Below the pieces are notes generated by a model. That model was not told where the DNA came from, ran no database searches, and worked only from the letters and a program-made list of their open reading frames with translations. Position numbers and translations under genes: made by a program. From Pyxidicoccus trucidator (lineage in GTDB: Bacteria; Myxococcota; Myxococcia; Myxococcales; Myxococcaceae), in contig NZ_JAAIXZ010000028.1 of NCBI RefSeq assembly GCF_010894435.1, positions 1 through 64,000 of the forward strand: a stretch of 64,000 nucleotides of DNA. The letters run 5' to 3'. Position 1 is the stretch's first letter, and every line of letters starts with the position of its first letter. Positions 1-64,000 of this stretch are shown here, one piece after another.

Positions 1-626
1 GCCGGGTGAGGGCCTCGCGCTCCAGGGCCCGCTGCAGGCCGACGCGGTTGATTTCGGCGGCGCGCTCGGCGGCCACGGTGGCCACCAGCACCTGCGCCAG
101 TCCCAGGGTGAGGCGGCGGCGCGCGTCGTGGAGGCTCGCCACCGCGCCCGTCTCCGCGGCCCGGGCCGACGACAGCCCGCGCCACGCGCCCAGGTCCACC
201 ACCGACTGCGTCAGCGTCGCGGTGACGGTGCCCAGCGGCGCCGTGGGCGTACGCCCGCTCGTGCCGCCACCCGCACCCGCGCCGACGCCCGCGTTACCCA
301 ACGCGGGGGTGTCGGGGTTGAGCACGTCAATGGCCACGCTGGCCTGGGCGCGCGCGTTGGGCAGCAGCGCCGACAGGGCCTGGCGCCACCGGCCACTGGC
401 GCGCTGCACGCCGGCCTCCACGCTGCGCAGGTCCGTGGACCGCTCACGCACCAGGGTCAGCGCCTCGTCCCAGGTCTTCACCAGACGCGGGGCGGGCGGG
501 ACGGGCGTGAGCATCGCGTCCTCCACCCTGGGCTCGGTGGGAACGGGAAGGGAGGCCGAGGGGGTCGGTTCGGACTGCGCCGCGGCTGCGACGAATGCCA
601 GGAGGAGAACGGAAGGGGAGGCCATA
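1..626 (-). CDS. TolC-family outer membrane efflux protein (partial, N-terminal part)
   Basis: The reading frame starts at an ATG at 626 and leaves the window at its left edge, so only about 208 N-terminal residues are visible. The first ~18 residues (MASPSVLLLAFVAAAAQ) form a signal peptide. The rest has the pattern of the first TolC helical hairpin: TWDEALTLVRERSTDLRSVE, then GRWRQALSALLPNARAQASV, TATLTQSVVDLGAWRG and repeated AERAAEINRVGLQRALERE. TolC proteins form the outer membrane channel of tripartite efflux pumps, and the pump partners would lie further left. The gene is divergent from a MarR regulator with a palindrome between them, which fits a drug-responsive efflux unit. The family call is firm; the substrate is unknown. 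Confidence 0.85.
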
Positions 627-721
627 CGTCAGACGTGAGGAAGAAAGGGGGTGACTGCTGGTTCTGCCCGGACTCCCCCCGTATGACGACGTACCGCGGC
701 GCACCGATGTAATTGACAACA

Positions 722-736
722 GTTGCACTTCGCAAC
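722..736. promoter_or_regulatory. Candidate MarR operator in the TolC/MarR divergent promoter
   Basis: GTTGCACTTCGCAAC is a perfect 5-5-5 inverted repeat, flanked by further weakly symmetric sequence (TTGACAACA before it, AATGTTTAC after it). It lies 14 bases before the MarR start and about 95 before the TolC start. TTGC/GCAA half sites are usual for MarR operators. The link to this regulator is inferred from position. Confidence 0.45.
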
Positions 737-750
737 AATGTTTACGGGAA

Positions 751-1206
751 ATGACGCTCGCGGAGCAACTGGGCTCTCTGCGTCGCTCTCTTCGCCGGTT
801 GCTGACTGAGCGGCTTGGGGAGCAGACGGGCAGGCCCTTCATGCAACTTCTCGCCGTGAAGGCCATCGCCGAAGGTGTGCGCAGCCAGGCTGCGCTCGCG
901 GAGCGGCTGTTGGTGGATGCGCCCGCGGCAAGCCGGCTGGTGGACCGCCTCGAAGAAGACGGGCTGGTGAGCCGGCGCGCGGGGGAGAATCGCCGCTGCG
1001 TGAAGCTGGAGCTGAGCGAGAAGGGGGCCGGCGAGCTGGAGCAGCTGCGCTCCGCGCTCGACTGGGCGGATGGCGAGCTTCAGAAGTACCTGCTGGCCTC
1101 CGAGGTGACGGAGCTGAAGCGCCTCCTCGACAAGCTTCAGAGCGGCTTGCTGGAGGATCGGGGCCCCACGCCGGGCGGCTGCGGGTCGGAGGAGGGGAGC
1201 CCCTGA
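751..1206 (+). CDS. MarR-family transcriptional regulator
   Basis: A 151-residue winged-helix DNA-binding protein, the normal MarR length. The recognition region is at residues ~48-75 (SQAALAERLLVDAPAASRLV), followed by the wing (EDGLVSRRAGENRRCVKLEL, with the typical D/E-R basic wing) and a C-terminal dimerization helix. MarR proteins usually repress adjacent efflux genes and release DNA on binding small phenolic or lipophilic ligands. It is divergent from the TolC gene, so that gene is the likely target, with autoregulation through the palindrome at 722-736. No good ribosome binding site precedes the ATG; no earlier in-frame start is seen nearby. Confidence 0.88.
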   Translation: MTLAEQLGSLRRSLRRLLTERLGEQTGRPFMQLLAVKAIAEGVRSQAALAERLLVDAPAASRLVDRLEEDGLVSRRAGENRRCVKLELSEKGAGELEQLRSALDWADGELQKYLLASEVTELKRLLDKLQSGLLEDRGPTPGGCGSEEGSP

Positions 1207-1212
1207 AACGGC

Positions 1213-1257
1213 GAAGGGCCCGGCCCTGGGGATTGCTCCCAGGAGACCGAGCCCTTC
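1213..1257. terminator. Bidirectional stem-loop between convergent genes
   Basis: A nested structure: outer arms GAAGGGC/GCCCTTC (1213-1219 and 1251-1257) enclose a perfect CCTGGG/CCCAGG hairpin (1225-1230 and 1238-1243). It sits between the ends of two converging genes and lacks a clear T tract. Confidence 0.5.
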
Positions 1258-1282
1258 AGGCTCTACGGCGCCAGCCGGTGCT

Positions 1283-2335
1283 CTAGACGGGCGCGGGCTT
1301 GGAGTCGGAGTCGGCCGGAGCGGCGGACTCGGCGGCGGGCGCCTCGGCCGGAGCGGCGGCGGGGGCCTGCTGGGCGGCGGCCTGGGCCTCGGACTCGGCG
1401 CGGACGCGAGAGGTCTCCTCGGTGCGCTGGTCGCTGGCGGCCATCTCCTCCGGCGTCAGCTCGGTGCGGTCGGCCAGGATGCCCGTCTTCTTCTCCAGGT
1501 CCTTGATGGCCCGGCGCATCAGGTCGCGCTCCAGGAGCGTGCGGTTCAGGCGCTTCTCCAGCGCCTTGTACTTGTCCCGCATCAGGTCCAGGTCGCTCTT
1601 GGCGGTGGCGTAGACGCGCTGCTGCGTCTCGTTGCGGCCCTTGATGCGGCGCAGCTCCTTCTCCAGCTCCACCGCGCGCGAGCGCTCCTTGTTGGCCAGC
1701 TGCTCCAGCCGCTCCATCTTCTCGCGGTCCGCGTCGTTCAGCTCGCGGAAGCGGCGCTGGCCGCGGTCCTGCTGCGCGGCGTCGGCCGCGGGGGCCACCG
1801 CCACGGTGGCGGACACCACGGACTCACCCTCCTTGGCGGGGGCGGAGATCTGCGGAGCCGCCACGGGCGCGGCGACGGGCGCGACGGCCGGAGCGGGCTG
1901 CGGGCGACGGCCGCGCGACTCCATCTCCGTCTTCAGGCGCTGGTTCTCGGTCAGCGCGTGCGACAGCTCCTCGCGGGTCTGCTCCAGCTGGATGGACGCG
2001 GCGCGCTCGGCCTCGGCGCGGGCCTTGGCCAGGTCCTGCGGGCCCTTGTCCGTCTCCTTCTGCTCGAAGATCTTGCGCTTGGCCTGCTTGAGCTGGTCCT
2101 TCACGTCCTGCAACTGGGTGCGCTGCTCGTCCAGCTCCTTCTGCTTCCGCTGGAGCTCCGTCTCCACCTTCGCGCGCTTCTGGGTCTCGGACTCCAGCTC
2201 GTTGCGGAACGAGGGCGAAGAGGGGGAGGACGAGAGCGCGGCTCGGTTCGAGCCGCCAAAGAGCAGGATGCCGAGCGTCACGGCAAACCCGATCGATACA
2301 AGGATGAGTGCAACCAGCACGGGGACGACCTCCAC
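1283..2335 (-). CDS. Membrane-anchored coiled-coil protein, function unknown
   Basis: 350 residues from a GTG start. One N-terminal membrane helix (residues ~5-26, VPVLVALILVSIGFAVTLGI) anchors a protein made of two long charged coiled coils (~45-145 and ~195-300) separated by an Ala/Pro/Val-rich linker (~147-190) and ending in an Ala/Pro/Glu tail. No catalytic domain is visible. The form resembles cell-envelope or cytoskeletal scaffold proteins, and TolA-like annotations are common for such composition, but there is no TolA C-terminal domain. It stands alone on the minus strand, with a hairpin terminator just after it. Function not recognised. Confidence 0.75.
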   Translation of the reverse strand: MEVVPVLVALILVSIGFAVTLGILLFGGSNRAALSSSPSSPSFRNELESETQKRAKVETELQRKQKELDEQRTQLQDVKDQLKQAKRKIFEQKETDKGPQDLAKARAEAERAASIQLEQTREELSHALTENQRLKTEMESRGRRPQPAPAVAPVAAPVAAPQISAPAKEGESVVSATVAVAPAADAAQQDRGQRRFRELNDADREKMERLEQLANKERSRAVELEKELRRIKGRNETQQRVYATAKSDLDLMRDKYKALEKRLNRTLLERDLMRRAIKDLEKKTGILADRTELTPEEMAASDQRTEETSRVRAESEAQAAAQQAPAAAPAEAPAAESAAPADSDSKPAPV

Positions 2336-2560
2336 GGGAGATGCAAAAAGCGGGGCAGCCTACCGTCAGGCACTGGCGCGTCAAGGGTCCACTGCCAGCC
2401 GGGGCTCCCCATCCGGGTTCTATGCCCTCCCTTGGGGGCCCCTGCACCCCGGAAATGGCCGTTCCGCCGGGCCTGGCGCCCGAGCAGGGCAGGGCCTTCC
2501 CCAGCCCCCGGGGAGCCGCGATGCTGGGTGTCCCCGCGCACCCCGAGGAGCAAGCGCGCC

Positions 2561-3379
2561 ATGGCGCACCTGGAGCTGGTCCCCAAGACGCACGTGTCGA
2601 GCTTCCGCAAGCTGGCCATCGGCAGCTGGGAGACGGCGTATGACCCCACGGTCTACGGCACGCTCACGGTGCGGATGGACCGGGCGCTGGCCTACATGGA
2701 GGCCTTCCAGGCGCGCACGGGGGTGAGGCTCACGGTGACGCACCTGGTGCTCAAGGCGCTGGCGGAGGCGCTGCGCCGCTGCCCGGACGCCAACGCCGTC
2801 CTCCGCTTCAGTCGCATCTACCTGCGCCAGCGAGTCACGGTGTCCGCGCTGGTGATGAGGCCCGGCGGGACGCGGCTCGTGCCCGTGAGGGTGGAGGACG
2901 CGGACAAGAAGAGTCTGCGGGAGCTGGCGGCGGAGCTGGATGCGGCGGTGCGCACGGAGCCGGACGCGCTGCGCGGCTGGCGGTTGGTGGAGCGCGTTCC
3001 CTCGCCGCTGCTCCACCTCTTCACGCGGGTGGTGTCGTTCCTCGCGGTGACGCTGAACCTGGACCTGGGACGCTTCGGCCTGCCGAAGGACGCCTTTGGC
3101 GCGGCCGTCGTCACGGACGTGGGGACGCTGGGGTTGGACATCGCGTACCTGCCGCTGGTGCCCTTCACGCGGGTGCCCGTGTTCCTCTCGCCCGGCGCGG
3201 TGCGCGAGACGGCGGTGGTGGAGGGCGAGCGCGTGGTGGTGGGGAAGGTGATGAGCGTGAATGCGTCCATCGACCACCGCTTCATCGACGGCTACCACGC
3301 CGGAGTGCTGGCCGGCACGGTGCGGGAGATGCTCGAGGACCCGTTCACCGCCTTCGGCCTGCCCGAGGCGGTGGAGTAG
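2561..3379 (+). CDS. Stand-alone 2-oxoacid dehydrogenase E2-type acyltransferase domain
   Basis: 272 residues; ATG at 2561 with CGAGGAG ten bases before it. The protein is a single chloramphenicol-acetyltransferase-like fold as in the catalytic domain of E2 subunits. The active-site motif HRFIDG is at ~residue 249, near the C-terminus as expected, preceded by SIDH. There is no lipoyl domain and no peripheral-subunit-binding domain, which normal dihydrolipoamide acyltransferases need, and no E1 or E3 gene nearby. The mid-region (VTDVGTLGLD, PFTRVPVFLSPG) matches the family pattern. It probably transfers acyl groups to or from a free CoA or a carrier other than a cognate lipoyl domain; substrate unknown. 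Confidence 0.8.
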   Translation: MAHLELVPKTHVSSFRKLAIGSWETAYDPTVYGTLTVRMDRALAYMEAFQARTGVRLTVTHLVLKALAEALRRCPDANAVLRFSRIYLRQRVTVSALVMRPGGTRLVPVRVEDADKKSLRELAAELDAAVRTEPDALRGWRLVERVPSPLLHLFTRVVSFLAVTLNLDLGRFGLPKDAFGAAVVTDVGTLGLDIAYLPLVPFTRVPVFLSPGAVRETAVVEGERVVVGKVMSVNASIDHRFIDGYHAGVLAGTVREMLEDPFTAFGLPEAVE

Positions 3380-3414
3380 CGGGCATCCAGGAGGGCTCCT
3401 GCGACGGTGCCGCG

Positions 3415-4389
3415 TCAGTACGCGTACTCCCAGCCGCGAACACGGGAGCCGCCCGGGCGGGCGCCCAGCTCACGCAGCCTGCGCACGCGCTCCGGGATGG
3501 GCGGGTGCGTGGAGAACAGCTTCATGACACCGCCACGGTGCAGCGGGTTGACGATGAACAGGTGCGAGGTGGCCGGCGCCTTGTCGTACGGCATCAGCTC
3601 CGCGCCTTGCTCCAGCTTCAGCAGCGCATCCGCCAGCGCGTCCGGGTCGCCGCACAGCTCGGCGCCCGTCACGTCCGCGCCGTACTCGCGCGAGCGGCTC
3701 ACCGCGAGCTGGAGCAGCGTGGCGGCGATGGGCGCCACCAGCAGCAGGCCCAGGTTGGCGAACGTATCGGCGATGCCACCGCCCTCGTCGTCGTCGCTCC
3801 GGCCGAGCATGGAGCCGCCGAACCAGAACAGCATCTGCGCCGCGTAGCTGATGATGCCCGCGAGCGTCGCCGCCACCGTGCCGATGAGCGTGTCCCGGTT
3901 GCGCACGTGGCCGATTTCATGCGCGAGCACGCCCTCCAGCTCGCGCCGGTCGAGGATGTCCATCAGCCCCACCGTCACCGCCACTGCGGCGTGCTTCGGG
4001 CTGCGGCCCGTGGCGAACGCATTGGGTGAGCGCGTGGGCAGGATGTAGACCTTCGGCTTGGGCATGCCCGCCCGGGTCGCCAGCCGCTCCACCATCTGAT
4101 GGAGCCAGGGAGCCTGCTCGTACGGCAGCGGCTTCGCGCCATGGATGGCCAGGGCAATCTTGTCGCTGAACCAGAAGGAGCCGAAGTTCATCACCACGGC
4201 GAAGATGCCGGCGAACATCAGGCCCTGCGCACCGCCGAGCCGCTGGCCGATGACCAGCACCAGGGCCGTCAGTCCGGCGAGCAGCACCGTCGTCTTGAGG
4301 GCATTGCCCAGGCGGTGCCACCCACCGCCGCTCAGGCCGGACGGGCCGCCGCTGCTTCGCGAAGGAATGTGGGTGCCGGTGGAGGCCAT
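3415..4389 (-). CDS. htpX: M48 family zinc metalloprotease, HtpX-like
   Basis: 324 residues. A membrane protease with an extended Gly/Ser-rich N-terminus (1-25), two N-terminal membrane segments (~33-49, 56-74), the zinc motif HEIGH at 157-161 and two later hydrophobic segments (~168-190 and 210-230). The third zinc ligand is in SREYGAD (Glu235). NAFATGRSPKHAAVAV before the zinc site is a typical HtpX substrate-strand region. HtpX degrades misfolded inner-membrane proteins under envelope stress. Length and motifs are normal apart from the N-terminal extension. The start gives a good AAAGGAA ribosome binding site. Monocistronic. Confidence 0.9.
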   Translation of the reverse strand: MASTGTHIPSRSSGGPSGLSGGGWHRLGNALKTTVLLAGLTALVLVIGQRLGGAQGLMFAGIFAVVMNFGSFWFSDKIALAIHGAKPLPYEQAPWLHQMVERLATRAGMPKPKVYILPTRSPNAFATGRSPKHAAVAVTVGLMDILDRRELEGVLAHEIGHVRNRDTLIGTVAATLAGIISYAAQMLFWFGGSMLGRSDDDEGGGIADTFANLGLLLVAPIAATLLQLAVSRSREYGADVTGAELCGDPDALADALLKLEQGAELMPYDKAPATSHLFIVNPLHRGGVMKLFSTHPPIPERVRRLRELGARPGGSRVRGWEYAY

Positions 4390-4549
4390 GACTGTCTCGT
4401 TCCTTTCCCCCGTGCAGGGGCTTCAGAAACGTAAACAGGGAGGCAGGGGCGTCAACGAAAGCGGGCGCGCCCCGACTGAGGCTGCTCGGAGTCGCTCTCG
4501 ACAGCAGGGCGAGCAGGGGAGCGAGCGGGAGGGCTGACGCTCGCGAGGC

Positions 4550-5998
4550 TCAGGGGCGCGCGGCGCGTGCCGGGTTCATCGTGGGCCGCAGCCGGATGGG
4601 CGGCGACTCCGGAGCGGGGAGGATCCACGGCTTCGCCGCGAGCCCGTCCACCTCCCGCGCGAGGTCCACCGCCGGGTCCACGAGCAGCTCCGCCGCCCGC
4701 CCGTTGAGCGACGCGCGCGCGTCGGCCCGCACCTCGACGGGGCTTCCCGTTCGCGCCTCGAAGTCGCGGGCGATGCGCCGCGCGAGCTGCAGGATGAGGT
4801 CCGGCTGCACCGACATCTCCCGCTCCTGCAACCGCGTGAGGTACTGGCTGGGAGACACGTGCCACTCGCGGTCGGTGACCGGGTCCCGGACCATGAAGGT
4901 CACGCTGCCGTTCTTCTCGCGCGCCATCACCCGCCACGAGAAGCGCATGCCCTGCTCGTGCCAGAGGACGTTGCCTCCATAGAGGTGGGTGCGGAGCGGA
5001 ACGCCCACCTGCACCACCGCGTATGCCGCAGCCAGTCCGAGTGCCAACCATGCCCTCCGGCCTGGAACACTCGAAGAGGGAACAGGCACCCGCGCAGGCT
5101 CCGCCGGGGTGTCGCGCTTCGCGAAGAGTGCCGCCACGCGCGTGGCCAGTCGCCGCGGCCACGAGGGCTCGAAGAAGACGAGCGCCGCGGTGACCATGAT
5201 GGCGGGGAACATGCCGATGGGGAACAGCGCGGACGTGCCCGCATGGAACCCCAGCACCACGACGTACGCGAACGGGCGGAGCCGCCGCGACAGCAGGAAC
5301 GCGACGATGGTGGTGTCGAAGAGGAAGCCGGACCAGGCCGCCGCGTACGCCGCCCAGCGCTGCTCCAGTAGCGGGCCCACGAGCGGAAGGCTGGTCCGCG
5401 CGGACAGCCAGATGTTGAGCGGCTGTGCGTGCACCAGCCAGTCGGTGGTGAGCTTGGCCAGCCCGGCGAACACGTAGACCACGGCCACCTGGAAGCGCAG
5501 CAGCAGCGTGCACCACGCGGGCAGCCAGTCACTCCGGAGCGCCGGTCTCCGCCACGCGTCCACGGAGAACGCCCGGTGCGCCGGCACGAAGCACATCAGC
5601 CCGAGCAGCAGGCTCACCAGGTAGTAGTGGTTGAGGTAGTTGCTGACGTCCACGAGCTGGACGTAGGTGAAGGCGACGAACAGCAGCGCCACCACCGCGC
5701 GGTAGAGCAGGCCCGCCGCCAGGCACAGGCCCAGCACCGCGAGCGCCGCGAAGACGGCGTGCATCCACGGTGCGGGCAGCGCGGGCACCCAGCTGAAGCC
5801 CCAGTAGGTGAAGTGGAACCGGGGCTGGGTGAACAGCGTGTCCACCCACCCGAAGGCGAGGAAGCGCACCGCCGAGACGGTAATCAGCAGTCCGAGCGCC
5901 ACCCGGAACGCCGCCAGCGCGGCGATGTCCCGGGGCGCCAGCAGGTACGCCCAGAGTCGCTCGGCACGTCCGCGGGGAGCGGGGCCCGACTCAGTCAT
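4550..5998 (-). CDS. HTTM-domain membrane protein related to vitamin K-dependent gamma-carboxylase
   Basis: 482 residues with about eight hydrophobic segments in residues 25-280, then a soluble C-terminal part (~330-480). The HTTM domain is shared with animal gamma-glutamyl carboxylase (GGCX). Residues known to be essential in GGCX appear kept: His in NHYYL (H124, aligned with GGCX His160) and Lys in FAGLAKLTTDWL (K182, aligned with GGCX Lys218). The start codon overlaps the end of the imelysin gene by 8 bases, so the two are co-translated and probably share Fur control. HTTM proteins often sit beside imelysins in bacteria. Whether it carboxylates, oxidises a quinone or does something else is not known. 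Confidence 0.82.
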   Translation of the reverse strand: MTESGPAPRGRAERLWAYLLAPRDIAALAAFRVALGLLITVSAVRFLAFGWVDTLFTQPRFHFTYWGFSWVPALPAPWMHAVFAALAVLGLCLAAGLLYRAVVALLFVAFTYVQLVDVSNYLNHYYLVSLLLGLMCFVPAHRAFSVDAWRRPALRSDWLPAWCTLLLRFQVAVVYVFAGLAKLTTDWLVHAQPLNIWLSARTSLPLVGPLLEQRWAAYAAAWSGFLFDTTIVAFLLSRRLRPFAYVVVLGFHAGTSALFPIGMFPAIMVTAALVFFEPSWPRRLATRVAALFAKRDTPAEPARVPVPSSSVPGRRAWLALGLAAAYAVVQVGVPLRTHLYGGNVLWHEQGMRFSWRVMAREKNGSVTFMVRDPVTDREWHVSPSQYLTRLQEREMSVQPDLILQLARRIARDFEARTGSPVEVRADARASLNGRAAELLVDPAVDLAREVDGLAAKPWILPAPESPPIRLRPTMNPARAARP

Positions 5999-7220
5999 TG
6001 TCCCCCTCGACGGACTGGGGCAGCTCCAGGTCCAGCGTGGTGACCAGCTCCGTCTTGAGGATGTCCGTCACGCCCTTCATCGAGTCGTAGAGCGCGCGCA
6101 CCGAGGCCTTGTCCTGGGCGAGGGCCACCGCCAGGTCCTCCTCCTCGACGGCGGCGATGCCGGCCTCGGCGAAGACCAGCCGCTCGCGGAGCCGTCCCGC
6201 CAGCTCCCCGGCGCCGGACGCCTCCAGCAAGTCGTCGAACCCGGTGCCCGCGTAGTCCGTGCCGCAGCCCTGGACGAGGCGCCGGAAGCCCATCAGGTTG
6301 GCGCGCACGTTCGCCTTCGAGCGCTTCGCGAAGAGCGACTCCAGGGCCTCCGGGCACGTCGCGGTGGAGCACTCCCTCAGCCCGAGCGGCCGCGCCAGCT
6401 TCATGTCCTTGACCTCGCGCTCCAGGTAGAAGAGCGCGTCGCTCACCGAGTTCAGCGCCGCCTGGCTCGTCGGGTAGACGGTGTTTCCCGAGCCGGCCGT
6501 CTCCAGGGTGCGCGCGAAGGCACCCTTGTCCGCCTCCCACGCCTCCGCCAGCTGCGTCGCACGGGCCTTCACGTCGGCGGCCGCCGCCACGGCATAGGCC
6601 CGCTTGCGCGACTCCCGCTCCTCCTGGGACAGCGCCGCCCACGTGCCCTGCGACACGATGGGGGAGGTCGACTGGCAGGCGGTGTCCGCACCCTCGAAGA
6701 ACAGCAGGTACTCGAGCGCGGCGAGGCCCCGGCGGCTCACCAGCGTGGTGGGGAAGCCCGACGCCTCGTACCCCCTGGCGACAACCTGCTCCTCCACGGC
6801 GCAGCGGCTGACCAGGGGCCAGGAGTAGACGTTGTCGCGCAGCTCCGCGCCGCCGGGCAGATTCCGCGGCGCCGCCGGGCCAAGCTGCATCACCTCCAGC
6901 ACCTGCCACCGGTCCATGGCGTCATGGAATGCCGAGCGCGCCGCGTCGCGGGTGGTGGCGTCCGGCTGGGCCGCGTGGGCCGCCGCCGCCGTCTCCAGCG
7001 CCGTGGCCGCGGTGAGGAACTCACGCGCCGAGGACAGCACGCACGTGCCGGTCGCCGTGAGCAGCGCCTGGCGCGAAGCCGCCGTCGCGTCGGGCACGTC
7101 GGTCCCCGCGTCCACCTTGCCGCCACCGTCCTCCTTGCAGGCCGACAGGCACAGGAGGACGGGAAGCACGAGCGCGAGCGCGCTCACTCGGCGGAGGGGG
7201 GGCGTGGACACGGTGTTCAT
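5991..7220 (-). CDS. Imelysin-family lipoprotein (iron-regulated, EfeO/M75-like)
   Basis: 409 residues. I chose the ATG at 7220 because it follows GAGGGGC and begins a lipoprotein signal ending in LSAC; an upstream in-frame start would run through the Fur-like box. The Asp/Gly-rich linker leads to an all-helical imelysin domain of two repeats; the usual GxHxxE motif appears as GLAALEYLLF, so the His is replaced by Ala while the Glu is kept. Imelysins are periplasmic or surface-anchored proteins of iron uptake. It is the first gene of the unit and is followed, with overlap, by the HTTM gene. The missing His makes direct metal binding uncertain. Confidence 0.85.
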   Translation of the reverse strand: MNTVSTPPLRRVSALALVLPVLLCLSACKEDGGGKVDAGTDVPDATAASRQALLTATGTCVLSSAREFLTAATALETAAAAHAAQPDATTRDAARSAFHDAMDRWQVLEVMQLGPAAPRNLPGGAELRDNVYSWPLVSRCAVEEQVVARGYEASGFPTTLVSRRGLAALEYLLFFEGADTACQSTSPIVSQGTWAALSQEERESRKRAYAVAAAADVKARATQLAEAWEADKGAFARTLETAGSGNTVYPTSQAALNSVSDALFYLEREVKDMKLARPLGLRECSTATCPEALESLFAKRSKANVRANLMGFRRLVQGCGTDYAGTGFDDLLEASGAGELAGRLRERLVFAEAGIAAVEEEDLAVALAQDKASVRALYDSMKGVTDILKTELVTTLDLELPQSVEGDND

Positions 7221-7247
7221 GGCGCCCCTCGCTACCACGCCGATGTT

Positions 7248-7266
7248 GTTAATGACAATCAACGTC
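7248..7266 (-). promoter_or_regulatory. Fur-like box upstream of the imelysin gene
   Basis: GTTAATGACAATCAACGTC matches 14 of 19 positions of the classical Fur consensus GATAATGATAATCATTATC. It lies 28 bases before the imelysin ATG at 7220. The assignment is by inspection only, but the adjacent genes are iron-uptake types. Confidence 0.6.
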
Positions 7267-7303
7267 AAAATCGCACATCTCCCAGGGCGGCAAATGACCC
7301 GCC

Positions 7304-7332
7304 TTGACTCGCCTGCACGTCCCGCCTATTGA
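7304..7332 (+). promoter_or_regulatory. Candidate sigma-70 promoter for the delta-60/TonB receptor unit
   Basis: TTGACT (7304-7309), a 17-base spacer and TATTGA (7327-7332) read rightward. The predicted transcription start near 7339 is just before the Fur-like box at 7352, a position where bound Fur would block the polymerase. Confidence 0.4.
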
Positions 7333-7351
7333 GGCGCCGCGACTTTATTCT

Positions 7352-7370
7352 GATAACGATTATCGTTTGC
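7352..7370 (+). promoter_or_regulatory. Fur-like box upstream of the delta-60 lipoprotein gene
   Basis: GATAACGATTATCGTTTGC matches 14 of 19 Fur consensus positions, with a near-perfect core GATAACGATTATC. It lies 34 bases before the start at 7405 and is unusually AT-rich for this window. It is the stronger of the two Fur-like sites in the divergent promoter region. Confidence 0.68.
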
Positions 7371-7404
7371 AGATTTGCAGGCATCGCAAAAGGGGATGGA
7401 CATC

Positions 7405-8865
7405 ATGCGGAACACGAGGGAGCACCGGGGTTTCCTGGCGCGCGCGGCATTCCTTGCTCTGGCGCTGGCGGTCCTGCCGGCCTGTGGCGACGACACCGAC
7501 GACCCGATTCTCACCCCCGACTCGGGCACCGAGACCGACGCGGGCACGGATGCTGGAACGGACGCGGGCACGGATGCCGGTGCGGTGCTGGACAGCGACA
7601 TCGCGGTGGCGCGCTTCAACGCGGACGGCACGCTGGACACGACCTTCGGCGCCAGCGGCATCTCCCGGCTGGATTGGAGCACGGTGGCGGGTGGCACGCG
7701 TGACTCCCTGTGGGGCCTCGCGGTGGACGGTGACGACCGCCTCGTCCTGTTCGGCTCCAAGCGGGGCGATGGCACCCGCGTCGACGCGGACCGGGTCGTC
7801 GCGCGGCTGACGGCGAACGGCGCGCTGGACACGACGTTCGGCACCGACGGGCTGACCGTCCTCAACATCGGCAACCTGGGTGACAACGCGCGCAATGGCA
7901 TCGTCCAGGCCGACGGGAAGATTGTCGCCTCCGGCTACATGTCCCAGCCCACGGGCGTGGGGACGCAGTCGGCCAACCGCATCGTGCTGCAGCGGCTGAA
8001 CGCCAATGGCCAGCCGGACGAGACGTTCGGCTTCAAGGGCGTGCTGTCCTCGGCGCCGTTCCAGGCCCAGAGCGCCTCGAACCCGGAGTGGGGCATGGTC
8101 GAGGCCTACGCCGTGGGCGTCCAGTCCGACGGCAGCTACGTCACCACCGGCTATGGCCGCACCGCGTCCTCGGGCACGGTGGACCTGGTCTCCTTCCGGT
8201 ACTCGGGCGCTGGCACGCTGGACTCGCAGTGGAACACCAGCGGCGTCGCGCTGCTCGACCTGGTGGGCGCGGATGACCGCGGCCGCAACCTGGTGGTCCT
8301 GAAGAACGACAACGTGTGCATGGTGGGCAGCGCGAAGCCCACGACGTCGAAGATCTCCGCCATGGTGATGATGCTCGACAAGGGTGGCGCGCGGGACACG
8401 GCCTTCGCCGCGGAAGGCTACAGGCTTTACGAGTACGATCGCTCGGAGTCGGCCTTCTTCGGCGCGGCCACCTCGCCGGATGGCACCTGGGCCGCCGCGG
8501 CGGGCTACCGCTCCGGAGACAGCCAGGACGCGGACGCCGTCCTCGCCATCATCCCGGTGGGGGACACCGTCGGCCTGGAGGTCTCCAAGGCCACGCCCAT
8601 CTCCGAGACGGAGGATGACCGCTTCTGGGCCGTCGCCTTCGACGCGGGCAACAAGGTCTACGGCGCGGGCTTCGTCACCGAGGGCGGCGACAACCGGATG
8701 GTCGTCGCGCGCTTCAACACGAATGGCACGCTCGACACGTCCTTCGGCACTGGCGGCATCGCGAAGCTGAACATCGCCGTCGCGAAGACCGAGGAGACCG
8801 TGCGCGGCATCGTCGTGCAGAAGAACGGCAAGATCGTGGTGGCGGGCCCCATCGAGAAGCTGTAG
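7405..8865 (+). CDS. Delta-60 repeat lipoprotein, iron-regulated
   Basis: 486 residues. The ATG at 7405 follows AGGGG by nine bases and begins a lipoprotein signal with lipobox LPAC. Next comes a TDAG-type linker (four DAGT-like repeats at ~43-58), then beta-propeller-like delta-60 repeats recognised by NADGTLDTTFG, TANGALDTTFGTDG, NANGQPDETFGFKG and NTNGTLDTSFGTGG. These repeats make secreted or surface beta structures of unknown ligand. A Fur-like box precedes it and a FecA-type receptor follows, so it may be an iron-induced surface accessory of that receptor. This role is inferred from context. Confidence 0.82.
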   Translation: MRNTREHRGFLARAAFLALALAVLPACGDDTDDPILTPDSGTETDAGTDAGTDAGTDAGAVLDSDIAVARFNADGTLDTTFGASGISRLDWSTVAGGTRDSLWGLAVDGDDRLVLFGSKRGDGTRVDADRVVARLTANGALDTTFGTDGLTVLNIGNLGDNARNGIVQADGKIVASGYMSQPTGVGTQSANRIVLQRLNANGQPDETFGFKGVLSSAPFQAQSASNPEWGMVEAYAVGVQSDGSYVTTGYGRTASSGTVDLVSFRYSGAGTLDSQWNTSGVALLDLVGADDRGRNLVVLKNDNVCMVGSAKPTTSKISAMVMMLDKGGARDTAFAAEGYRLYEYDRSESAFFGAATSPDGTWAAAAGYRSGDSQDADAVLAIIPVGDTVGLEVSKATPISETEDDRFWAVAFDAGNKVYGAGFVTEGGDNRMVVARFNTNGTLDTSFGTGGIAKLNIAVAKTEETVRGIVVQKNGKIVVAGPIEKL

Positions 8866-8898
8866 CCCGCGCTTCGATAAGTAGAACCAGACGTGAGA

Positions 8899-8937
8899 GC
8901 CGGGGTGGGCGGGCCATGTGTGGGCCGCCTCCCCGGC
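8899..8937 (+). terminator. Strong intercistronic hairpin after the delta-60 gene
   Basis: GCCGGGG (8899-8905) pairs with CCCCGGC (8931-8937), enclosing a second GGCGG/CCGCC stem. It lies between the delta-60 and receptor genes. There is no T tract, so it may protect mRNA or reduce downstream expression rather than stop it. Confidence 0.4.
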
Positions 8938-8961
8938 TTCTGGCATCTGGGGGCAGGAAAT

Positions 8962-8989
8962 TCCGGTAGAGACACCTCCGGTAGCGACA
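8962..8989 (+). repeat. Two 13-base direct repeats before the TonB receptor gene
   Basis: TCCGGTAGAGACA (8962-8974) and TCCGGTAGCGACA (8977-8989) differ by one base and are 15 bases apart. They lie 21-48 bases before the chosen receptor start, where an activator or repressor could bind. Confidence 0.45.
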
Positions 8990-9009
8990 ACAAAGGCGAA
9001 ACGCCTCAG

Positions 9010-11547
9010 ATGGCACTGTTCTTCGACGAGAGTCTGATGCGGGCGCGGGCGTGGCTGGTTCCGGCGCTCTTGCTGGTGGGCGCGTCGTCAGCGGAGGCGC
9101 AGAGCGTCGTCCCCGGCGCCGCCGAGACGGGCGTCCCGGTGCCCCCGCGCGACACCCCGGCGCCCGAGGTTCCCGAGGCCGCGCCTCAGAACCATGCCGC
9201 CCCGGCGCCCACGGAGCCAGGGTCGGCAGTGCCCGCCTCCGACTCCGCGCAGGTTCCGTCGGATGCGGCGCCCGCTGCTCCCGCCGAGGCCGTGCAGGTG
9301 CCCGCGGAGGCAACGCCCGCCGAGGCCGCGCAGGTGCCTGCGGACGCGGCGCCCACCGCCCCGGCGGCCGACGCGCCGCTCGTGGAGTCCACGACGCCCG
9401 TGGACTCCGAGGGCGTCACCGCTCCGGCGTTGGAGCCCGTGGCCTCGGACCCGGGCTACAAGAAGTTCGAGAGCGTGGTGGTGGGGACGTCGGAGACGCG
9501 CACGAGCGGCTCGGTGCATGTGCTGAAGCCGGGCCAGTTGGAGCGCTTCGAGCAGGACGACCCCAACGCGGTGCTGCAGTCCGTCCCCGGTGTGTATGCC
9601 CGAGGCGAGGATGGCTACGGGCTCCGGCCCAACGTGGGCCTGCGCGGCGTCAACCCCGACCGCAGCAAGAAGGTGACGCTGCTGGAGGATGGCGTCCTCT
9701 TCGGCCCCGCGCCGTACTCCGCGCCGGCGGCGTACTACTTCCCGCTCATCACCCGCATGCAGTCCGTGCGCATCCTGAAGGGCCCCTCCGCCATCCAGCA
9801 CGGCCCGCAGACGGTGGGCGGCTCGGTGGAGTTCATCACCCGCGACATTCCGGTGGCCGAGTCGGTGTGGCTGGACGTGGCCGGCGGCGGCTACCTGTAC
9901 GGCAAGGCGCACGGCGTCTTCGGCGCGAGCACCGAGCGCGCGGGCTTCCTGCTGGAAGGCGTCCACCTGCGCAGCAGCGGCTTCAAGGAGCTGGACGGTG
10001 GCGGCCACACCGGCTTCCGCCGCAACGAGTGGATGGCCAAGGGCCGCTACCAGCTCGTCCCCGAGGGCCCGGCGCGGCAGAGCCTCCAGCTCAAGCTGGG
10101 CTACTCCGACGAGCTCTCCAACGAGACGTACCTCGGCCTGAGCGACGCGGACTTCGACGCCAACCCGCTGCGCCGCTACGGCGCGAGCCGCCTGGACCGC
10201 ATGGAGAACCACCGCACGCAGGTGGCCCTCAGCCACGTGCTGGAGGCCGGCTCCCTGGCGGTGACGACCACGGCCTACCGCCAGGACTTCGCCCGCGTGT
10301 GGCGCAAGGTGAACCGGTTCCGGGGCACCTCCATCGCCAGCGTGCTCGCGGACCCGACGAGCGCGCGCAACGCCATCTACTACGGCGTCCTCACGGGGGA
10401 GCTGGACAGCTCCTCGGCGCAGGAGGCGCTGCTCATCGGTCCCAATGACCGCACCTTCGTGTCCCAGGGCATCCAGAGCGTCGCGCGGTGGAGCGCCCTC
10501 ACCGGCCCCCTGCGCCACAGCCTGGAGGTCGGCGCGCGCTACCACTTCGACAGCATCGACCGGCTCCACACCGAGGACGCCTTCCTCACGGTGGGCGGCG
10601 AGCTCGTCGAGGCCGGCGAGCCCACGGCCACTACCGCCAACAACAAGGACTCCACCAACGCCGTCGCGCTGCATGTGACGGACGCCATCGCCTGGGGCCC
10701 GGTGGTGCTGACGCCCGGCGTCCGGCTGGAGCTCATCCGCTCCCGCTCGGTGGACCGGTTGACTGGCGAGGCGACGACGGGTGCGCTGGAGGCGCTGATG
10801 CCCGGCGTGGGCATCTATGGCGGCGTCACGCGCGAGCTGGGCCTCTTCGCGGGTGTGTACCGGGGCTTCTCGCCCCCCGCGCCGGGCCAGCCCGACTCGG
10901 TGCTGCCCGAGCGGAGCGTCAACTCCGAGGCCGGCGTGCGGTGGACGCGCCGGGGCGAGCGCTTCGAGGTGGTGGGCTTCTTCAACGACTACTCGAACCT
11001 CACCGACATCTGCACCTTCTCCAGCGGCTGCCTGGACCAGGACCTGGACCGGCAGACGGATGCGGGACAGGCGCGCATCTACGGCCTGGAGGCCTTCGCG
11101 GAGAAGACCTTCCGTCCCGGCGGCGGCCTGACGTTCCCCATCTCCCTGTCCTACACCCTGACGAAGACGGAGCTGCTGGAGGACTTCCAGTCGGCGGACC
11201 CGCAGTTCGGCGACGTGCGCGCGGGCGACGAGCTGCCCTACGTGCCCCGGCACCAGCTCTTCGCCACGGCGGGGGTGGAGGGCCGGCTCGGCGGCGTCGC
11301 CATCAGCACGCTCTTCGTGGACACCATGCGCGAGGAGGCGGGGCAGGGCGAGGTGCCCGAGGGGCAGCTGACGGACTCCGTCCTGACGTTCGACGTCAAC
11401 GCGAACTGGAACTTCTCGCGCTGGGGCCAGCTCTACCTGAGCGCGCGCAACGTGCTGGACACCCAGGCCATCGTGTCCCGCCGGCCCTACGGCGCCCGCC
11501 CCAACGCGCCCCGGACGGTCATCCTCGGGTTCAAGCTGAACATGTGA
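9010..11547 (+). CDS. TonB-dependent outer membrane receptor, FecA-like
   Basis: 845 residues from the ATG at 9010 (an ATG at 9037 is also possible). A signal peptide ends at SSAEAQ, followed by an Ala/Pro/Glu-rich linker to ~residue 148. The plug domain follows (~150-265) with FecA-type signatures RGVNPDRSKKVTLLEDGV, APYSAPAAYYFPLITRM and GPQTVGGSVEFITRD. The remainder is a 22-strand barrel ending YGARPNAPRTVILGFKLNM. FecA relatives import ferric citrate or similar chelates using TonB energy. No STN signalling domain is seen at the N-terminus; the low-complexity linker stands in its place, so self-signalling to an ECF sigma is unlikely. Probably Fur-controlled from upstream. Confidence 0.9.
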   Translation: MALFFDESLMRARAWLVPALLLVGASSAEAQSVVPGAAETGVPVPPRDTPAPEVPEAAPQNHAAPAPTEPGSAVPASDSAQVPSDAAPAAPAEAVQVPAEATPAEAAQVPADAAPTAPAADAPLVESTTPVDSEGVTAPALEPVASDPGYKKFESVVVGTSETRTSGSVHVLKPGQLERFEQDDPNAVLQSVPGVYARGEDGYGLRPNVGLRGVNPDRSKKVTLLEDGVLFGPAPYSAPAAYYFPLITRMQSVRILKGPSAIQHGPQTVGGSVEFITRDIPVAESVWLDVAGGGYLYGKAHGVFGASTERAGFLLEGVHLRSSGFKELDGGGHTGFRRNEWMAKGRYQLVPEGPARQSLQLKLGYSDELSNETYLGLSDADFDANPLRRYGASRLDRMENHRTQVALSHVLEAGSLAVTTTAYRQDFARVWRKVNRFRGTSIASVLADPTSARNAIYYGVLTGELDSSSAQEALLIGPNDRTFVSQGIQSVARWSALTGPLRHSLEVGARYHFDSIDRLHTEDAFLTVGGELVEAGEPTATTANNKDSTNAVALHVTDAIAWGPVVLTPGVRLELIRSRSVDRLTGEATTGALEALMPGVGIYGGVTRELGLFAGVYRGFSPPAPGQPDSVLPERSVNSEAGVRWTRRGERFEVVGFFNDYSNLTDICTFSSGCLDQDLDRQTDAGQARIYGLEAFAEKTFRPGGGLTFPISLSYTLTKTELLEDFQSADPQFGDVRAGDELPYVPRHQLFATAGVEGRLGGVAISTLFVDTMREEAGQGEVPEGQLTDSVLTFDVNANWNFSRWGQLYLSARNVLDTQAIVSRRPYGARPNAPRTVILGFKLNM

Positions 11548-11565
11548 CGCGGGGGCCTCGCGCGG

Positions 11566-11593
11566 CCCGCCCACGACGGGACGGACGGGCGGG
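11566..11593. terminator. Stem-loop between convergent genes
   Basis: CCCGCCC (11566-11572) and GGGCGGG (11587-11593) form a perfect 7-bp stem between the receptor gene end and the DsrE-like gene end. No T tract on either side. Confidence 0.4.
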
Positions 11594-11596
11594 GCT

Positions 11597-12004
11597 TCAG
11601 AGGTAGAAGCGGTCCGTCACGCCAGCCGTGCGCTGGAGGATGGCGCTCCAGCCCAGCCACACGTCGATGCCGCTCTGCCCGGCGGCGGGCTCTCCGCCCA
11701 GCGCGCCGAGCGAGCCCGTGCAGCCCGCGAGGGTGCACAGGCCGGAGTCCCTCAGATGCTCCAGCAGCACTCGGAGTGTGGGCATGCCGCGCGACTCGAA
11801 GCGGTCCGTCACGTCGGGGCGCCCCGCGAAGTCCGGCTCGTCCAGGGCGTCCTTCAGGAAACGCTCCAGGGCCCACCAGAAGAGGTACACCTCGGCCTTC
11901 CGTCCGGAAGCCACCGCCGCCGCGGCGATGGACAGGCCCTGGTGTACGCGGTCGTAGTCGCCGCTGTGCAGGAAGACGACCACCTTGGCCGGAGGCGTAC
12001 TCAC
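11597..12004 (-). CDS. DsrE/DsrF-like family protein
   Basis: 135 residues from a GTG at 12004, preceded by GAGG. An in-frame ATG at 12118 would add 38 residues that look nothing like the family and would consume most of the divergent promoter region, so I prefer the shorter form. The fold signature starts at once: KVVVFLHSGDYDRVHQGLSI, then AEVYLFWWAL and a Cys-containing stretch LCTLAGCTGSLGALGG. DsrE-like proteins include sulfur-transfer subunits and many of unknown role; two cysteines could carry a persulfide. It is divergent from the mevalonate operon, with no clear functional link. Confidence 0.75.
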   Translation of the reverse strand: MSTPPAKVVVFLHSGDYDRVHQGLSIAAAAVASGRKAEVYLFWWALERFLKDALDEPDFAGRPDVTDRFESRGMPTLRVLLEHLRDSGLCTLAGCTGSLGALGGEPAAGQSGIDVWLGWSAILQRTAGVTDRFYL

Positions 12005-12167
12005 CCGGGCCTCATACCGCCCACAAGCCGGCGTCGTCCATTCACACCCAGGGGCGACCGCTCGGGGTCCTTTGGCTTGCGCCCCGCCCCCACCGCTTGC
12101 TAGGAAACCCACGGCCATTCAGGTACTTACACGCTTTGGGCGTTTTGGCGGACCAGGTTTGAGCACC

Positions 12168-13226
12168 ATGGGCGAGGACATCACAGCCAGGCGCAAGGAT
12201 TCCCATCTGGACCTTTGCGCCACTGGCGACGTCGAGCCCGGGGCGAACAGCACCCTGCTGGAGTGTGTCCGCCTGGTCCACTGCGCCATGCCGGAGATGG
12301 CGGTGGAGGACGTGGACCTGACCACGCCCTTCCTCGGCAAGCGGCTGCGCTACCCGCTGCTCGTCACGGGCATGACGGGGGGCACCGAGCGTGCCGGCGT
12401 CGTCAACCGGGACCTGGCGCTGCTGGCCGAACGCCACGGCCTGGCCTTCGGCGTGGGCAGTCAGCGGGCCATGGCGGAGGACGCCTCGCGGACGGCCTCG
12501 TACCAGGTGCGGCAGGTGGCGCCCACGGTGGCGCTGCTGGGCAACATCGGCCTGTACCAGGCGGTGCGGCTGGGCGTGGACGGGGCGCGGCGGCTGGTGG
12601 ACGCCATTGGCGCGGACGGGCTGGCGCTGCACCTCAACGCGGGCCAGGAGCTGACGCAGCCGGAGGGTGACCGGGACTTCCGGGGCGGCTACCCGGTGGT
12701 GGAGGCGCTGGTGCGCGCCTTCGGAGACCGGCTGCTGGTGAAGGAGACAGGGTGCGGCATCGGCCCGGACGTGGCGCGGCGCCTGGTGGAGCTGGGCGTA
12801 CGCAACCTGGACGTGTCCGGCCTGGGCGGCACCTCGTGGGTGCGAGTGGAGCAACTGCGTGCGTCGGGCCTGCAGGCGCAGCTGGGGGCCGAGTTCAGCG
12901 CGTGGGGCATCCCCACCGCCGCGGCCATCGCCAGCGTGCGGAAGGCCGTGGGCCCGGACCCCCGGCTGGTGGCCAGCGGTGGCATCCGGACGGGGCTGGA
13001 GGCGGCCAAGGTGCTCGCGCTGGGCGCGGACCTGGCAGGCATGGCGCTGCCGCTGTTCCGCGCGCAGCAGACCGGTGGCATCGAGGGGGCGGAGGCCGCG
13101 CTGGGAGTCATCCTGGCGGGGCTGCGGCAGGCGCTTGTCCTGACGGGGAGTAGAAGCTGCGCTGAACTGCGGCAGCGGCCCCGGGTGGTGACTGGAGAGT
13201 TGAAGGATTGGCTGGCGGCTCTGTAG
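12168..13226 (+). CDS. fni: Type 2 isopentenyl-diphosphate isomerase (FMN-dependent)
   Basis: 352 residues. Interconverts IPP and DMAPP using reduced FMN, in the cytoplasm. Family motifs are all present: RKDSHLDLC near the start, VTGMTGGTERAGVVN (FMN phosphate side), GVGSQRAM, LHLNAGQELTQPEGDRDF (the HLN-QE motif with catalytic Gln), KETGCGI, LDVSGLGGTSW and GGIRTGLE. It is the first gene of a five-gene operon for the lower mevalonate pathway; the next gene follows after 30 bases. The ATG at 12168 was chosen because upstream in-frame sequence is not isomerase-like. Confidence 0.95.
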   Translation: MGEDITARRKDSHLDLCATGDVEPGANSTLLECVRLVHCAMPEMAVEDVDLTTPFLGKRLRYPLLVTGMTGGTERAGVVNRDLALLAERHGLAFGVGSQRAMAEDASRTASYQVRQVAPTVALLGNIGLYQAVRLGVDGARRLVDAIGADGLALHLNAGQELTQPEGDRDFRGGYPVVEALVRAFGDRLLVKETGCGIGPDVARRLVELGVRNLDVSGLGGTSWVRVEQLRASGLQAQLGAEFSAWGIPTAAAIASVRKAVGPDPRLVASGGIRTGLEAAKVLALGADLAGMALPLFRAQQTGGIEGAEAALGVILAGLRQALVLTGSRSCAELRQRPRVVTGELKDWLAAL

Positions 13227-13256
13227 GAGTCCGCGCCGTAGTGGGGAAGGAAGAAC

Positions 13257-14585
13257 ATGTCTGAGACCGTGACGTCCCGGCTTTCCGGGTTCCACAAGCT
13301 GCCGATGGAGGAGCGCCACGCGCAGCTCGCCCGGATGTTCCGGCTCACGCCCGAGGACCTGCAGCAACTGAGCGGCGCGGAGTCGCTGCAGCCCGTGCTC
13401 GCGAACCAGATGATCGAGAACGCGGTGGGGACGTTCTCCCTGCCGCTGGGGATTGGCCTCAACATGCAGGTCAACGGGCGCGACTACCTCGTGCCCATGG
13501 CCGTGGAGGAGCCGTCCGTCGTCGCCGCGGTGTCCTTCGCCGCGAAGATCGTCCGCGAGGCGGGTGGCTTCACCGCCGAGGCCGACGACTCGATGATGAT
13601 TGGCCAGGTGCAGGTGACGCGGTTCGGGGACCCGACGGTGGCCACCGAGCGCATCCTCGAGCACAAGGAGCAGCTCCTCGCGCTGGCCAACAGCTTCCAC
13701 CCGTCCATGCTGGCGCGCGGTGGCGGCGCCCGGGACGTGGAGGTGCGCGTGCTCCCGGCTCCGGAAGGGCCGCGCGGTGAGCCGCTGCTCATCGTCCACA
13801 TCCTCATCGACACGCAGGAGGCGATGGGGGCCAACCTCATCAACACCGTGGCCGAGGGCATCGCCCCGCTCATCGAGCAGATCACCGGCGGCAAGGTGTA
13901 CCTGCGCATCCTCTCCAACCTGGCGGACCGCCGGCTGGCGCGCGCCATGTGCCGCATCCCCCTGGCGCAGCTGGCGGACTTCAACATGCCCGGCGAGGAG
14001 ATTGCCGAGGGCATCGCCCAGGCCAGCCGCTTCGCCGAGGCGGACCCGTACCGCGCGGCCACGCACAACAAGGGCGTGATGAACGGCATCGACTCGGTGG
14101 CCATCGCCACGGGTCAGGACTGGCGCGCGATTGAGGCCGGCGCGCACGCGTTCGCCTGCCGCGGCGGGCAGTACCGGCCGCTGTCCACCTGGTACCTGGA
14201 GGAAGGGCACCTGGTGGGCCGGATTGAACTGCCCATGGCGCTGGGCACGGTGGGAGGCCCCATCAAGGTGCACCCGGGCGTGCAGATGTCGCTCAAGCTG
14301 ATGCGCACCAACAGCGTGCGCGAGCTGGCCATGGTGTTCGCGGCGGTGGGACTGGCGCAGAACTTCGCGGCGCTGCGGGCGCTGGGCAGCGTGGGCATCC
14401 AGAAGGGCCACATGGCGCTGCACGCGCGCTGCGTGGCGGTGACGGCGGGCGCGCGCGGCCACTGGGTGGAGAAGATCGCCAACCTCCTGGTGACGGCCGG
14501 GCACGTGAAGGTGGAGAAGGCCCGCGAGCTGCTCGCCAGCCTGGCGGCCGAGGACGCCGCGGCCGCCACCGGCACCAACGGCTGA
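13257..14585 (+). CDS. mvaA: Hydroxymethylglutaryl-CoA reductase, class II type
   Basis: 442 residues. Reduces HMG-CoA to mevalonate. Class II features: ENAVG (residues 54-58), EEPSVVAA (Glu equivalent to Pseudomonas mevalonii Glu83), DTQEAMGANLINT, THNKGVMNG (Lys267 equivalent), GQDWRAIEAG (Asp283 equivalent), GTVGGPIKVHP and KGHMALHAR (His381 equivalent). A strong ribosome binding site GGGGAAGGAAG precedes the ATG. The class II enzyme was first known from mevalonate degradation, but here it lies inside a biosynthetic operon, so the biosynthetic direction is expected. HMG-CoA synthase is not in the window. Confidence 0.95.
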   Translation: MSETVTSRLSGFHKLPMEERHAQLARMFRLTPEDLQQLSGAESLQPVLANQMIENAVGTFSLPLGIGLNMQVNGRDYLVPMAVEEPSVVAAVSFAAKIVREAGGFTAEADDSMMIGQVQVTRFGDPTVATERILEHKEQLLALANSFHPSMLARGGGARDVEVRVLPAPEGPRGEPLLIVHILIDTQEAMGANLINTVAEGIAPLIEQITGGKVYLRILSNLADRRLARAMCRIPLAQLADFNMPGEEIAEGIAQASRFAEADPYRAATHNKGVMNGIDSVAIATGQDWRAIEAGAHAFACRGGQYRPLSTWYLEEGHLVGRIELPMALGTVGGPIKVHPGVQMSLKLMRTNSVRELAMVFAAVGLAQNFAALRALGSVGIQKGHMALHARCVAVTAGARGHWVEKIANLLVTAGHVKVEKARELLASLAAEDAAAATGTNG

Positions 14586-14588
14586 GCC

Positions 14589-15524
14589 GTGGCCCCGCGC
14601 GCTCCACCCCTGACAGCCTTTGGCGCCGGCAAGGTCATCCTGCTCGGCGAGCACAGCGTGGTGTACGGCCACCCGGCGCTTGCCGGTCCGCTGTCCCAGG
14701 GTGTGACGGCGCGCGGGGTGCCCGCGAAGCGCTGCCAGTTGTCGCTGCCTGCGCACCTCAGCCGGGCGCAGCGCGCGCAGCTCACCGCGGCCTTCGCTCG
14801 CGCGGCGGAGGCCACCGGCTCGCCGCTGGTGAAGGTGTCGCTGGAGGCGGACCTGCCGCTGGCGGTGGGGCTGGGCAGCTCCGCGGCGCTGTCGGTGGCG
14901 TGCGCGCGCCTGCTCCTGAAGGCGGCGGGGAAGGAGCCCACGCCGAAGGAAGCGGCGCGCGTGGCGTGGGCGATGGAGCAGGAGTTCCACGGCACGCCCT
15001 CGGGCGTGGACCACACCACCAGCGCGGAGGAGCGGCTCGTCCTCTACCGGCGCAAGCCGGCCACGGACACGCTGGGGACGGGGCGGGTGGTGGGAAGCCC
15101 CAGGCCCCTGCACGTCGTGGTGGCGCTGGCCGGTGAGCGCAGCCCGACGAAGGCGACGGTGGGGGCGCTGCGGGCGCGGCAGGCCCGCTGGCCGGAGCGC
15201 TACCAGCGCCTGTTCAAGGAGATGGGGCGGGTGGCCTCCGAGGGTGCGAAGGCCGTGGAGGCGGGAGACCTGGAGGCGCTGGGCGACGCGATGAACGTCA
15301 ACCAGGGCCTGCTGGCGGCGCTGGGTTTGTCGTCGCCGCCGCTGGAAGAGATGGTGTACCGGCTGCGGGAGCTGGGGGCGCTGGGCGCCAAGCTCACCGG
15401 GGCTGGCGGAGATGGTGGGGCCGTCATCGGCCTGTTCCTCGAACCTGCGCCCGCGGTGAAGCAGCTCACCGCCCTGGGCGTGCGCTGCTTCAGCAGCCAG
15501 CTCGCGGGCCCGCGGGCGTTGTGA
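14589..15524 (+). CDS. mvk: Mevalonate kinase
   Basis: 311 residues from a GTG three bases after the mvaA stop. Phosphorylates mevalonate at C5. GHMP-kinase architecture: N-terminal FGAGKVILLGEHSVVYGHPA (residues ~11-30), the ATP-binding loop PLAVGLGSSAALSVA (~93-107), HGTPSGVDHTT (~137-147, catalytic Asp region) and the C-terminal KLTGAGGDGGAVIGL. Length is normal for the bacterial form. Tight spacing to both neighbours indicates translational coupling within the operon. Confidence 0.93.
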   Translation: MAPRAPPLTAFGAGKVILLGEHSVVYGHPALAGPLSQGVTARGVPAKRCQLSLPAHLSRAQRAQLTAAFARAAEATGSPLVKVSLEADLPLAVGLGSSAALSVACARLLLKAAGKEPTPKEAARVAWAMEQEFHGTPSGVDHTTSAEERLVLYRRKPATDTLGTGRVVGSPRPLHVVVALAGERSPTKATVGALRARQARWPERYQRLFKEMGRVASEGAKAVEAGDLEALGDAMNVNQGLLAALGLSSPPLEEMVYRLRELGALGAKLTGAGGDGGAVIGLFLEPAPAVKQLTALGVRCFSSQLAGPRAL

Positions 15525-15532
15525 GTCCTCCC

Positions 15533-16519
15533 ATGAAAGCCACAGCCCTGGCGCACCCCAACATCGCCCTGGTGAAGTACTGGGGAAAGCGGGACGAAGC
15601 GCTCATCCTCCCTCACCAGTCCAGCCTGTCCCTGACGCTGTCGCCGCTGTCGGTGACGACGACGGTGGAGTTCGGCGTGGGCCATGACCACGTGGAGCTC
15701 AACGGCCACATCGCGAAGGGCAGCGAGCGCGAGCGCGTGCTCCGCCTGCTCGAGTCGGTGCGCGCGGCTTCGAAGAATGAGCTGGGGCCCGCGAAGGTGG
15801 TGTCGCGCGGAGACTTCCCGATGGCGGCGGGGCTGGCGAGCAGCGCGGCGGGCTTCGCGGCGCTGGCGGTGGCGGGGCGCGCGGCGGCGGGGCAGTCGGC
15901 GGAGCCCCGTGCGGCGAGCATCCTGGCGCGCCTGGGCAGCGGCTCGGCGTGCCGCAGCGTGCAGGGCGGCTTCTGCGAGTGGCAGCGTGGCGAGCGTCCG
16001 GACGGCGAGGACAGCTTCGCGGTGCAGCGCTTCAACGCGACCCACTGGTCGGACCTGCGCATGGTGGTGGCCATCCTCGACCGCGGCGAGAAGGAGGTGA
16101 AGTCGCGGGACGGGATGAAGCACACCGTGGACACCAGCCCCTACTACCCGGCCTGGGTGCAGGACGCGGAGAAGGAGATTGTCCAGGCGCGCGAGCACAT
16201 CGCCCGCAGGGATTTGCAGGCGCTGGGAGAGCTGTGCGAGCGCAACGCGTGGCGGATGCATGCGACGGCCTTCGCGGCGGACCCGCCGCTCTGCTACCTG
16301 AACTCGGGGACGCTGGCGGTCATCCAGCACCTGCGCGAGCAGCGGAAGAAGGGCATGCCGGTGTGGTTCACGCTGGACGCGGGGCCCAACCCGGTGTTGC
16401 TGACGGACGCGGCCCATGAAGTCGCGGCGGAGGCGCTGGCGCGCGCATGCGGCGCGGTGGACGTGATTCGCTGCGTGCCGGGCGGTGACGCGGAGCTGAA
16501 GTCGGAGCACCTGTTCTGA
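15533..16519 (+). CDS. mvaD: Diphosphomevalonate decarboxylase
   Basis: 328 residues. Converts mevalonate 5-diphosphate to IPP with ATP. The family N-terminus MKATALAHPNIALVKYWGKR is at the ATG at 15533, so I chose it over a GTG at 15521 that overlaps the previous stop. Other motifs: MAAGLASSAAGFAALA (~residues 98-113), RLGSGSACRSVQGGFCEW and TLDAGPNPVLL. There is no obvious ribosome binding site, so translation probably depends on the preceding gene, whose stop lies only eight bases upstream. It overlaps the next gene by one base (TGATG). Confidence 0.94.
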   Translation: MKATALAHPNIALVKYWGKRDEALILPHQSSLSLTLSPLSVTTTVEFGVGHDHVELNGHIAKGSERERVLRLLESVRAASKNELGPAKVVSRGDFPMAAGLASSAAGFAALAVAGRAAAGQSAEPRAASILARLGSGSACRSVQGGFCEWQRGERPDGEDSFAVQRFNATHWSDLRMVVAILDRGEKEVKSRDGMKHTVDTSPYYPAWVQDAEKEIVQAREHIARRDLQALGELCERNAWRMHATAFAADPPLCYLNSGTLAVIQHLREQRKKGMPVWFTLDAGPNPVLLTDAAHEVAAEALARACGAVDVIRCVPGGDAELKSEHLF

Positions 16520-17598
16520 TGGAGCGCGCCCTCTCCGCGCCGGGCAAGCTGTTCGTCTCCGGTGAGTACGCGGTGCTGTGGGGCGGGGTGGCGCGGGTGG
16601 CCGCGGTGGCGCCTCGCACGGCGGCCTACGTGCGGCGCCGCGCGGATGCCCGCGTGCACGTGTGCCTGGAGGAGGGGGCGCTGGGTGGCAGCACCACCCC
16701 GCTGGGGGTGCGGTGGGAGCGTGAGGTGCCGGCGGGGTTCTCCTTCGTGGCGCGCACGCTGGACGAGGCCCTGCGTGCGCACGGCCGGGCGAGCCCGGGC
16801 TTCGACCTGGCGGTGGCGCCGTCCGCGGTGGGGCCGAATGGCCAGAAGCTGGGCATGGGCGGCAGCGCCTGCGCGGCGGTGCTGGCGGCGGAAGGTGCGC
16901 GCTACGTGCTGGAGGAGCGCTACGACGCGCTGAAGCTGGCGCTGGCGGCGCACGCGCTGGGGCAGGGTGGCAAGGGGAGCGGCGGGGACGTGGCGGCGAG
17001 CTTCGCCGGAGGGCTGCTGCGCTACCGGCGCTATGACGTGGCGCCGCTCATCGAGGCGAGCAACGCGGGGCGGCTGCGCGCGGCGCTGGCGGAGTCACCG
17101 TCGGTGGACGTGTGGCGGCTGGCGGTGCCGCGCGTGTCCATGGCGTACGCCTTCACGGGCGAGAGCGCCTCCACGCGGGTGCTGATTGCGCAGGTGGAGG
17201 CACGGCTGGAGGAGGCGGGGCGGCGGGCCTTCGTGGCGCGCTCGGATGCGCTGGGGCAGGTGATTGAAGACGGCCTGGGGGGCGGCGACTTCCGCGCGTT
17301 CTCCGAGGCGGTGAAGGCGCAGCACGACCTGCTGCTGGAATTGGGCCCGCTGGAGACGGAGGGCATGCGGCGGGTGCTCGCGCTGGCGGCGGCCTACGGC
17401 TGCGCGGGGAAGCTGTCCGGCGCTGGCGGCGGGGACGGGTGCATCCTGTTCGCTCCGGATGTCCAGGTGCGGACGGAGCTGTGCAAGGGCCTGGAGTCGC
17501 GTGGGTTCCACACACTTCCGCTGGACCCGGAGCCCGGCGTGCGCGGTGAGGCACAGGTGGACCCGCGGCTGCGCAACTGGCTGGACGCGCTCAGCTGA
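16519..17598 (+). CDS. Phosphomevalonate kinase (GHMP family)
   Basis: 359 residues starting inside the mvaD stop (TGATG). Adds the second phosphate to phosphomevalonate. Motifs: SAPGKLFVSGEYAVLWGG (residues 6-23), the ATP loop PNGQKLGMGGSACAAV (~105-120), QGGKGSGGDVAASFAGG (~152-168) and the C-terminal KLSGAGGGDGCILFA. It completes the set of enzymes from HMG-CoA to IPP and DMAPP. It is last in the operon; a hairpin follows 26 bases after its stop. Confidence 0.92.
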   Translation: MERALSAPGKLFVSGEYAVLWGGVARVAAVAPRTAAYVRRRADARVHVCLEEGALGGSTTPLGVRWEREVPAGFSFVARTLDEALRAHGRASPGFDLAVAPSAVGPNGQKLGMGGSACAAVLAAEGARYVLEERYDALKLALAAHALGQGGKGSGGDVAASFAGGLLRYRRYDVAPLIEASNAGRLRAALAESPSVDVWRLAVPRVSMAYAFTGESASTRVLIAQVEARLEEAGRRAFVARSDALGQVIEDGLGGGDFRAFSEAVKAQHDLLLELGPLETEGMRRVLALAAAYGCAGKLSGAGGGDGCILFAPDVQVRTELCKGLESRGFHTLPLDPEPGVRGEAQVDPRLRNWLDALS

Positions 17599-17623
17599 GC
17601 GCCGTGGCGCCCATTGGGCTGAC

Positions 17624-17660
17624 GCGCGGGACGGAGCATTCGCTTCCCTCCGCCCCGCGC
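17624..17660. terminator. Stem-loop between phosphomevalonate kinase and a convergent lipoprotein gene
   Basis: GCGCGGG + CGGAG (17624-17636) pairs with CTCCG + CCCGCGC (17648-17660), with one A/C mismatch and an 11-base loop. It lies between two converging gene ends; no T tract. Confidence 0.5.
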
Positions 17661-17670
17661 CAGCTCCGGT

Positions 17671-18366
17671 TCAGGGGCCGCAGGCTCCGTGCGTGACACT
17701 GGTGCAGCCCGCATCACCACACCGCGTCCAGCGAGCACACCGGAGGGCCTCGAACTCGTCGAAGGCCCGCACAGTCGACGTGCGGCGACCCTCGCTCTCG
17801 GTCTCCACGCACAGCTCGTAGTCGGTGATGGGGGTGTTCGGTATCTCGTAGACCTGCTCGCCCATGGCCAGCATGCCGCTGCTGGCCGCGCAGCTCAGGG
17901 CATTCGCCGCGGACGACGCCCGGACGTCCACCACCCGGAGGGCGCACAGGTTCTCATCCTGGACGCCCACGCTGAAGAGGCTCCCGCCGGGGTCGCAGGT
18001 GAGGGCAGCCACCGACTGGCAGCTCCCGCTCACGCAGACGGCGTTCGAGTTGCACAGCAGGCTCCCGGAAGAGTTGCAGCACGCCTCACCGACGTCACCG
18101 CAGTTCCGGCAGCGCTCTCCCGCCGATTCCATCACGCACATCAGGGTGCCATTGCAACTGGTGGTGGCGCCGTTGACACAGCAGGCCGCTCCGTCGCCAC
18201 CACACGGCACGCAGCTTCCACTGCTGCAGACCAGGCCGGGGTCGCAGATGGGCGCCGTCGTCCGGCACGCGTTCGCGCCACCGCCGCCGCCCTGGCAGCC
18301 GTCGCAGCCCGCCAGGATGACCATGCACAACATCAGGAACCCCCTCAGGGGTGATTTCGTATTCAC
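17671..18366 (-). CDS. Cysteine-rich lipoprotein
   Basis: 231 residues from a GTG at 18366, chosen for the AAGGA eight bases upstream and because it starts a lipoprotein signal (lipobox LAGC). The mature part begins with a Gly-rich stretch and then ~70 residues of repeated short cysteine modules (ICDPGLVCSSGSCVPCGGDG, ACCVNGATTSC, CRNCGDVGEACC) typical of surface proteins with many disulfides in myxobacteria. The C-terminal ~110 residues form a separate compact region with four more cysteines. It is the last of four same-strand genes for exported proteins, 50 bases after the previous one. Function not recognised. Confidence 0.8.
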   Translation of the reverse strand: MNTKSPLRGFLMLCMVILAGCDGCQGGGGGANACRTTAPICDPGLVCSSGSCVPCGGDGAACCVNGATTSCNGTLMCVMESAGERCRNCGDVGEACCNSSGSLLCNSNAVCVSGSCQSVAALTCDPGGSLFSVGVQDENLCALRVVDVRASSAANALSCAASSGMLAMGEQVYEIPNTPITDYELCVETESEGRRTSTVRAFDEFEALRCARWTRCGDAGCTSVTHGACGP

Positions 18367-18416
18367 GATGAACGTCCTTGCTCGAAGAGTGGAAGGCGGG
18401 CTGGCCGGAGCGCGGC

Positions 18417-20189
18417 TCATGGGCTCAGCACCAGGTGCACGCGCTGGCCCTGGCCGTTCACCGCACGGACCAGGACGCTGAAGTCCTCGGAGAGCGAGAG
18501 GGCCTCCTGGATACGGAAGCCGGCCTTGGCCAGCTCCGGGGGGAGGAGCTTGTCGAGCGGCAGGGTGCTCTTGCCGTCCGGGGTGGTGATGAAGGCCGTC
18601 TGCGTCTTCCCATCCCACGAGGTGGCGGTACCGACGACCCATCCACCGTCGTTGATGGCCGTGGCCCGGGAGGACGCCAGCCCCTCCGGCAGGGGGAGCC
18701 ACTGAAGCCCCGCCTTCTCCGACCAGCGGAAAGCCCTGAGCGCCTTGTCCTCGACGAGGGCCACTCCCGCGAGCACGCCCACGTCATTGAAGGCGGTGAC
18801 CGCGGACTCGACGTCCAGCAGCCACTTCACTTCCTTGCCCTGGACGAGCACGACCCGGTTCCCCTGCTCCGTCTTGAGGGTGACCGCCACCTGGCCCAGC
18901 GAATTGAAGAGGGTGCGGCTGGGGTACAGCCCCTCCAGGCCCGGATGCTTCGCCGGCCCCACCTCGTCGACGCGGTAGATCTGCGTCTCGTCCTCGGGGG
19001 TCCTCACCAGGAGGGTGCCGTGCGAGTTGGCGGCCACGGCCTCCCACCCGTCGAGTCGCAACTCCGCCCCGGACTTCACCTTGGACGCCCGCAGCCGGAA
19101 CGCGCTGGGCCCCTTGTCCGAGTACGCCGTGCCGAACACGTCCCCCGTTGCCTGGACGCCCTTCACCTGCACCCATTTCGCGTCGAGCACCTCGTGCAGC
19201 CAGTACACCTCGGAGGCCGGGGTGATGAGGGCGTCCGTCGCGTAGCCTTCCGCCGACGCCACCACGATTCCTCCGGGAAGCACCCATCGGGGCAGGAAGT
19301 TCGACGCGAGGGAGTGCCACTTCGTGAACGTGAAGAAGGTGGTGACGCACTTGGTGAGGGCGACCTTCACGATCTGCCGGACGCCGCCGGAGGCTGCATA
19401 GATGACGGTGGGCCCGCTCCAGCCCGCGGGCAGCCGGACGGCGAAGCGCGCGGAGGATTGGGCCTCGGGGACGCGCACCGGGAGCACGCCGACGCTGGCG
19501 TCCACGCTCATCAGGTCCACCAGGATGCCGCCCGTGGGCGCGCGGCTGCTGAGCGTCACCTCGCCCGACAGCTCCGTGGGGCTCTCGGTCGCGCAGCGGC
19601 TGGCCGGCATCGTGACGCGGACCGAGGCGAGCCGGGGCCGCGGCACTCCCGCGTAGGCGATGAACTGGCGGAAGGAGACCTCCTCCGTCCAGTCGAACTG
19701 GAACACGACGTCCGTGTATCCGTCCACCCAGGCGCGCGTGCCGGGCTCCAGGACCAGCTCGACGTTGTGGGGGCAGGCGGCGTGGTCGCAATACGGGTCA
19801 TCGGCTCCGCGCACCTGCCGGGCCCGGGCCTTCAGCGTGCCCCGCACGCGCGTCACGCTGTTGGCGTCGCCCAGGTAGTAGGGGCGCGGCAGGGCATCGT
19901 TGAAGGTCCAGGTGATGACGTTGCCCGAGCGCGAGCCGTACAGGTGCAGCACCAGGTCCGAGTCGATGCCGAACTGGCGTGCCGGGACGTTGAAGTTGAA
20001 CGTGTTGGCCGCCTTGGGCAGGAGCCAGTAGCCCGTGGAGTAGTCATTGCCGCGCACGTGGATGCGCGCGGCGTTGAGGCGGATGTTCGTGCCCCGCCAC
20101 ACGTCGTCCACGACGTCGGCGTGGGCGGTGCTCGCCAGCAGGAAGCCGAGCAGGGCCAGGGAGCAGAGCCCGTTGAGACTGCGTGTCAT
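18417..20189 (-). CDS. Secreted protein with HAF-type repeats, function unknown
   Basis: 590 residues; ATG preceded by GAGG. A signal peptide ends at STAHA. Residues ~25-180 look like an all-beta domain (RGNDYSTGYWLLPKAANTF, HLYGSRSGNVITWTF), followed by Ig-like beta sequence (RVTMPASRCATESPTELSG). The C-terminal ~200 residues have the rhythm of extracellular HAF repeats: AFNDVGVLAGVALVEDKALR, AFRWSEKAGLQWLPLPEGL, ATAINDGGWVVGTATSWDGK. It is probably secreted or on the cell surface. It lies 45 bases downstream of the LLTP-like gene and is likely co-transcribed with it. Confidence 0.8.
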   Translation of the reverse strand: MTRSLNGLCSLALLGFLLASTAHADVVDDVWRGTNIRLNAARIHVRGNDYSTGYWLLPKAANTFNFNVPARQFGIDSDLVLHLYGSRSGNVITWTFNDALPRPYYLGDANSVTRVRGTLKARARQVRGADDPYCDHAACPHNVELVLEPGTRAWVDGYTDVVFQFDWTEEVSFRQFIAYAGVPRPRLASVRVTMPASRCATESPTELSGEVTLSSRAPTGGILVDLMSVDASVGVLPVRVPEAQSSARFAVRLPAGWSGPTVIYAASGGVRQIVKVALTKCVTTFFTFTKWHSLASNFLPRWVLPGGIVVASAEGYATDALITPASEVYWLHEVLDAKWVQVKGVQATGDVFGTAYSDKGPSAFRLRASKVKSGAELRLDGWEAVAANSHGTLLVRTPEDETQIYRVDEVGPAKHPGLEGLYPSRTLFNSLGQVAVTLKTEQGNRVVLVQGKEVKWLLDVESAVTAFNDVGVLAGVALVEDKALRAFRWSEKAGLQWLPLPEGLASSRATAINDGGWVVGTATSWDGKTQTAFITTPDGKSTLPLDKLLPPELAKAGFRIQEALSLSEDFSVLVRAVNGQGQRVHLVLSP

Positions 20190-20234
20190 GAGGACCTCGA
20201 CTGCGGTTTGTGGGTTGAAGGTGAGCGAAGCGGG

Positions 20235-22154
20235 TCAGCCGCCCCGGCGGGCGGAGGCCTGGGCCATCAGCGCCATCACCCGGGCGCGGGTGGCGGGCTG
20301 CTGGCCGGGACGGAGCGAGAGGGCCTGCAGCATCTGGACGATGGGCGCGCTGCCATCCAGCCGGTGCGAGAGGACGTTGAGGAGGGTGGCCTCGGCGCCG
20401 GGCGCGAGCCGCCCCGCCACGACCCAGGCGCGCAGCCGCTCCAGCTCCGGCATCCCGAGGGAGCGCGCGTCGAGCGCGTCGAGCAGCGCGGACTGCACGG
20501 CGCGCTCGCGCTCCGTCTCCAGCGCATCCAGCAGCATGCGGGTGGCGACTTCCTGGGGCGAGCGGCGGAGGGCCTCGGCGGCGGCGGAGCGCACGTCCGC
20601 CTCGTCCGCGCGAAGGTGCGGGGCGCTCAGCTCCAGCACGCGCTCCGCGCCGGTGTTGCCCAGGGCGCGCAGGGAGTGCAGACGCTCCTCGGCGCTCTTC
20701 GCACGGGCGAGCGAGTCCTCCAGCACGCCCACGTACTCCGACACCTCCGGAGCGTCCGGGGGCAGGTGGGAAACAAGGGAGCCCAGGGCATATGAGGACG
20801 CGCGCTCCCCGCCGATATCCCCGGACGTCCGGGCCCGGGCGTGCAGGTCCGCCAGCATCCGGCCCGTCTCGGGCTCCGGGTTCTCCAGGAAGCCCGCGCG
20901 CTGCACCATCAGCGCATGCGCCGCTTCATGCTCGCGCGCCTCGGGGGACTGAATCAGCTCGCGCAGCGTGGCCTGCGCCTCTGCATGGCCGGCCCCCACC
21001 AGCAGGTCGAGCATCAGCTCGCGCAGCGCGGGGCGCGCGTCCTTGAGCCGGAACACACGGGCCAGCTCGTTGGCGCGCTCGGGCTCCAGCTTGAGCGCGG
21101 CGATGGCCCTCCGGGCGAAGCGGCCGAGCTCCGGAATCGCGTCGGGGTCTCCAGCGGTCGCGAGGACCTCGAGCGCCTCGTCCACCGTCAGGCCATCCGC
21201 CTGGCTGGTGAGCAGGGCCAGCTCGGGGTCACCCTCGAAGGCAATCTGCGCCGGCGTGCGGACGATGGGCTTGTCCTCGCCCTGCATCGGGAGCGGCTTC
21301 TGCTCGCGCGTGGAGAACGTCACGCGCAGGCGCATGAGCCGCGACAGCAACGGCCTGCCGTCGGTGCGCGTGGCCTCCAGGCTTTCGTCATGGGACACCG
21401 CGGCCAGGTGGCCGTCCGGGTCTCGCTCGAAGTGCGTGAGCGAGCTGAGCTTCTGCCGGAAGGCCTTCACCTCCCCGGCCGCCCGCAGGCTCTGGTAGCG
21501 CGTACGGCGGCGCGTCAGCCGCGAGGCGTCGTCGCCCTCGAAGCGGAAGTCTGCCTCGACCTCGCCCGTCTGCGTGGACTCCACGGCCTGCCACTCGGCG
21601 GCGTCGCGCAGCTCGGTGGGAAAGAGCTCCGCGGCCAGCGTCTGCGCGAGCTGCCGGAACATGGGCGGCTCGGACTCGGAGAAGCGGGCGGCCAGGAGCG
21701 CACCCCGGGCGTCCAGCTCCAGCCAGGCGGAAGCGGACGCGGGAAGCTGGGCCCGCACGGACGCGTCATCCGGGAAGAGGGCCTGGCCCGAGACGAGGGC
21801 CTCGTGCCGGTCCAGCCGCTTCAGGCCCAGGCGCAGCCGGGTGCCGGTGTCGCGGACCTCGAGCGCCTGGAGCGTCAGCTCCCCCTCCAGGTGCAGCGTT
21901 CCGGTGAGCGCCGAGTCCTCGCCGGAGGTGGGCACCGGAAGCTCCACGCGCTGCAGGTCGTCCCAGACGAAGCGGTACGTGCGCTCCTCGCCTGGCTCCC
22001 ACCGGGTGAGCGGCAGCCGGGAGGCGCGCTCCGCGAAGACTCCGGTGACGGCCCCGGACAGGGAGGGACGGAAGGCGTTCCAGGCGAGCAGGGAGCCCGC
22101 GAGCAGCAGGGTGACCAGCGCGGCCGGAAGGAGGGCGAGCCTCGAGCGAGACAT
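20235..22154 (-). CDS. Exported HEAT-repeat protein resembling the large lipid transfer protein (vitellogenin/MTP) N-terminal region
   Basis: 639 residues; the ATG at 22154 follows GGAG by six bases. A signal anchor (~5-26) leads to a beta region starting WEPGEERTYRFVWDDLQRV and TGTLHLEGELTLQALEV, which follows the opening pattern of vitellogenin-type N-sheets. Residues ~290-610 are helical repeats with motifs recalling the alpha-helical horseshoe of vitellogenin, apoB and MTP: SSYALGSLVSHLP, LHSLRALGNTGAERVLEL and VRSAAAEALRRSPQEVATRM. In animals these proteins load and carry lipid. The assignment comes from memory of family patterns; plain HEAT-repeat scaffold is the alternative. It shares an operon with three other exported proteins. 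Confidence 0.65.
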   Translation of the reverse strand: MSRSRLALLPAALVTLLLAGSLLAWNAFRPSLSGAVTGVFAERASRLPLTRWEPGEERTYRFVWDDLQRVELPVPTSGEDSALTGTLHLEGELTLQALEVRDTGTRLRLGLKRLDRHEALVSGQALFPDDASVRAQLPASASAWLELDARGALLAARFSESEPPMFRQLAQTLAAELFPTELRDAAEWQAVESTQTGEVEADFRFEGDDASRLTRRRTRYQSLRAAGEVKAFRQKLSSLTHFERDPDGHLAAVSHDESLEATRTDGRPLLSRLMRLRVTFSTREQKPLPMQGEDKPIVRTPAQIAFEGDPELALLTSQADGLTVDEALEVLATAGDPDAIPELGRFARRAIAALKLEPERANELARVFRLKDARPALRELMLDLLVGAGHAEAQATLRELIQSPEAREHEAAHALMVQRAGFLENPEPETGRMLADLHARARTSGDIGGERASSYALGSLVSHLPPDAPEVSEYVGVLEDSLARAKSAEERLHSLRALGNTGAERVLELSAPHLRADEADVRSAAAEALRRSPQEVATRMLLDALETERERAVQSALLDALDARSLGMPELERLRAWVVAGRLAPGAEATLLNVLSHRLDGSAPIVQMLQALSLRPGQQPATRARVMALMAQASARRGG

Positions 22155-22183
22155 GAAGGACTCCGGAACGAATGAGGGAAGGG

Positions 22184-22213
22184 GCCACCGCGGCGTGTGC
22201 ACACCGCGGTGGC
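22184..22213 (-). other. Perfect 10-bp intercistronic hairpin
   Basis: GCCACCGCGG (22184-22193) and CCGCGGTGGC (22204-22213) with a 10-base loop, between the stop of the 720-residue gene and the start of the LLTP-like gene. No T tract follows, so partial termination or mRNA stabilisation are both possible. Confidence 0.5.
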
Positions 22214-22221
22214 GGGTGTGG

Positions 22222-24384
22222 CTAGTAGAGGCGGGCCAGCGGGAAGCTCTTCGACTCGTTGTACAGGTTCACCCTGCCGCCGAAGCCGGACCAGCTGAAG
22301 ATGGGGAACTCACCGTGGAGCGGACCCAGCTCCCCGTAGAGCGAGATGCGCCCGTCCAGGAACCGCATCTCGATGTCGAGCTTCGACGAGAGGCGGAGGA
22401 ACAGGGTGTTGGGGTCCGTCGGGTGCGACGGCGAGCTCAGGTAGATGCCGATGTCGCCATAGAGCGGCACGTTCACCCGGGCGATGACCACCGTGCCACG
22501 CACGGCGACCTGGAGGCCGGGCACGCCAATGCCCACGGAGGCGAAGCCGTTGATGGAGGCGTACGGGGTGATGGTGCCGAACAGGTCCAGCCCGAGCAGG
22601 TCCTCGGTGCAGTTGCGGGTGATGGCGCCACCGATGCTCATCCGCACGCCCGCCTCCGCGGAGATGCCGCCCGACACGGTGACGGGGATGAACCACACCA
22701 TGAAGGTCGCGGAGGCCCGCGCGGCGTCGCTCTGGAAGAAGGGCCTGCCCTCCGCGAACGTGACGCGGAGCGGGTAGTTCTGGTCGTGGGTGTAGACGGT
22801 CAGCCCCAGGACGCGGGCGCCAAGCTTGAGGCGGATGCCGTTGCCCTCCGTGGCGGCCTCGCCGTTGACGTGGGCCACCTCGAAGCGCGTGGGGCTGAAG
22901 ACGTTGACGTACGCGTTGAACTCTCCGTAGAGCCGCGCGTTGGTGTCACACCAGGCGCCCAGCATCTTCGCGGTGCCGCCGGCCTGCGTGACTTCCCAGC
23001 CCGCCGTGTAGTCGTAGCCGCCGCCGAACGTGGCGTCGCCCGAGTAGCCGCTGTCGCTGGACTCGCCGCCGTGCCGCACCTCTCCCGAGCTCGGGTCCAC
23101 CGGCAGGTCCAGGTTCCGGATGTGCAGGCCGTAGGCGACGATGTACTGCGAGAGCAGCGTCGTGCTGAGCGTGTAGTCCTTCTGCTCCAGTCCCTTGACC
23201 TTCAGCAGGTCCGCGTTGCGCACGAAGCTCTTCTCGCTGAAGTCGTTGCCCGTGAGGAAGAGGCAGGCCTGCAGGTCCGCCTCGCGGCGCGGTCCCATCG
23301 CCTCCTCCACCATCTTCAGGTACCGGCGCGGGCTCCAGTCACAGGCCGTCAGCTTCTGGCTGTCGAGGCAGCCCTGCTTCTGCGCGTTGACGAGCGAGGA
23401 CTCGAGCGCCTTGTCCAGGCTGTAGAGCTGCTCGGCGGCGCGCTTGTCGAGCTCCTCCGTGGAGTGGTCTCGGGACTTGTAGAGCTTCGAGTTCTGGTAC
23501 CACTCGCTGTAGACAGTCTCGCGCTGGCGCAGCAGGGCGGCGAAGGACTCCTGCTCCTGCTGATACTCGTTGAGCACGTCGTCCGGCACGTTGGCCAGCT
23601 GCTTGGCCTGGGCCTCGTGCCACGAGTCCGACGGGGCGGCCCACTGACGCGCGGTGGCGTTGTTGGCCAGCTTGGCGGCTTCGGACTTGAAGACGTAGCC
23701 GTTGGCGCCCGTGGGATAGGGGCCCGGCGTGAAGCGGAAGTACGCGTTCTTCGCTACGGCCTTTCCGTCCCAGAGAGGGGCCAGCTTCGCCTGGTCTCTC
23801 GCGTAGAGGGTGCGGTAGGCGATGCCGTCCTTGCCGTACGCCGCGGTGATGAGGGCGCGGTAGTCGTCCCCGTGCTCGCCCGCGCGCAGCTCGAAGCGGC
23901 TGAAGTCGTAGTACTTCTCGTGCACGAACTCCTGGCAGGAGGTGAGCTGGGTGCCGTTGCCGTCCCAAGCGTTGAGCTGCTCCTGGTACTTCTTCTCGTC
24001 CTCCGTCAGGTTCTCCATCTTCTTGCGGTAGAGCACCTGGCCCTTGAGCACCTGGCCCGCGAGCGTCTGGTTCATGCCCTCGAACTGCGTCTCCTTCGGC
24101 TGGTGGGTCTCATAGGCCACCGTGGCCGTCTTCCCGCCCATCTCCTTGGGCAGCAGGGCCGTGCGCTTGGGTCCAGCCTCCCACCGCGCCTTCCACTCCG
24201 TCTCCACGAGCCCCTGGCAATACGCGTCGTGAGTCTGGCCACAGCTGCTCGCGCGGTAGTCGACGTTCGCGCACTGGTCCAGCACGGGCTTGGGGCAGTC
24301 CGCCGCGAAGCCCGCGGGTGCCGCGAGCACCGTGACGGAAAGCCCCGCCCAGCGCAGCTTGCGCATGTGTTTCCCTAGCTTCAT
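22222..24384 (-). CDS. Large secreted protein, first gene of the LLTP-like operon
   Basis: 720 residues; the ATG at 24384 has GGAGGAGG seven bases before it. A signal peptide ends at AGFAA. Residues ~25-400 are helical, charged and Tyr-rich with scattered cysteines (DCPKPVLDQCANVDYRASSC at the mature N-terminus). From ~440 onward it becomes Gly/Ile/Val-rich with alternating hydrophobics, as in an extended beta sheet (AEAGVRMSIGGAITRNC, GTITPYASINGFASVGIGVP), and ends with FLDGRISLYGELG and FPIFSWSGFGG. The Gly-rich amphipathic beta half could line a lipid cavity and partner the next gene product; this is inference. Function not recognised from sequence alone. Confidence 0.75.
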   Translation of the reverse strand: MKLGKHMRKLRWAGLSVTVLAAPAGFAADCPKPVLDQCANVDYRASSCGQTHDAYCQGLVETEWKARWEAGPKRTALLPKEMGGKTATVAYETHQPKETQFEGMNQTLAGQVLKGQVLYRKKMENLTEDEKKYQEQLNAWDGNGTQLTSCQEFVHEKYYDFSRFELRAGEHGDDYRALITAAYGKDGIAYRTLYARDQAKLAPLWDGKAVAKNAYFRFTPGPYPTGANGYVFKSEAAKLANNATARQWAAPSDSWHEAQAKQLANVPDDVLNEYQQEQESFAALLRQRETVYSEWYQNSKLYKSRDHSTEELDKRAAEQLYSLDKALESSLVNAQKQGCLDSQKLTACDWSPRRYLKMVEEAMGPRREADLQACLFLTGNDFSEKSFVRNADLLKVKGLEQKDYTLSTTLLSQYIVAYGLHIRNLDLPVDPSSGEVRHGGESSDSGYSGDATFGGGYDYTAGWEVTQAGGTAKMLGAWCDTNARLYGEFNAYVNVFSPTRFEVAHVNGEAATEGNGIRLKLGARVLGLTVYTHDQNYPLRVTFAEGRPFFQSDAARASATFMVWFIPVTVSGGISAEAGVRMSIGGAITRNCTEDLLGLDLFGTITPYASINGFASVGIGVPGLQVAVRGTVVIARVNVPLYGDIGIYLSSPSHPTDPNTLFLRLSSKLDIEMRFLDGRISLYGELGPLHGEFPIFSWSGFGGRVNLYNESKSFPLARLY

Positions 24385-24504
24385 GTGATGCCTCCTCCGA
24401 GTTGTGTGAGGGACCGGCACGGGGCGCGGTCCTGCCCACGCATTGAGCAGGGCGCGTGCCACTGTGTTTCAGCCCCTGTTTCAGAGGAGGGCCCCGGAGG
24501 ACGC

Positions 24505-24652
24505 GAGGACCCGTGAGCTACAAGGCGCGGTGGCGTGTTGCTCCTGAAGCCACAGGGACTCGGCCGCGGGTCCTCTCCGGCGCCGTGCGGCGGCGCCGGA
24601 ACGAGTGACAGGTTCGAGCGCCTCCGGCGTTTGAGTCCCGAACGCCCTTTTT
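24505..24652 (+). promoter_or_regulatory. Structured leader with terminator-like hairpin before the alpha/beta hydrolase
   Basis: Three elements in series: a 9-bp long-range stem GAGGACCCG/CGGGTCCTC (24505-24513, 24567-24575), a perfect 8-bp hairpin CCGGCGCC/GGCGCCGG (24577-24584, 24592-24599), and a 6-bp hairpin GGCGTT/AACGCC (24626-24631, 24641-24646) followed by CTTTTT. The last is an intrinsic terminator shape only 16 bases before the start codon at 24669. No plus-strand gene lies upstream that would need it, so an attenuator-type leader is possible. The rest of the 284-base gap (24385-24668) shows nothing else clear. Confidence 0.4.
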
Positions 24653-24668
24653 CGAGAGGTTTCAGACC

Positions 24669-26006
24669 ATGGGTTCTTCGTTGGACCGACGCTCTCTGCT
24701 CCAAGCCAGTCTGGGTCTCACCGGTGGCCTCGCGCTGCTTCGCGCCAGGCCCGCTGACGCCTCACCGCGCCCCATGGCTGGCGTGCCGTCCGCGCCGGAG
24801 CGCAGGCCCTGGTACGAGCTGGGGTTGATGGCCGACCCCATCATGGACAGCCAGCTCCTGCACTTCCTGGCCGCGACCTACAGCGCCCAGGCGGACATCG
24901 GCGAGGTGCTCGACACCGCGAGCCGCATCGTCCCGGATGATGACTGGAGCTGGGCCACCGAGTGGGTTAGCACGGCCGACCGTCTGCGCGGAATGGGTGA
25001 CGCGAGTCGCGCCAGGGGACGCCGGTACAGTGCCGGCAATGCCTACCTGCGAGCCGCCAACTACTACCGCGCCGCCTTGATTCACCACCCCGAGCCGGGC
25101 CACCCGAGTGTGCTCGAGACGGGGCGCAAGGCCGTGGATGCGTACAACAAGGCCATTGCCCTGCTCGAGTTGCCCGCGGTCGCCGTGCGGATTCCGTACG
25201 AGGGCACGACGCTCCCCGGCTACTTCTTCCGCTCGCCCCGCGCCCGGGGCCGCGCGCCCCTGCTCATCTTCCAGCAGGGACGCGACGCCTGTCCCGAGGA
25301 GTCCAAGTATGTGATGGATGCCGCCCTGGAGCGGGGCTACCACTGCCTCATCGTCCACGCGCCCGGCCAGGGCATGGCCATCCGCGAGCAGGGGCTCACC
25401 TTCCGTCCCGACTGGGAGAAGGTCATCACCCCGGTCATCAACTTCGCCACGCGCATCTCGGGTGTGGACTCGGGGCGAATCGCCCTGCTGGGCTGGAGCA
25501 TGGGAGGCGCGCTCGTGCCGCGTGCCGCCGCATTCGAGCGGCGCATCAAGCTGCTCATTCCCAATCCCGGCGTCCTGAACTGGGGACAGTCCTCGTTCGA
25601 CCAGTTCAACATGTACTTCCCGGACATCATGCCGCTGCTCGATACGGACCCGCAGGCGTTCGACGCGGCGATGGCGCAGCTCATGGACGCGGTGTTCCTG
25701 TATCGCTGGTACATGCGGGACTCGATGTCCAAGCACGGTGCCAGCTCGCCGTCGGACCTGTTGTTCAAGCTCCGTGAGTTCAACAACGAGTCCGTCGTCC
25801 AGCGCATCCGCTGCCGCACGCTGGTGGTGGATGGCACCGCCGAGGCGTTCTCCGTGGGACAGGCGCGACTGCTCTTCGACGCCCTGACGTGTCCCAAGGA
25901 CTACCTGCTCTTCACCGAGGAGGACACCGGGCTCCTGCACTGCCAGGAAGCCGCGCAGGCCGTGGCCAACCACCGCATGTTCGACTGGTTCGACGAGTAC
26001 ATCTGA
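24669..26006 (+). CDS. Exported alpha/beta hydrolase (FrsA/DHPON-hydrolase-like)
   Basis: 445 residues; the ATG follows GAGAGG by nine bases. The N-terminus has a twin-arginine-like signal (DRRSLLQASLGLTGGLALL, cleaved after ADA). Residues ~50-170 are helical, followed by a hydrolase core: strand VRIPYEGTTLPGYFF, oxyanion region LLIFQQGRDACPEE, nucleophile elbow GWSMGGALV (Ser ~278), acid region LVVDGTAEAFSV and catalytic His in LLHCQEAAQ. The helical N-terminal domain plus core resembles 2,6-dihydroxypseudooxynicotine hydrolase and FrsA families, which use the extra helices as a lid. Substrate unknown. The leader contains a terminator-like hairpin. Confidence 0.85.
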   Translation: MGSSLDRRSLLQASLGLTGGLALLRARPADASPRPMAGVPSAPERRPWYELGLMADPIMDSQLLHFLAATYSAQADIGEVLDTASRIVPDDDWSWATEWVSTADRLRGMGDASRARGRRYSAGNAYLRAANYYRAALIHHPEPGHPSVLETGRKAVDAYNKAIALLELPAVAVRIPYEGTTLPGYFFRSPRARGRAPLLIFQQGRDACPEESKYVMDAALERGYHCLIVHAPGQGMAIREQGLTFRPDWEKVITPVINFATRISGVDSGRIALLGWSMGGALVPRAAAFERRIKLLIPNPGVLNWGQSSFDQFNMYFPDIMPLLDTDPQAFDAAMAQLMDAVFLYRWYMRDSMSKHGASSPSDLLFKLREFNNESVVQRIRCRTLVVDGTAEAFSVGQARLLFDALTCPKDYLLFTEEDTGLLHCQEAAQAVANHRMFDWFDEYI

Positions 26007-26040
26007 GCCGTGTCCGGAGGGCAGGTATTGGCGTCGCCAC

Positions 26041-26156
26041 ACTGCCTGGCTCGTCGACGGGCTCCAGGTCCTCGTCGAACGTGGGGTCCTGTTGCGCTCG
26101 TTGAGGATGACGCGCACCTTCTGGCCCACCCGGAAGCGGGGCTCTGGGAGCTTCAT
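26041..26156 (-). pseudogene. Remnant of a small gene, frameshifted and internally deleted
   Basis: From an ATG at 26156 the minus strand reads MKLPEPRFRVGQKVRVILNE, a sensible start for a small beta-barrel (SH3-like) protein. After about 22 codons the frame becomes nonsense, but a shift of frame then gives DPTFDEDLEPVDEPGS, which looks like the C-terminus of the same kind of protein. The middle seems to be lost. It sits between the hydrolase and the SitA-like toxin gene, as expected for debris at a toxin locus. The rest of 26007-26290 shows no gene. Confidence 0.4.
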
Positions 26157-26290
26157 GCCGCTGCCCTTGATGGGTGGGTCCTCTCGACTGACGTGTTAGG
26201 AGTGATTCCTCCACCTTCAAGGTTGGTGTGAATGGAGCTCCAAGCGTCGTCCTCGGCTTGCCTGTGCCTCTCTGGCGTCACGATGCTCTC

Positions 26291-27787
26291 ATGAGTGCGG
26301 AACCGGGCGTGACACTCCACCGGGTCGGTGCCGTTCTCATGGTGCTGCTGACCGCTTGCGGCGCCGCTTCGCATGTTCCTCGCCAGGCCTGGGACGACCG
26401 CGAAGCAGGACCCCAGGCTTCCCGGTACTCACTGAGCATCTTCTCGCCACGCACCTCGCACGTCGAGCCGGTGGAGTTGGATGATGACGACTTCACTGAG
26501 GCCGTGGCGAGGTTGACGCGCGAGGCTCGCCCCACGGCGTTGCCGCGGGAATCCGCCAGGCGGCTGTTCGCCCGGGAGGCGGACGGTGGGCTTCCAGCGC
26601 ACAAGACGGGAGGTCCCCTCATCCGGATGGCATCCCTGGAAGTGGCAGGCCGTGCCTCCCAGTCGGAAGCGGAGCTGACGCGCGAGTACCTGCGCTGGTG
26701 CGTCCGGACTCAGGGCGGCGGTGACTGCCTGAGCCTGCTGGTAGATGGCCCCACGGTGCGCGGTGACGACAGGTACGCGCTGGCCCTGGCGATCTCCCTG
26801 GGCTCGGTGCTGGGAGAGACGAAGGAGGCGCTGAAGGGCATGGTGCAGCCCTCCGCGGTGCTGTCCATGCTGGTCTGGACAGCCACCGTGTACCTGCTGC
26901 TGTGGGCATTGCCCGACCCGCTCTCGAAGGGACTCGCGGCCGGGCTGACGGTGGCCCTGCTGGCCTGGCTGGGCGTGGACACGGTGTGGAGCCTGATGCG
27001 GGGCTGGGTGCGGCTGGTGGAGGAGGCCGACCGTGCCACCACTTTCGAGGGCTTGAGCACCGCCGGAGAGAAGTTCGGCCGGGTGATGGGAGAGAACACC
27101 GCACGAGTACTGGTGCTGGTGGCCACGGCGGCCCTGGGGGGCTCGGCGACGAAGCTGGCGCAGAGGGTGCCCAAGCTGCCTGGGTTCACGCAGGCGGCGG
27201 TGCAGGCCGAGGCGCAGGGCGGGGTGCGACTCGCGACGCTGGCCGAGGTGGAGACGGTGGCGGCCTCGTCCGAGGGCACGTTCTCGGTCTTGACCCGGAG
27301 CCCGGGGCGTCAGGCCGCCGGGGCGTCAGCGGAGGCAGAGGTCGCAGCCACTACCGTCATCCGGCACCAGGGCGGAAACCGGCAGGTGGTCATCAACGAT
27401 CAGCGCTGGCACGTGCCCGCGAACAAGTCGCTGAAGGAGATTCCGGCGACAGACCCGGTGGGAGATCAGCTTCAGGCCGCAGCGGCTCGCGGAGCCGAGC
27501 GTTGGAGGTCGCGAGGGCCGGAGGGCGATGAGCTTGCGGCAATCGAGCAAGCCACGTCGCAAGGTAAGGCGTGGCTGGCGCGCTTGTTGGAGCGTCAGTC
27601 CAGGGGACGCTTCGTGGAGAGAGAGCTTCGGAAGCAGTTTCCGGAGCTCCGCTGGAGCCGGACAGGAGTCGACGCCGTTGATCCAGCCACCGGGTACAGA
27701 TACGAAGTTCTCTCCGGGACCGAGTCCAACCTCGCCCTGCATGGGCAGCGCATGGCGGACTCCTTGTTCCGAATGGTCACGTTCTGA
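26291..27787 (+). CDS. SitA5-like polymorphic toxin lipoprotein
   Basis: 498 residues; the ATG at 26291 starts a lipoprotein signal (lipobox LTAC). Residues ~25-160 are a soluble charged region with two conserved-looking cysteines (WCVRTQGGGDC). Then come two or three membrane-type segments (~190-208, 213-235 and 270-288; MLVWTATVYLLLWALPD, GLTVALLAWLGVDTVWSL), then the C-terminal toxin part (~350-498) ending GVDAVDPATGYRYEVLSG and a helix. The whole plan matches SitA toxins of Myxococcus, which move between kin by TraAB outer membrane exchange. The C-terminus may be a nuclease-like fold; its activity is unproven. Ribosome binding site weak. Confidence 0.72.
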   Translation: MSAEPGVTLHRVGAVLMVLLTACGAASHVPRQAWDDREAGPQASRYSLSIFSPRTSHVEPVELDDDDFTEAVARLTREARPTALPRESARRLFAREADGGLPAHKTGGPLIRMASLEVAGRASQSEAELTREYLRWCVRTQGGGDCLSLLVDGPTVRGDDRYALALAISLGSVLGETKEALKGMVQPSAVLSMLVWTATVYLLLWALPDPLSKGLAAGLTVALLAWLGVDTVWSLMRGWVRLVEEADRATTFEGLSTAGEKFGRVMGENTARVLVLVATAALGGSATKLAQRVPKLPGFTQAAVQAEAQGGVRLATLAEVETVAASSEGTFSVLTRSPGRQAAGASAEAEVAATTVIRHQGGNRQVVINDQRWHVPANKSLKEIPATDPVGDQLQAAAARGAERWRSRGPEGDELAAIEQATSQGKAWLARLLERQSRGRFVERELRKQFPELRWSRTGVDAVDPATGYRYEVLSGTESNLALHGQRMADSLFRMVTF

Positions 27788-27810
27788 GCAGATCTGCGAG
27801 CCGATACACG

Positions 27811-28404
27811 ATGATTCAGTACCGCGACACGGAACTCGAAAATGAGCGGCTCGAGCTGAACAGCAAGACCGAGCACTATTACCTCGGTCATCACCTCACC
27901 CTAAGGAACTGCACCCTCGTCATCGGAGTGCCCGCGAGCGCGCTGACCATTGCCAGGACGCGTCTCATCGACTGCACCATCGAGGTGAAGAAACAACTGA
28001 AGCATTTCCCCTGGGACGGAGTCTTCTTGAAAGGCTGTCGCTTCACGGGCGTGCTTACCGGCTGCGACTTCGGACGCTGGCCCGACTCGGAAGAGGGTGG
28101 CATCGAAGGTGGCGACTTCACGGGCGCGCAGCTGGAGGGCTGCCGCTTCATCGGCTGCGACGTAAGCTCCCTGAAGTTCCCCGCGTGGCCGTGCTTCACC
28201 CTCCTGAACCCCGCGCAGAGGAGCCACGAGCTGGCCGCCGTGCAATGGCCAGGTCAGCTCGGAGTCGTGGCGAGGACCTTCTCCAAGTACCCATCGTCCA
28301 CGGCGGCCGTGACGTTCTCCGCGACGAAGCTCGCCCGGGAGTTCGGCACCACGGAAGAGGACATCCGCGCCGTGCTGGACCGGCTGGACGGCGTAAAGCT
28401 GTAA
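27811..28404 (+). CDS. Pentapeptide-repeat-like protein, putative immunity protein for the SitA-like toxin
   Basis: 197 residues, 23 bases after the toxin gene and on the same strand. No signal peptide, so cytoplasmic. Residues ~28-130 show the A(D/N)LxG-type coil pattern in irregular form (LKGCRFTGVLTGCDFG, IEGGDFTGAQLEGCRFIGCD), giving a right-handed beta helix; a helical C-terminal part follows (FGTTEEDIRAVLDRLD). SitI immunity proteins are encoded directly after their toxins and are highly variable, so the position is the main evidence for the role. GC content is slightly lower than in neighbouring genes. Confidence 0.65.
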   Translation: MIQYRDTELENERLELNSKTEHYYLGHHLTLRNCTLVIGVPASALTIARTRLIDCTIEVKKQLKHFPWDGVFLKGCRFTGVLTGCDFGRWPDSEEGGIEGGDFTGAQLEGCRFIGCDVSSLKFPAWPCFTLLNPAQRSHELAAVQWPGQLGVVARTFSKYPSSTAAVTFSATKLAREFGTTEEDIRAVLDRLDGVKL

Positions 28405-28431
28405 CGAGCCTGGCCCCTGGCCCGTTGCTCC

Positions 28432-29607
28432 TCAGAACATGTGCCCGAACGTCAAATACAGGCGCCGCTTCCCGGACTCCGTGGAGCGCGCGTAGTCGAT
28501 GCGCACCACCGCGGCTCTCCGGGCCAGCCGCACGCCGCCGCCGATGCCCGGGTGCCACTCGTACCACTTGCCGTCCGGCACGCCCGGGTGCCACACGCGC
28601 CCGAAGTCCATGAACACCACCGCGCCCAACCGCATGTCCTGGCCGAACACCTTCAGGTTCGCCGCCTGGAAGCGCAGCTCCGTGTTGCTGAACGCCTTGA
28701 TGTTCCCCGAGAAGCGGTTGCGCTCAATCCCGCGCACACTGCTCATCCCGCCGACGCCCTCCGTCACGTTGACGCCGCCCGTGTTGCTCCACTCGTAGAA
28801 CGGCACGTCGCCAAACAGCATGTCCAGCGTCAGCCGGTGCGCCAGCGTCAGCCGTGAGGACAGCTTGAGGTAGCGCCGCTCGCTCAGGGTGATGCCCACG
28901 TAGTGGTACCGGCTGCCCGTCGCTGTGCCAGACACGCGCAGCGCCAATTCCTCCACGCCGCCCACCGTCGGGTCCGACTCGTCGTCACGCGTGTCCCACA
29001 TCACGCCCGCCAGCAGCTGCCCCGTGGAGCCGCCTTCGATGCCGAGCGGCTTGTCCTGCCCGAGCTTGGACGTCTCGTACGCGTCCACGCTCGTGTGTCG
29101 CCACCCGTACCCCACATACGACTGGAGCGGATGCGTGTCGCCGCAGGGCCGCCCTCGCAGGCGCACCCAGAAGCCCGGCGAGCCCTTGTCGAAGTTGTAC
29201 CGGGGGTCGTTCTCGTCGCCGCGGAAGTCCGGGGCGGACTTGTTGCCCGCGCCGAAGAACGGGCTGCGCATCTCCCGTCGGTACTCCAGCCGGCCCTCCA
29301 GCCGCATCGGGCCCAGCAGCTGCGGCCCGTCGTAGCGCAGGTAGTGGTTCTGCACGCCGCGGCTGCTGAAGAACACCTGCGCGCCCAGGGCGTGCGCGTA
29401 CGGCGCCTTCCCCGGGGCGTACAGGTACATGCCTCCCACGCCGCCGTAACCGAACCCATGGTCCGAGTTGAAGCTCACCAGCGGCAGGGCAATCGCGTCG
29501 ACTCCGGATTCCTTCTTCGCGGGGGGAAGCCCGGGCGCGGGCTGCGGCGGTGGCACCACCGGGGCAGCACTCAGGCTGGCGAGCAGGACGACTGCGGGAA
29601 TGAGCAT
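28432..29607 (-). CDS. Omp85-family (BamA/TamA-type) outer membrane barrel protein
   Basis: 391 residues with a signal peptide (cleaved near LSAAP) and a Pro-rich linker, then a 16-strand Omp85-type barrel and no POTRA domains. Barrel features: FGYGGVGGMYLYAP, WDTRDDESDPTVGG, SSVRGIERNRFSGN (the VRG-like surface-antigen motif of loop 6) and the final strand LYLTFGHMF ending in aromatic Phe. POTRA-less members include patatin-linked and stand-alone surface antigens. It is convergent with the immunity gene and divergent from the phosphodiesterase gene. Cargo or role unknown. Confidence 0.83.
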   Translation of the reverse strand: MLIPAVVLLASLSAAPVVPPPQPAPGLPPAKKESGVDAIALPLVSFNSDHGFGYGGVGGMYLYAPGKAPYAHALGAQVFFSSRGVQNHYLRYDGPQLLGPMRLEGRLEYRREMRSPFFGAGNKSAPDFRGDENDPRYNFDKGSPGFWVRLRGRPCGDTHPLQSYVGYGWRHTSVDAYETSKLGQDKPLGIEGGSTGQLLAGVMWDTRDDESDPTVGGVEELALRVSGTATGSRYHYVGITLSERRYLKLSSRLTLAHRLTLDMLFGDVPFYEWSNTGGVNVTEGVGGMSSVRGIERNRFSGNIKAFSNTELRFQAANLKVFGQDMRLGAVVFMDFGRVWHPGVPDGKWYEWHPGIGGGVRLARRAAVVRIDYARSTESGKRRLYLTFGHMF

Positions 29608-29761
29608 TGGGGACCGCTCTGACGTCTCAGCCGGGCAAAAACATCCCGAGGGTGTGAGCGGCCCAGGCCGCCTGCCTACCCACCAGCAGACCTGGCTGCC
29701 GGCGAAGGCGAGCGGCCTCCCGAGTGCTCATCTTGGCTCGCGGGGGAGGGGAGGCGTCAAC

Positions 29762-31348
29762 GTGAGCGGTGTCATCACCCCAGCGATGCACATGTGGGCC
29801 AATGGCCTCGTGCGCCGGATTGGCCGGAAGGTGCCGCCCGCATCACAGCGCCGGCCCAGGAACGTGGTCATCGTCCACCTCGATGGTGTCCCGAAGACCC
29901 TCCTGGACGAGGCGATTGTTGCCGGGCGGATGCCCTTCTTCGCGAGCCTCGTCCGCTCTGGCGCCTTTCACCTGGAAGACGCGTTCTGGGGTGCACCCAC
30001 GTCCACGCCCTACTTCCAGGCGGGGCTGCTGTACGGGATGCGCCACTCCAACCTGCCCGCGTACTCCTGGTACGACCGCGAGCTGGGACGCGAGGTGCGG
30101 ATGAACGCTCCTTCGGACGCGCGGGAAGTCGACGAGCGCCTGCGCGGTGCGGGGCGCACCAGCCTGCTGGACGGCGGCGGACACGGGTACTTCTCGCTGT
30201 TCCGTGCAGGCGCGGACAACGCGCTCAGCATGAGCACGCTGGCCAGCTTCAAGCAGATGGCGCGCTCCTTCTCCTACGAGATGATGGGCGTGTCCGCGGC
30301 GCGCACGCGAGGCACCTTCTCCTATCTGCGCACGCTGGGCATGGACACGTGGCACGCGGCGCGCGAGGTGCGGCACTGGGCGCGCTCCCTCCAGGACTGG
30401 CGCCACGAGCAGGGCTTCCTCTTGAGCCGCGTGCTCCTCCAGCGGTTGGGCTGGAGCTTCGCGCACACCAAGGCGCTGGTGGACATGGTGCGGGGCGTGC
30501 CCGCCATCTACCTCGTCTATGGCAACTACGACGAGGTGGCCCACCGGCGCGGGCCCCGCTCGCCGCTGGCGCTCGAAGAGCTGCACCGCGTGGACACGTA
30601 CCTCTCGGAGCTGTACGCGGTGGCGCGCACCGTGGAGCGGCCCTACGACGTCATCATCCTCTCCGACCACGGGCACGTGGACAGCCTGCCCCTGGAGCAG
30701 CGCCAGGGCCGGCGCCTGGCGCAGTGGCTGCTGGAGGGCGAAGTCCCCGGGCCGCTGTCCGAGGACCTGGCGCGAGGACTCTGTGACGGCCGCCCACGCC
30801 CCGCGCCGGACACCACGCCGCGCGCGCCCTTCACTCCCGTGGTCATGGAGTGCGGCAACTTCGCCCACGTGTACCTCTCCGGAGAGCGCCAGCCGCTGGA
30901 GGCGCGGGAGCTGCTGGCGCGGCACCCGGACGTGCTCGCACGTGTGACGCGGAGCCCGGAGATTGGAATCGTCGCGGTAAGGCGGGGCAGCTCGGCGGTG
31001 GCGCTGGTGAAGGGCGGCGTGTACGGCCCGGATGAGCTGGACCGCGCCCCGCTGTCCCCTGAGTTCAGCAGGCGCGCGGTGGCGGAGTTCCTCCGCGTGC
31101 TGCCGTCCATGACGACGGCGGGAGACGTGGTGCTCTTCGGCGAGGCGGTGCAGCGCGGCGGCACCGTGGGCTTCGCCTGGGAGTTCGGCTCGCACGGTGG
31201 GGTGACGCGCACGGAGGCCAACAGCCTGGTGGCCTGGCCCGCGAATGCTCCGGTGGACCTGTCCGGGCTGAGCCACTGCGTGCAGCTCCACGAGCGACTG
31301 GCGGAGACGTACCTGGACCCGGCGCCCCCCCTCAGGTTGGTGCTGTGA
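29762..31348 (+). CDS. Alkaline phosphatase superfamily protein (phosphodiesterase/pyrophosphatase-like)
   Basis: 528 residues from a GTG at 29762, chosen for the strong GGGGAGGGGAGG site seven bases upstream. The catalytic core is clear: first metal Asp in VVIVHLDGVP (~residue 41), the nucleophile Thr region APTSTPYFQAG (~78-88), metal ligands in YGNYDEVAH and ILSDHGH, and a late His in FGSHGG. This is the set of the type I phosphodiesterase/nucleotide pyrophosphatase branch. No signal peptide or membrane helix is obvious. It overlaps the next gene by four bases, so the two act together, perhaps on a lipid-linked phosphate. Confidence 0.85.
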   Translation: MSGVITPAMHMWANGLVRRIGRKVPPASQRRPRNVVIVHLDGVPKTLLDEAIVAGRMPFFASLVRSGAFHLEDAFWGAPTSTPYFQAGLLYGMRHSNLPAYSWYDRELGREVRMNAPSDAREVDERLRGAGRTSLLDGGGHGYFSLFRAGADNALSMSTLASFKQMARSFSYEMMGVSAARTRGTFSYLRTLGMDTWHAAREVRHWARSLQDWRHEQGFLLSRVLLQRLGWSFAHTKALVDMVRGVPAIYLVYGNYDEVAHRRGPRSPLALEELHRVDTYLSELYAVARTVERPYDVIILSDHGHVDSLPLEQRQGRRLAQWLLEGEVPGPLSEDLARGLCDGRPRPAPDTTPRAPFTPVVMECGNFAHVYLSGERQPLEARELLARHPDVLARVTRSPEIGIVAVRRGSSAVALVKGGVYGPDELDRAPLSPEFSRRAVAEFLRVLPSMTTAGDVVLFGEAVQRGGTVGFAWEFGSHGGVTRTEANSLVAWPANAPVDLSGLSHCVQLHERLAETYLDPAPPLRLVL

Positions 31349-32427
31349 AGGGGCGCGGACAGGGCGGGCGGGCCCTTCTCAAGGTGCTGCTGGCGGTGTT
31401 CGGCCTGGGGCTGTCCGTCGTCCTGCTGTCCACGGCCTTCTTCAAGTGGAACCTGCAAGGCACGGGGCCGCTGCTCCAGCCGCGCTTCCCGCTGGACGAG
31501 TTCGTGAGGGACCTCCCCGGCCACCTCGTGTGGCTGCTGCCCTTCTTCCTGCTGCAGGCGTCCGTGATTCCGCTGCGCGCGGTGCAGTGGCAGAGCACCC
31601 TGCGCCGGCCGGTGCCGCTGAAGGAGCGCTACCACCTGGTGGCGATTGGCGCCTTCGTCCACAACGCGCTGCCGGGGAAGCTGGGCGACGTCATGCGCTC
31701 GTTCCTCCTGTCGCGCACCCAGCGCATCCCCTTCCTGCGCTGCCTGGGCTCGGTGGGCGTGTGCAAGCTGATGGAGTTCGCCGCGCTGATGCTGCTGGTC
31801 TCCGTGTCCCTGCTGGGCCCCTTCGGCGCGACGCTGTCCCGCTTCGAGGGCGAGCTGAAGGTGGCCGTCTCCCTGTGCGTGGGGCTGGTGGCCCTGGTGG
31901 TGCTGCTGGCGCACTGGTCCGCTCCGCTCGCGCACTGGCTGCACCGGCGCCACAAGCTGCCCCGGCTGGAGGGCTTCCTCCACCACGTCAGCGATGGCCT
32001 GGGCACCGCCCGCTCCTTCATCGGCATGGCCCGGGTGTTCGCCTTCTCCGTGGGCCCGGTGCTGGCATCCGCGCTGGCCTACGGCCTGGCCCTGCACGGC
32101 ATCGGTATCAGCGGGGGACTCTTCGCCGGAGCCGTCGTCCTGGGCGCCATCTCCCTGGGCCAGTCGCTCCCCGGGGTGCCGGCGGGCCTGGGGCTCTACT
32201 ACTTCGTCACCAGCTGGGCCGCCCGCAGCCTGGGCGCCACGCCGGAGGACGCCGCGGCCTTCGCCACGCTCACCCACCTGGGCACCGTCATCAGCCAGGT
32301 GGGCGTGGGCGCCGTCTCCGTGCACCTGCGGAAGATCCGCATCCGGGATTTGCGCAAGGGAGGCAGCCTGGCGCGCGAGGCCGCGCAGCACGTGGCCCAT
32401 GACTCCGTGGAGCCCGCGCCGCCCTGA
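31345..32427 (+). CDS. Lysylphosphatidylglycerol synthase-type (UPF0104/COG0392) membrane protein
   Basis: 360 residues from a GTG overlapping the previous stop (GTGA). Eight or so membrane segments, with family signatures FVHNALPGKLGDVMRSFLLS (residues ~103-122), GVCKLMEFAALMLLVSVSL and LGQSLPGVPAGLGLYYFV near the C-terminus. The family covers the flippase half of MprF and similar proteins in lipid or polyprenyl-sugar pathways. There is no aminoacyl transferase domain, so it is a translocase-like form. Coupling with a phosphodiesterase suggests joint handling of a lipid-phosphate or glycolipid. Substrate not known. Confidence 0.85.
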   Translation: MKGRGQGGRALLKVLLAVFGLGLSVVLLSTAFFKWNLQGTGPLLQPRFPLDEFVRDLPGHLVWLLPFFLLQASVIPLRAVQWQSTLRRPVPLKERYHLVAIGAFVHNALPGKLGDVMRSFLLSRTQRIPFLRCLGSVGVCKLMEFAALMLLVSVSLLGPFGATLSRFEGELKVAVSLCVGLVALVVLLAHWSAPLAHWLHRRHKLPRLEGFLHHVSDGLGTARSFIGMARVFAFSVGPVLASALAYGLALHGIGISGGLFAGAVVLGAISLGQSLPGVPAGLGLYYFVTSWAARSLGATPEDAAAFATLTHLGTVISQVGVGAVSVHLRKIRIRDLRKGGSLAREAAQHVAHDSVEPAPP

Positions 32428-32457
32428 GGCGTCGAAGCAGGACTCCTGAAAAGCGAA

Positions 32458-32489
32458 AAGGGGCCCCGGTTCGGAAACCGGGACCCCTT
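32458..32489 (-). terminator. Strong intrinsic terminator, best for the tRNA gene
   Basis: AAGGGG + CCCGGTT pairs with AACCGGG + CCCCTT (32458-32489) with one C/A mismatch and a four-base loop. Read on the minus strand it is followed by CTTTTCGCTTTTC. It may also end the plus-strand membrane protein gene. Confidence 0.75.
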
Positions 32490-32499
32490 ATCAACTTCA

Positions 32500-32583
32500 T
32501 GCCCAGGAGAGGACTCGAACCTCCATGCCCTTGCAGGCGCTAGACCCTGAATCTAGTGTGTCTACCAATTCCACCACCTGGGC
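32500..32583 (-). tRNA. tRNA-Leu, anticodon CAG
   Basis: 84 bases on the minus strand. The acceptor stem GCCCAGG/CCTGGGC closes the cloverleaf, with A as discriminator base. The anticodon arm CTAGA-TTCAGGG-TCTAG gives anticodon CAG, for CUG leucine codons, which dominate in this genome. A long variable arm and a T arm containing GGTTCGAGTCC follow, as in class II tRNAs. CCA is not encoded. Confidence 0.95.
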
Positions 32584-32619
32584 GGGTGGGGCTGTGCTGC
32601 CGTGCTGCGATGGGCGAGA

Positions 32620-32648
32620 CGTATAAAGATCCTGCCTCGCCCCGTCAA
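32620..32648 (-). promoter_or_regulatory. Sigma-70 promoter for tRNA-Leu
   Basis: On the minus strand TTGACG (complement of 32643-32648), a 17-base spacer and TATACG (complement of 32620-32625). The tRNA starts 37 bases after the -10 element. Confidence 0.55.
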
Positions 32649-32664
32649 GCACTACGTAACAACC

Positions 32665-33042
32665 CTACTTCTTCAGCGGCCATTTCCCCTCGGCCTCCAG
32701 CGTGCGGCGGAGGGCGGGGTTCTCGTCCATGAAGGCGGTGAGGGACTCCTCGGTAATCTCCACCAGGATGTCCTCGCCGCCCAGCTCCGTCTGGCAGCTC
32801 AACCGGGAGTACGGGCGGACGTCGAACCCCATGTCCAGGCGGTCCGCCTCCGCGTCCGTCTGCTCGCTCAGCGAGTCGAGGCCCTTGCGCACCCAGATAT
32901 GGCAGGTGGAGCAGGCACAGACGCCGCCACAGCTGTGCCCCACCTGAGCGCCGCAGTGCTCGGCCGCGTCCAGCAGGGTGGTGCCCGTGGGCACGTCGGC
33001 GCTGACCTCGGCCAGGGGGCTCTTGAAGGTCACCTTCGGCAC
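32665..33042 (-). CDS. fdx: ISC-type 2Fe-2S ferredoxin
   Basis: 125 residues from a GTG one base after the hscA stop region. An adrenodoxin-type ferredoxin that supplies electrons for Fe-S cluster assembly. Cluster ligands are Cys38, Cys44, Cys47 and Cys83 (SCGGVCACSTC and LSCQTEL), the C-x5-C-x2-C...C spacing of Fdx. An extra Cys42 lies within the loop. Last gene of the isc operon; normal length. Confidence 0.93.
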   Translation of the reverse strand: MPKVTFKSPLAEVSADVPTGTTLLDAAEHCGAQVGHSCGGVCACSTCHIWVRKGLDSLSEQTDAEADRLDMGFDVRPYSRLSCQTELGGEDILVEITEESLTAFMDENPALRRTLEAEGKWPLKK

Positions 33043-33043
33043 G

Positions 33044-34888
33044 TCAGTACTCCTCCACGGAGTGCCCGGCCACCACCGAGGTGATGGCCTGGTTCATCAC
33101 CCGCTCGATGAAGGGCCGCGACGCCTCGTCCAGCGTGTGCACGGCCTCCTTCAGCTTCAGGTGGTCCTCGCCCTTCATCAGCTCGCGCACCCGGGCCAGG
33201 CCCGCGTCGATGGCCTCCCGCTCCCCCTCCTGGAGGAGTGAGCCGTGCTCGCGGAGCTGGCGGTCGGCCTCGGCCAGGACGCGCTCGGCGTCCACGCGCT
33301 GCTCGCGCACCTGCCGGGCCTGGATGTCGTCCTCGGCATGGTCGATGGAGTCGAGCAGCATCTGCTCGATTTCCTCATCCGTGAGGCCATGGCTCGGCTT
33401 GACGGTGATGGACTGCGCGGCGCCGGTGCTCTGCTCCTTCGCGCTGACGGAGAGGATGCCGTCCGCGTCCACACTGAAGCGGACCTCCACCCGCGCGATG
33501 CCCGCCGCCAGCGGCGGAATCCCGGAGAGGGTGAAGCGCGCCAGGCTGCGGTTGTCCTCCACCAGCTCGCGCTCGCCCTGCACCACGTGCACGTCGAGGC
33601 CCGTCTGCCCATCCTTGAAGGTGGTGAAGACCTGGGCCGCCGCCATGGGGATGGTGGAGTTGCGCGGAATGAGCTTCTCCACAATGCCGCCCATCGTCTC
33701 CAGCCCGAGCGACAGCGGAATCACGTCCAGCAGCAGCACGTCGTCCTGGCGATTCACGCTGGTGAGCAGGTTGGCCAGCACCGCCGCGCCCAGCGCCACC
33801 ACCTGGTCCGGGTCGATGTCGCCCAGCGGCTCGCGGCCAAACAGCTCCGCAACGAAGCGGCGCACCGCCGGCACGCGCGTGGCGCCGCCGACCAGGATCA
33901 CCCCGTCCAGCTCCCCGGCCGTCACGCCCGCGTCCTTCAGCGCCCGCCGGCACACCACGCCCGTCTTCTGCACGTACGGCTGAATCCAGGTCTCCATGTC
34001 CGAGCGCTTCACCGTCTGCGTGTGGCCGCCCACGGTGAGCTGCACCTCGGGCGCGTCGGTGAGCGCCTCCTTCGCCTTGCGCGAGGCCGCCAGCACCTCG
34101 GCCACCAGGGAAGGGGAGGGCTCCGCGGCGCCCATGGCCTGGAGCACCTGCTGGGCAATGGCGCGGTCGAAGTCGTCGCCCCCCAGCGCGGAGTCGCCGC
34201 CGGTGGACTTCACCTCGAAGATGCCCTCCACCAGCTTGAGGATGGAGACGTCGAAGGTGCCGCCGCCCAGGTCGTAGACGGCGAAGGTGCCCTGGCTGCC
34301 CTTGTCCAGGCCGTAGGCCAGCGCGGCGGCGGTGGGCTCGTTGAGCAGCCGCAGCACCTCCAGCCCGGCCAGCCGGCCCGCGTCCTTGGTGGCCTGCCGC
34401 TGGGCGTCGTCGAAGTAGGCGGGCACGGTGATGACCGCCTGCTCGACCTTGGTGGAGAAGTGCGCTTCCGCGCGGCGCTTGAGCGCGCGCAGCACCTCGC
34501 CGGACACCTCAATCGGCGTCACCGGGGTGCCGCCGGCCACGTCGAAGCGGACCACCTTGGCGCCGGGGACGAAGCGGTAGTGCCCCAGCTTGCGCGTCTC
34601 CGCGTCGTCCGGGCTGCGGCCCATGAAGCGCTTCACGGAGGCAATGGTGTCGGTGGGGTGCTCGGGCGCCAGGCGCCGGGCCCGCGCGCCGACCACCACG
34701 CCGCCGTCCTTCGCGTAGTGCACCACGGAGGGCAGCAGCAGCGAGTCCCCCTCGTCCACCGGGACGCAGCGGGGCGTGTCCTGGACCACCGCCGCGACGA
34801 GCGAGTTGGTGGTGCCCAGGTCGATGCCCACCGCGTAGCCCTTGGGCTTCAGCGGGTCGTGGATCTGCAGGTAGCCGTTCTTGCTCAC
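33044..34888 (-). CDS. hscA: Fe-S cluster assembly chaperone HscA (Hsp70 family)
   Basis: 614 residues from a GTG that overlaps the hscB stop (GTGA). Nucleotide-binding domain with [14 protein letters not shown] (~residues 20-33), [20 protein letters not shown] and [15 protein letters not shown]; substrate-binding domain with [15 protein letters not shown] and [15 protein letters not shown], then the helical lid. HscA binds the LPPVK loop of IscU and with HscB drives cluster transfer. The length is that of HscA rather than DnaK (no acidic tail). Operon: iscS-iscU-iscA-hscB-hscA-fdx. Confidence 0.94.
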
Positions 34889-35442
34889 GACAGACTCTCC
34901 TCCTCGAACGCGTCCACCTGCTCGAGGAAGCGCGTGAAGTAGCGCACCCGCCCCAGCGCGTGCGATGCCTTTTTCACCAACGCCTCCCCGTTCGCTCCCG
35001 CCCCCCCGCCCTCCAGGGTGCGCAGGATGCCGGCCGCCTCGGCGAGCGCCACCATGCGCCGGGCCTCCACGTCGGTGGCCATGACCCGGGCGCGCGCGAG
35101 GTCCTTCTTCGCCATGGCGCCATCCAGCGCCTCGCGCAGCTCCATGACCTCCTCCAGGAACTCCAGCGGCATGTCCTTCTGGGCGCCCGCGTCCTCGCGG
35201 TCCAGGTCGATGCCGTGCAGCTTGAGGAGGTAGAAGGCGCGGCGCACCGGGTCCTTCAGCGTCTTGAAGGCCTCGTTGAGCGCGGTGGTGCCCTCCAGTG
35301 CCTTGAGGCGCTCGCGAGCGTCGGCCTGCGCCACCCGGTCCGGGTGGAGCCGCAGCGACTGCTCGCGGTACTGCTTCTCCAGCGCCGGCACGTCCACGTC
35401 ATAGGCGCGCGGCAGCCCGAAGACGTCGAAGTGGGTCCTCAC
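34885..35442 (-). CDS. hscB: Co-chaperone HscB (J-domain protein)
   Basis: 185 residues from a GTG at 35442, which has GGAG eight bases before it and starts the family N-terminus [15 protein letters not shown]. The J domain contains HPD at residues 33-35 (RLHPDRVAQ). The C-terminal helical bundle binds IscU. It stimulates HscA ATPase during cluster transfer. It lies after an intrinsic terminator hairpin that separates it from iscA, so its level may be lower than that of iscSUA. Confidence 0.93.
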
Positions 35443-35474
35443 AGGGGGCTCTCCAAAGGGGTGACAAACGAAAA

Positions 35475-35497
35475 GGGCCCGGCGGCTGGCCGGGCCC
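35475..35497 (-). terminator. Intrinsic terminator inside the isc operon, after iscA
   Basis: A perfect 9-bp stem GGGCCCGGC/GCCGGGCCC (35475-35483, 35489-35497), followed on the minus strand by TTTTCGTTTG. It lies 48 bases after the iscA stop and 33 before the hscB start. Confidence 0.75.
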
Positions 35498-35545
35498 ATG
35501 TGTCGGTGGCCCCGCCCGGGAAGGGGCGGAGCACCGGAGGCCGCT

Positions 35546-35950
35546 TCAGACGGAGAAGCTCTCTCCGCAGCCGCAGGCGGCCTTCACGTTGGGGTTCTCC
35601 AGCTTGAAGCCGGAGGCCATCAGCGTCTGCTCGAACACCAGCGTGGTGCCGATGAGGTACAGGTAGCTCTTCGGGTCCACGAAGACGCGCACGCCGTCCT
35701 TCTCGAAAATCTTGTCGCGCTCGCGGGACTTCTCGGACCACTCCATGGAGTACTGGAGGCCCGAGCAGCCGCCGCCCTTCACGGCCAGCCGCAGGCCCGC
35801 CTCGGGCGTCTGGCGCTGCTCCAGCAGCTCCTTCAGCCGGCCCACCGCGCTGTCCGCGATGACAATGCCCTTCGGGGGGGCGGGCTTCGCCGCGGGCGCG
35901 GTGGCAGGCGGCTGGCTCTGCATCGTCTCCTGGGTCGCCTGCTCACTCAT
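35546..35950 (-). CDS. iscA: IscA/HesB-type Fe-S assembly protein
   Basis: 134 residues. A-type carrier that passes clusters or iron to target proteins. The three invariant cysteines are Cys62 (GGGCSGLQY), Cys126 and Cys128 (AACGCGESF). The first ~27 residues are an Ala/Pro/Gln-rich extension not usual in IscA (typical length ~107). It follows iscU by 24 bases, and a terminator follows the gene. Confidence 0.93.
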   Translation of the reverse strand: MSEQATQETMQSQPPATAPAAKPAPPKGIVIADSAVGRLKELLEQRQTPEAGLRLAVKGGGCSGLQYSMEWSEKSRERDKIFEKDGVRVFVDPKSYLYLIGTTLVFEQTLMASGFKLENPNVKAACGCGESFSV

Positions 35951-35974
35951 GGTTGCCTCTCCCGTCCCGCCGCG

Positions 35975-36376
35975 TCAGGACGCCTTGGCCTGGCGCGCGG
36001 CGCGCTTCTTCTTGAAGTCCTCGATGGCCGCCTTGATGGCGTCCTCGGCCAGCACGGAGCAGTGGATCTTCACCGGCGGCAGGGACAGCTCGCGGGCCAC
36101 GTCCTTGTTGGAGATGGTCATCGCCTCGTCCACCGTCTTGCCCTTCACCCACTCGGTGACGAGCGAGGAGGAGGCGATGGCCGAGCCACAGCCGAAGGTC
36201 TTGAAGCGGGCATCTTCGATGCGCCCGTCCTCGGTGATCTTCAGCTGCAGGCGCATCACGTCGCCGCAGGCGGGGGCGCCCACCAGACCGGTCCCCACGT
36301 TCGGGTCTTCCTTGTCCATCGTCCCGACGTTACGGGGGTTCTCGTAGTGGTCGATGACCTTGTCGCTGTAAGCCAT
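35975..36376 (-). CDS. iscU: Fe-S cluster scaffold protein IscU
   Basis: 133 residues; the ATG at 36376 follows AAGGAG by six bases. The scaffold on which IscS-derived sulfur and iron form 2Fe-2S clusters. Ligands Cys37, Asp39, Cys63 and Cys106 are present (PACGDV, FGCGSAIASS, KIHCSV), and the chaperone-binding loop LPPVK is at residues 99-103. Normal length. Located 128 bases after iscS. Confidence 0.95.
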   Translation of the reverse strand: MAYSDKVIDHYENPRNVGTMDKEDPNVGTGLVGAPACGDVMRLQLKITEDGRIEDARFKTFGCGSAIASSSLVTEWVKGKTVDEAMTISNKDVARELSLPPVKIHCSVLAEDAIKAAIEDFKKKRAARQAKAS

Positions 36377-36504
36377 ATCGACTCCTTCAACGGATGCTTC
36401 GCACCAAAGGTTCCGGAGGGCAATGCCCCCCATCCGAGGGGCCATGCGCTCCGCTGTATGCCAGGAAAGACGGGCTAATGCGCCGTTCACTCGGATGGGC
36501 GGCG

Positions 36505-37869
36505 CTAGTGCGCCGTCCACTCAATCGACTTCAGGTCGATGCCTTCCTTGGCCATCTCGTAGAGCGGGCTCATCTCCCGCAGCTTGCGGACCTTGCCCAC
36601 GACCAGCTCTACCACGTAATCGACTTCCTCTTCCGTGGTGAAGCGGCCCAGGCCGAAGCGGATGGAGCTGTGCGCCAGCTCCTCGTCCACGCCCAGCGCC
36701 CGGAGCACGTAGGACGGCTCCAGCGAGGCGGACGTGCAGGCGGAGCCCGAGGACACGGCCACGTCCTTGATGCCCATCATCAGGGACTCACCCTCGGCGT
36801 GGGCGAAGGAGATGTTGAGGTTGCCCGGCAGCCGGTGCTCCATGGAGCCGTTGATGACCGTCATGTCCAGCGCGTCCGTCAGCCCCTTCCGGAGCTTCTC
36901 GCGCAGCCGGAGGATGCGGGCGGACTCCTCGGGCAGCTCCTTGCGGGCGAACTCCGCCGCCGCGCCGAAGCCGACGATGGCCGCCACGTTCAGCGTGCCG
37001 GAGCGCATGCCGCGCTCGTGGCCGCCGCCGTCGATGATGGGGGCGATGCGCACGCGCGGCTTGCGGCGCACGTAGAGGGCGCCGACGCCCTTGGGGCCGT
37101 ACATCTTGTGCGCGGTGATGGACGCGAGGTCCACCTTCATGGCCTCCACGTCGAAGGGCACCTTGCCGATGCCCTGCACCGCGTCGCAGTGGAAGAGCAC
37201 GCTCTTGGAGCGGCACAGGGCGCCAATCTCCGCGACGGGCTGCACGGTGCCAATCTCGTTGTTGGCGAACATGATGGAGACCAGCACCGTCTTCGGCGTC
37301 ATCGCCGCGGCCAGCTTCTCCAGGCTCACCCGGCCGTCCTGCTCCACGTCCAGGTAGGTGACGCGCGCGCCGCCGGTGGGCAGCTCCGCCCACTTCTTGT
37401 AGGTGGCGTCGTTCTCCACGTCGAACTTCGCGGCCAGCTCGGCGAGGTTGTCCTCGGTGACGTCCTGCTCGGCCAATTGCGCCAGGCGCAGCGCCTTCAG
37501 CTCGTCCAGGCGCTCCTGGCGGATGCGCTCCAGGCGCTTGCAGGTGTCCAGGACGGCCTTGTGCTCCGTCTTGAGGGTGATGATGTGGTCACCCTTGGAC
37601 TTGTAGAACTCGATGACGCCCTTGATGGCCAGGTTGTCGGACTCGGTGGCGCCGGAGGTGAAGACGATTTCCTGCTCGGACGCGCCGATGAGCTCGGCCA
37701 CCTGCTGGCGGGCCTTCTTCACCGCTGCCTCGGCCTTCCAGCCGAACACGTGGTTGCGGCTGGCCGCGTTGCCGAAGTCCTCGCGCAGGTAGGGCAGCAT
37801 GACCTCCAGCACCCGCGGGTCCAGCGGCGTGGTGGCGTGGTAGTCCATGTAGATCGGCAGCTTCACCAT
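36505..37869 (-). CDS. iscS: Cysteine desulfurase IscS with an inserted helical segment
   Basis: 454 residues; the ATG at 37869 gives the family N-terminus [22 protein letters not shown] four codons earlier is possible. Removes sulfur from cysteine for Fe-S and other sulfur pathways. PLP Lys is K255 ([11 protein letters not shown]), and the active Cys is C378 ([14 protein letters not shown]). It is about 50 residues longer than E. coli IscS (404) because of a charged insertion at ~116-167 (after [16 protein letters not shown], before [12 protein letters not shown]). First gene of the isc operon; no iscR upstream, but a promoter with an inverted repeat is present. Confidence 0.94.
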
Positions 37870-37970
37870 TGCTTCCAACACCTTCCTGTAAGGGGGCTTC
37901 TACCGCCCCCGCGCCCCGGCGCCAGCAGGTGGCGCGCCGCAGAGGTCCTACACCAGCGCACATGAATGTG

Positions 37971-37983
37971 GACCGGACTGGTC
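37971..37983 (-). promoter_or_regulatory. Inverted repeat at the iscS start of transcription, possible operator
   Basis: GACCGGACTGGTC is a 4-5-4 inverted repeat placed over the predicted transcription start of iscS. Its position is right for a repressor such as an IscR-type protein, but the resemblance to IscR sites is only partial. Confidence 0.3.
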
Positions 37984-37984
37984 A

Positions 37985-38012
37985 AATATAAAAAGGAGTG
38001 CCCCCGGGTCAA
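37985..38012 (-). promoter_or_regulatory. Candidate sigma-70 promoter of the isc operon
   Basis: On the minus strand TTGACC (complement of 38007-38012), a 16-base spacer and TATATT (complement of 37985-37990). This AT-rich patch is rare in the window and faces iscS, giving a leader of about 110 bases. Confidence 0.55.
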
Positions 38013-38254
38013 GCGAACATAAGGCGCACGCGAGATGTGGGAGGTGCTCCGGAATGGCGCCCGGGCGCAGCCCCAGGCTCTGGAGTTGCGCCGTCCGGGT
38101 TCAACGCCGCGCCGCCGTGGATCACTCCGGGTGCACCGTTCTGGAGCGGAGTGCGCCGGAATGGCGCGGCCCCTTCGCCCAAAGGCCTGATTTCCCGGCA
38201 GGCCATGCCTTGGCCGACTGCCTGCACAGAGGCCCTGTCGCAAGGGAGGCAGGC
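38013..38254. other. Non-coding gap before the SPFH gene with a near-exact 17-base repeat
   Basis: Part of a 385-base stretch (37870-38254) without a gene. It holds GTGCTCCGGAATGGCGC at 38044-38060 and GTGCGCCGGAATGGCGC at 38151-38167, differing by one base, 107 bases apart. Nothing else clear is seen; the strong ribosome binding site GGGAGG before 38255 belongs to the next gene. Confidence 0.4.
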
Positions 38255-40324
38255 ATGAGCGCGAACACGAAGCAGGCGGCCAAGGCGAAGGAGTCCCCCG
38301 AGTCCGGTGAGGCAGGTGGCAGGACTCAGCTCGTCCGTGTGGACGGCGGCGGGGGTGGCAGCGGGAGGGGAGAGCACCACATTCGCCATGCGGAAGGGTG
38401 GCGCGCGGGCAAGCCGGTGGAGGACCCGGAGAAGATGAAGCGCTGGGGGCTCGTCACGGCGCGGCCCAGCGAGTTCCTCGTCCACATGCGGCGCGGCCGG
38501 GTGCGCGACGTCAGCGGCCAGGGCGCCAGCTGCTTCAAGCTGCCGGGCGACTCGGTGGCGATTGTGCCCACCAGCATCCAGCGGCTCCAGTTCACCGCGG
38601 ACCAGGTGACGAACGAGAAGGTGGGCGTCCAGGTGACGGGCCTCGCGGTGTACCGCATCGCGGACCCGCTGGTGGCCTTCCGGATGCTCAACTTCTCCTT
38701 CCCGGAGCGGGCGCAGGAGAAGCTGGCGGAGCTGCTGCGGGAGATGTTCGTGGGCGCCGCGCGGCGACTCGTGGCGAACATGTCCGTGGAGGAGTGCTTC
38801 TCCAAGCGCAAGGAGGGCATCGCCGCGGAGCTGATGCGCGAGATTGCCCCGGTGGTGGCGGGCAACGGCAAGCTGGAGGACCAGGTGGACGCGGGCTGGG
38901 GCGTCATCCTGGACACGATTGAAATCCAGGACGTGCGCGTCCTGTCCTCCACCGTCTTCGAGAACATGCAGGCGCGCTTCCGCCGCGAGCAGGAGCGGCA
39001 GGCGCGCGAGGCGGAGCTGGCCAAGGAGCGCTTCGTCCACCGCGAGGAGACGGAGGCCGAGCGGCAGCTCAGCCTGCAGCGGCTGGCGGCCGAGGAGGAG
39101 GTGCGCCAGGGCCGGCAGGTGGCCGACGAGCAGGCCCGGCTGGATGCGCTGGCGGTGGAGGCGCGCGTCGCCGAGGCGAAGCTCGCCCAGGAGCGCACGC
39201 TGAAGCAGGAGCAGGCCACGGTGGAGCGTCAGGTGGCGCTCACCCGGCTGGCCGCCGAGCAGGAGGTCCGCCAGAAGAAGCAGGTCTCCGACGAGCAGGC
39301 GAAGCTGGAGGCGCTGGCCGGAGAGTCCCGCCTGTCCGAGGCGAAGATTGTCTCCGAGCGCACGCTGTCCATCAGCCGCGCGCAGGTGGAGATGGAGAAG
39401 CTGCAGCGCGAGCAGGAGGACGAAATCGCCCGTCAGCGCATGGCGCTGGAGACGCTCAAGCGCGAGCAGGACACGAACGTGCACCAGGCGAAGCTGGAGC
39501 TGGAGAAGCTCAAGCTGGCGCAGGAGGCCGAGGCCGCGCAGGCGAAGGTGGAGCTGGTGCGCCTGCAGCGCGTGCAGGAGGCGGACGCCGCGAAGGCGCA
39601 GCTGGAGCTGGCCCGCCAGCAGCGCGAGGCGGAGCTGGAGCTGGCCCGTCAGGAGCGCGAGCAGCAGCTGGAGCTGGCGCGGCTGCAGCGGGAGCAGGAG
39701 GCGGAGTCCACCAAGGCGCGCATGGAGCTGGCGCGGCAGCTGCGCGAGCAGGAAATCGAATTGGCGGCGCAGCAGCACGACCAGGAGCTGTCGCTGCAGA
39801 AGCAGAAGCGCGAGCAGGAGGTGGAGCTGGCGCGGCTTCGGGCCGAGCAGGAGGCGGAAGCCGAGAAGGGCCGCCTGGTGCTGGAGCGCATGCGCCGCGA
39901 GCAGGAGCAGACGACGGCGCGGCACGAGGCGCTGCTCGCCGAGCACCAGCAGGAGGCGGAGCGGCTGCACGCGGAGCTCCAGGTGGTGCAGGCGCGCAAG
40001 TCCATCGTCGAGACGGAGGTGGCCATCGCCGAGCTGCGCGTGCGCAAGGACCGGACGCACCAGGAGCTGGAGCTGGTCAAGGCTCGGGCGCTGCGCGACA
40101 TCGAGAACAGCGTGAGCGCGGAGGTCATCCAGATGACGCTCGCGCAGCAGCTGCCGCAGGTGGCCGCCGCCTTCCAGCAGAAGATGGGCGAGGTGCACGT
40201 CACGGCGGTGGATGGGGCCAACCCGTTTGGTTACATCGCCGCCGCGGTGGAAGGTGTCATGGGGTTGGCGCGCTCCGCGGGCCTCAAGGTGCCTGCCTCC
40301 TCGCCTGCCTCTCCGGCGCAGTAG
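38255..40324 (+). CDS. SPFH/band 7 domain protein with a very long coiled coil (flotillin-like)
   Basis: 689 residues; the ATG follows GGAGG by seven bases. After a Gly-rich N-terminus (~1-45) an SPFH domain spans ~55-245 (GLVTARPSEFLVHMRRGRV, VTNEKVGVQVTGLAVYRIAD, AAELMREIAPVVAGNG, GVILDTIEIQDVRVLSS). Residues ~250-630 are an almost unbroken charged coiled coil with a repeated LELARxQREQE-type unit (~26 residues per repeat), followed by a short C-terminal region with MTLAQQLPQVAAAFQQKMG. No membrane helix or signal is seen. SPFH proteins oligomerise into rings or membrane microdomains. Alone in its transcription unit; role unknown. Confidence 0.83.
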   Translation: MSANTKQAAKAKESPESGEAGGRTQLVRVDGGGGGSGRGEHHIRHAEGWRAGKPVEDPEKMKRWGLVTARPSEFLVHMRRGRVRDVSGQGASCFKLPGDSVAIVPTSIQRLQFTADQVTNEKVGVQVTGLAVYRIADPLVAFRMLNFSFPERAQEKLAELLREMFVGAARRLVANMSVEECFSKRKEGIAAELMREIAPVVAGNGKLEDQVDAGWGVILDTIEIQDVRVLSSTVFENMQARFRREQERQAREAELAKERFVHREETEAERQLSLQRLAAEEEVRQGRQVADEQARLDALAVEARVAEAKLAQERTLKQEQATVERQVALTRLAAEQEVRQKKQVSDEQAKLEALAGESRLSEAKIVSERTLSISRAQVEMEKLQREQEDEIARQRMALETLKREQDTNVHQAKLELEKLKLAQEAEAAQAKVELVRLQRVQEADAAKAQLELARQQREAELELARQEREQQLELARLQREQEAESTKARMELARQLREQEIELAAQQHDQELSLQKQKREQEVELARLRAEQEAEAEKGRLVLERMRREQEQTTARHEALLAEHQQEAERLHAELQVVQARKSIVETEVAIAELRVRKDRTHQELELVKARALRDIENSVSAEVIQMTLAQQLPQVAAAFQQKMGEVHVTAVDGANPFGYIAAAVEGVMGLARSAGLKVPASSPASPAQ

Positions 40325-40387
40325 CCCGTTTCCCCGGGCCTGCGTATAGAGGGTGGGCCCGCAGGGGAATGACGGAGCGAAGCGCAC

Positions 40388-41830
40388 ATGGACGCGAAGA
40401 GACTGGCAGTGGTGGCGGTGCTGGCGGGTGTGGCGGTGGCCGTGGTGCCCTGGCTGCTGCCCACCGGCCCCACTGCCGGCCTGGACGCGGCCCGGTTCCT
40501 CGAATCGGGCAGCCTGGCGGTGGGCGCCGCGGTGGTGTTCGCCGGCGGGCTGCTCACCGCCCTGACACCCTGCGTCTACCCGCTCATCCCGATTACCGTC
40601 TCCGTCTTCGGTGCGCGGAAGGCGGAGGGGCGGGGCAAGGCGCTGCTCCTCACCTCGGCCTACATCGTGGGCATGGGGGTGGTGTTCAGCGCGCTGGGAA
40701 TCCTGGCGGCGAAGACGGGCCAGGCCTTCGGCGCGCTGCTGGGGCATCCGGCGGTGGTGTCGGGGCTGGCGGTGTTCCTGCTGCTGCTGGCCACGTCCAT
40801 GTTCGGCGCCTTCGAGCTGGCGCTGCCGTCCAACTGGCAGTCGAAGCTGACGTCGGTGGGCGGCTCGGGCGTGGCGGGCGCGTTCCTCATGGGCAGCGTG
40901 TCGGGCTTCCTCGCGGCGCCCTGCACCGGGCCGGTGCTGACGGGCCTGCTGGCCTTCGTGGCGAAGACGGCCAACACCACGCTGGGCGCGACGCTGCTGT
41001 TCATCTACGCGCTGGGCATCGGCGTGCCCTTCTTCCTCATCGGCGTCTTCACCGTGCGGCTGCCGCGTGGCGGCGTGTGGATGGAGTGGGTGAAGAGCGT
41101 GCTGGGCATCATGCTGGTGGCGCTGGCCTTCAGCTACCTCAAGGACGCGATGCCCTGGGCGCGTGACGTGGTGAAGGGGCTGGGCGCGCAGGTGGGGCAA
41201 TTGCCGGGCGCGGCCATCGCCGCGGTGCTGGCGGTGGCGGGCGTGCTGGTGGGCGCGGTGCACCGCTCGTTCAAGGAGGGCGCGCGCGACTTCTCGCTGA
41301 AGGCGCTGGGCGTGGCGCTGGTGGTGGTGGCGCTGGTGCTGCGCGGCGGCGCGCTGGACGCGGGCCCGGTGGGCACGCTGTGGGTGAGCCTGGGCCTGGC
41401 CGAGCCGCCCGTGGCGCCGTCCTGGCGGTGGCACCACGTCATGCCCGCGAAGCAGGCGACGTTCTCCCCGGAGGAGTTCGAGAAGGTGCTCGCGCAGGCG
41501 AAGGCCGACGGGCGCCCGGTGCTCATCGACTTCTTCGCGGACTGGTGCGCGGCCTGCAAGGAGCTGGACCGCGAGACGTACCCCGCGCCGGAGGTCATCT
41601 CCCAGTCGTCGGAGGGCCAGTTCCTCAACATCAAGATTGATGCGACGAACAGCGAGGACGCGCTGGATGCGCTGCTGGAGCGCTTCGGCGTGGAGGGCCT
41701 GCCCACCGTGGCCTTCGTGTCGCCGCAAGGCGAGGTGCTGACGAAGCCGCGCATCACCGGCTTCCTGGAGCCCAGCCCGTTCGCCCAGGAGATGAAGAAG
41801 GCGCGCTGCTCGTCCGAAGGCGCCTGCTGA
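40388..41830 (+). CDS. dsbD: Thiol:disulfide interchange protein DsbD (lacking the N-terminal domain)
   Basis: 480 residues. Carries electrons from cytoplasmic thioredoxin across the inner membrane to periplasmic partners. Eight membrane segments with the two redox cysteines Cys62 (TALTPCVYPLIPI) and Cys179 (AAPCTGPVLTG), then a periplasmic thioredoxin-like domain with CAAC at 387-390 (DWCAACKEL). The N-terminal immunoglobulin-like alpha domain of E. coli DsbD (565 aa) is absent, so another protein must receive the electrons. A C-terminal SSEGAC tail adds two cysteines. Stands alone, 63 bases after the SPFH gene. Confidence 0.92.
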   Translation: MDAKRLAVVAVLAGVAVAVVPWLLPTGPTAGLDAARFLESGSLAVGAAVVFAGGLLTALTPCVYPLIPITVSVFGARKAEGRGKALLLTSAYIVGMGVVFSALGILAAKTGQAFGALLGHPAVVSGLAVFLLLLATSMFGAFELALPSNWQSKLTSVGGSGVAGAFLMGSVSGFLAAPCTGPVLTGLLAFVAKTANTTLGATLLFIYALGIGVPFFLIGVFTVRLPRGGVWMEWVKSVLGIMLVALAFSYLKDAMPWARDVVKGLGAQVGQLPGAAIAAVLAVAGVLVGAVHRSFKEGARDFSLKALGVALVVVALVLRGGALDAGPVGTLWVSLGLAEPPVAPSWRWHHVMPAKQATFSPEEFEKVLAQAKADGRPVLIDFFADWCAACKELDRETYPAPEVISQSSEGQFLNIKIDATNSEDALDALLERFGVEGLPTVAFVSPQGEVLTKPRITGFLEPSPFAQEMKKARCSSEGAC

Positions 41831-41848
41831 GCCTCGTGACGGGGGACT

Positions 41849-42463
41849 TCAGTCCCCATCGTCCGCGTCACAGCCGGGCGTCGCCAGCCGTCCACGGCTC
41901 ATCATCACCCGGTCGATCATCACCTCGTGCAGCGCGTAGAGGGGGCTGGCCACGTGCTCGCCCTCCAGGTGCGCCAGCGCTCCGGCGATGGCCTCCAGCG
42001 TGGACATGCCGTCCGGGTGCGGCGGCCGCCTCAGGCGGCGTGTGTCCGGCAGCGGTGGGGGCAGCTTCAGGCCCGGCAGCCGTCGCAGCGCCGGCACCCG
42101 CTGCACCATGCGGCGCGCCTGTCCCCAGCTTCCGTCCAGGACGATGAGTCGCGCGGGCGGAGTTGCGTCCGGCGTGGTCTCCAGCTGCGTGTCCGGGAAG
42201 AGCAGCCACGTGTCCGGCGCCTCCAGCACGGAGGTGTCGAAGGGCTGGCCCGGCGAGCCATAGGAGACGATGCGGCAGCGGGGCAGGGCGAGCGCCGCCA
42301 TCCGCGCCGTGTTGGTGGACTTCAACGTCTCCTTGTGGTGGCGGATGACAAGCAGCTCCGTGCGCGTGGCGATGCTCGGCACCTCGGCGCACAGACACAG
42401 GTAGGTGGGCAGGAAGCAACGCGGGCAGCGGCCAGCGAGGTCCTCCGGGGTTCGAGACCTCAT
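41849..42463 (-). CDS. DTW-domain protein, TapT-like tRNA aminocarboxypropyltransferase
   Basis: 204 residues; the ATG at 42463 overlaps the previous gene stop (ATGA). DTW proteins such as E. coli TapT transfer the 3-amino-3-carboxypropyl group of SAM to uridine in tRNA (acp3U). The N-terminal zinc-type cluster is present (RCPRCFLPTYLCLC, Cys13, 16, 23, 25). The name-giving motif appears as LIVLDGSWGQARRM, so the DTW is replaced by DGSW. Downstream SPLYALHEVMIDRVMMSRGR fits the family C-terminus. Translationally coupled to an unknown protein. Confidence 0.82.
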   Translation of the reverse strand: MRSRTPEDLAGRCPRCFLPTYLCLCAEVPSIATRTELLVIRHHKETLKSTNTARMAALALPRCRIVSYGSPGQPFDTSVLEAPDTWLLFPDTQLETTPDATPPARLIVLDGSWGQARRMVQRVPALRRLPGLKLPPPLPDTRRLRRPPHPDGMSTLEAIAGALAHLEGEHVASPLYALHEVMIDRVMMSRGRLATPGCDADDGD

Positions 42464-43014
42464 TTCCCCTGACGGTAGCGCTCCATGAGGGTGCGCGCCT
42501 CGCGCAGCTTCTCCTCGACGAAGCGGTCGTCCGCGTCCGGCTCGTAGTCGGCGTCCGGCAGGTCGAGGTGGAAGAGGGCGGACAGGCTCGTGGGCGTGAC
42601 TTCCAGCCACTCGGCCGTGCGGTTGAGGGCGGCCTGCCGGCGACCGGCGAAGGTTTCCGGGCCGTCCTCGGGGCCGCAGCGGCAGATGCGGGCCGAGTCT
42701 CCCGACACGTCCACGTAGAGGCCCAGCACCTCCGCGTCCAGCTCCGCGGCCAGCGCGCAGGTGGCCTCGCTGACGTAGGCGGCCATGGCCTGGGCGGCGG
42801 AGCGCTCCGTCAGCGAGCGGACGAGGAACACCTGCCAGCCCGCCTCGGTGAGGGGCCCCGCCTCCTGCAGCGGCGCCAGCTCCGCGGGCGGCGCCTGGAT
42901 GCGAGAGAGCAGCCGCCGCACGGGCGCCTCCAGCCGCTCGAGCCGGGCGCTCGACGCGGGGCAGAAGAAGACGACGCGGTACTCACGGCTGTCGGCTGCG
43001 GTTTCCATAGGCAT
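42460..43014 (-). CDS. Unknown protein co-translated with the DTW protein
   Basis: 184 residues from an ATG at 43014 (43008 also possible); no convincing ribosome binding site. Mixed alpha/beta cytoplasmic protein with no signal or membrane segment. Visible features: YRVVFFCPASSARLERLE at the N-terminus, ARICRCGPEDG with two cysteines, and LDLPDADYEPDADDRFVEEK, an acidic stretch, near the C-terminus. Its stop overlaps the start of the TapT-like gene, which suggests a shared task, perhaps in tRNA or sulfur metabolism. Not recognised. Confidence 0.7.
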   Translation of the reverse strand: MPMETAADSREYRVVFFCPASSARLERLEAPVRRLLSRIQAPPAELAPLQEAGPLTEAGWQVFLVRSLTERSAAQAMAAYVSEATCALAAELDAEVLGLYVDVSGDSARICRCGPEDGPETFAGRRQAALNRTAEWLEVTPTSLSALFHLDLPDADYEPDADDRFVEEKLREARTLMERYRQGK

Positions 43015-43049
43015 ACGGCGTCGCCAGGAACAGAGAAGGTGTCCGCGGA

Positions 43050-43086
43050 GTGCGGGGCCCCAAGAGGACCAAAGGACTCCCCGCAC
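43050..43086 (-). terminator. Hairpin between the EamA transporter and the unknown gene
   Basis: GTGCGGGG (43050-43057) and CCCCGCAC (43079-43086) form a perfect 8-bp stem with a 21-base loop. On the minus strand it follows the transporter gene end; no T tract. Confidence 0.35.
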
Positions 43087-43113
43087 ACGCAAGGGGGGAA
43101 TTGGGACGAGGGT

Positions 43114-44040
43114 TCAGGGTGTGGCGGACGGCTCCGGCAGGAGCCGCGCGGGGGCCCGGCGCTCGGCGGCCACCCAGGCGCCCGTCACCAGCACCAGCAG
43201 TCCTCCTACGATGCCAGCGGGCGTCAGCGCCTCCGCGAAGAAGACCATGCCCACCACCGAGGCAGTAAGGGGTTCCAGGTAGGTAAGGGCTCCCGCCGCC
43301 GCGGTGGGCACATGCCGCAGCCCGGCATTGAAGAGGATGTTTCCAATGAGGCCACACGCCACGCCGCCGACGAGGACTCGGAGTGTGGCTTCGTCCAGCG
43401 CCGAGGGCAGGGCCTCGGCGCCGAAGTACAGCAGCAGCGCGGCCATGGAGAGGGGAGCGTGCAGCGAGGTGACGGCGAGTGGAGAGTAGGCGCGCGCCGC
43501 TTCCTTCGAGCCCAGGACGATGACCGCGTAGAACAGGGCGCTCGCCGCGCCCAGCGTCGCGGTGAGCCCGGAGAAGGCGGTGCCGGGCTGGATGATGAGC
43601 AGGGCCAGGCCGAAGAGGGTGATGGGAACGCCCACCAGGGCCCGCGCGGAGACGCGCTCGCGCAGCACCCACGGTGCGGACAGCGCGAGCAGCAGCGGGG
43701 CGAGGTAGTGCGTCAGCACCGCCACTGACACCGGCCCGTTCCGTATCGCCGCGAAGAAGAGGGCCGTGTTGGCGGCGTCCGCCAGGCCGATGACGACGAG
43801 CGCCGCCGTGGCGCGCCTGTCCCTCAGGGCTTCGCGCCGCAGCAGGAAGGGCGCGGGGAGTGACATGGCGGTGAGCACCAGCAGCGCATTCTGCGGCCCG
43901 GACAGCCCCGCCGGCCGGAGGAAGAGGGCCCAGCACCCCCAGAGGGTGGCCCCGGCCGCGACCATGGCGAAGTACCGCACTGCTTTGACTCCCGGTGACA
44001 CCGGTGCGCCCCAAGGCTCCGGCGGGGGCGCAGCGTACAC
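43114..44040 (-). CDS. EamA/DMT-superfamily transporter
   Basis: 308 residues from a GTG at 44040; a GTG at 44001 with GGGG upstream is an alternative and would drop a Pro-rich 13-residue head. Ten membrane segments in two EamA halves (~20-145 and 155-290), with half-end motifs NTALFFAAIRNGPVSVAVLT and NILFNAGLRHVPTAAAGALT YLEP at equivalent places. Such proteins export amino acids, metabolites or drugs. No neighbour hints at the substrate. Confidence 0.86.
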   Translation of the reverse strand: MYAAPPPEPWGAPVSPGVKAVRYFAMVAAGATLWGCWALFLRPAGLSGPQNALLVLTAMSLPAPFLLRREALRDRRATAALVVIGLADAANTALFFAAIRNGPVSVAVLTHYLAPLLLALSAPWVLRERVSARALVGVPITLFGLALLIIQPGTAFSGLTATLGAASALFYAVIVLGSKEAARAYSPLAVTSLHAPLSMAALLLYFGAEALPSALDEATLRVLVGGVACGLIGNILFNAGLRHVPTAAAGALTYLEPLTASVVGMVFFAEALTPAGIVGGLLVLVTGAWVAAERRAPARLLPEPSATP

Positions 44041-44220
44041 CAGTGGGGGCGGACGCGTCGGCGCGCTGCCGCCTGCTCCCCCCGCGGCCAGGACACGTTC
44101 TTCCGGGGACGCACGCAGTCCGCGTTCCCACTCAACGCGGCTGCGCGTGCCGCACGTCGCGACGCATCACGGTAGTCACCGTCCAGCCGCATGGGGCGCT
44201 GGGAGGACCCTGTTGCCGCG

Positions 44221-44532
44221 TCAGGGCCGCACGTCGATGCGCCTGTTGGCTCCAGTCCCCGTCGTCCGGGTCGTCGTGGTCGTGGTCGTCGTATCCACCG
44301 GCCGGCTCCAGGGGAAAACGAGCGCGAGCGCCACTCCCGCCAGCCCCACGACGGAATAGACGAGGCGACCCGCCGCGCTGGTCTCCTCCCGCGCTCCGCC
44401 ACCGAAGATGGCGTCCACGAGGTTCCAGTTGAAGAAGCCAATCAGGCCCCAGTTGATGGCGCCGATGATGACCAGCACGGCCATCACCTTGGCGAGCACT
44501 GCCTTCAAGCGGTCAGCATCCACGCGTTCCAT
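44221..44532 (-). CDS. DUF378 small membrane protein
   Basis: 103 residues; the ATG follows GAGGAG. Two membrane helices: residues ~14-37 with the family signature VIIGAINWGLIGFFNWNLVD and ~57-75 (VYSVVGLAGVALALVF). The tail is Thr-rich (TTTTTTTTRTTGTGANRR). Function of DUF378 proteins is unknown. Divergent from the YihY-like gene. Confidence 0.85.
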   Translation of the reverse strand: MERVDADRLKAVLAKVMAVLVIIGAINWGLIGFFNWNLVDAIFGGGAREETSAAGRLVYSVVGLAGVALALVFPWSRPVDTTTTTTTTRTTGTGANRRIDVRP

Positions 44533-44657
44533 GGCTCGTCTCCTCGGTATGAGGCGGCGAGCGGAGCTCCCGGAGAGAAGGCCCCGAGCCGCCTCTTCCA
44601 TCAATCTATGGAGTCTCCAAAGGCGCGGCGAGGCTACCTTGGGAATGAGAGGTGAAC

Positions 44658-45572
44658 ATGGGAGACGTGGTCAGCGGACGGGTTGGCGGAGAAGCGCCTG
44701 GTTCGGACCAGGGCTCCGTCGTGGCACACAGAAGCACGCCCGGCGGCGCGGCGCGGTGGAAGGGGCTGCTGGGCAGGCTGCGCCAGGAGTGGAAGCGCAA
44801 CAAGCTGAGTGACGCGGCGGCCGCCCTCACGTTCTACGGAGTCCTCGCCCTCTTTCCCTTCCTGCTCTTCATGGTCGCCCTCGCGGGCGTTGTCGTCCAA
44901 CCCGAGCAGGTGCAGGCCCTCATCGGTGCGCTGGGGCGCGAAGTGCCTCCGGAGCTTGGTGCGCTGCCCTATGCACAGCTCGCGCAGCTCACCTCCGGGC
45001 CAGGCAGGGAATTGCTCACGATCAGCGCGCTGGCCGCGGTGTGGTCCGCGACCGCCGGGGTGGTGAGTCTCATGTCGGCCCTCAACACCGCCTACGGTGT
45101 GACGGAGAGCCGCCCGCGCTGGAAGGTCTACGGGGTCGCACTCGGGATGATGCTGGCGGGAGCCGTCCTGGCCCTGCTCGCAGGGCTGCTCGCGGTGGCC
45201 GCGCCAGCCCTTGCCACCCGGCTCGGACAGCCCTGGACGATGCTCGCGGGCTGGCTGAGGTTGCCCCTCGCGGCGCTGCTGATGATGGTCCTCTGGGCGA
45301 CCCTCTATTCAGTGCTCCCGGATGCGCGGCAGAAGTTCAGGTTCTTCACGCCCGGCTCCGTGGCGGGGGTGCTCGTCTGGCTCGCGGCCTCGCTGGGCTT
45401 CTCCGCCTACGTCTCCCACTTCAGCACCTTCGGCATCACCTATGGCGCCCTGGGGGGCATCATCGTCCTGCTGCTGTGGATGTGGATTTCGTCGCTCGCG
45501 CTGATGCTGGGTGCCGAGATCAACGCCGTCCTCGCTCGCCGTCCCCCCGGCGACGCCGGAGTCCCGGCCTGA
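44658..45572 (+). CDS. YihY/BrkB-family inner membrane protein
   Basis: 304 residues; the ATG at 44658 follows GAGAGG by five bases. Six membrane segments after a polar ~50-residue N-terminus. Family patterns: DAAAALTFYGVLALFPFLLF, SALNTAYGVTESRPRWKVY, LPDARQKFRFFTPGSVAGVL and YGALGGIIVLLLWMWISSLA, MLGAEINAVLA. Formerly misnamed ribonuclease BN; its real role, possibly transport or envelope integrity, is not settled. Convergent with the S41 protease gene. Confidence 0.9.
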   Translation: MGDVVSGRVGGEAPGSDQGSVVAHRSTPGGAARWKGLLGRLRQEWKRNKLSDAAAALTFYGVLALFPFLLFMVALAGVVVQPEQVQALIGALGREVPPELGALPYAQLAQLTSGPGRELLTISALAAVWSATAGVVSLMSALNTAYGVTESRPRWKVYGVALGMMLAGAVLALLAGLLAVAAPALATRLGQPWTMLAGWLRLPLAALLMMVLWATLYSVLPDARQKFRFFTPGSVAGVLVWLAASLGFSAYVSHFSTFGITYGALGGIIVLLLWMWISSLALMLGAEINAVLARRPPGDAGVPA

Positions 45573-45646
45573 GTTGAGCGCGGGCGAGGCGTCCAACGAT
45601 GCTCCCCGCCCGTCTCCCATCCGCCGGATGTCCACAGTGGAGCTGC

Positions 45647-47053
45647 TCAGCTTCCGGTGCGCGGTGCCTTGTCGACGTTGCCGTCCTCGTACAGATGGGT
45701 AAGCCCGGTCACCTTGCCCGAGGCATCCTTCTCGATGCGCAGGCGGAGGACTTCCACACCGTCGAGCGTGAGGGTGTCCGCGGTCATTGGAACCGCCCGC
45801 ACCCTGGGGATGCCCTTCCGCCACTCGTACCAGAGCGAGCCATTCTCGAAGACGAGCGTGCGAGGCCCATAGCTCCCCGCGAAGCTCTTCAGCACCTCGG
45901 CGGTCAGTGTCACCGGCCTGGCGAGTGCCTCCACTCCCTGGATGGACCACTCGAGCCGCTTCTTCTTTCCGTCGTCCTTGACCGTGGCCCGCAGCTTCTT
46001 CAACGCATCCAGGTGGGCCGTTTCCTGCGCCTTGTCCGCGGGGACCTTGATATCCGGCGCCACGCCGGTGCCTTCCCAGTTGGTGCCGGTGACGGGATTC
46101 ACCGCGCGGCCGAAGGGAACGCGCACCAGCAGGTGCACATCGTCGAGGAACTGGGCGTTCACCGGATGGGCGCCACCGCCGGTCGTCTCGCCGACGAGGG
46201 TGGCCCGCTTGAGGTTCTTCAGGTTGTAGGAGAACTCCTCGGCCGCGGAGAAGGTGCGCTGGCTGGTGAGGATGTAGATGGGCACGTCGGTCATCCGCTT
46301 GCCGGCCACATGGGCGGAGGTCCAGAACTGCTGGGTGATGTCGCCCTTGCGGATGTAGAAGCTGTTGAGGTGCTTGGGCTCGTCGAAGAAGTAGCTGGTG
46401 ATGAGCTGAATCATCGACGGATCCCCACCGCCGTTGTTTCGCAGGTCGATGATGACCGCGTCGGAGTTGGCCAGGAATCCCATGGCGGCGATGGCGGTCT
46501 CTCCCGCCAGCTCCGCTCCCATGAAGCCGCGCAGGTCCAGGTAGCCAACATTCCCCGCGAGGCGCTCCACCTTCTCGAAGCCGAAGTTCCGCGACGCCAT
46601 CTCCCGGCGGTGCTCCTCCCGGGCCTCCTGACTGGGGCCATCGGGGCCCATGCCCGGGGGCCTCGTGGGGGCGTAGTGGATGCTCAGGTGCTTGTCCTTG
46701 CTCACCTCCTGAAGGTCTCGGGTCAGGGCTTCGGCGAGCTCGGCCGAGTTGGCGAGCTTGTCGTAGGCGCCCGCCTTCAGCTTCTTGCGGAGGTTCGCCT
46801 CCATCTTCCGGGCCACGTCCGGGAAGACATACGTCTCATTCAGCGCCGTCGAGACACGGTCCACGATCTTCGCGCGCATCGCGGCGTCCACCGGCTCGCC
46901 GGCGCCGCGCCCCATCTGGGCGGGGGAGGCGGTCGAGACGAGCAGGGCGGCGGCACACAACAGTGCCCCAAGGCCTTCGCGCAGCCGGCTCCGGAACGCC
47001 TGCGGACCGCGAGTCATGCTCCCACTTTCGTTGCTGCTGCCTGCTGTCGTCAT
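45647..47053 (-). CDS. S41-family peptidase (IRBP/tail-specific protease-like), secreted
   Basis: 468 residues; the ATG at 47053 has AAGGAG five to six bases upstream and starts a signal peptide (LGALLCAAALLVSTASPAQ). The N-terminal helical domain (~55-150, YVFPDVARKMEANL, DLQEVSKDKHLSIHY) is typical of S41 proteins related to interphotoreceptor retinoid-binding protein. The protease core has VGYLDLRGFM, VIIDLRNNGGGDPSMI and the catalytic Ser in SQRTFSAAEEF, then VGETTGGGAHPV and the Lys region. Likely a periplasmic or secreted serine protease. The 204-base gap upstream shows no other gene. Confidence 0.88.
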   Translation of the reverse strand: MTTAGSSNESGSMTRGPQAFRSRLREGLGALLCAAALLVSTASPAQMGRGAGEPVDAAMRAKIVDRVSTALNETYVFPDVARKMEANLRKKLKAGAYDKLANSAELAEALTRDLQEVSKDKHLSIHYAPTRPPGMGPDGPSQEAREEHRREMASRNFGFEKVERLAGNVGYLDLRGFMGAELAGETAIAAMGFLANSDAVIIDLRNNGGGDPSMIQLITSYFFDEPKHLNSFYIRKGDITQQFWTSAHVAGKRMTDVPIYILTSQRTFSAAEEFSYNLKNLKRATLVGETTGGGAHPVNAQFLDDVHLLVRVPFGRAVNPVTGTNWEGTGVAPDIKVPADKAQETAHLDALKKLRATVKDDGKKKRLEWSIQGVEALARPVTLTAEVLKSFAGSYGPRTLVFENGSLWYEWRKGIPRVRAVPMTADTLTLDGVEVLRLRIEKDASGKVTGLTHLYEDGNVDKAPRTGS

Positions 47054-47257
47054 CGGAGCTCCTTGCAGCTGCGTGTCAATCCGCGGCGAGGCGTGGGCCT
47101 CGCTGCTGTCATGCGGCTTGAGAGTCATTGTGTCGGAAGGGCAGTTACAAGGGTCAACCTACGGAGTCGGGCACGGTGCGTGGCCTTGACGTCTCCTTCT
47201 CTTGGTCATGGTTGTGTCATGCCGGTCACCCCGGTTCGTGCCATGGCACCAAGGACA

Positions 47258-47983
47258 TCAAGGGCTCTGGGCCTCCTGCTTCTGGGCGACGGCCTGGGCC
47301 TTCAGCCCTTCCATGTCGGGAACGAAGGAGCGCTCGGGGACGACGCGGGCGCGGCGGATGCGGTCCATGCGGAAGATGCGCGCGGCGGACTTCTCCACGT
47401 CCCGCGCGAGCACGTACCAGACGGGCGCCTCCACCAGCAGCCCATGGGGCTCGACCAGTCGCCGGCTCGCCTTGCCATGGCGGTCCTGGTAGTCGAAGGA
47501 CAGGCACACCTGCTCGCGGAAGGCGCGCTCGAACACGGCGAGCAGCTCCTCGGGCGGTGTCCCCACCTCCGCCAGGACGCGGGCGCTGGCGGGCCGCCCC
47601 ACCACCACGCGGCGGCAGAGCTCGCGCATGCCCCGGGCCCGCTCTTTCGGGACGCTGGCGAAGAGCTTCTCCAGCCCCGAGCGCGCGGCACTCCCCCAGG
47701 GGAGCGAGCTGGCGGTCGCCGACAGGTTCGCCGCGAGCCACAGCGCCACCACCTCCTCCAGCGAGAGGTGCACCGCCGTCAGCCCCCGGGCCCGCTCCAG
47801 CCGCACGCCGCCTCCCGGCCCGGAGTCGCTGCTGATGGGCACGCCCTGGTCCCTCAGCGTGGCGAGGTCTCTGTGCACCGTGCGCACGCTCACCTCCAGC
47901 GCGGCGGCAATCTCCGCGACGGTGGTGGCCTCGTGGGCCCGGAGGAAGTCCTGCAGCTGCATCACCCGCTCGACTCGTGCCAT
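47258..47983 (-). CDS. WYL-domain HTH transcriptional regulator (YafY/DeoR-like)
   Basis: 241 residues. N-terminal winged helix (residues ~5-60: HEATTVAEIAAALEVSVRTV, HRDLATLRDQGVPI) followed by a WYL ligand-binding domain (~135-225) with its signature VEAPVWYVLARDVEKSAARIFR. WYL regulators sense nucleotides or other small ligands. It is divergent from the alpha/beta hydrolase gene with an 87-base gap, so it probably controls that gene and itself. Confidence 0.9.
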   Translation of the reverse strand: MARVERVMQLQDFLRAHEATTVAEIAAALEVSVRTVHRDLATLRDQGVPISSDSGPGGGVRLERARGLTAVHLSLEEVVALWLAANLSATASSLPWGSAARSGLEKLFASVPKERARGMRELCRRVVVGRPASARVLAEVGTPPEELLAVFERAFREQVCLSFDYQDRHGKASRRLVEPHGLLVEAPVWYVLARDVEKSAARIFRMDRIRRARVVPERSFVPDMEGLKAQAVAQKQEAQSP

Positions 47984-48070
47984 TGCTGCCAGTTTCTGAC
48001 AGGGATGGGCCGTACTCCAAGGGTCATGACGCGCGGGAGCGCGCATCTTCAAGAGCGAGAGGAGACGGCC

Positions 48071-48832
48071 ATGGTGAAGGGACCTGCTGGAGCGCTGTAC
48101 GTCGACGACGGAGGGAAGGGTGGGGTGCCGGTGGTGTTCGTCCACTCGAGCTGCGGGAATACGACGCACTGGGCGGCCCAGCTCGCGCACCTCCGGAAGC
48201 ACCGGCGGGCGGTGGCGTTGGACCTGCGCGGCCATGGGAAGTCGGCGCCGCCGGAAGACGTGGACATCACCATGGAGGACTTCGCCCGGGACATCGCGGC
48301 GGTGGTGGACGGGCTCGGGCTCCAGCGCTTCGTGCTCGTGGGGCACAGCATGGGCGGGGCCATCTGCGCGGCCTACGCGGGGCAACATCCCGACCGTGTC
48401 GCGGGCCTGTTCCTGCTCGACCCGGCCTCGGACGCGCGCGCGATTCCGGCCGAGCAGTCCGCGGGCCTCATGCAGGTGCTGGCGACGGAGGCGTGGAGCG
48501 CGGTCATCGAGGAGTTCTGGACGCCGATGCTCGCGGCCTCGCGGCCCGAGGTGCGCGAGCGCCTGCTCTCGCAGATGCGGGCCACGTCCCAGGCGGGGGC
48601 GCGCGCGGGGCTGGGGGCGCTGCTGACCTTCGACCCCGTCGCGGCGCTCCGGCGCTACCCGGGGCCGCGCCTCTCCGTCATCACCGCGTTCAACGAGGAG
48701 CCCGGCTCCTACCAGCGCCTCGTCCCCGAGCTGCCGTTCCGGAAGGTGGACGGCACCGGCCACTGGGTGCAGCTCGACGCTCCGGACGTGGTGAACGACC
48801 TGCTGGACGGGTTCCTCGCCACCGTCCGCTGA
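48071..48832 (+). CDS. Alpha/beta-fold hydrolase
   Basis: 253 residues; the ATG follows GAGAGGAGACGGCC. A canonical cytoplasmic alpha/beta hydrolase: oxyanion strand VVFVHSSCGNTTHW, nucleophile elbow VGHSMGGAICA (Ser ~94), and catalytic His in KVDGTGHWVQLD near the C-terminus. It resembles esterase/haloperoxidase-type enzymes; substrate unknown. Divergent from the WYL regulator and convergent with the MFS exporter. Confidence 0.88.
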   Translation: MVKGPAGALYVDDGGKGGVPVVFVHSSCGNTTHWAAQLAHLRKHRRAVALDLRGHGKSAPPEDVDITMEDFARDIAAVVDGLGLQRFVLVGHSMGGAICAAYAGQHPDRVAGLFLLDPASDARAIPAEQSAGLMQVLATEAWSAVIEEFWTPMLAASRPEVRERLLSQMRATSQAGARAGLGALLTFDPVAALRRYPGPRLSVITAFNEEPGSYQRLVPELPFRKVDGTGHWVQLDAPDVVNDLLDGFLATVR

Positions 48833-48841
48833 GCGTCCATC

Positions 48842-50248
48842 TCACCCGGCCGCGCCCGGCACCTCCCGCGTCCGTGGCCGGGGAGTGATTCCGAGCGCGC
48901 TGACGGCCGCGACCAGCGCCACGAGGATGGCGAACCACCAGCCATGGATGAAGGGGGCGAGCTGCCCTGTCGCTCCGGCCTCGCCCAGGATGACGACGAG
49001 GAGGCTCGTGCCGAGGGCCATTCCCACCTGGCGGCCCATGTTGACCACGGCGCTGCCGGTGGAGCTCTGGTGTGGCGGCAGCTCCGCGGTCGCCGAGGCG
49101 ATGGCGGTGGGAAAGGCCAGCCCGACTCCGGCGCCCGTCAGCAGCCAGCCCGGAAGAATGGCGGTGAGGTACCCGGCCTCGGGGCCAAGGCCGAGGAGGA
49201 TGAGGGCCGGGCCCAGCGCCATCATCAGCGCGCCCAGGCCGGTGACCACGCCCACCGAGTACCGTCTGCCCAGGCGCTGGCCGACCATGGCGAAGAGCGG
49301 AACCATGCAGGGGCCGGGGGCCACGGCGAGGCCTGTCTGGAGCGCGGACCAGTGCCACCGCTGCTGCATGAACAGGATGCCCGACAGCAGCTCGGCGGCG
49401 AAGGCCACCGAGAGCAGCAGCACCGTCAGGTTGGACCACGCGAAGGTCCGGTGCTTCAGCAGCGACAGCTCAATCACCGGACTCGGGTGTCGCGCGGAGC
49501 TGAAGACGAAGGCTCCCAGGGCGGCCACGGTGATGACCCAGCAGAGCGTGGCCGCCGTCGAGCCCCACCCCCAGCCGGGCGCCTCGCTGAGGCCGAGCGC
49601 GAGCGTGGCGATGGCCACGATGAGCAGCGCGCTGCCCAGGAAGTCCGGCAGGTGGGCCCGCTGCTGCTTCACGGAGGGGACGAACCTCGCCGCCGTCAGG
49701 ATTGCCGCGACGCCGATGGGCAGGTTCAGGAGGAAGATGCCTCGCCACGAGGTGTCGACGAGCAGCCCTCCCACCACGGGCCCCGCCGCTCCCGCCAGCG
49801 CGCCGCTGGAGGCCCAGATTCGCGTGGAGCGGGTGCGCGTCTCCGCGGGGAGGACGGTGAGGACCAGGCCCAGGCTGGCGGGCGTGAGCACCGCCGCGCC
49901 AGCGGCCTGGAGGCAGCGGAACGCGACCAGCACCCAGAGGTTGCCGCTCAGCGCGCAGCCGAGGCTGGCGAGCGTGAACAGCGCGAGCCCGACCTGGAAG
50001 CCGGCCTTCCGCCCGAAGGAGTCCGTCAGCCGGCCGGCGGGCACCAGCAGCGCGCCGTAGAAGATGGTGTAGCCGTTGAGGACCCAGCTCAGGTGGGACA
50101 GCGAGGACTGCCCGAGGTCGGTGCCAATGTCACCGAGGGCGACATTCACGATGAACATGTCCAGGGTGGCCATGAACACCGCGGAGCAGAGAATGGCGAG
50201 GACGATGCCCGGATGGGCCGTCGGCTCGGAGGGCTGGGCCGCTACCAT
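48842..50248 (-). CDS. MFS multidrug transporter, DHA2 (14-TM, EmrB/QacA) type
   Basis: 468 residues with 14 predicted membrane segments. DHA2 signatures: FMATLDMFIVNVALGDIG in TM1, LNGYTIFYGALLVPAGRLTD with the motif A-like DSFGRKAGF, and motif C GALAGAAGPVVGG. Exports drugs or other lipophilic compounds by proton antiport. It overlaps the upstream SDR gene by seven bases and is probably repressed by the MarR regulator through the operator at 51072-51089. Confidence 0.9.
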   Translation of the reverse strand: MVAAQPSEPTAHPGIVLAILCSAVFMATLDMFIVNVALGDIGTDLGQSSLSHLSWVLNGYTIFYGALLVPAGRLTDSFGRKAGFQVGLALFTLASLGCALSGNLWVLVAFRCLQAAGAAVLTPASLGLVLTVLPAETRTRSTRIWASSGALAGAAGPVVGGLLVDTSWRGIFLLNLPIGVAAILTAARFVPSVKQQRAHLPDFLGSALLIVAIATLALGLSEAPGWGWGSTAATLCWVITVAALGAFVFSSARHPSPVIELSLLKHRTFAWSNLTVLLLSVAFAAELLSGILFMQQRWHWSALQTGLAVAPGPCMVPLFAMVGQRLGRRYSVGVVTGLGALMMALGPALILLGLGPEAGYLTAILPGWLLTGAGVGLAFPTAIASATAELPPHQSSTGSAVVNMGRQVGMALGTSLLVVILGEAGATGQLAPFIHGWWFAILVALVAAVSALGITPRPRTREVPGAAG

Positions 50249-51024
50249 TGGAGATTGAGCGCCGAGCGGAGCGCGGTGTCGAAGGCCGGGTCATCGAGCT
50301 TCGCGCGCGAGGCGAGGAGCGCCTCGGCGTCCGGGCCGGCGGGCCAGCGGAACTGGCGCTCGGGGGACTCCACCGCGTCGGCGATGGTGCGCGCGATGGT
50401 CTCCGGCGGCGTCATCTGCTCCCGGGGACCGTACTTCCGCGACGCCGCGAGCGGGAGATACGGGTCCTTCTCACTGAAGTACGCGCGGGGGGCGTCCAGC
50501 GCACCGGTGCCAATCTGCCCCGGCTCCACGACGACGACGCGGACCCCGAAGTGGCCCAGTTCGAGGCGCAGCGACTCGCTCAGCGCCTCCAGGGCCCACT
50601 TGGTGGAGCAGTAGATGCCCGTCAGGGGGAGCGAGATGCGGCCGACCACGGACGAGACGTTGAGCACCGTGCCGGCGCGCCGCTCGCGCATCGCCGGGGT
50701 GAAGGCCTGAATCATCCGAAGCGCCCCGAAGACGTTGATCTCATAGAGGTTGCGGACCTCCTCGAAGGGAATCGACTCGAGCGGCGCCACCGCGATTTCG
50801 GCCGCGTTGTTGATGAGGACATCCACCCGGCCGGCCTGCTCCACGGCGCGCCGGACCGAAGTCTCGCTCGTCACATCGAGCGCCAGGCGCTCGGCGACGG
50901 GCAGGTCCGCGAGGGTCTCCACCTTGCGCGCCGTCGCGATGACCTCGTGCCCGCGGCGCGCGAGCTCCAGGGCGGTGGCCCTGCCCAGCCCCTTCGAACT
51001 GCCTGTGATCAGAATGCGTGACAT
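50242..51024 (-). CDS. Short-chain dehydrogenase/reductase
   Basis: 260 residues; the ATG follows AAGGA. Classical SDR: NAD(P)-binding GSSKGLGRA (residues ~8-16), DVLINNAAEIAVA, catalytic Ser in NVSSVVG and YxxxK in YCSTKWALEA. Overlaps the MFS gene, so they form an operon for modifying and exporting a compound. A MarR-type operator lies 47 bases before the start. Confidence 0.9.
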   Translation of the reverse strand: MSRILITGSSKGLGRATALELARRGHEVIATARKVETLADLPVAERLALDVTSETSVRRAVEQAGRVDVLINNAAEIAVAPLESIPFEEVRNLYEINVFGALRMIQAFTPAMRERRAGTVLNVSSVVGRISLPLTGIYCSTKWALEALSESLRLELGHFGVRVVVVEPGQIGTGALDAPRAYFSEKDPYLPLAASRKYGPREQMTPPETIARTIADAVESPERQFRWPAGPDAEALLASRAKLDDPAFDTALRSALNLQW

Positions 51025-51071
51025 GGAAGCGTCCTTTCTTGTGGAACCGCGCTGCTGCTGAAGTGGGGGAA

Positions 51072-51089
51072 TGCCTGTAGATGCAGGTA
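51072..51089 (-). promoter_or_regulatory. MarR operator copy 1, before the SDR-MFS operon
   Basis: TGCCTGTAGATGCAGGTA, nearly identical to the site at 51592-51609 (two differences). Inverted repeat of TGCCTG/CAGG(C/T)A with a six-base centre, 47 bases upstream of the SDR start. The shared sequence before both units is good evidence for one regulator. Confidence 0.7.
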
Positions 51090-51103
51090 TTGAGTCGAAA
51101 AAA

Positions 51104-51134
51104 GAGGGCGGCCGGGTGAAGCCGGGCCGCCCTC
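51104..51134 (-). terminator. Intrinsic terminator of the MarR gene
   Basis: A perfect 10-bp stem GAGGGCGGCC/GGCCGCCCTC (51104-51113, 51125-51134), followed on the minus strand by TTTTTTCGAC. It lies just after the MarR stop and insulates the SDR operon. Confidence 0.85.
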
Positions 51135-51142
51135 GGGGGCTG

Positions 51143-51589
51143 TCAGTCTGGCGCGGCGCCCGCGGCAATCTTCGGCAGGGTGCGAAACGCCGCGTCCCAG
51201 GTCGTCGTGGAGATGCGCTCCTGGAGCCGCTCCTGGACGGCGCGCCAGTGGGGAATGGCCTTCGCGAGGAGCTCCTGTCCGGCCCGGGTGATGGAGAGGT
51301 ACTTCTCACGCCGGTCCTCGCCGGCGCGGGTGGCGACCAGGCCCTCTTGTTCGAGCAGGCGGAGGTTGCGGGTCAGCGTCGTCTCCTCGAGCTGCAGCCC
51401 CGCCGCCAGGTCGCGCACCCGCACGTCACCCCTCCTGTTGAGGTGGGCCAGGATGGAGAACTGGGTGATGCGGAGCTTCACGGGCCGCAACGCATCGTCG
51501 TACAGCCGCGTCACCATGCGCGTGGTACGGCGCAGCGACTCGCAGAGGCACGTCGTCGGAAGCGGGCTTTCGGAGGAGGCTGGACCCAT
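51143..51589 (-). CDS. MarR-family regulator of the SDR-MFS operon
   Basis: 148 residues. Winged-helix motifs: FSILAHLNRRGDVRVRDLAA, LEETTLTRNLRLLEQEGLV and the wing AGEDRREKYLSITRAG. The ATG at 51589 is only two bases after the operator palindrome, so either the mRNA is leaderless or translation begins at the ATG at 51610, inside the palindrome. The same palindrome precedes the SDR gene. Likely represses both itself and the SDR-MFS operon. Confidence 0.88.
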   Translation of the reverse strand: MGPASSESPLPTTCLCESLRRTTRMVTRLYDDALRPVKLRITQFSILAHLNRRGDVRVRDLAAGLQLEETTLTRNLRLLEQEGLVATRAGEDRREKYLSITRAGQELLAKAIPHWRAVQERLQERISTTTWDAAFRTLPKIAAGAAPD

Positions 51590-51591
51590 AT

Positions 51592-51609
51592 TGCCTGTAT
51601 ATGCAGGCA
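51592..51609 (-). promoter_or_regulatory. MarR operator copy 2, at the MarR gene start
   Basis: TGCCTGTATATGCAGGCA, a perfect TGCCTG/CAGGCA inverted repeat with a six-base centre, ending two bases before the MarR ATG. It also lies 74 bases before the divergent histidine kinase start, so it may affect that gene. Confidence 0.7.
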
Positions 51610-51682
51610 TCTGCCGGGCGTCAACGGAATCACCGGCCTCGTGCTTCGAGCGCCCGGGCGGCGGGTCTGTCACAGTGCGGGC

Positions 51683-53290
51683 ATGGGGCCCCTGTTCGCC
51701 TACAGCCTCGTGCCCGTCCTGTCCGTGGCGCTGCTGCTGTGCTTCACCGCCGCGCTCCGGGGTCGCAATGCCCGGGGCCTGGCGCTCTACTGCCTGGCCA
51801 CCGCCCTGTGGAGCGGCGCGCTGCTGCTGCTCTGCATCCCCCGCCTGGCCTGGGTGGGCGAGCGCTTCGTCACCATTGGCGCCTTCATCTCCGCCACCTA
51901 CCTGCATGCCGCCTATGACGTGACGCGCCAGCGCTCCTACCGGCTGGTGGCGCTGGCCTACGCGGTGGCGGTGGCGGTGATGAGCCTGGGCGTCTTCGTC
52001 CCCAGCATCCTCTATGGCCCGGTGGCGCTGGGGCGCGGGCCGCTGTTCTGGCCGTCCATGCTGCTGGCGGTGGCCGCCGCCGCCGTGCCCCTGGTGCACC
52101 TGGCGCGCTCGTACCGGCACGAGGCCCCCGAGCGCCGACCCATCCTTCGCAGCCTGGGCATCGCGGGCGTGCTGGCGTACTCGGGCACCATCGGCAACGC
52201 CCTGCTGCTGTCGTCCGGCTACGCGCTGCCCTTCGGCATGTACCTCGTGCTGGCCGCGCTGCTGGTGCTGGTGCACGTCATCAACGCGCACCAGGCGCCC
52301 GGGGACAGGCGGCTGCTGGAGCGCAGCCTCGTCTACTCGGCCATGGCCGCGGTGCTGTCCGCGGGCTTCCTCTTCGGCGTGCTGACGCTGATGGCGGGCA
52401 GCGGCCAGCCCTTCCTCGCCGAGTACCGCGCGGGCGCCTTCTTCCTGCTGGCCCTGGCGGCGCTCGCCTTCGAGCCGGTGCGCCAGGGACTCCAGGAGTG
52501 GCTGGGCCGCCGGCTGCTCAAGGGCCGCGCCAGCGGCAGCGAGCTGGCCGCCGCGCTCGCCGCCCAGGAGGCCCGCGCGGACCAGGCGGCGCGGCTGGCC
52601 GAGCTGGGCCAGTTCACCGCTGCGGTAGCCCACGAGGTGCGCAACCCGCTGGGCGTGCTCGCCGCGCACCTCAAGCTGCTGGAGCGCCGGGGTGGAGACC
52701 CGGAGTCGGTGGCCGCCATGCGCGAGCAGATTGAGCGGGCCAGCCACTTCGTCGACGAGCTGCTCCGCTACGGCCGCCCGCGGCCATTGGACCTTCGTCG
52801 TGTAGACATTCCCGCCACCCTCGCGCTGTCCTACTCCACCGCACGTCAGGGGTTGGGTGCGCTCGCACCGGAGGTCTCGTTCGAGCCGCCGGAAAGCGAG
52901 TCATTGGAAGTCGAGGCGGACCAGGCACAGCTCTCACAGGTGTTTGTCATTCTTATCGAGAATTCCCTGCTCGCGCTGAGAGATGTGACAACCCCCCGGC
53001 TACGGGTGCGCTGTGAGCGGGCGGAGCGCACGCTCCGGGTCCGCGTGGAAGACAGCGGGCCCGGCATTCCCCCGGAGCTGCTGCCACGGCTGTTTCAGCC
53101 CTTCGTGACGGGCCGCAAGCGGGAGGGGCCCCGGCCGGGCACGGGCCTGGGGCTGGCGATTGCTCGCGGCATCCTCGAACGTCATGGAGGAAACATTCGC
53201 GCGGGCCGCTCGGAAGCGCTCGGCGGAGCCCTCTTCGAGCTGGAAATGCCTTTCACCCAGCCGGTTTCCATTGCCGCCGCAGTCTCCTGA
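51683..53290 (+). CDS. Membrane sensor histidine kinase
   Basis: 535 residues. Seven or eight membrane helices (~1-275) form a 7TM-type sensor region, followed by a short linker and a HisKA/HATPase core: H box TAAVAHEVRNPLGVL (His ~324), N box LIENSLLAL, G1 EDSGPGIPPEL, F box RLFQPFVTG and G2 GTGLGLAIARGI. Autophosphorylates on His in response to a membrane or extracellular signal. No response regulator gene is adjacent, so it is an orphan kinase, common in myxobacteria. The ATG at 51683 begins the first membrane helix. Confidence 0.9.
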   Translation: MGPLFAYSLVPVLSVALLLCFTAALRGRNARGLALYCLATALWSGALLLLCIPRLAWVGERFVTIGAFISATYLHAAYDVTRQRSYRLVALAYAVAVAVMSLGVFVPSILYGPVALGRGPLFWPSMLLAVAAAAVPLVHLARSYRHEAPERRPILRSLGIAGVLAYSGTIGNALLLSSGYALPFGMYLVLAALLVLVHVINAHQAPGDRRLLERSLVYSAMAAVLSAGFLFGVLTLMAGSGQPFLAEYRAGAFFLLALAALAFEPVRQGLQEWLGRRLLKGRASGSELAAALAAQEARADQAARLAELGQFTAAVAHEVRNPLGVLAAHLKLLERRGGDPESVAAMREQIERASHFVDELLRYGRPRPLDLRRVDIPATLALSYSTARQGLGALAPEVSFEPPESESLEVEADQAQLSQVFVILIENSLLALRDVTTPRLRVRCERAERTLRVRVEDSGPGIPPELLPRLFQPFVTGRKREGPRPGTGLGLAIARGILERHGGNIRAGRSEALGGALFELEMPFTQPVSIAAAVS

Positions 53291-53354
53291 CGCATCAGGT
53301 CCCGCGAAAAAAACACAGTCGTTGTGAAGCCGGTCACGGCCCCGTCACGCGATA

Positions 53355-54023
53355 ATGACTACGACAGGAGTACGGGGGGAGCGCTGGTTTCAAGATAAGA
53401 AACCAGACCCGCCGCGTCTGTTGGTTGAAACGGAGGGGGCCGTGAGAGCGAATAGAAGGCTGTGGGTGGTGAAGTCTCCAGCCGGGGGTGGGTTCGAGGC
53501 TTTCGCTTGGCGCGTGCAACCCACCTTGTTCTCTGTGCTGGGCAGGTATTGCGGCGGGATGGAGCACGACCTCGAGGACCTGGTGCATGATGTGTTGCTC
53601 CGGGCCCTGCTGCGTTGGTCGGAGGTGAAGCACCTGGACGAGGATGCGCAGCGGGCGTGGACGGGGCGGGTGGCCCACAACTGCTTCATGGACAGGTGCC
53701 GCCGGAAGGGAAGCGAGTCCAACCGGTTGGCGGCGCTGCTGCACCTCCACGAGCAATTCGAGCAGCCCCATGAGACGTGGGAGCCGGAGCTGTGGGAGTT
53801 CGTCGGCCCGGACGACCTGCTCCAGGCCATCGACAAGCTCAGCAGCCCGAAGCTGCGCCGGACGTTCGAGCTGTACCTGCAAGGCCACTCGTACGCGGAG
53901 ATTGGCCGGGACACGGGGGAGAAGCCCGGCACGGTGGGCGCGCGGCTGAGCCGTGCACGCCGCGAGCTGCGAGTGCTGCTGAAGGAGCCCGCGGAGCAGC
54001 GGAGGCAGGAGCGGAAACGATGA
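53355..54023 (+). CDS. ECF-type RNA polymerase sigma factor, module 1
   Basis: 222 residues. Sigma region 2 (~45-115: LEDLVHDVLLRALLRWSEV, WTGRVAHNCFMDRCRRKG) and region 4 (~150-205: KLRRTFELYLQGHSYAEIGR, GTVGARLSRARREL). About 40 N-terminal residues are not part of the fold, so the true start may be a later GTG. Its stop overlaps the ATG of the CHAT protein (ATGA), whose N-terminus is a zinc-finger anti-sigma-like domain, so the two are produced together. It is paralogous to the sigma factor at 57454. Confidence 0.88.
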   Translation: MTTTGVRGERWFQDKKPDPPRLLVETEGAVRANRRLWVVKSPAGGGFEAFAWRVQPTLFSVLGRYCGGMEHDLEDLVHDVLLRALLRWSEVKHLDEDAQRAWTGRVAHNCFMDRCRRKGSESNRLAALLHLHEQFEQPHETWEPELWEFVGPDDLLQAIDKLSSPKLRRTFELYLQGHSYAEIGRDTGEKPGTVGARLSRARRELRVLLKEPAEQRRQERKR

Positions 54024-57000
54024 CGATGGACTGGTGCAACGAGCTGCCTCGCTTCCTGGATGGGGAGATGCCCTCCGAGGAGCAGGTGCTCTTCCGTGAG
54101 CACCTGGCGGGCTGTGAGCCGTGCGCCCTGGAGTTCCGCGACACGCTGCAACTGGAGCTGCTGGGGCAGACGACGGTGGAGGAGGGCCCGCTGCGCGCGT
54201 CCCCGGAGGCCCGCGCGCAGCAGGCCCCGCGCAGGCGGTGGTGGAAGGACTGGCGGGTGTGGCTGTCCGGGAGCGGGGCGCTGGCGGTGGGGCTGGTGGC
54301 GCTGCTGCTGCTCCCCTGGCCGCGGCAGGGCGACGCGGAAGAGGTGACCTGGCTGGTCCCCGAGGAGGGCCGGCACCTGGAGGCGCGGCTGACGTACGGC
54401 GTGGTGGACCGGAACCACCGGCGCTACGTGCCGGACCGGAGCGAGTCCGACGGGGCGCCCCGCGTGACGGCGCTGCCCCTGCACGCGCTGTCGCGACTGG
54501 AGGCCCGGAAGGACTTCCATGGCATCGCCACCGCGTACCTGCTGCATGGCGCGCCCTGGCAGGCCCGGGCCTTCCTGCAGCGGATGCCGCCCTCGGCGGA
54601 CCGCTCCTGTGATCTGGCGGTGATTGCGCTGGAGCGGGCCCGCGACGTCGAGCCCGCGAAGGCCGATGGCACCCAGCTGAAGCAGACCTACCTGGATGAG
54701 GCGCTGGAGCTGCTGGAGGCCGTGCTGCGCGAGGCGCCGGCGCATCCGCAGGCGCTGTGGAACCGGGCGCTGGTGCTGAGGGAGATGGGGCTGACGCTGC
54801 TGGCGGCGGAGGCGTTCGAGGCGGTGGCGAAGCAGGGGGAGCCGGGCTGGAGCGAGGAGGCCTGGGGGCAGGCGCGGACGCTGCGCGACGCCACGCAGGC
54901 GCGCGGCCGCGAGTGGACGGAGACCTACGCCGCGACGCGGGACTTGATGACGGACCTGGGCGCGCGGCTGCCGCTGGCGGAGGCCCGCGTGCACCCGGGC
55001 ATCGTCCGGCTGGCCTTCTACGACGCGGTGCGGGCGGCGCCCACGCGTGAGGACGTGCTGCGGCTGGCGCCGCTGGCGGAGGCGCTGGACCGCGAGTACG
55101 CGGGCAAGGTCCTGTCCGACTACGTGCGGCGCGTGGCTGCGCGGGACTTCACCCGCCGGGAGCCTGCTGCGCGGCGCTATGTGCAGGTGGCCCGGGAGGA
55201 AGTACCCGTCGACGCGGCGCTGCTGGAGGCGCTCCGGCGCTCGGGCGAGGAGGACATCTATTTCGGGGCGCTCGTGTTCGCGAGCGTCGCGAGGCGCACG
55301 GTGGACATGGAGGCGCTGGCTCGGCTGGCCGAGGCGCAGGGGGACCCGTGGCTGCAGCTCGTGGCCGAGCGTGAGTGGGCCGCGAGCGAGGCACGGGAGG
55401 GGCGGTGGTGGAACGCGGAGCAGCGGCTGAAGTCGGCCCTGGACACCTGCCAGGGCACGGCGCTCGTCTTCAGCTGCCTGCGCCTGGAGCGCGAGCTCAC
55501 GGAGCTGTACCTGGAGCAACACCGCCCGGCGGAGGCCCTCCCGCATGCGTGGAGCGGCTGGAACCGGGCGAAGGCGGCGCGCGAATGGCGCTCCGAGCAG
55601 GGCTTCCTCCTGCAGCTGGCGGACATCGCCCGCTACCAGCACGCCTTCGCCAGCGCGCGCGCGTACCTGGAGGAGTCGCTGGCGCGGATGCCGGAGGACT
55701 GCGTGCAGCGCACGCACATCCACCGGAACCTGGCCGCGGTGGAGTGGGAGGGCTTCCGCCCGGATAGCGCCCGCCGCGCGCTGGACCGCGCCATGGCGTG
55801 TGAGCAGCCCCTGGGGCTGACCGGGGCCTTCGTGCTGTCGGACCTGGCGCGCTCCCGGTCCGAGCCCCGGGATGGGGACCACCTGCGTCGCGCGCTGGCC
55901 GAGCTGCGCCTCGCGGGCGTCTCGCCCGGCCGCGAGGCGCTGCTGCTCTTCATCGAGGGACAGTTCGAGCTGGCCCGCTCCCGTTCCGCGGGCAGTGTGC
56001 TGCTGTGGAGCGCCATCGATCTGGCGGAGCGGCGGCCGGACGACGTGGATGCGCGCAAGGCCCGGGCCTATGCCTACGGTGCCCTCATCGCCGAGGCGGC
56101 GAGGGCGGGGAACTGGTCCGACGCGCTCGCACTCCAGGGGCGCGAGCTCCGGATGGAGCTGGTGCCGGAGCGGTGCATGCTGGCGGTGTCCGTGCACCAC
56201 GAGCGCACGGTGGTCCTCGCCCGGGGGCCTGGTGGCAAGCTGCAGGGGCAGCATGGCGACTCGCGCACCGAGCCGCTGCGGGGGGCGGACGGGCTGGTGC
56301 CGCCGCACCTGGTGGCGGAGCTGCGCGGCTGCGAGCACGTGGACGTGCTGGCGCTGCCGCCCGTGCACGGCCTCACCGGCCTGCTGCCCGTGGACCTGGC
56401 CTGGAGCTACCGCGTGGGCCGTCGCGCGGCGCCGCGGGCGGCCCCGGCGCAGACGCCCGCGCGCCACCTCGTGGTGACGGGCGTGACGGGCCCCGCGTCG
56501 CTGAGGCTGCCGCCGCTCGAGGTGCTGCAGCCGCCCCGGGTACCGGACCCGTGGCGCACGGAGCTGCGGGGCAGCCAGGCCACGCCGTCGAGCGTGCTGG
56601 CGGCCATGGCGGACGCCAGCGAGGTGGAGGTGCACGCGCACGGGATGTTCAGCTCCGCGGTGTCGGACGCCTCGCTGGTGGTGCTGTCGCCGGACCTGGA
56701 CGGCCGCTACGCGCTCACCGCGGACCGGGTGCGGAAGGCCCGGCTTTCACGCGCGCCGGTGGTGTTGCTGGCCACGTGTAGCGCCGCGCGGACGGCGCCC
56801 TACCTGCACGAGCCCTTCAGCCTGCCGGTGGCCTTCATCGAGGCAGGGGCGAGCGTGGTGCTGGCCTCCACGACGGACATTCCCGACACGGCGGGCGAGT
56901 TCTTCGAGGAGGTGCGGGAGCTCATCCGCGGCAAGGCGCGGCCCTCGGTGGCGCTGAGGGATGCCCGTGCGCGCTGGCTGAAGGAGCACCCGGGCAACTC

Positions 57001-57034
57001 GCGCTGGCTCGCCCACGTCCTCCTGTTCGAGTGA
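54020..57034 (+). CDS. Zinc-finger anti-sigma / transmembrane / CHAT protease fusion, module 1
   Basis: 1004 residues. N-terminal anti-sigma zinc finger (Cys6, His28, Cys32, Cys35: FREHLAGCEPC), a single membrane helix (~79-98), a large helical-repeat (TPR-like) region from ~150 to 710 and a C-terminal CHAT caspase-like domain (~730-1004). Catalytic dyad visible: His in VEVHAHG (872-875) and Cys920 in VVLLATCSAAR. The CHAT part should be on the outer (periplasmic) side if the zinc finger is cytoplasmic. Translationally coupled to an ECF sigma factor. Two similar copies lie in tandem. Likely a protease that controls the sigma factor or a partner protein; not demonstrated. Confidence 0.85.
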   Translation: MTMDWCNELPRFLDGEMPSEEQVLFREHLAGCEPCALEFRDTLQLELLGQTTVEEGPLRASPEARAQQAPRRRWWKDWRVWLSGSGALAVGLVALLLLPWPRQGDAEEVTWLVPEEGRHLEARLTYGVVDRNHRRYVPDRSESDGAPRVTALPLHALSRLEARKDFHGIATAYLLHGAPWQARAFLQRMPPSADRSCDLAVIALERARDVEPAKADGTQLKQTYLDEALELLEAVLREAPAHPQALWNRALVLREMGLTLLAAEAFEAVAKQGEPGWSEEAWGQARTLRDATQARGREWTETYAATRDLMTDLGARLPLAEARVHPGIVRLAFYDAVRAAPTREDVLRLAPLAEALDREYAGKVLSDYVRRVAARDFTRREPAARRYVQVAREEVPVDAALLEALRRSGEEDIYFGALVFASVARRTVDMEALARLAEAQGDPWLQLVAEREWAASEAREGRWWNAEQRLKSALDTCQGTALVFSCLRLERELTELYLEQHRPAEALPHAWSGWNRAKAAREWRSEQGFLLQLADIARYQHAFASARAYLEESLARMPEDCVQRTHIHRNLAAVEWEGFRPDSARRALDRAMACEQPLGLTGAFVLSDLARSRSEPRDGDHLRRALAELRLAGVSPGREALLLFIEGQFELARSRSAGSVLLWSAIDLAERRPDDVDARKARAYAYGALIAEAARAGNWSDALALQGRELRMELVPERCMLAVSVHHERTVVLARGPGGKLQGQHGDSRTEPLRGADGLVPPHLVAELRGCEHVDVLALPPVHGLTGLLPVDLAWSYRVGRRAAPRAAPAQTPARHLVVTGVTGPASLRLPPLEVLQPPRVPDPWRTELRGSQATPSSVLAAMADASEVEVHAHGMFSSAVSDASLVVLSPDLDGRYALTADRVRKARLSRAPVVLLATCSAARTAPYLHEPFSLPVAFIEAGASVVLASTTDIPDTAGEFFEEVRELIRGKARPSVALRDARARWLKEHPGNSRWLAHVLLFE

Positions 57035-57043
57035 GCGCGCGGG

Positions 57044-57076
57044 GCGGGCAGGTTCCTCGTAAGGAACCCCACCCGC
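57044..57076 (+). terminator. Hairpin after the module 1 CHAT gene
   Basis: GCGGG (57044-57048) and GGTTCCT (57051-57057) pair with AGGAACC (57062-57068) and CCCGC (57072-57076) around a four-base loop. No T tract, so the small peptide gene downstream may still be transcribed by read-through. Confidence 0.4.
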
Positions 57077-57146
57077 TGCGTTGTCAGGGCAGGCGCGGGG
57101 CGTCGTCATCACGGCGGGCCACCGTGGCCGAGAGGGGGAACGTGAG

Positions 57147-57305
57147 ATGCTGAGCTGCCAACCTGACAAGACGCCGGACAGGCCCGAGGTGAGGGACCCT
57201 CCGCCGAAGGAGCCCACCGGCCTGTGCCCGCAGCCCCCCGAGTCCAAGGAGGGCCGCGCCAGGCCCGAGGTGAGGGACCCTCCGCCGAAGGAGCCCACCG
57301 GCTGA
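57147..57305 (+). CDS. Small proline-rich peptide with an internal repeat, module 1
   Basis: 52 residues; the ATG at 57147 follows AGGGGG by nine bases (a GTG at 57143 is out of frame). The peptide is MLSCQPDKTPD, then RPEVRDPPPKEPTG, a short linker LCPQPPESKEGRA, and RPEVRDPPPKEPTG again. Its DNA holds two exact 43-base copies. No signal peptide or fold is expected. It sits 113 bases after the CHAT gene, as does a comparable peptide after the second CHAT gene, so it may be a protease substrate or messenger. This role is inference; short length limits certainty that it is a gene. Confidence 0.6.
   Translation: MLSCQPDKTPDRPEVRDPPPKEPTGLCPQPPESKEGRARPEVRDPPPKEPTG
57179..57302 (+). repeat. Two exact 43-base direct repeats
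   Basis: 57179-57221 and 57260-57302 are identical over 43 bases; the period is 81 bases (27 codons), so the repeat keeps the reading frame of the small peptide gene. Only two copies; not a CRISPR array. Confidence 0.9.
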
Positions 57306-57322
57306 CGCCCGCACCGGCCACG

Positions 57323-57346
57323 GCCCCGCCGGAAGTCGGGCGGGGC
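57323..57346 (+). terminator. Hairpin after the module 1 peptide gene
   Basis: GCCCCGCC (57323-57330) and GGCGGGGC (57339-57346) form a perfect 8-bp stem with an eight-base loop, 18 bases after the peptide stop; no T tract. Further on, GGAACC at 57371 followed by TCGGTTT resembles an ECF -35/-10 pair, which would suit autoregulation of the next sigma gene (weak evidence). Confidence 0.5.
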
Positions 57347-57453
57347 TGTCGGTCAGAGGGCGGAACCCCGCGTGGCTGCGTCGGTTTCCGGACGACCCCC
57401 CAAGGATTCACCCTGAGCGCGTTCTGACCAGGCGTGAAGGAGGGCGGGGGTCG

Positions 57454-58059
57454 ATGAGGGTCCAGCGCATTGCCACAGTGGTCCAATGGCCAGTGGCCTA
57501 CAGTGAGAATGTGAGTCACGACGGCTTCGAGGAGTTCGCGCGCCGTGTCCGCCCCATGCTGCTGGCCCTGGCGAGGCGTATGTGCGGCCATGGCGGGGTG
57601 GACCCGGAGGACCTGGTCCAGGAGGCGCTCACGCGCGCGCTGTCGTACCACGGCGCGCTTGTCGCCCAGCCGGAGCCCGTGTACCGGGCGTGGCTGTGCC
57701 GGGCCCTCACCAACCACTTCCTCGACCTGTGTCGCAAGCGCCGCTCGGAGCTGCTGGAACATGAGCGCGGCGACCTGCGCCTGGTGCGCGGCGAGGTGGA
57801 AGCGCCGGACGCGCGCACGGGCGAGGCCTGGGAGCACATCTCCGACAAGGACTTCCTGGCCGCCATCGCCCGGCTCTCCAACCCGCGCGTTCGCGAGGCG
57901 TACGAGCTGCACGCCACCGGCCTGCGCTACCGCGCCATCGCCCAGCGCATGGGCGTACCCGAGGGCACGGTGGGGAGCTGGCTCTTCCAGGCGCGCAAGG
58001 AACTGAAGGCGCTGTTGCTGCCGCTGACCGGTGGTGATGGTGGAGGGGATGTGGAATGA
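57454..58059 (+). CDS. ECF-type RNA polymerase sigma factor, module 2
   Basis: 201 residues; the ATG follows GGAGGGCGGGGG. Sigma region 2 (~25-90: VDPEDLVQEALTRALSYHG, WLCRALTNHFLDLCRKRR) and region 4 (~135-190: NPRVREAYELHATGLRYRAI, EGTVGSWLFQARKELKAL). Its stop overlaps the ATG of the second CHAT protein (ATGA). Paralogous to the sigma factor at 53355 with the same gene order, so the module was duplicated as a unit. Confidence 0.9.
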   Translation: MRVQRIATVVQWPVAYSENVSHDGFEEFARRVRPMLLALARRMCGHGGVDPEDLVQEALTRALSYHGALVAQPEPVYRAWLCRALTNHFLDLCRKRRSELLEHERGDLRLVRGEVEAPDARTGEAWEHISDKDFLAAIARLSNPRVREAYELHATGLRYRAIAQRMGVPEGTVGSWLFQARKELKALLLPLTGGDGGGDVE

Positions 58060-61028
58060 GCCCCCATTGCAACAGGCTGTATCTCTTCCTGGACGGCGAG
58101 CTGGGCCCGGTGGACGAGGAGAACTTCCGCCACCACCTCGCGCGCTGCGAGCCGTGCGCCACCGGGCTGCATGAGGCGCTGCAGCTCGAGCTGCTCGGCC
58201 TGTATGCGCTGGGCGATGGGCAGGTGGCCGCGAAGGCCGCGGACGTGGGCGCGCCGGTGGACCTCGCGCAAGCGCGGGAGCGCCGCTGGCGACTGCCGCG
58301 AGGGCGCTGGCCCGTGGTCGCGGCGCTGGCCCTGGCGGCGGGGCTGGCCGCGCTCGTCGTCTTCATCCCCGCGTCGCGCGAGGCGCCTCGCGCGGTCTGG
58401 CTCGCCCAGGCGTCCACGCGGCAGCTGGAGGCGCGGGTGGCGTACGGCCGAGCGGACATGCACCGCCCCTACACGCCCATGCGCGGCGGCACCGTGACGC
58501 CCTCCTCCGCGTCGCCGCTGCCACTGCGGGAGCTGGCGGACCTGGAGGACCAGGGAGACCTGCACGGCATCGCCGCCGCGTACCTCGTCCGCGGGGACCT
58601 GCGGCAGGCCTCGGAGTTCCTGGGGCGCGCGCCGCCGTCGCCGGACCGGGACTGCGACCTGGCGGTGGTTGCGCTGGAGGAGGGCCGCCATGAGGAGGCG
58701 CTCGCGCTGCTGGAGGGCGTCCTGCGCCAGGTGCCCGAGCATCCGCAGGCGCTGTGGAATCGGGCGCTGGTGCTGAGGGACATGGGGCTGACGCTGCTGG
58801 CGGCGGAGGCGTTCGAGGCGGTGGCGAAGCAGGGGGAGCCGGGCTGGAGCGAGGAGGCAGGCATTCGCGCCCGGGCGCTCCGGCAGGGCACGCAGGCGCG
58901 CGGGCGGGCCTGGAAGGCGGCCCTCGCGGCGGTGCGCGACTTGATGGTGGACGCGAAGGCGCGGCTCCCGCTGGAGGAGGCGCGGCGGTATCCGGGCATC
59001 GTCCGGCTGGCCTTCTACGACGCGGTGCGGGCGGCGGGCTCGCGCGACGCGGCGCTGCGCCTGCTGCCGCTGGCCGAGGTGCTGGACGGTGTGCAGGGCG
59101 GCGACGTGCTGCGCGGCTACGTGCGGCGGGTGGCGGAGCGGGACTTCAGCCGCCGGGCGCCGCTGGCTCGGGACTATGCGCGGCTGGTTCGCGGCGAGCT
59201 GGCCTCGCCCGCGGACTTCGTGGAGACGCTGAGGCGCTCGGGGGAGGACGACCTGTACCTGGGGGCGCGCGTGCTCGTGCCGTCGGCGGACGCCTCCCGC
59301 CAGCGGGAGGCCTTCACCGGGCTGGCCCGCGAGGAGCAGGACCCGTGGCTGGCGCTGGTGGCCGAGCGCGAGCTGGCCAACCTCGAGGAGCACGAGGGCC
59401 AGTGGTGGAAGGCGGAGGCGCGGCTGCGGGCCGCGCTGGCGGCGTGCCAGGGCCCGGGGCTGGCCTTCCGCTGCGCCACGCTGAGGAAGCGGCTGGCGGA
59501 CCTGTACCTTGCCCTCAACCGTCCGGCGGACGCCTTCGAGCAGGCGTGGAGCGGCTGGCAGGCGTCGCGCGAGCTGGGTGAGTGGGAGCTGGAGCAGCAG
59601 TTCCTCCAGGAGCTGGCGCACATCGCCCGCTACCGGCTGGATGTCTCCGGCGCGCGCGCCTACCTGCGCGAGTCGCTGGCGCGTACTCCAGAGGTCTGCG
59701 AGCAGCGGACGTACGTCCACCGCAACCTCGCGTACCTGTCCCTGCTGGACTTCGACCCGAAGGGCGCCCGGCACGAGCTGGAGCTGGCGCTGGGGTGTGG
59801 CCGTCCGCTGGGGCTGCCCGGGGCGCTGGTGCTGTCCTACCTGGCGCGCTTCGGCTCGGACGCGCAGGACGCGGACCTGCTGCGCCGCACCCTGTCCGAG
59901 CTGCGCCGGGGCCAGCCGACGCCGGGCGAGCTGGCGCAGCTGGCCTTCGCAGAGGGCCAGTTCTCCCTGGGGCAGGACCCCACCGCCGGTCGCGAGCTGC
60001 TGCATGGCGCGATTCGACAGGCGGAGGCGCTGCCCGATGACGTGGACGCCCGGAAGACGCGGATGGGCGCGTACAACGTGCTGGTGAGTGACGCGGGCCG
60101 TGGCGGCGATGCGGGCCAGGTGCTGGCGCTGACGGGCGCCGCGCTCCGCGTGGAGGTGCCCGGCCGGTGCGTGCTGGCGGTGGCGGTGGACTACGAGCGC
60201 TCGGTGGTGGCCGCGCGCGGACGGGGCGGCGAGCTGCTGGGGCACTTCGACGCGGGCCGCACCGCGCCGCTGGACCGGGACGCGTCCGGGCTGGTGCCCG
60301 CGCGGGTGCTGGCGGCGCTGCGCGGCTGTGAGCACGTGGACGTGCTGGCCCTGCCGCCCGTGCACGGCCTCACCGGCCTGCTGCCCGCGGACCTGGCCTG
60401 GAGCTATCGCGTGGGCCGCTCGGGGGGCGCACCGTCAGCGGTCCGCCGCACCGGGGGGACGCACCTGGTCGTCACCGGCGTGGAGGGGCCCGCCTCGCTG
60501 GGGCTGCCCCGCCTGGGCCCGCTGGAGCCCCCGACGGTGCCAGACCCGCAGCGGGTGGAGCTGAGCGGGCCCCGGGCCACGCCCTCGCGCGTGCTGGAGG
60601 CCATGGCGGCCGCCAGCGAGGTGGAGCTCCACGCGCACGGCGCCTTCAGCCCGGAGCTGTCGGACGCCTCGCTGGTGGTGCTGTCGCCGGAGGCTGACGG
60701 CCGCTACGCGCTCTCCGCCGCCCATGTACGGACCGTCCGGCTGGAGGGCGCGCCGCTGGTGCTGCTGGCCACGTGCGGCGCCGCGCGGGCCACGCCCTTC
60801 CTGCACGAGTCCTTCAGCCTGCCGGTGGCCTTCATCGAGGCCGGCGCGTCCACCGTGCTCGCCTCCACCGTGGACATCCCGGACTCGGCCGGACGCTTCT
60901 TCGAGGCGGTGCGCGAGCGCATCCGCGCGGGCGTGGTGCCGTCCATCGCGCTGCGGGACGCGCGGCGCCAGTGGCTGGCCGCGGACCCCGGCGCGGCCTG
61001 GGTCCAGGCCGTGCTGCTCTTCGAGTAA
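58056..61028 (+). CDS. Zinc-finger anti-sigma / transmembrane / CHAT protease fusion, module 2
   Basis: 990 residues, same plan as the protein at 54020: zinc finger (Cys5, His27, Cys31, Cys34: FRHHLARCEPC), membrane helix ~86-104, helical repeat region ~150-700 and C-terminal CHAT domain. Catalytic residues: His in VELHAHG (859-862) and Cys907 in LVLLATCGAAR. Stretches such as LLAAEAFEAVAKQGEPGW are identical in both proteins. The zinc finger probably holds the sigma factor at the membrane, and cleavage by the CHAT domain could release it. The activating signal may be read by the repeat region. Function inferred. Confidence 0.86.
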   Translation: MSPHCNRLYLFLDGELGPVDEENFRHHLARCEPCATGLHEALQLELLGLYALGDGQVAAKAADVGAPVDLAQARERRWRLPRGRWPVVAALALAAGLAALVVFIPASREAPRAVWLAQASTRQLEARVAYGRADMHRPYTPMRGGTVTPSSASPLPLRELADLEDQGDLHGIAAAYLVRGDLRQASEFLGRAPPSPDRDCDLAVVALEEGRHEEALALLEGVLRQVPEHPQALWNRALVLRDMGLTLLAAEAFEAVAKQGEPGWSEEAGIRARALRQGTQARGRAWKAALAAVRDLMVDAKARLPLEEARRYPGIVRLAFYDAVRAAGSRDAALRLLPLAEVLDGVQGGDVLRGYVRRVAERDFSRRAPLARDYARLVRGELASPADFVETLRRSGEDDLYLGARVLVPSADASRQREAFTGLAREEQDPWLALVAERELANLEEHEGQWWKAEARLRAALAACQGPGLAFRCATLRKRLADLYLALNRPADAFEQAWSGWQASRELGEWELEQQFLQELAHIARYRLDVSGARAYLRESLARTPEVCEQRTYVHRNLAYLSLLDFDPKGARHELELALGCGRPLGLPGALVLSYLARFGSDAQDADLLRRTLSELRRGQPTPGELAQLAFAEGQFSLGQDPTAGRELLHGAIRQAEALPDDVDARKTRMGAYNVLVSDAGRGGDAGQVLALTGAALRVEVPGRCVLAVAVDYERSVVAARGRGGELLGHFDAGRTAPLDRDASGLVPARVLAALRGCEHVDVLALPPVHGLTGLLPADLAWSYRVGRSGGAPSAVRRTGGTHLVVTGVEGPASLGLPRLGPLEPPTVPDPQRVELSGPRATPSRVLEAMAAASEVELHAHGAFSPELSDASLVVLSPEADGRYALSAAHVRTVRLEGAPLVLLATCGAARATPFLHESFSLPVAFIEAGASTVLASTVDIPDSAGRFFEAVRERIRAGVVPSIALRDARRQWLAADPGAAWVQAVLLFE

Positions 61029-61123
61029 CAAGAAATCCAACCGCCCACGTCTTACCGGTGCGGTTGCACGGTGCCGGCGCGTGGCCGGACCGTGGATGGC
61101 CCATGCAAGAGGAGGGGGACGCC

Positions 61124-61306
61124 ATGGCGAAAGACGTTTCGAGGCTGGATGGACAAGAGGGACCGGTGGAGGGCATCAACCCCAAGGACCCGCCCCCGGA
61201 AATCACCAAGGGGCTCGCGGCCGACCGGCCCTACTCCGCCAGGATGTCCGTGCCGACCTCCCTCGTCGCCGTGGAGGCGCCGGAGGGAGACGAGGACGGC
61301 CGGTAG
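61124..61306 (+). CDS. Small peptide of the CHAT module 2
   Basis: 60 residues; the ATG follows a very strong site (GAGGAGGGGG). The sequence starts MAKDVSRLDGQEGPVEGI, then NPKDPPPEITKGLAADRPY and an Ala/Val-rich end. It shares a DPPP core and small size with the peptide at 57147 and lies in the same place, 95 bases after the CHAT gene. No signal peptide. An intrinsic terminator follows 47 bases after the stop, so it is the last gene of the module. Confidence 0.72.
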   Translation: MAKDVSRLDGQEGPVEGINPKDPPPEITKGLAADRPYSARMSVPTSLVAVEAPEGDEDGR

Positions 61307-61353
61307 CCAGCGCTTCCAGGGGTGTCTGGACTCTGATCCAGCGCTTCCTGCCC

Positions 61354-61395
61354 TTCGGGGCATCTCCCTCCAGGGAGGTGCCCCGAAACTTTTTT
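61354..61395 (+). terminator. Strong intrinsic terminator closing CHAT module 2
   Basis: TTCGGGGCA/TGCCCCGAA (61354-61362, 61379-61387), enclosing CTCCCT/AGGGAG, followed by ACTTTTTT. The best-formed terminator in this part of the window. Confidence 0.9.
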
Positions 61396-61491
61396 GAGCA
61401 GACCGCACAAGAAAAAGGGCTGTGTACGTATTTGAAGAGGAAGGGCGGCGCGGTGGCGACACCGCGCAGCCAGCATCGCAAGGGGGGAGTG

Positions 61492-61734
61492 ATGTTTCGT
61501 TGTGACGCGCGCAGTCATGGAGAGTCCAGCGGAATGTGGGCGCCCGAGGACGGGCGTGGGGCCTTGGGGGGCCCCTGGGCGGCGAGGGCGCTGGTGGCGG
61601 AGGGGAATGCGGCGCGCGTGCTTCAGGAGAAGTCGGGGTTCGAGCTGTTGTCCGGGGGGGACGACGAGGACCTGGGGGGGCTGGAAGTCGAGTTGTTCTA
61701 CGAGGACGACCTGGAGTTGATCGCCAGCTACTGA
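61492..61734 (+). CDS. Small acidic protein, unknown
   Basis: 80 residues; the ATG follows AGGGGGGAGTG. The C-terminal half is strongly acidic (SGGDDEDLGGLEVELFYEDD) and the N-terminus is Gly/Arg/Ser-rich (FRCDARSHGESSG). No signal or membrane segment. It is separated from the CHAT module by the terminator at 61354, so it has its own promoter. It could belong to the same system or be independent. Not recognised. The following 61735-62013 (279 bases) shows nothing clear beyond the next gene's ribosome binding site. Confidence 0.6.
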   Translation: MFRCDARSHGESSGMWAPEDGRGALGGPWAARALVAEGNAARVLQEKSGFELLSGGDDEDLGGLEVELFYEDDLELIASY

Positions 61735-62013
61735 TGTATGGCGCGAGGGGCTGGACGCTCCGCTCTGGCAGACGGCGTCGGGGGACGACCGTCAATCCAA
61801 TGGGTGGGCTCGTCGCGGCCTGGGGGGACGAGCGCAAGACTCGGTAGGAGAAGAACGGGTCCACCTGAGGGAGAGCCGGAGTGCGGCGTTCAAGGGGATG
61901 GGCGGCGGATGCGCCCCAGGTCCTCCGCCTCCGGAGACTCCAAGCTCCGGGGGCGGGGGGCCCCTGGTTTCCTGGAGTAGGGTGCGGGCTCCTTCTTGAT
62001 GGGGAGTCCTCGA

Positions 62014-63387
62014 ATGCGAAGTGGAAGCTGGGCAATCCTCTCCTGTGTGCTGCTGGCCGCCTGTGCCACGCCGGCCCGGAGGGGGACGGTCGCCGATGCG
62101 CCGCGCCTGCTGCCCTGGTCCGAGCAGATTGCCGTGCGCGAGGCCTGGCTGGAGAAGCGCCACGGAATGCTCCTGGACATGATGCACCGTCACGGCGTGG
62201 GCATGTGGATCATCGTCAACGAGGAGTTCCATGATGATCCGCTCACGCAGTTCGTGGCGCCGCCGCGCCCGTACGCCGGCAACCGGGACGTGTTCGTCTT
62301 CGTGGACGCGGGTACGGAGGGGCTGAAGCGGGTGGCGCTGACGGGCTACTCGGAGGCGGCGCTCAAGCGCTTCTTCGAGCTGCCCGCCGAGGGCCGCACG
62401 GCGCGCGAGGTGCTGGCGGAGCTGGACGCGCGCCACCAGCCGAAGACCATCGCCCTGGGCATTGGCGGCAAGCGCGGCGTGACGCGCAGCCTGACGCGTG
62501 ACGGGTATGCCTTCCTGGTGGAGGCGCTGGGCGCGGGGGCGGAGTCGCGCTTCGTGAGCGCGGCGCCGCTCATCGAGGAGTACCTGGACACGCGGCTGCC
62601 CGAGGAGCACGAGCACTACCGCACGCTGGTGGCGCTGACGGAGGCGGTGGTGAAGGAGGCCTTCTCGCCCGAGGTGGTGGAGCCGGGGAAGACGACGGTG
62701 GGCGACGTGCGCCGCTGGCTCTACGACAGGCTGTGGGAGCTGGGGGTGGACACCTGGTTCCAGCCGGACCTGCGCGTGCAGCGCAAGGGCCTGACGAAGA
62801 CCACCTCGCGCGGCTTCCTGGCACCCGCCACGGAGGACGTGGTCATCCAGCGTGGAGACCTGCTCCACGTGGACTTCGGCATCACCTACATGGGGCTGAA
62901 CTCGGACTGGCAGAAGATGGCGTACGTGCCGCTCGAGGGCGAGACGGACGTGCCCGAGGGGCTGAAGCGGGCGCTGGCCAACACGCATGCGCTGCAGGAC
63001 GCGCTGATGCTGCGGGCGTCGCGCCCGGGCCGCTCGTCGGCGGACGTGTATGAGCAGACGATGGCGGAGATGAAGGAGAAGGGAATCGAGGCGATGGTGT
63101 ACAGCCACCCGCTGGGCAACCAGGGCCACGCGCTGGGCGCGAGCATCGACTTCCGCTCCGCCAACCGCAAGGAGGAGCCCAAGCTGCTGCGCGAGGGTTC
63201 CTACATCGCGATTGAGCTGAACACGGCCACCGAGGTGCCCGAGTGGGACGGGCAGAAGGTGTTCGTGATGATGGAGGACCCGGCGTACCTCACCGCCGAG
63301 GGCTGGAAGTTCTTCGTGCCCCGGCAGGAGGCCTTCTACTTCCTCGGGCGCAAGGGCGTCACAACCCGAGGAGCGCCCCTACACTGA
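62014..63387 (+). CDS. M24 (Xaa-Pro peptidase-like) lipoprotein
   Basis: 457 residues; the ATG at 62014 follows GGGGAG by eight bases and starts a lipoprotein signal (VLLAACATP). Creatinase N-terminal domain (~25-190) followed by the pita-bread catalytic domain (~200-450). Metal ligands can be placed: Asp in LLHVDFGITYMG and LNSDWQ, His in NQGHALGA, Glu in YIAIELNTAT and a late Glu in MMEDPAYL. Secreted M24 proteins hydrolyse Xaa-Pro bonds of peptides outside the cytoplasm. Exact cleavage preference is unknown. Its end overlaps the convergent barrel gene by 29 bases. Confidence 0.88.
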   Translation: MRSGSWAILSCVLLAACATPARRGTVADAPRLLPWSEQIAVREAWLEKRHGMLLDMMHRHGVGMWIIVNEEFHDDPLTQFVAPPRPYAGNRDVFVFVDAGTEGLKRVALTGYSEAALKRFFELPAEGRTAREVLAELDARHQPKTIALGIGGKRGVTRSLTRDGYAFLVEALGAGAESRFVSAAPLIEEYLDTRLPEEHEHYRTLVALTEAVVKEAFSPEVVEPGKTTVGDVRRWLYDRLWELGVDTWFQPDLRVQRKGLTKTTSRGFLAPATEDVVIQRGDLLHVDFGITYMGLNSDWQKMAYVPLEGETDVPEGLKRALANTHALQDALMLRASRPGRSSADVYEQTMAEMKEKGIEAMVYSHPLGNQGHALGASIDFRSANRKEEPKLLREGSYIAIELNTATEVPEWDGQKVFVMMEDPAYLTAEGWKFFVPRQEAFYFLGRKGVTTRGAPLH

Positions 63388-64000
63388 AGGCCCACATGCG
63401 GTGGGCGTCGGGGCGTGGGCCGTCCTCGGGCCGGCCCAGGTCGATGCGGACGCCCGCGCGAAGGGAGGCGCCGCCGAGGCGGGCGCGGACGAAGGGCTCC
63501 AGCGAGAGCTGCGAGTCGTTGCCGTCCCAGGTCGCCGCGGTGAGGCGGGGAGAGACGACCTGCGCGCGCACGCCGGGCTCCAGCAGGCCGAGCCCGAGCG
63601 AGGCCTCCGCGCTGCCCTGCGCGACGAAGTGGGTGTCCTCCGAAGCGCGGGAGAGGGGCACCAGCATGCCCACCGCCACGTCGGCGCGGAGCTGGAAGCC
63701 GGGCAGGTCCACGCCCGCGGCCAGGGGCAGCACCACGGAGGTGGTGTCGAGCGCCCACAGCCACGGGTCCGCCAGCCCGCGCACGGCGGTGGCGGCGGCG
63801 TAGTTGGCGCCCTCGGCGAGCGCGGGCCCTCCCGGCTGGAGCGTGTCGTCGCGCAGGGCAATGGGAATGGCCACGGCGGCGCCCGCGCGGAGGAAGAGGC
63901 TGTCATTCACGGCCGTGCTGACATGGTGCAGGCCGACGAGGAGGTTGGAGGAGCCGACATGGCTCCACTCCCGACTGCCTCCGGAAGCGACGGAGGTGTA
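63359..64000 (-). CDS. Outer membrane beta-barrel-like protein (partial, C-terminal part)
   Basis: About 213 residues are visible; the frame enters from the right edge without an in-window start (an internal GTG at 63910 is not the true start). Alternating hydrophobic residues and Gly-rich turns suggest a membrane barrel: SSNLLVGLHHVSTAVNDSLF, RAGAAVAIPIALRDDTLQPG, LPGFQLRADVAVGMLVPLS, PFVRARLGGASLRAGVRIDL and an end MWAFSVGALLGL. It overlaps the end of the M24 gene by 29 bases on the opposite strand. Family not recognised. Confidence 0.7.
   Translation of the reverse strand, partial: YTSVASGGSREWSHVGSSNLLVGLHHVSTAVNDSLFLRAGAAVAIPIALRDDTLQPGGPALAEGANYAAATAVRGLADPWLWALDTTSVVLPLAAGVDLPGFQLRADVAVGMLVPLSRASEDTHFVAQGSAEASLGLGLLEPGVRAQVVSPRLTAATWDGNDSQLSLEPFVRARLGGASLRAGVRIDLGRPEDGPRPDAHRMWAFSVGALLGL

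Follow-up and report, generated by a model that had tools for sequence, protein, structure and literature searches.

Two tandem ECF sigma/anti-sigma gene pairs of the DdvS–DdvA kind in Pyxidicoccus trucidator as probable transmembrane sigma switches

Within the window, the 64,000-nucleotide stretch of Pyxidicoccus trucidator DNA that was analysed as a whole, two modules lie in tandem, each formed by an ECF sigma factor gene and the gene of a large protein related to DdvA (Table 1). According to parts of PMC4374960 and PMC12288465, DdvA of Myxococcus xanthus is the anti-sigma of the ECF sigma DdvS. The preliminary description had placed both gene pairs here and had claimed that the sigma stop overlaps the start of the large protein; both pairs were confirmed, and in each the anti-sigma starts within the sigma stop codon (ATGA). 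Sigma70_r2 and Sigma70_r4_2 exceed the Pfam cut-offs in sigma 1 and sigma 2. The real start codon of sigma 1 may lie further 3' than 53355, and the in-frame N-terminus of sigma 2 can be aligned in the related loci L060 and L066.

Table 1. Features of the two modules and their mini-genes, in window positions
Feature	Position	Strand	Basis or remarks
ECF sigma factor 1 (222 aa)	53355..54023	+	Pfam Sigma70_r2/r4_2
DdvA-like anti-sigma 1: zinc finger, TM helix, TPR, CHAT (1004 aa; His874, Cys920)	54020..57034	+	
Mini-protein 1 (52 aa), RPEVRDPPPKEPTG twice	57147..57305	+	Conserved coding, dN/dS 0.24-0.61
ECF sigma factor 2 (201 aa)	57454..58059	+	Pfam
DdvA-like anti-sigma 2: zinc finger, TM helix, TPR, CHAT (990 aa)	58056..61028	+	
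Zinc-finger anti-sigma head of anti-sigma 2 (Cys5, His27, Cys31, Cys34)	58056..58205	+	zf-HC2
Single transmembrane helix of anti-sigma 2 (residues 86-102)	58311..58361	+	Predicted; low model confidence
TPR-like helical body of anti-sigma 2	58524..60146	+	Predicted model, fold match
CHAT domain of anti-sigma 2	60153..61025	+	His861 codon 60636-60638, Cys907 codon 60774-60776
Mini-protein 2 (60 aa) with GINPKDPPPEITKG	61124..61306	+	Conserved coding, dN/dS 0.41-0.43
Terminator-like hairpin (15 pairs, then T-run), 3' of mini-protein 2	61354..61387	+	

Neighbouring genes were called with a home-made codon-usage score that small genes can escape; a direct scan added two mini-genes. Position 61306, the end of the region noted earlier, is the stop of the gene for mini-protein 2, which had been left unnamed. 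A terminator scan of the region gave three sites compared with 1.6 expected from shuffles, the hairpin in Table 1 being the strongest, and found none between module 1 and module 2. A sigma-70 scan of the region found no promoter, and alignment of the upstream regions revealed conserved blocks but no convincing common ECF promoter. PADLOC, run on the four window proteins, returned no match.

Both large proteins had been described as carrying a zinc-finger anti-sigma head, and the domain search agrees, with zf-HC2 above the Pfam cut-off in anti-sigma 1 (33.1 bits) and anti-sigma 2 (31.5 bits). Relatives were gathered with one peptide pattern and the best 80 matches were used, a procedure that misses pattern-less members, including DdvA itself. 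The zinc ligands His27, Cys31 and Cys34 are kept in all 78 finger-bearing relatives, and position 5 is Cys or His in 73 of them. An ECF sigma gene lies immediately upstream of 70 of these 78 finger genes, of 43 of the 43 relatives with both finger and CHAT, and of 0 of the 29 informative finger-less CHAT genes (30 non-edge genes minus the L125 fragment, with eight contig-edge genes excluded). The gene pair recurs in many other genomes, where its absence would have counted against the earlier claim, and its presence in all 43 finger-plus-CHAT relatives argues that the pairing is not due to chance. In a mirror-tree comparison of 24 non-redundant pairs among the 43 fused ones, sigma divergence correlated with finger divergence at r 0.86 and with body divergence at r 0.84; since the first value is barely above the second, it shows co-inheritance rather than contact, and we dropped it as a sign of sigma–finger contact. 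These results support a real pair of sigma factor and zinc-finger anti-sigma that is inherited together, very likely a pair of the DdvA kind.

In a six-frame genome search, CHAT exceeded the cut-off in both anti-sigma 1 (45.7 bits) and anti-sigma 2 (54.3 bits); hmmscan listed it for anti-sigma 2 only (52.4 bits). Because Pfam alone missed CHAT in anti-sigma 1, we relied on the genome search, alignment and fold, and the assignment in anti-sigma 1 rests on these three. Together with the profile matches, the HAHG and ATCxAAR motifs (dyads His874/Cys920 and His861/Cys907) bear out the claim that both proteins have a CHAT domain with intact His and Cys. The positions of His861 and Cys907 are kept in 79 of 79 CHAT domains examined, a count that excludes the fragments L125 and L129. 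Among the 43 fused members, moreover, conservation peaks in the CHAT core, with a mean pairwise identity of 0.57 compared with 0.48 for the finger and 0.46 for the TPR part. Judged from its sequence, the CHAT domain is likely to be catalytically active.

All Pfam TPR matches in the two large proteins fell below the cut-off, but in the predicted model of anti-sigma 2 (pLDDT 86.9) an alpha/beta domain follows a helical body, and DdvA ranks first among the fold matches (Z 46.1, rmsd 3.5, 868 residues aligned, 38% identity), consistent with the TPR-like body claimed at the outset. Anti-sigma 2 also matched the DdvA entries 8rot and 8rw5 end to end (residues 3–990, E 1.1e-142) and the 90-residue DdvA head 8rlz (E 1.9e-5). 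The best fold match other than DdvA was the TPR-CHAT protein of Craspase (Z 20.5), and Rap and NprR appeared at Z 14–15, a level that the search tool calls common for helical repeats. As had been proposed, a sensor-like TPR body, a protease-like CHAT domain and an anti-sigma head are thus predicted to reside in one membrane protein.

The single membrane helix of the preliminary description was found by prediction: residues 86–102 of anti-sigma 2 are modelled as a helix at a pLDDT of 46–52, yet they are strongly hydrophobic. In 42 of 43 fused proteins the segment before the helix carries more positive charge than the one after it, and finger-less CHAT proteins show a weak bias (higher before the helix in 14, equal in 13 and lower in 3; n = 30). 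In some CHAT-less and finger-less proteins the scan detected no segment of clear hydrophobicity, the lowest maxima being 0.16 and 0.02. Given a cytoplasmic finger that holds the sigma factor, one helix and the positive-inside charge bias, CHAT is predicted to be periplasmic, and the TPR-CHAT part should lie on the membrane face opposite to the finger.

Could such a protein release its sigma factor without separate site-1 and site-2 proteases, as was first suggested? The predicted topology argues against it, because, with finger and CHAT on opposite faces, release would still depend on a site-2 cut or on conformational signalling. CHAT could replace the site-1 protease at most. Candidates for the site-2 protease exist: nine M50-peptidase matches, spread over about six genes of the genome.

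Orthologues of module 1 and module 2 occur across Myxococcus and Pyxidicoccus. The family also comes in other forms. At 19 loci, a CHAT gene without a finger adjoins the gene pair of a sigma factor and an anti-sigma without CHAT (at L087, L089, L128 and L129 the CHAT gene reaches the contig edge), and the model of such a split, CHAT-less anti-sigma (pLDDT 72.6) again has DdvA as its best fold match, at a TM-score of 0.35. Within part of the module-2 clade, the finger, the TM helix and part of the TPR body are present without CHAT. Since CHAT is missing from these conserved module-2 relatives, it would be dispensable for an anti-sigma of the DdvA kind. The nesting in a midpoint-rooted tree, made by a quick method after excluding 8 of 116 ORFs with a short or absent body, suggests loss of CHAT rather than gain; the branches separating the two CHAT-less groups of this clade have support of 93 and 83, both unstarred.

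Mini-proteins with a DPPP motif stand on both sides of module 2 at 11 of 11 loci with CHAT2, these being the loci in hand rather than a survey (the downstream flank of L126 spans 147 bp only), and at 0 of 7 relatives without CHAT, a count resting on about two independent losses. In four fetched genomes, picked because their two matches were apart in a search that, for most genomes, scored no more than four candidates, the modules are separated and mini-protein 1 is found just upstream of sigma 2; it appears to belong to module 2. Because the mini-protein clusters were defined by similarity, the motif they share does not count as independent evidence; a distinct lipoprotein family, in which 5 of 7 have the motif in a laxer form, does. 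We regard the DPPP mini-proteins as candidate ligands, substrates or inhibitors. None of 19 mini-proteins from five clusters has a hydrophobic N-terminus, and a lipobox-like string in 2 of 3 members of one cluster comes without a hydrophobic stretch; they are consequently a poor fit to a partner of periplasmic CHAT. In Rap-Phr (RRNPP) receptors, an exported pro-peptide is encoded beside the receptor, and a receptor of this type for the mini-proteins was rejected for want of an export signal. Lipoprotein genes 3' of many other members (lipobox in 13 of 13 of one family) fit a periplasmic CHAT, and all 43 fused genes have a co-directional gene within 400 bp downstream, mostly encoding lipoproteins or mini-proteins. 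Among the 10 of 15 flanking genes that were scanned, one matched a WYL regulator and none a CBASS or Cas nuclease gene.

We propose that the two modules are probably tandem transmembrane sigma switches of the DdvS–DdvA kind. By analogy with that pair, in which the head of DdvA binds DdvS and inhibits it, the zinc finger would hold the ECF sigma at the inner membrane face, and the TPR-CHAT part, periplasmic in the predicted topology and a dimer if DdvA-like, would sense a signal or a partner protein. On signal, the CHAT dyad might cut a target, and an M50 site-2 protease would then free the sigma factor, an order of events that we put forward tentatively. The target could be an associated small protein or the stalk of the anti-sigma, cut either in cis or across the dimer. 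That CHAT action contributes to sigma release at all is plausible, if somewhat doubtful. Module 2 would comprise mini-protein 1, sigma 2, anti-sigma 2 and mini-protein 2, with the DPPP mini-proteins as likely partners of the TPR-CHAT part. It is improbable that they are dedicated ligands or substrates that make module 2 a peptide-gated protease switch; if so, a self-encoded proline-motif peptide would hold the CHAT enzyme in its inactive or active state and so set sigma release, and the split loci would do the same chemistry in trans.

CHAT might instead be an active protease that cuts an envelope protein, a lipoprotein or a mini-protein, not the anti-sigma, while ordinary site-1 and site-2 proteases release the sigma factor. 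This would agree with the M50 proteases in the genome, with the genes downstream of the fused members, and with the finger, TM helix and partial TPR that exist without CHAT in the module-2 clade and the 19 split-locus anti-sigmas. On the other hand, CHAT and anti-sigma are fused in one chain or, at split loci, encoded by adjoining genes, which points to a shared pathway, and we consider this alternative rather unlikely. TPR proteins commonly work by binding, and DdvA entry 8rw5 is titled dimeric, so CHAT could also be a non-catalytic sensor or scaffold whose signal passes as a conformational change through the dimer; the invariant His and Cys and the high conservation of the CHAT core make this improbable.

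Self-contained proteolysis that frees the sigma factor without any other protease would account for an anti-sigma head and a protease-like domain in one polypeptide, but a periplasmic cut would leave the finger anchored on the other side of the single helix, which makes this reading very unlikely. The genome holds ten members of the DdvA-like family, as might be expected of duplicated relics without present function; the orthologues of both modules in two genera, the open frames and the invariant catalytic and zinc residues leave that explanation with hardly any credibility. For the proposed transmembrane switch, the fused, split and CHAT-less versions are natural experiments, as are the conserved mini-proteins, present or absent along with CHAT. 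Through these relatives, the part that a membrane caspase-like domain plays in bacterial transcription control can be tested directly. The DPPP mini-proteins beside module 2 may be new partners.

How do these modules compare with known systems? The PDB entries 8rot, 8rw5 and 8rlz reportedly belong to the DdvS–DdvA work of Bernal-Bernal et al. 2024. Both systems have the sigma gene just upstream of the anti-sigma gene, a zinc-finger head predicted to lie inside, one TM helix and a TPR-CHAT body with end-to-end homology, and the His-Gly and Cys motifs occur in the visible part of the DdvA alignment. They differ in that identity is ~38%, two modules stand in tandem here, and the neighbours are DPPP mini-proteins here but a 105-aa protein and a relative of a C25-peptidase-like protein beside DdvA. 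Further on, the DdvA locus has genes that, from the appearance of their sequences, we take to resemble CD-NTase and Cmr proteins, whereas the flanking genes scanned here include no CBASS or Cas nuclease genes. Parts of PMC4374960 state that DdvS is active once DdvA is inactivated, the triggering signal being unknown in 2015, and parts of PMC12288465 that DdvS controls a CBASS/CRISPR island. An anti-sigma with zinc finger, TM helix, TPR and CHAT beside an ECF sigma is not new in kind, as DdvA has the same architecture and its structure has been deposited. No statement on the role of the DdvA CHAT domain was found in the literature searched, a set to which the 2024 DdvA paper did not belong.

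Regulated proteolysis of the RseA/DegS/RseP type also involves a membrane anti-sigma with a periplasmic part, as predicted here, but in our modules the anti-sigma itself contains a protease-like domain. This type of proteolysis is also treated in parts of PMC10028731, which describe Craspase (Csx29 TPR-CHAT, Csx30 and CASP-sigma). Craspase shares the TPR-CHAT fold (Z up to 20.5) and the coupling of TPR-CHAT to an ECF-like sigma through the inhibitor of that sigma; there, the protease, inhibitor and sigma are separate and RNA-triggered, whereas here protease-like domain and inhibitor form one membrane protein, likened to Craspase by fold. The ECF54 group, as presented in parts of PMC8999054, likewise has an ECF sigma beside CHAT and is proposed to act without an anti-sigma; the modules fall outside ECF54 because a zinc-finger anti-sigma (zf-HC2) is present and is fused to CHAT.

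The two modules share one plan, in which the start of each large gene lies inside the stop codon of its sigma gene. The architecture proposed in the preliminary description, an ECF sigma factor paired with a protein that carries a zinc-finger anti-sigma head (finger), one membrane helix, TPR-like repeats and a CHAT domain, proved real, as judged from the domain hits and from the match to DdvA, the anti-sigma factor of the ECF sigma DdvS of Myxococcus xanthus. TPR profile matches stayed below the cut-off in the large proteins, and hmmscan listed CHAT for the 990-residue protein only, not for the 1004-residue protein. Two mini-genes and a terminator-like hairpin had been overlooked; terminator-like sites in the region numbered 3, versus 1.6 expected from shuffles.

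Genes and elements of the two modules
Feature	Position in window	Profile matches
Sigma 1	53355-54023	Sigma70_r2/r4_2 above cut-offs
Anti-sigma 1, 1004 residues	54020-57034	zf-HC2 + CHAT above cut-offs
Mini-gene 1, 52 aa	57147-57305	
Sigma 2	57454-58059	Sigma70_r2/r4_2 above cut-offs
Anti-sigma 2, 990 residues	58056-61028	zf-HC2 + CHAT above cut-offs
Mini-gene 2, 60 aa	61124-61306	
Strong terminator-like hairpin	61354-61387	

A histidine kinase gene (HisKA, HATPase_c; 51683-53290) ends 64 bp before sigma 1, and a member of its cluster lies 5' of module 1 in 8/8 and 4/4 module-1 loci of the two sets compared. Between module 2 and an M24 peptidase gene lies a conserved 66-aa ORF (MWAPEDGRG...DDLELIASY; 61534-61734), with a similar-looking ORF at the same position in Corallococcus. 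Stretches 13257-17598 and 32665-37869 hold apparent mevalonate-pathway and iron-sulphur-assembly clusters, judged by protein starts only.

When genome contigs were scanned with one peptide pattern (best 80 matches), at least 74 loci were found, which among the matches listed belonged almost throughout to Myxococcaceae, the others being one from Archangiaceae and, from MAGs, one of Kofleriaceae and two of Deltaproteobacteria. Two loci on contigs titled Comamonas sp. KCTC 72670 (L117, L118) cluster with Myxococcus in the tree, and the record title appears wrong. Some match at E 0.001 was present in 151 of 195 genomes of the phylum, mostly weak beyond the family, and matches below E 1e-100 occurred in 66/96 genomes of the window's family versus 1/99 others. 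Ten family members occur in the genome of the window. Six are fused (two in the window plus L042, L044, L045 and L046), three have CHAT but no finger (L040, L043 and L041:8239-10998), and the remaining one, L041:4806-6215, is an anti-sigma that lacks CHAT. A C-terminal DdvA fragment gave 10 matches (matches, not genes) there, the highest of 27 genomes in the genus (range 3-10).

The 116 family ORFs comprised 43 with finger and CHAT, 35 with finger only and 38 with CHAT only. An ECF sigma gene lay directly upstream of 70/78 finger genes and of none of the 29 informative finger-less CHAT genes; of the other eight finger genes, seven are the second gene in a module-2 relative and one is an ORF at a contig edge. 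Furthermore, in 19 split loci a finger-less CHAT gene (touching the contig edge in four) stood ~1.2-2.0 kb from a pair of sigma and CHAT-less anti-sigma genes, and in the tree each of the two parts formed a clade of its own, one with 18 rows and support 100, the other with 19 rows and support 99. Within the fused proteins, conservation was highest in CHAT, whose dyad, His861 and Cys907 in anti-sigma 2, was invariant in 43/43 fused and 36/36 finger-less proteins examined. Members of a 45-gene cluster adjoin finger-less CHAT genes in split and finger-less loci (e.g., L088:12714-13721), the single member tested being a Cupin_8/JmjC-like hydroxylase. Directly 5' of sigma in split loci is a conserved proline-rich ORF of 52-71 aa (e.g., L073:9820-10020; 16 members), with no hydrophobic N-terminus in 16/16.

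The mini-proteins look coding because of their dN/dS values, which among the window and two relatives' loci (L060, L066) were 0.24-0.61 for mini 1 and 0.41-0.43 for mini 2, versus 0.21-0.35 for sigma 2; other mini-protein groups gave 0.26-0.63, whereas two of four Corallococcus-type comparisons (0.88, 1.06) offered no evidence of constraint. The motif D[KR]?PPP occurred in 24/90 genes directly 3' of family genes versus 2/588 other genes in the loci (family and sigma genes excluded), an enrichment that is partly due to shared ancestry; a laxer form recurs in a separate lipoprotein family (5/7). In 4/4 genomes compared that have the modules apart, mini 1 lay directly 5' of sigma 2 and mini 2 directly 3' of anti-sigma 2, and no DPPP ORF was found within about 700 bp 3' of anti-sigma 1. 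DPPP ORFs flanked module 2 on both sides in 11/11 loci retaining its CHAT but on neither side in 7 relatives without it (about two independent losses), against a background of 26/2851 random 760-bp stretches; three Corallococcus loci from a sister clade have a mini-gene downstream only. Mini-protein 1 is readable from M-x-S/N-C in most orthologues, with a conserved Cys near the N-terminus.

Could CHAT release the sigma factor without a site-2 step, as had been proposed? The parts invoked (sigma, anti-sigma finger, helix and CHAT) were correct. Positive residues were more numerous before the helix than after it in 42/43 fused and 33/34 CHAT-less proteins, but in only 14/30 finger-less ones, with equal numbers in 13 and fewer before it in 3. 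The helix stands out in fused proteins, where the lowest mean hydropathy is 1.61, and is indistinct in some CHAT-less or finger-less ones. Because there is one helix and the sigma factor is cytoplasmic, the TPR-CHAT part should lie in the periplasm. Consequently, the finger would be out of the reach of CHAT, and either site-2 cleavage or a conformational signal would still be needed; release without a site-2 step is unlikely, as the predicted topology puts CHAT and finger on opposite sides of the membrane, and proteolysis by CHAT as the release step is unproven. The genome has 9 M50 protease matches, about 6 genes. Lipoprotein-like genes lie downstream of many relatives (lipobox in 13/13, 5/7 and 4/7 of three families). 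On the other hand, no export signals were found in the mini-proteins, which is at odds with a periplasmic partner.

Two different PDB sequences matched the 990-residue protein: that of 8rot/8rw5, 991 aa long (E 1.1e-142 over residues 3-990), and that of 8rlz, 90 aa long and named Antisigma factor DdvA. Its predicted model (52 sequences, pLDDT 86.9, pTM 0.82) matched 8rot (Z 46.1, rmsd 3.5 over 868 residues), an entry titled "Cryo-EM structure of the transmembrane anti-sigma factor DdvA". Lower Z scores were obtained for Craspase TPR-CHAT, at most 20.5, separase, at most 17.9, gingipain RgpB, 16.6, and SAVED-CHAT, 16.2. DdvA's own locus, identified in only one (G135) of 27 genomes of the genus, where a 464-residue fragment matched at 100%, runs sigma, DdvA, a 105-aa protein and a relative of a C25-like peptidase, with apparent CD-NTase and Cmr protein genes, as judged by a look at the sequence. 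Next to the loci nearest to DdvA among those compared (L046 and L045 of the window's genome, L112, L132) lie members of two gene clusters, Peptidase_C25 and CHAT-nSTAND1-TPR, which places several caspase-fold proteases within one island; the members tested, from L046, matched C25 at E 6e-9 and PADLOC SAVED_CHAT at E 7e-35. According to PMC4374960, inactivation of DdvA leaves DdvS active, and the inactivating signal was not known as of 2015. DdvS governs a CBASS-CRISPR island (PMC12288465). The interest lies in the mini-proteins and in the natural split and CHAT-less forms, through which the role of CHAT becomes testable; the switch is of a kind already known from DdvA, and the variants around it are new.
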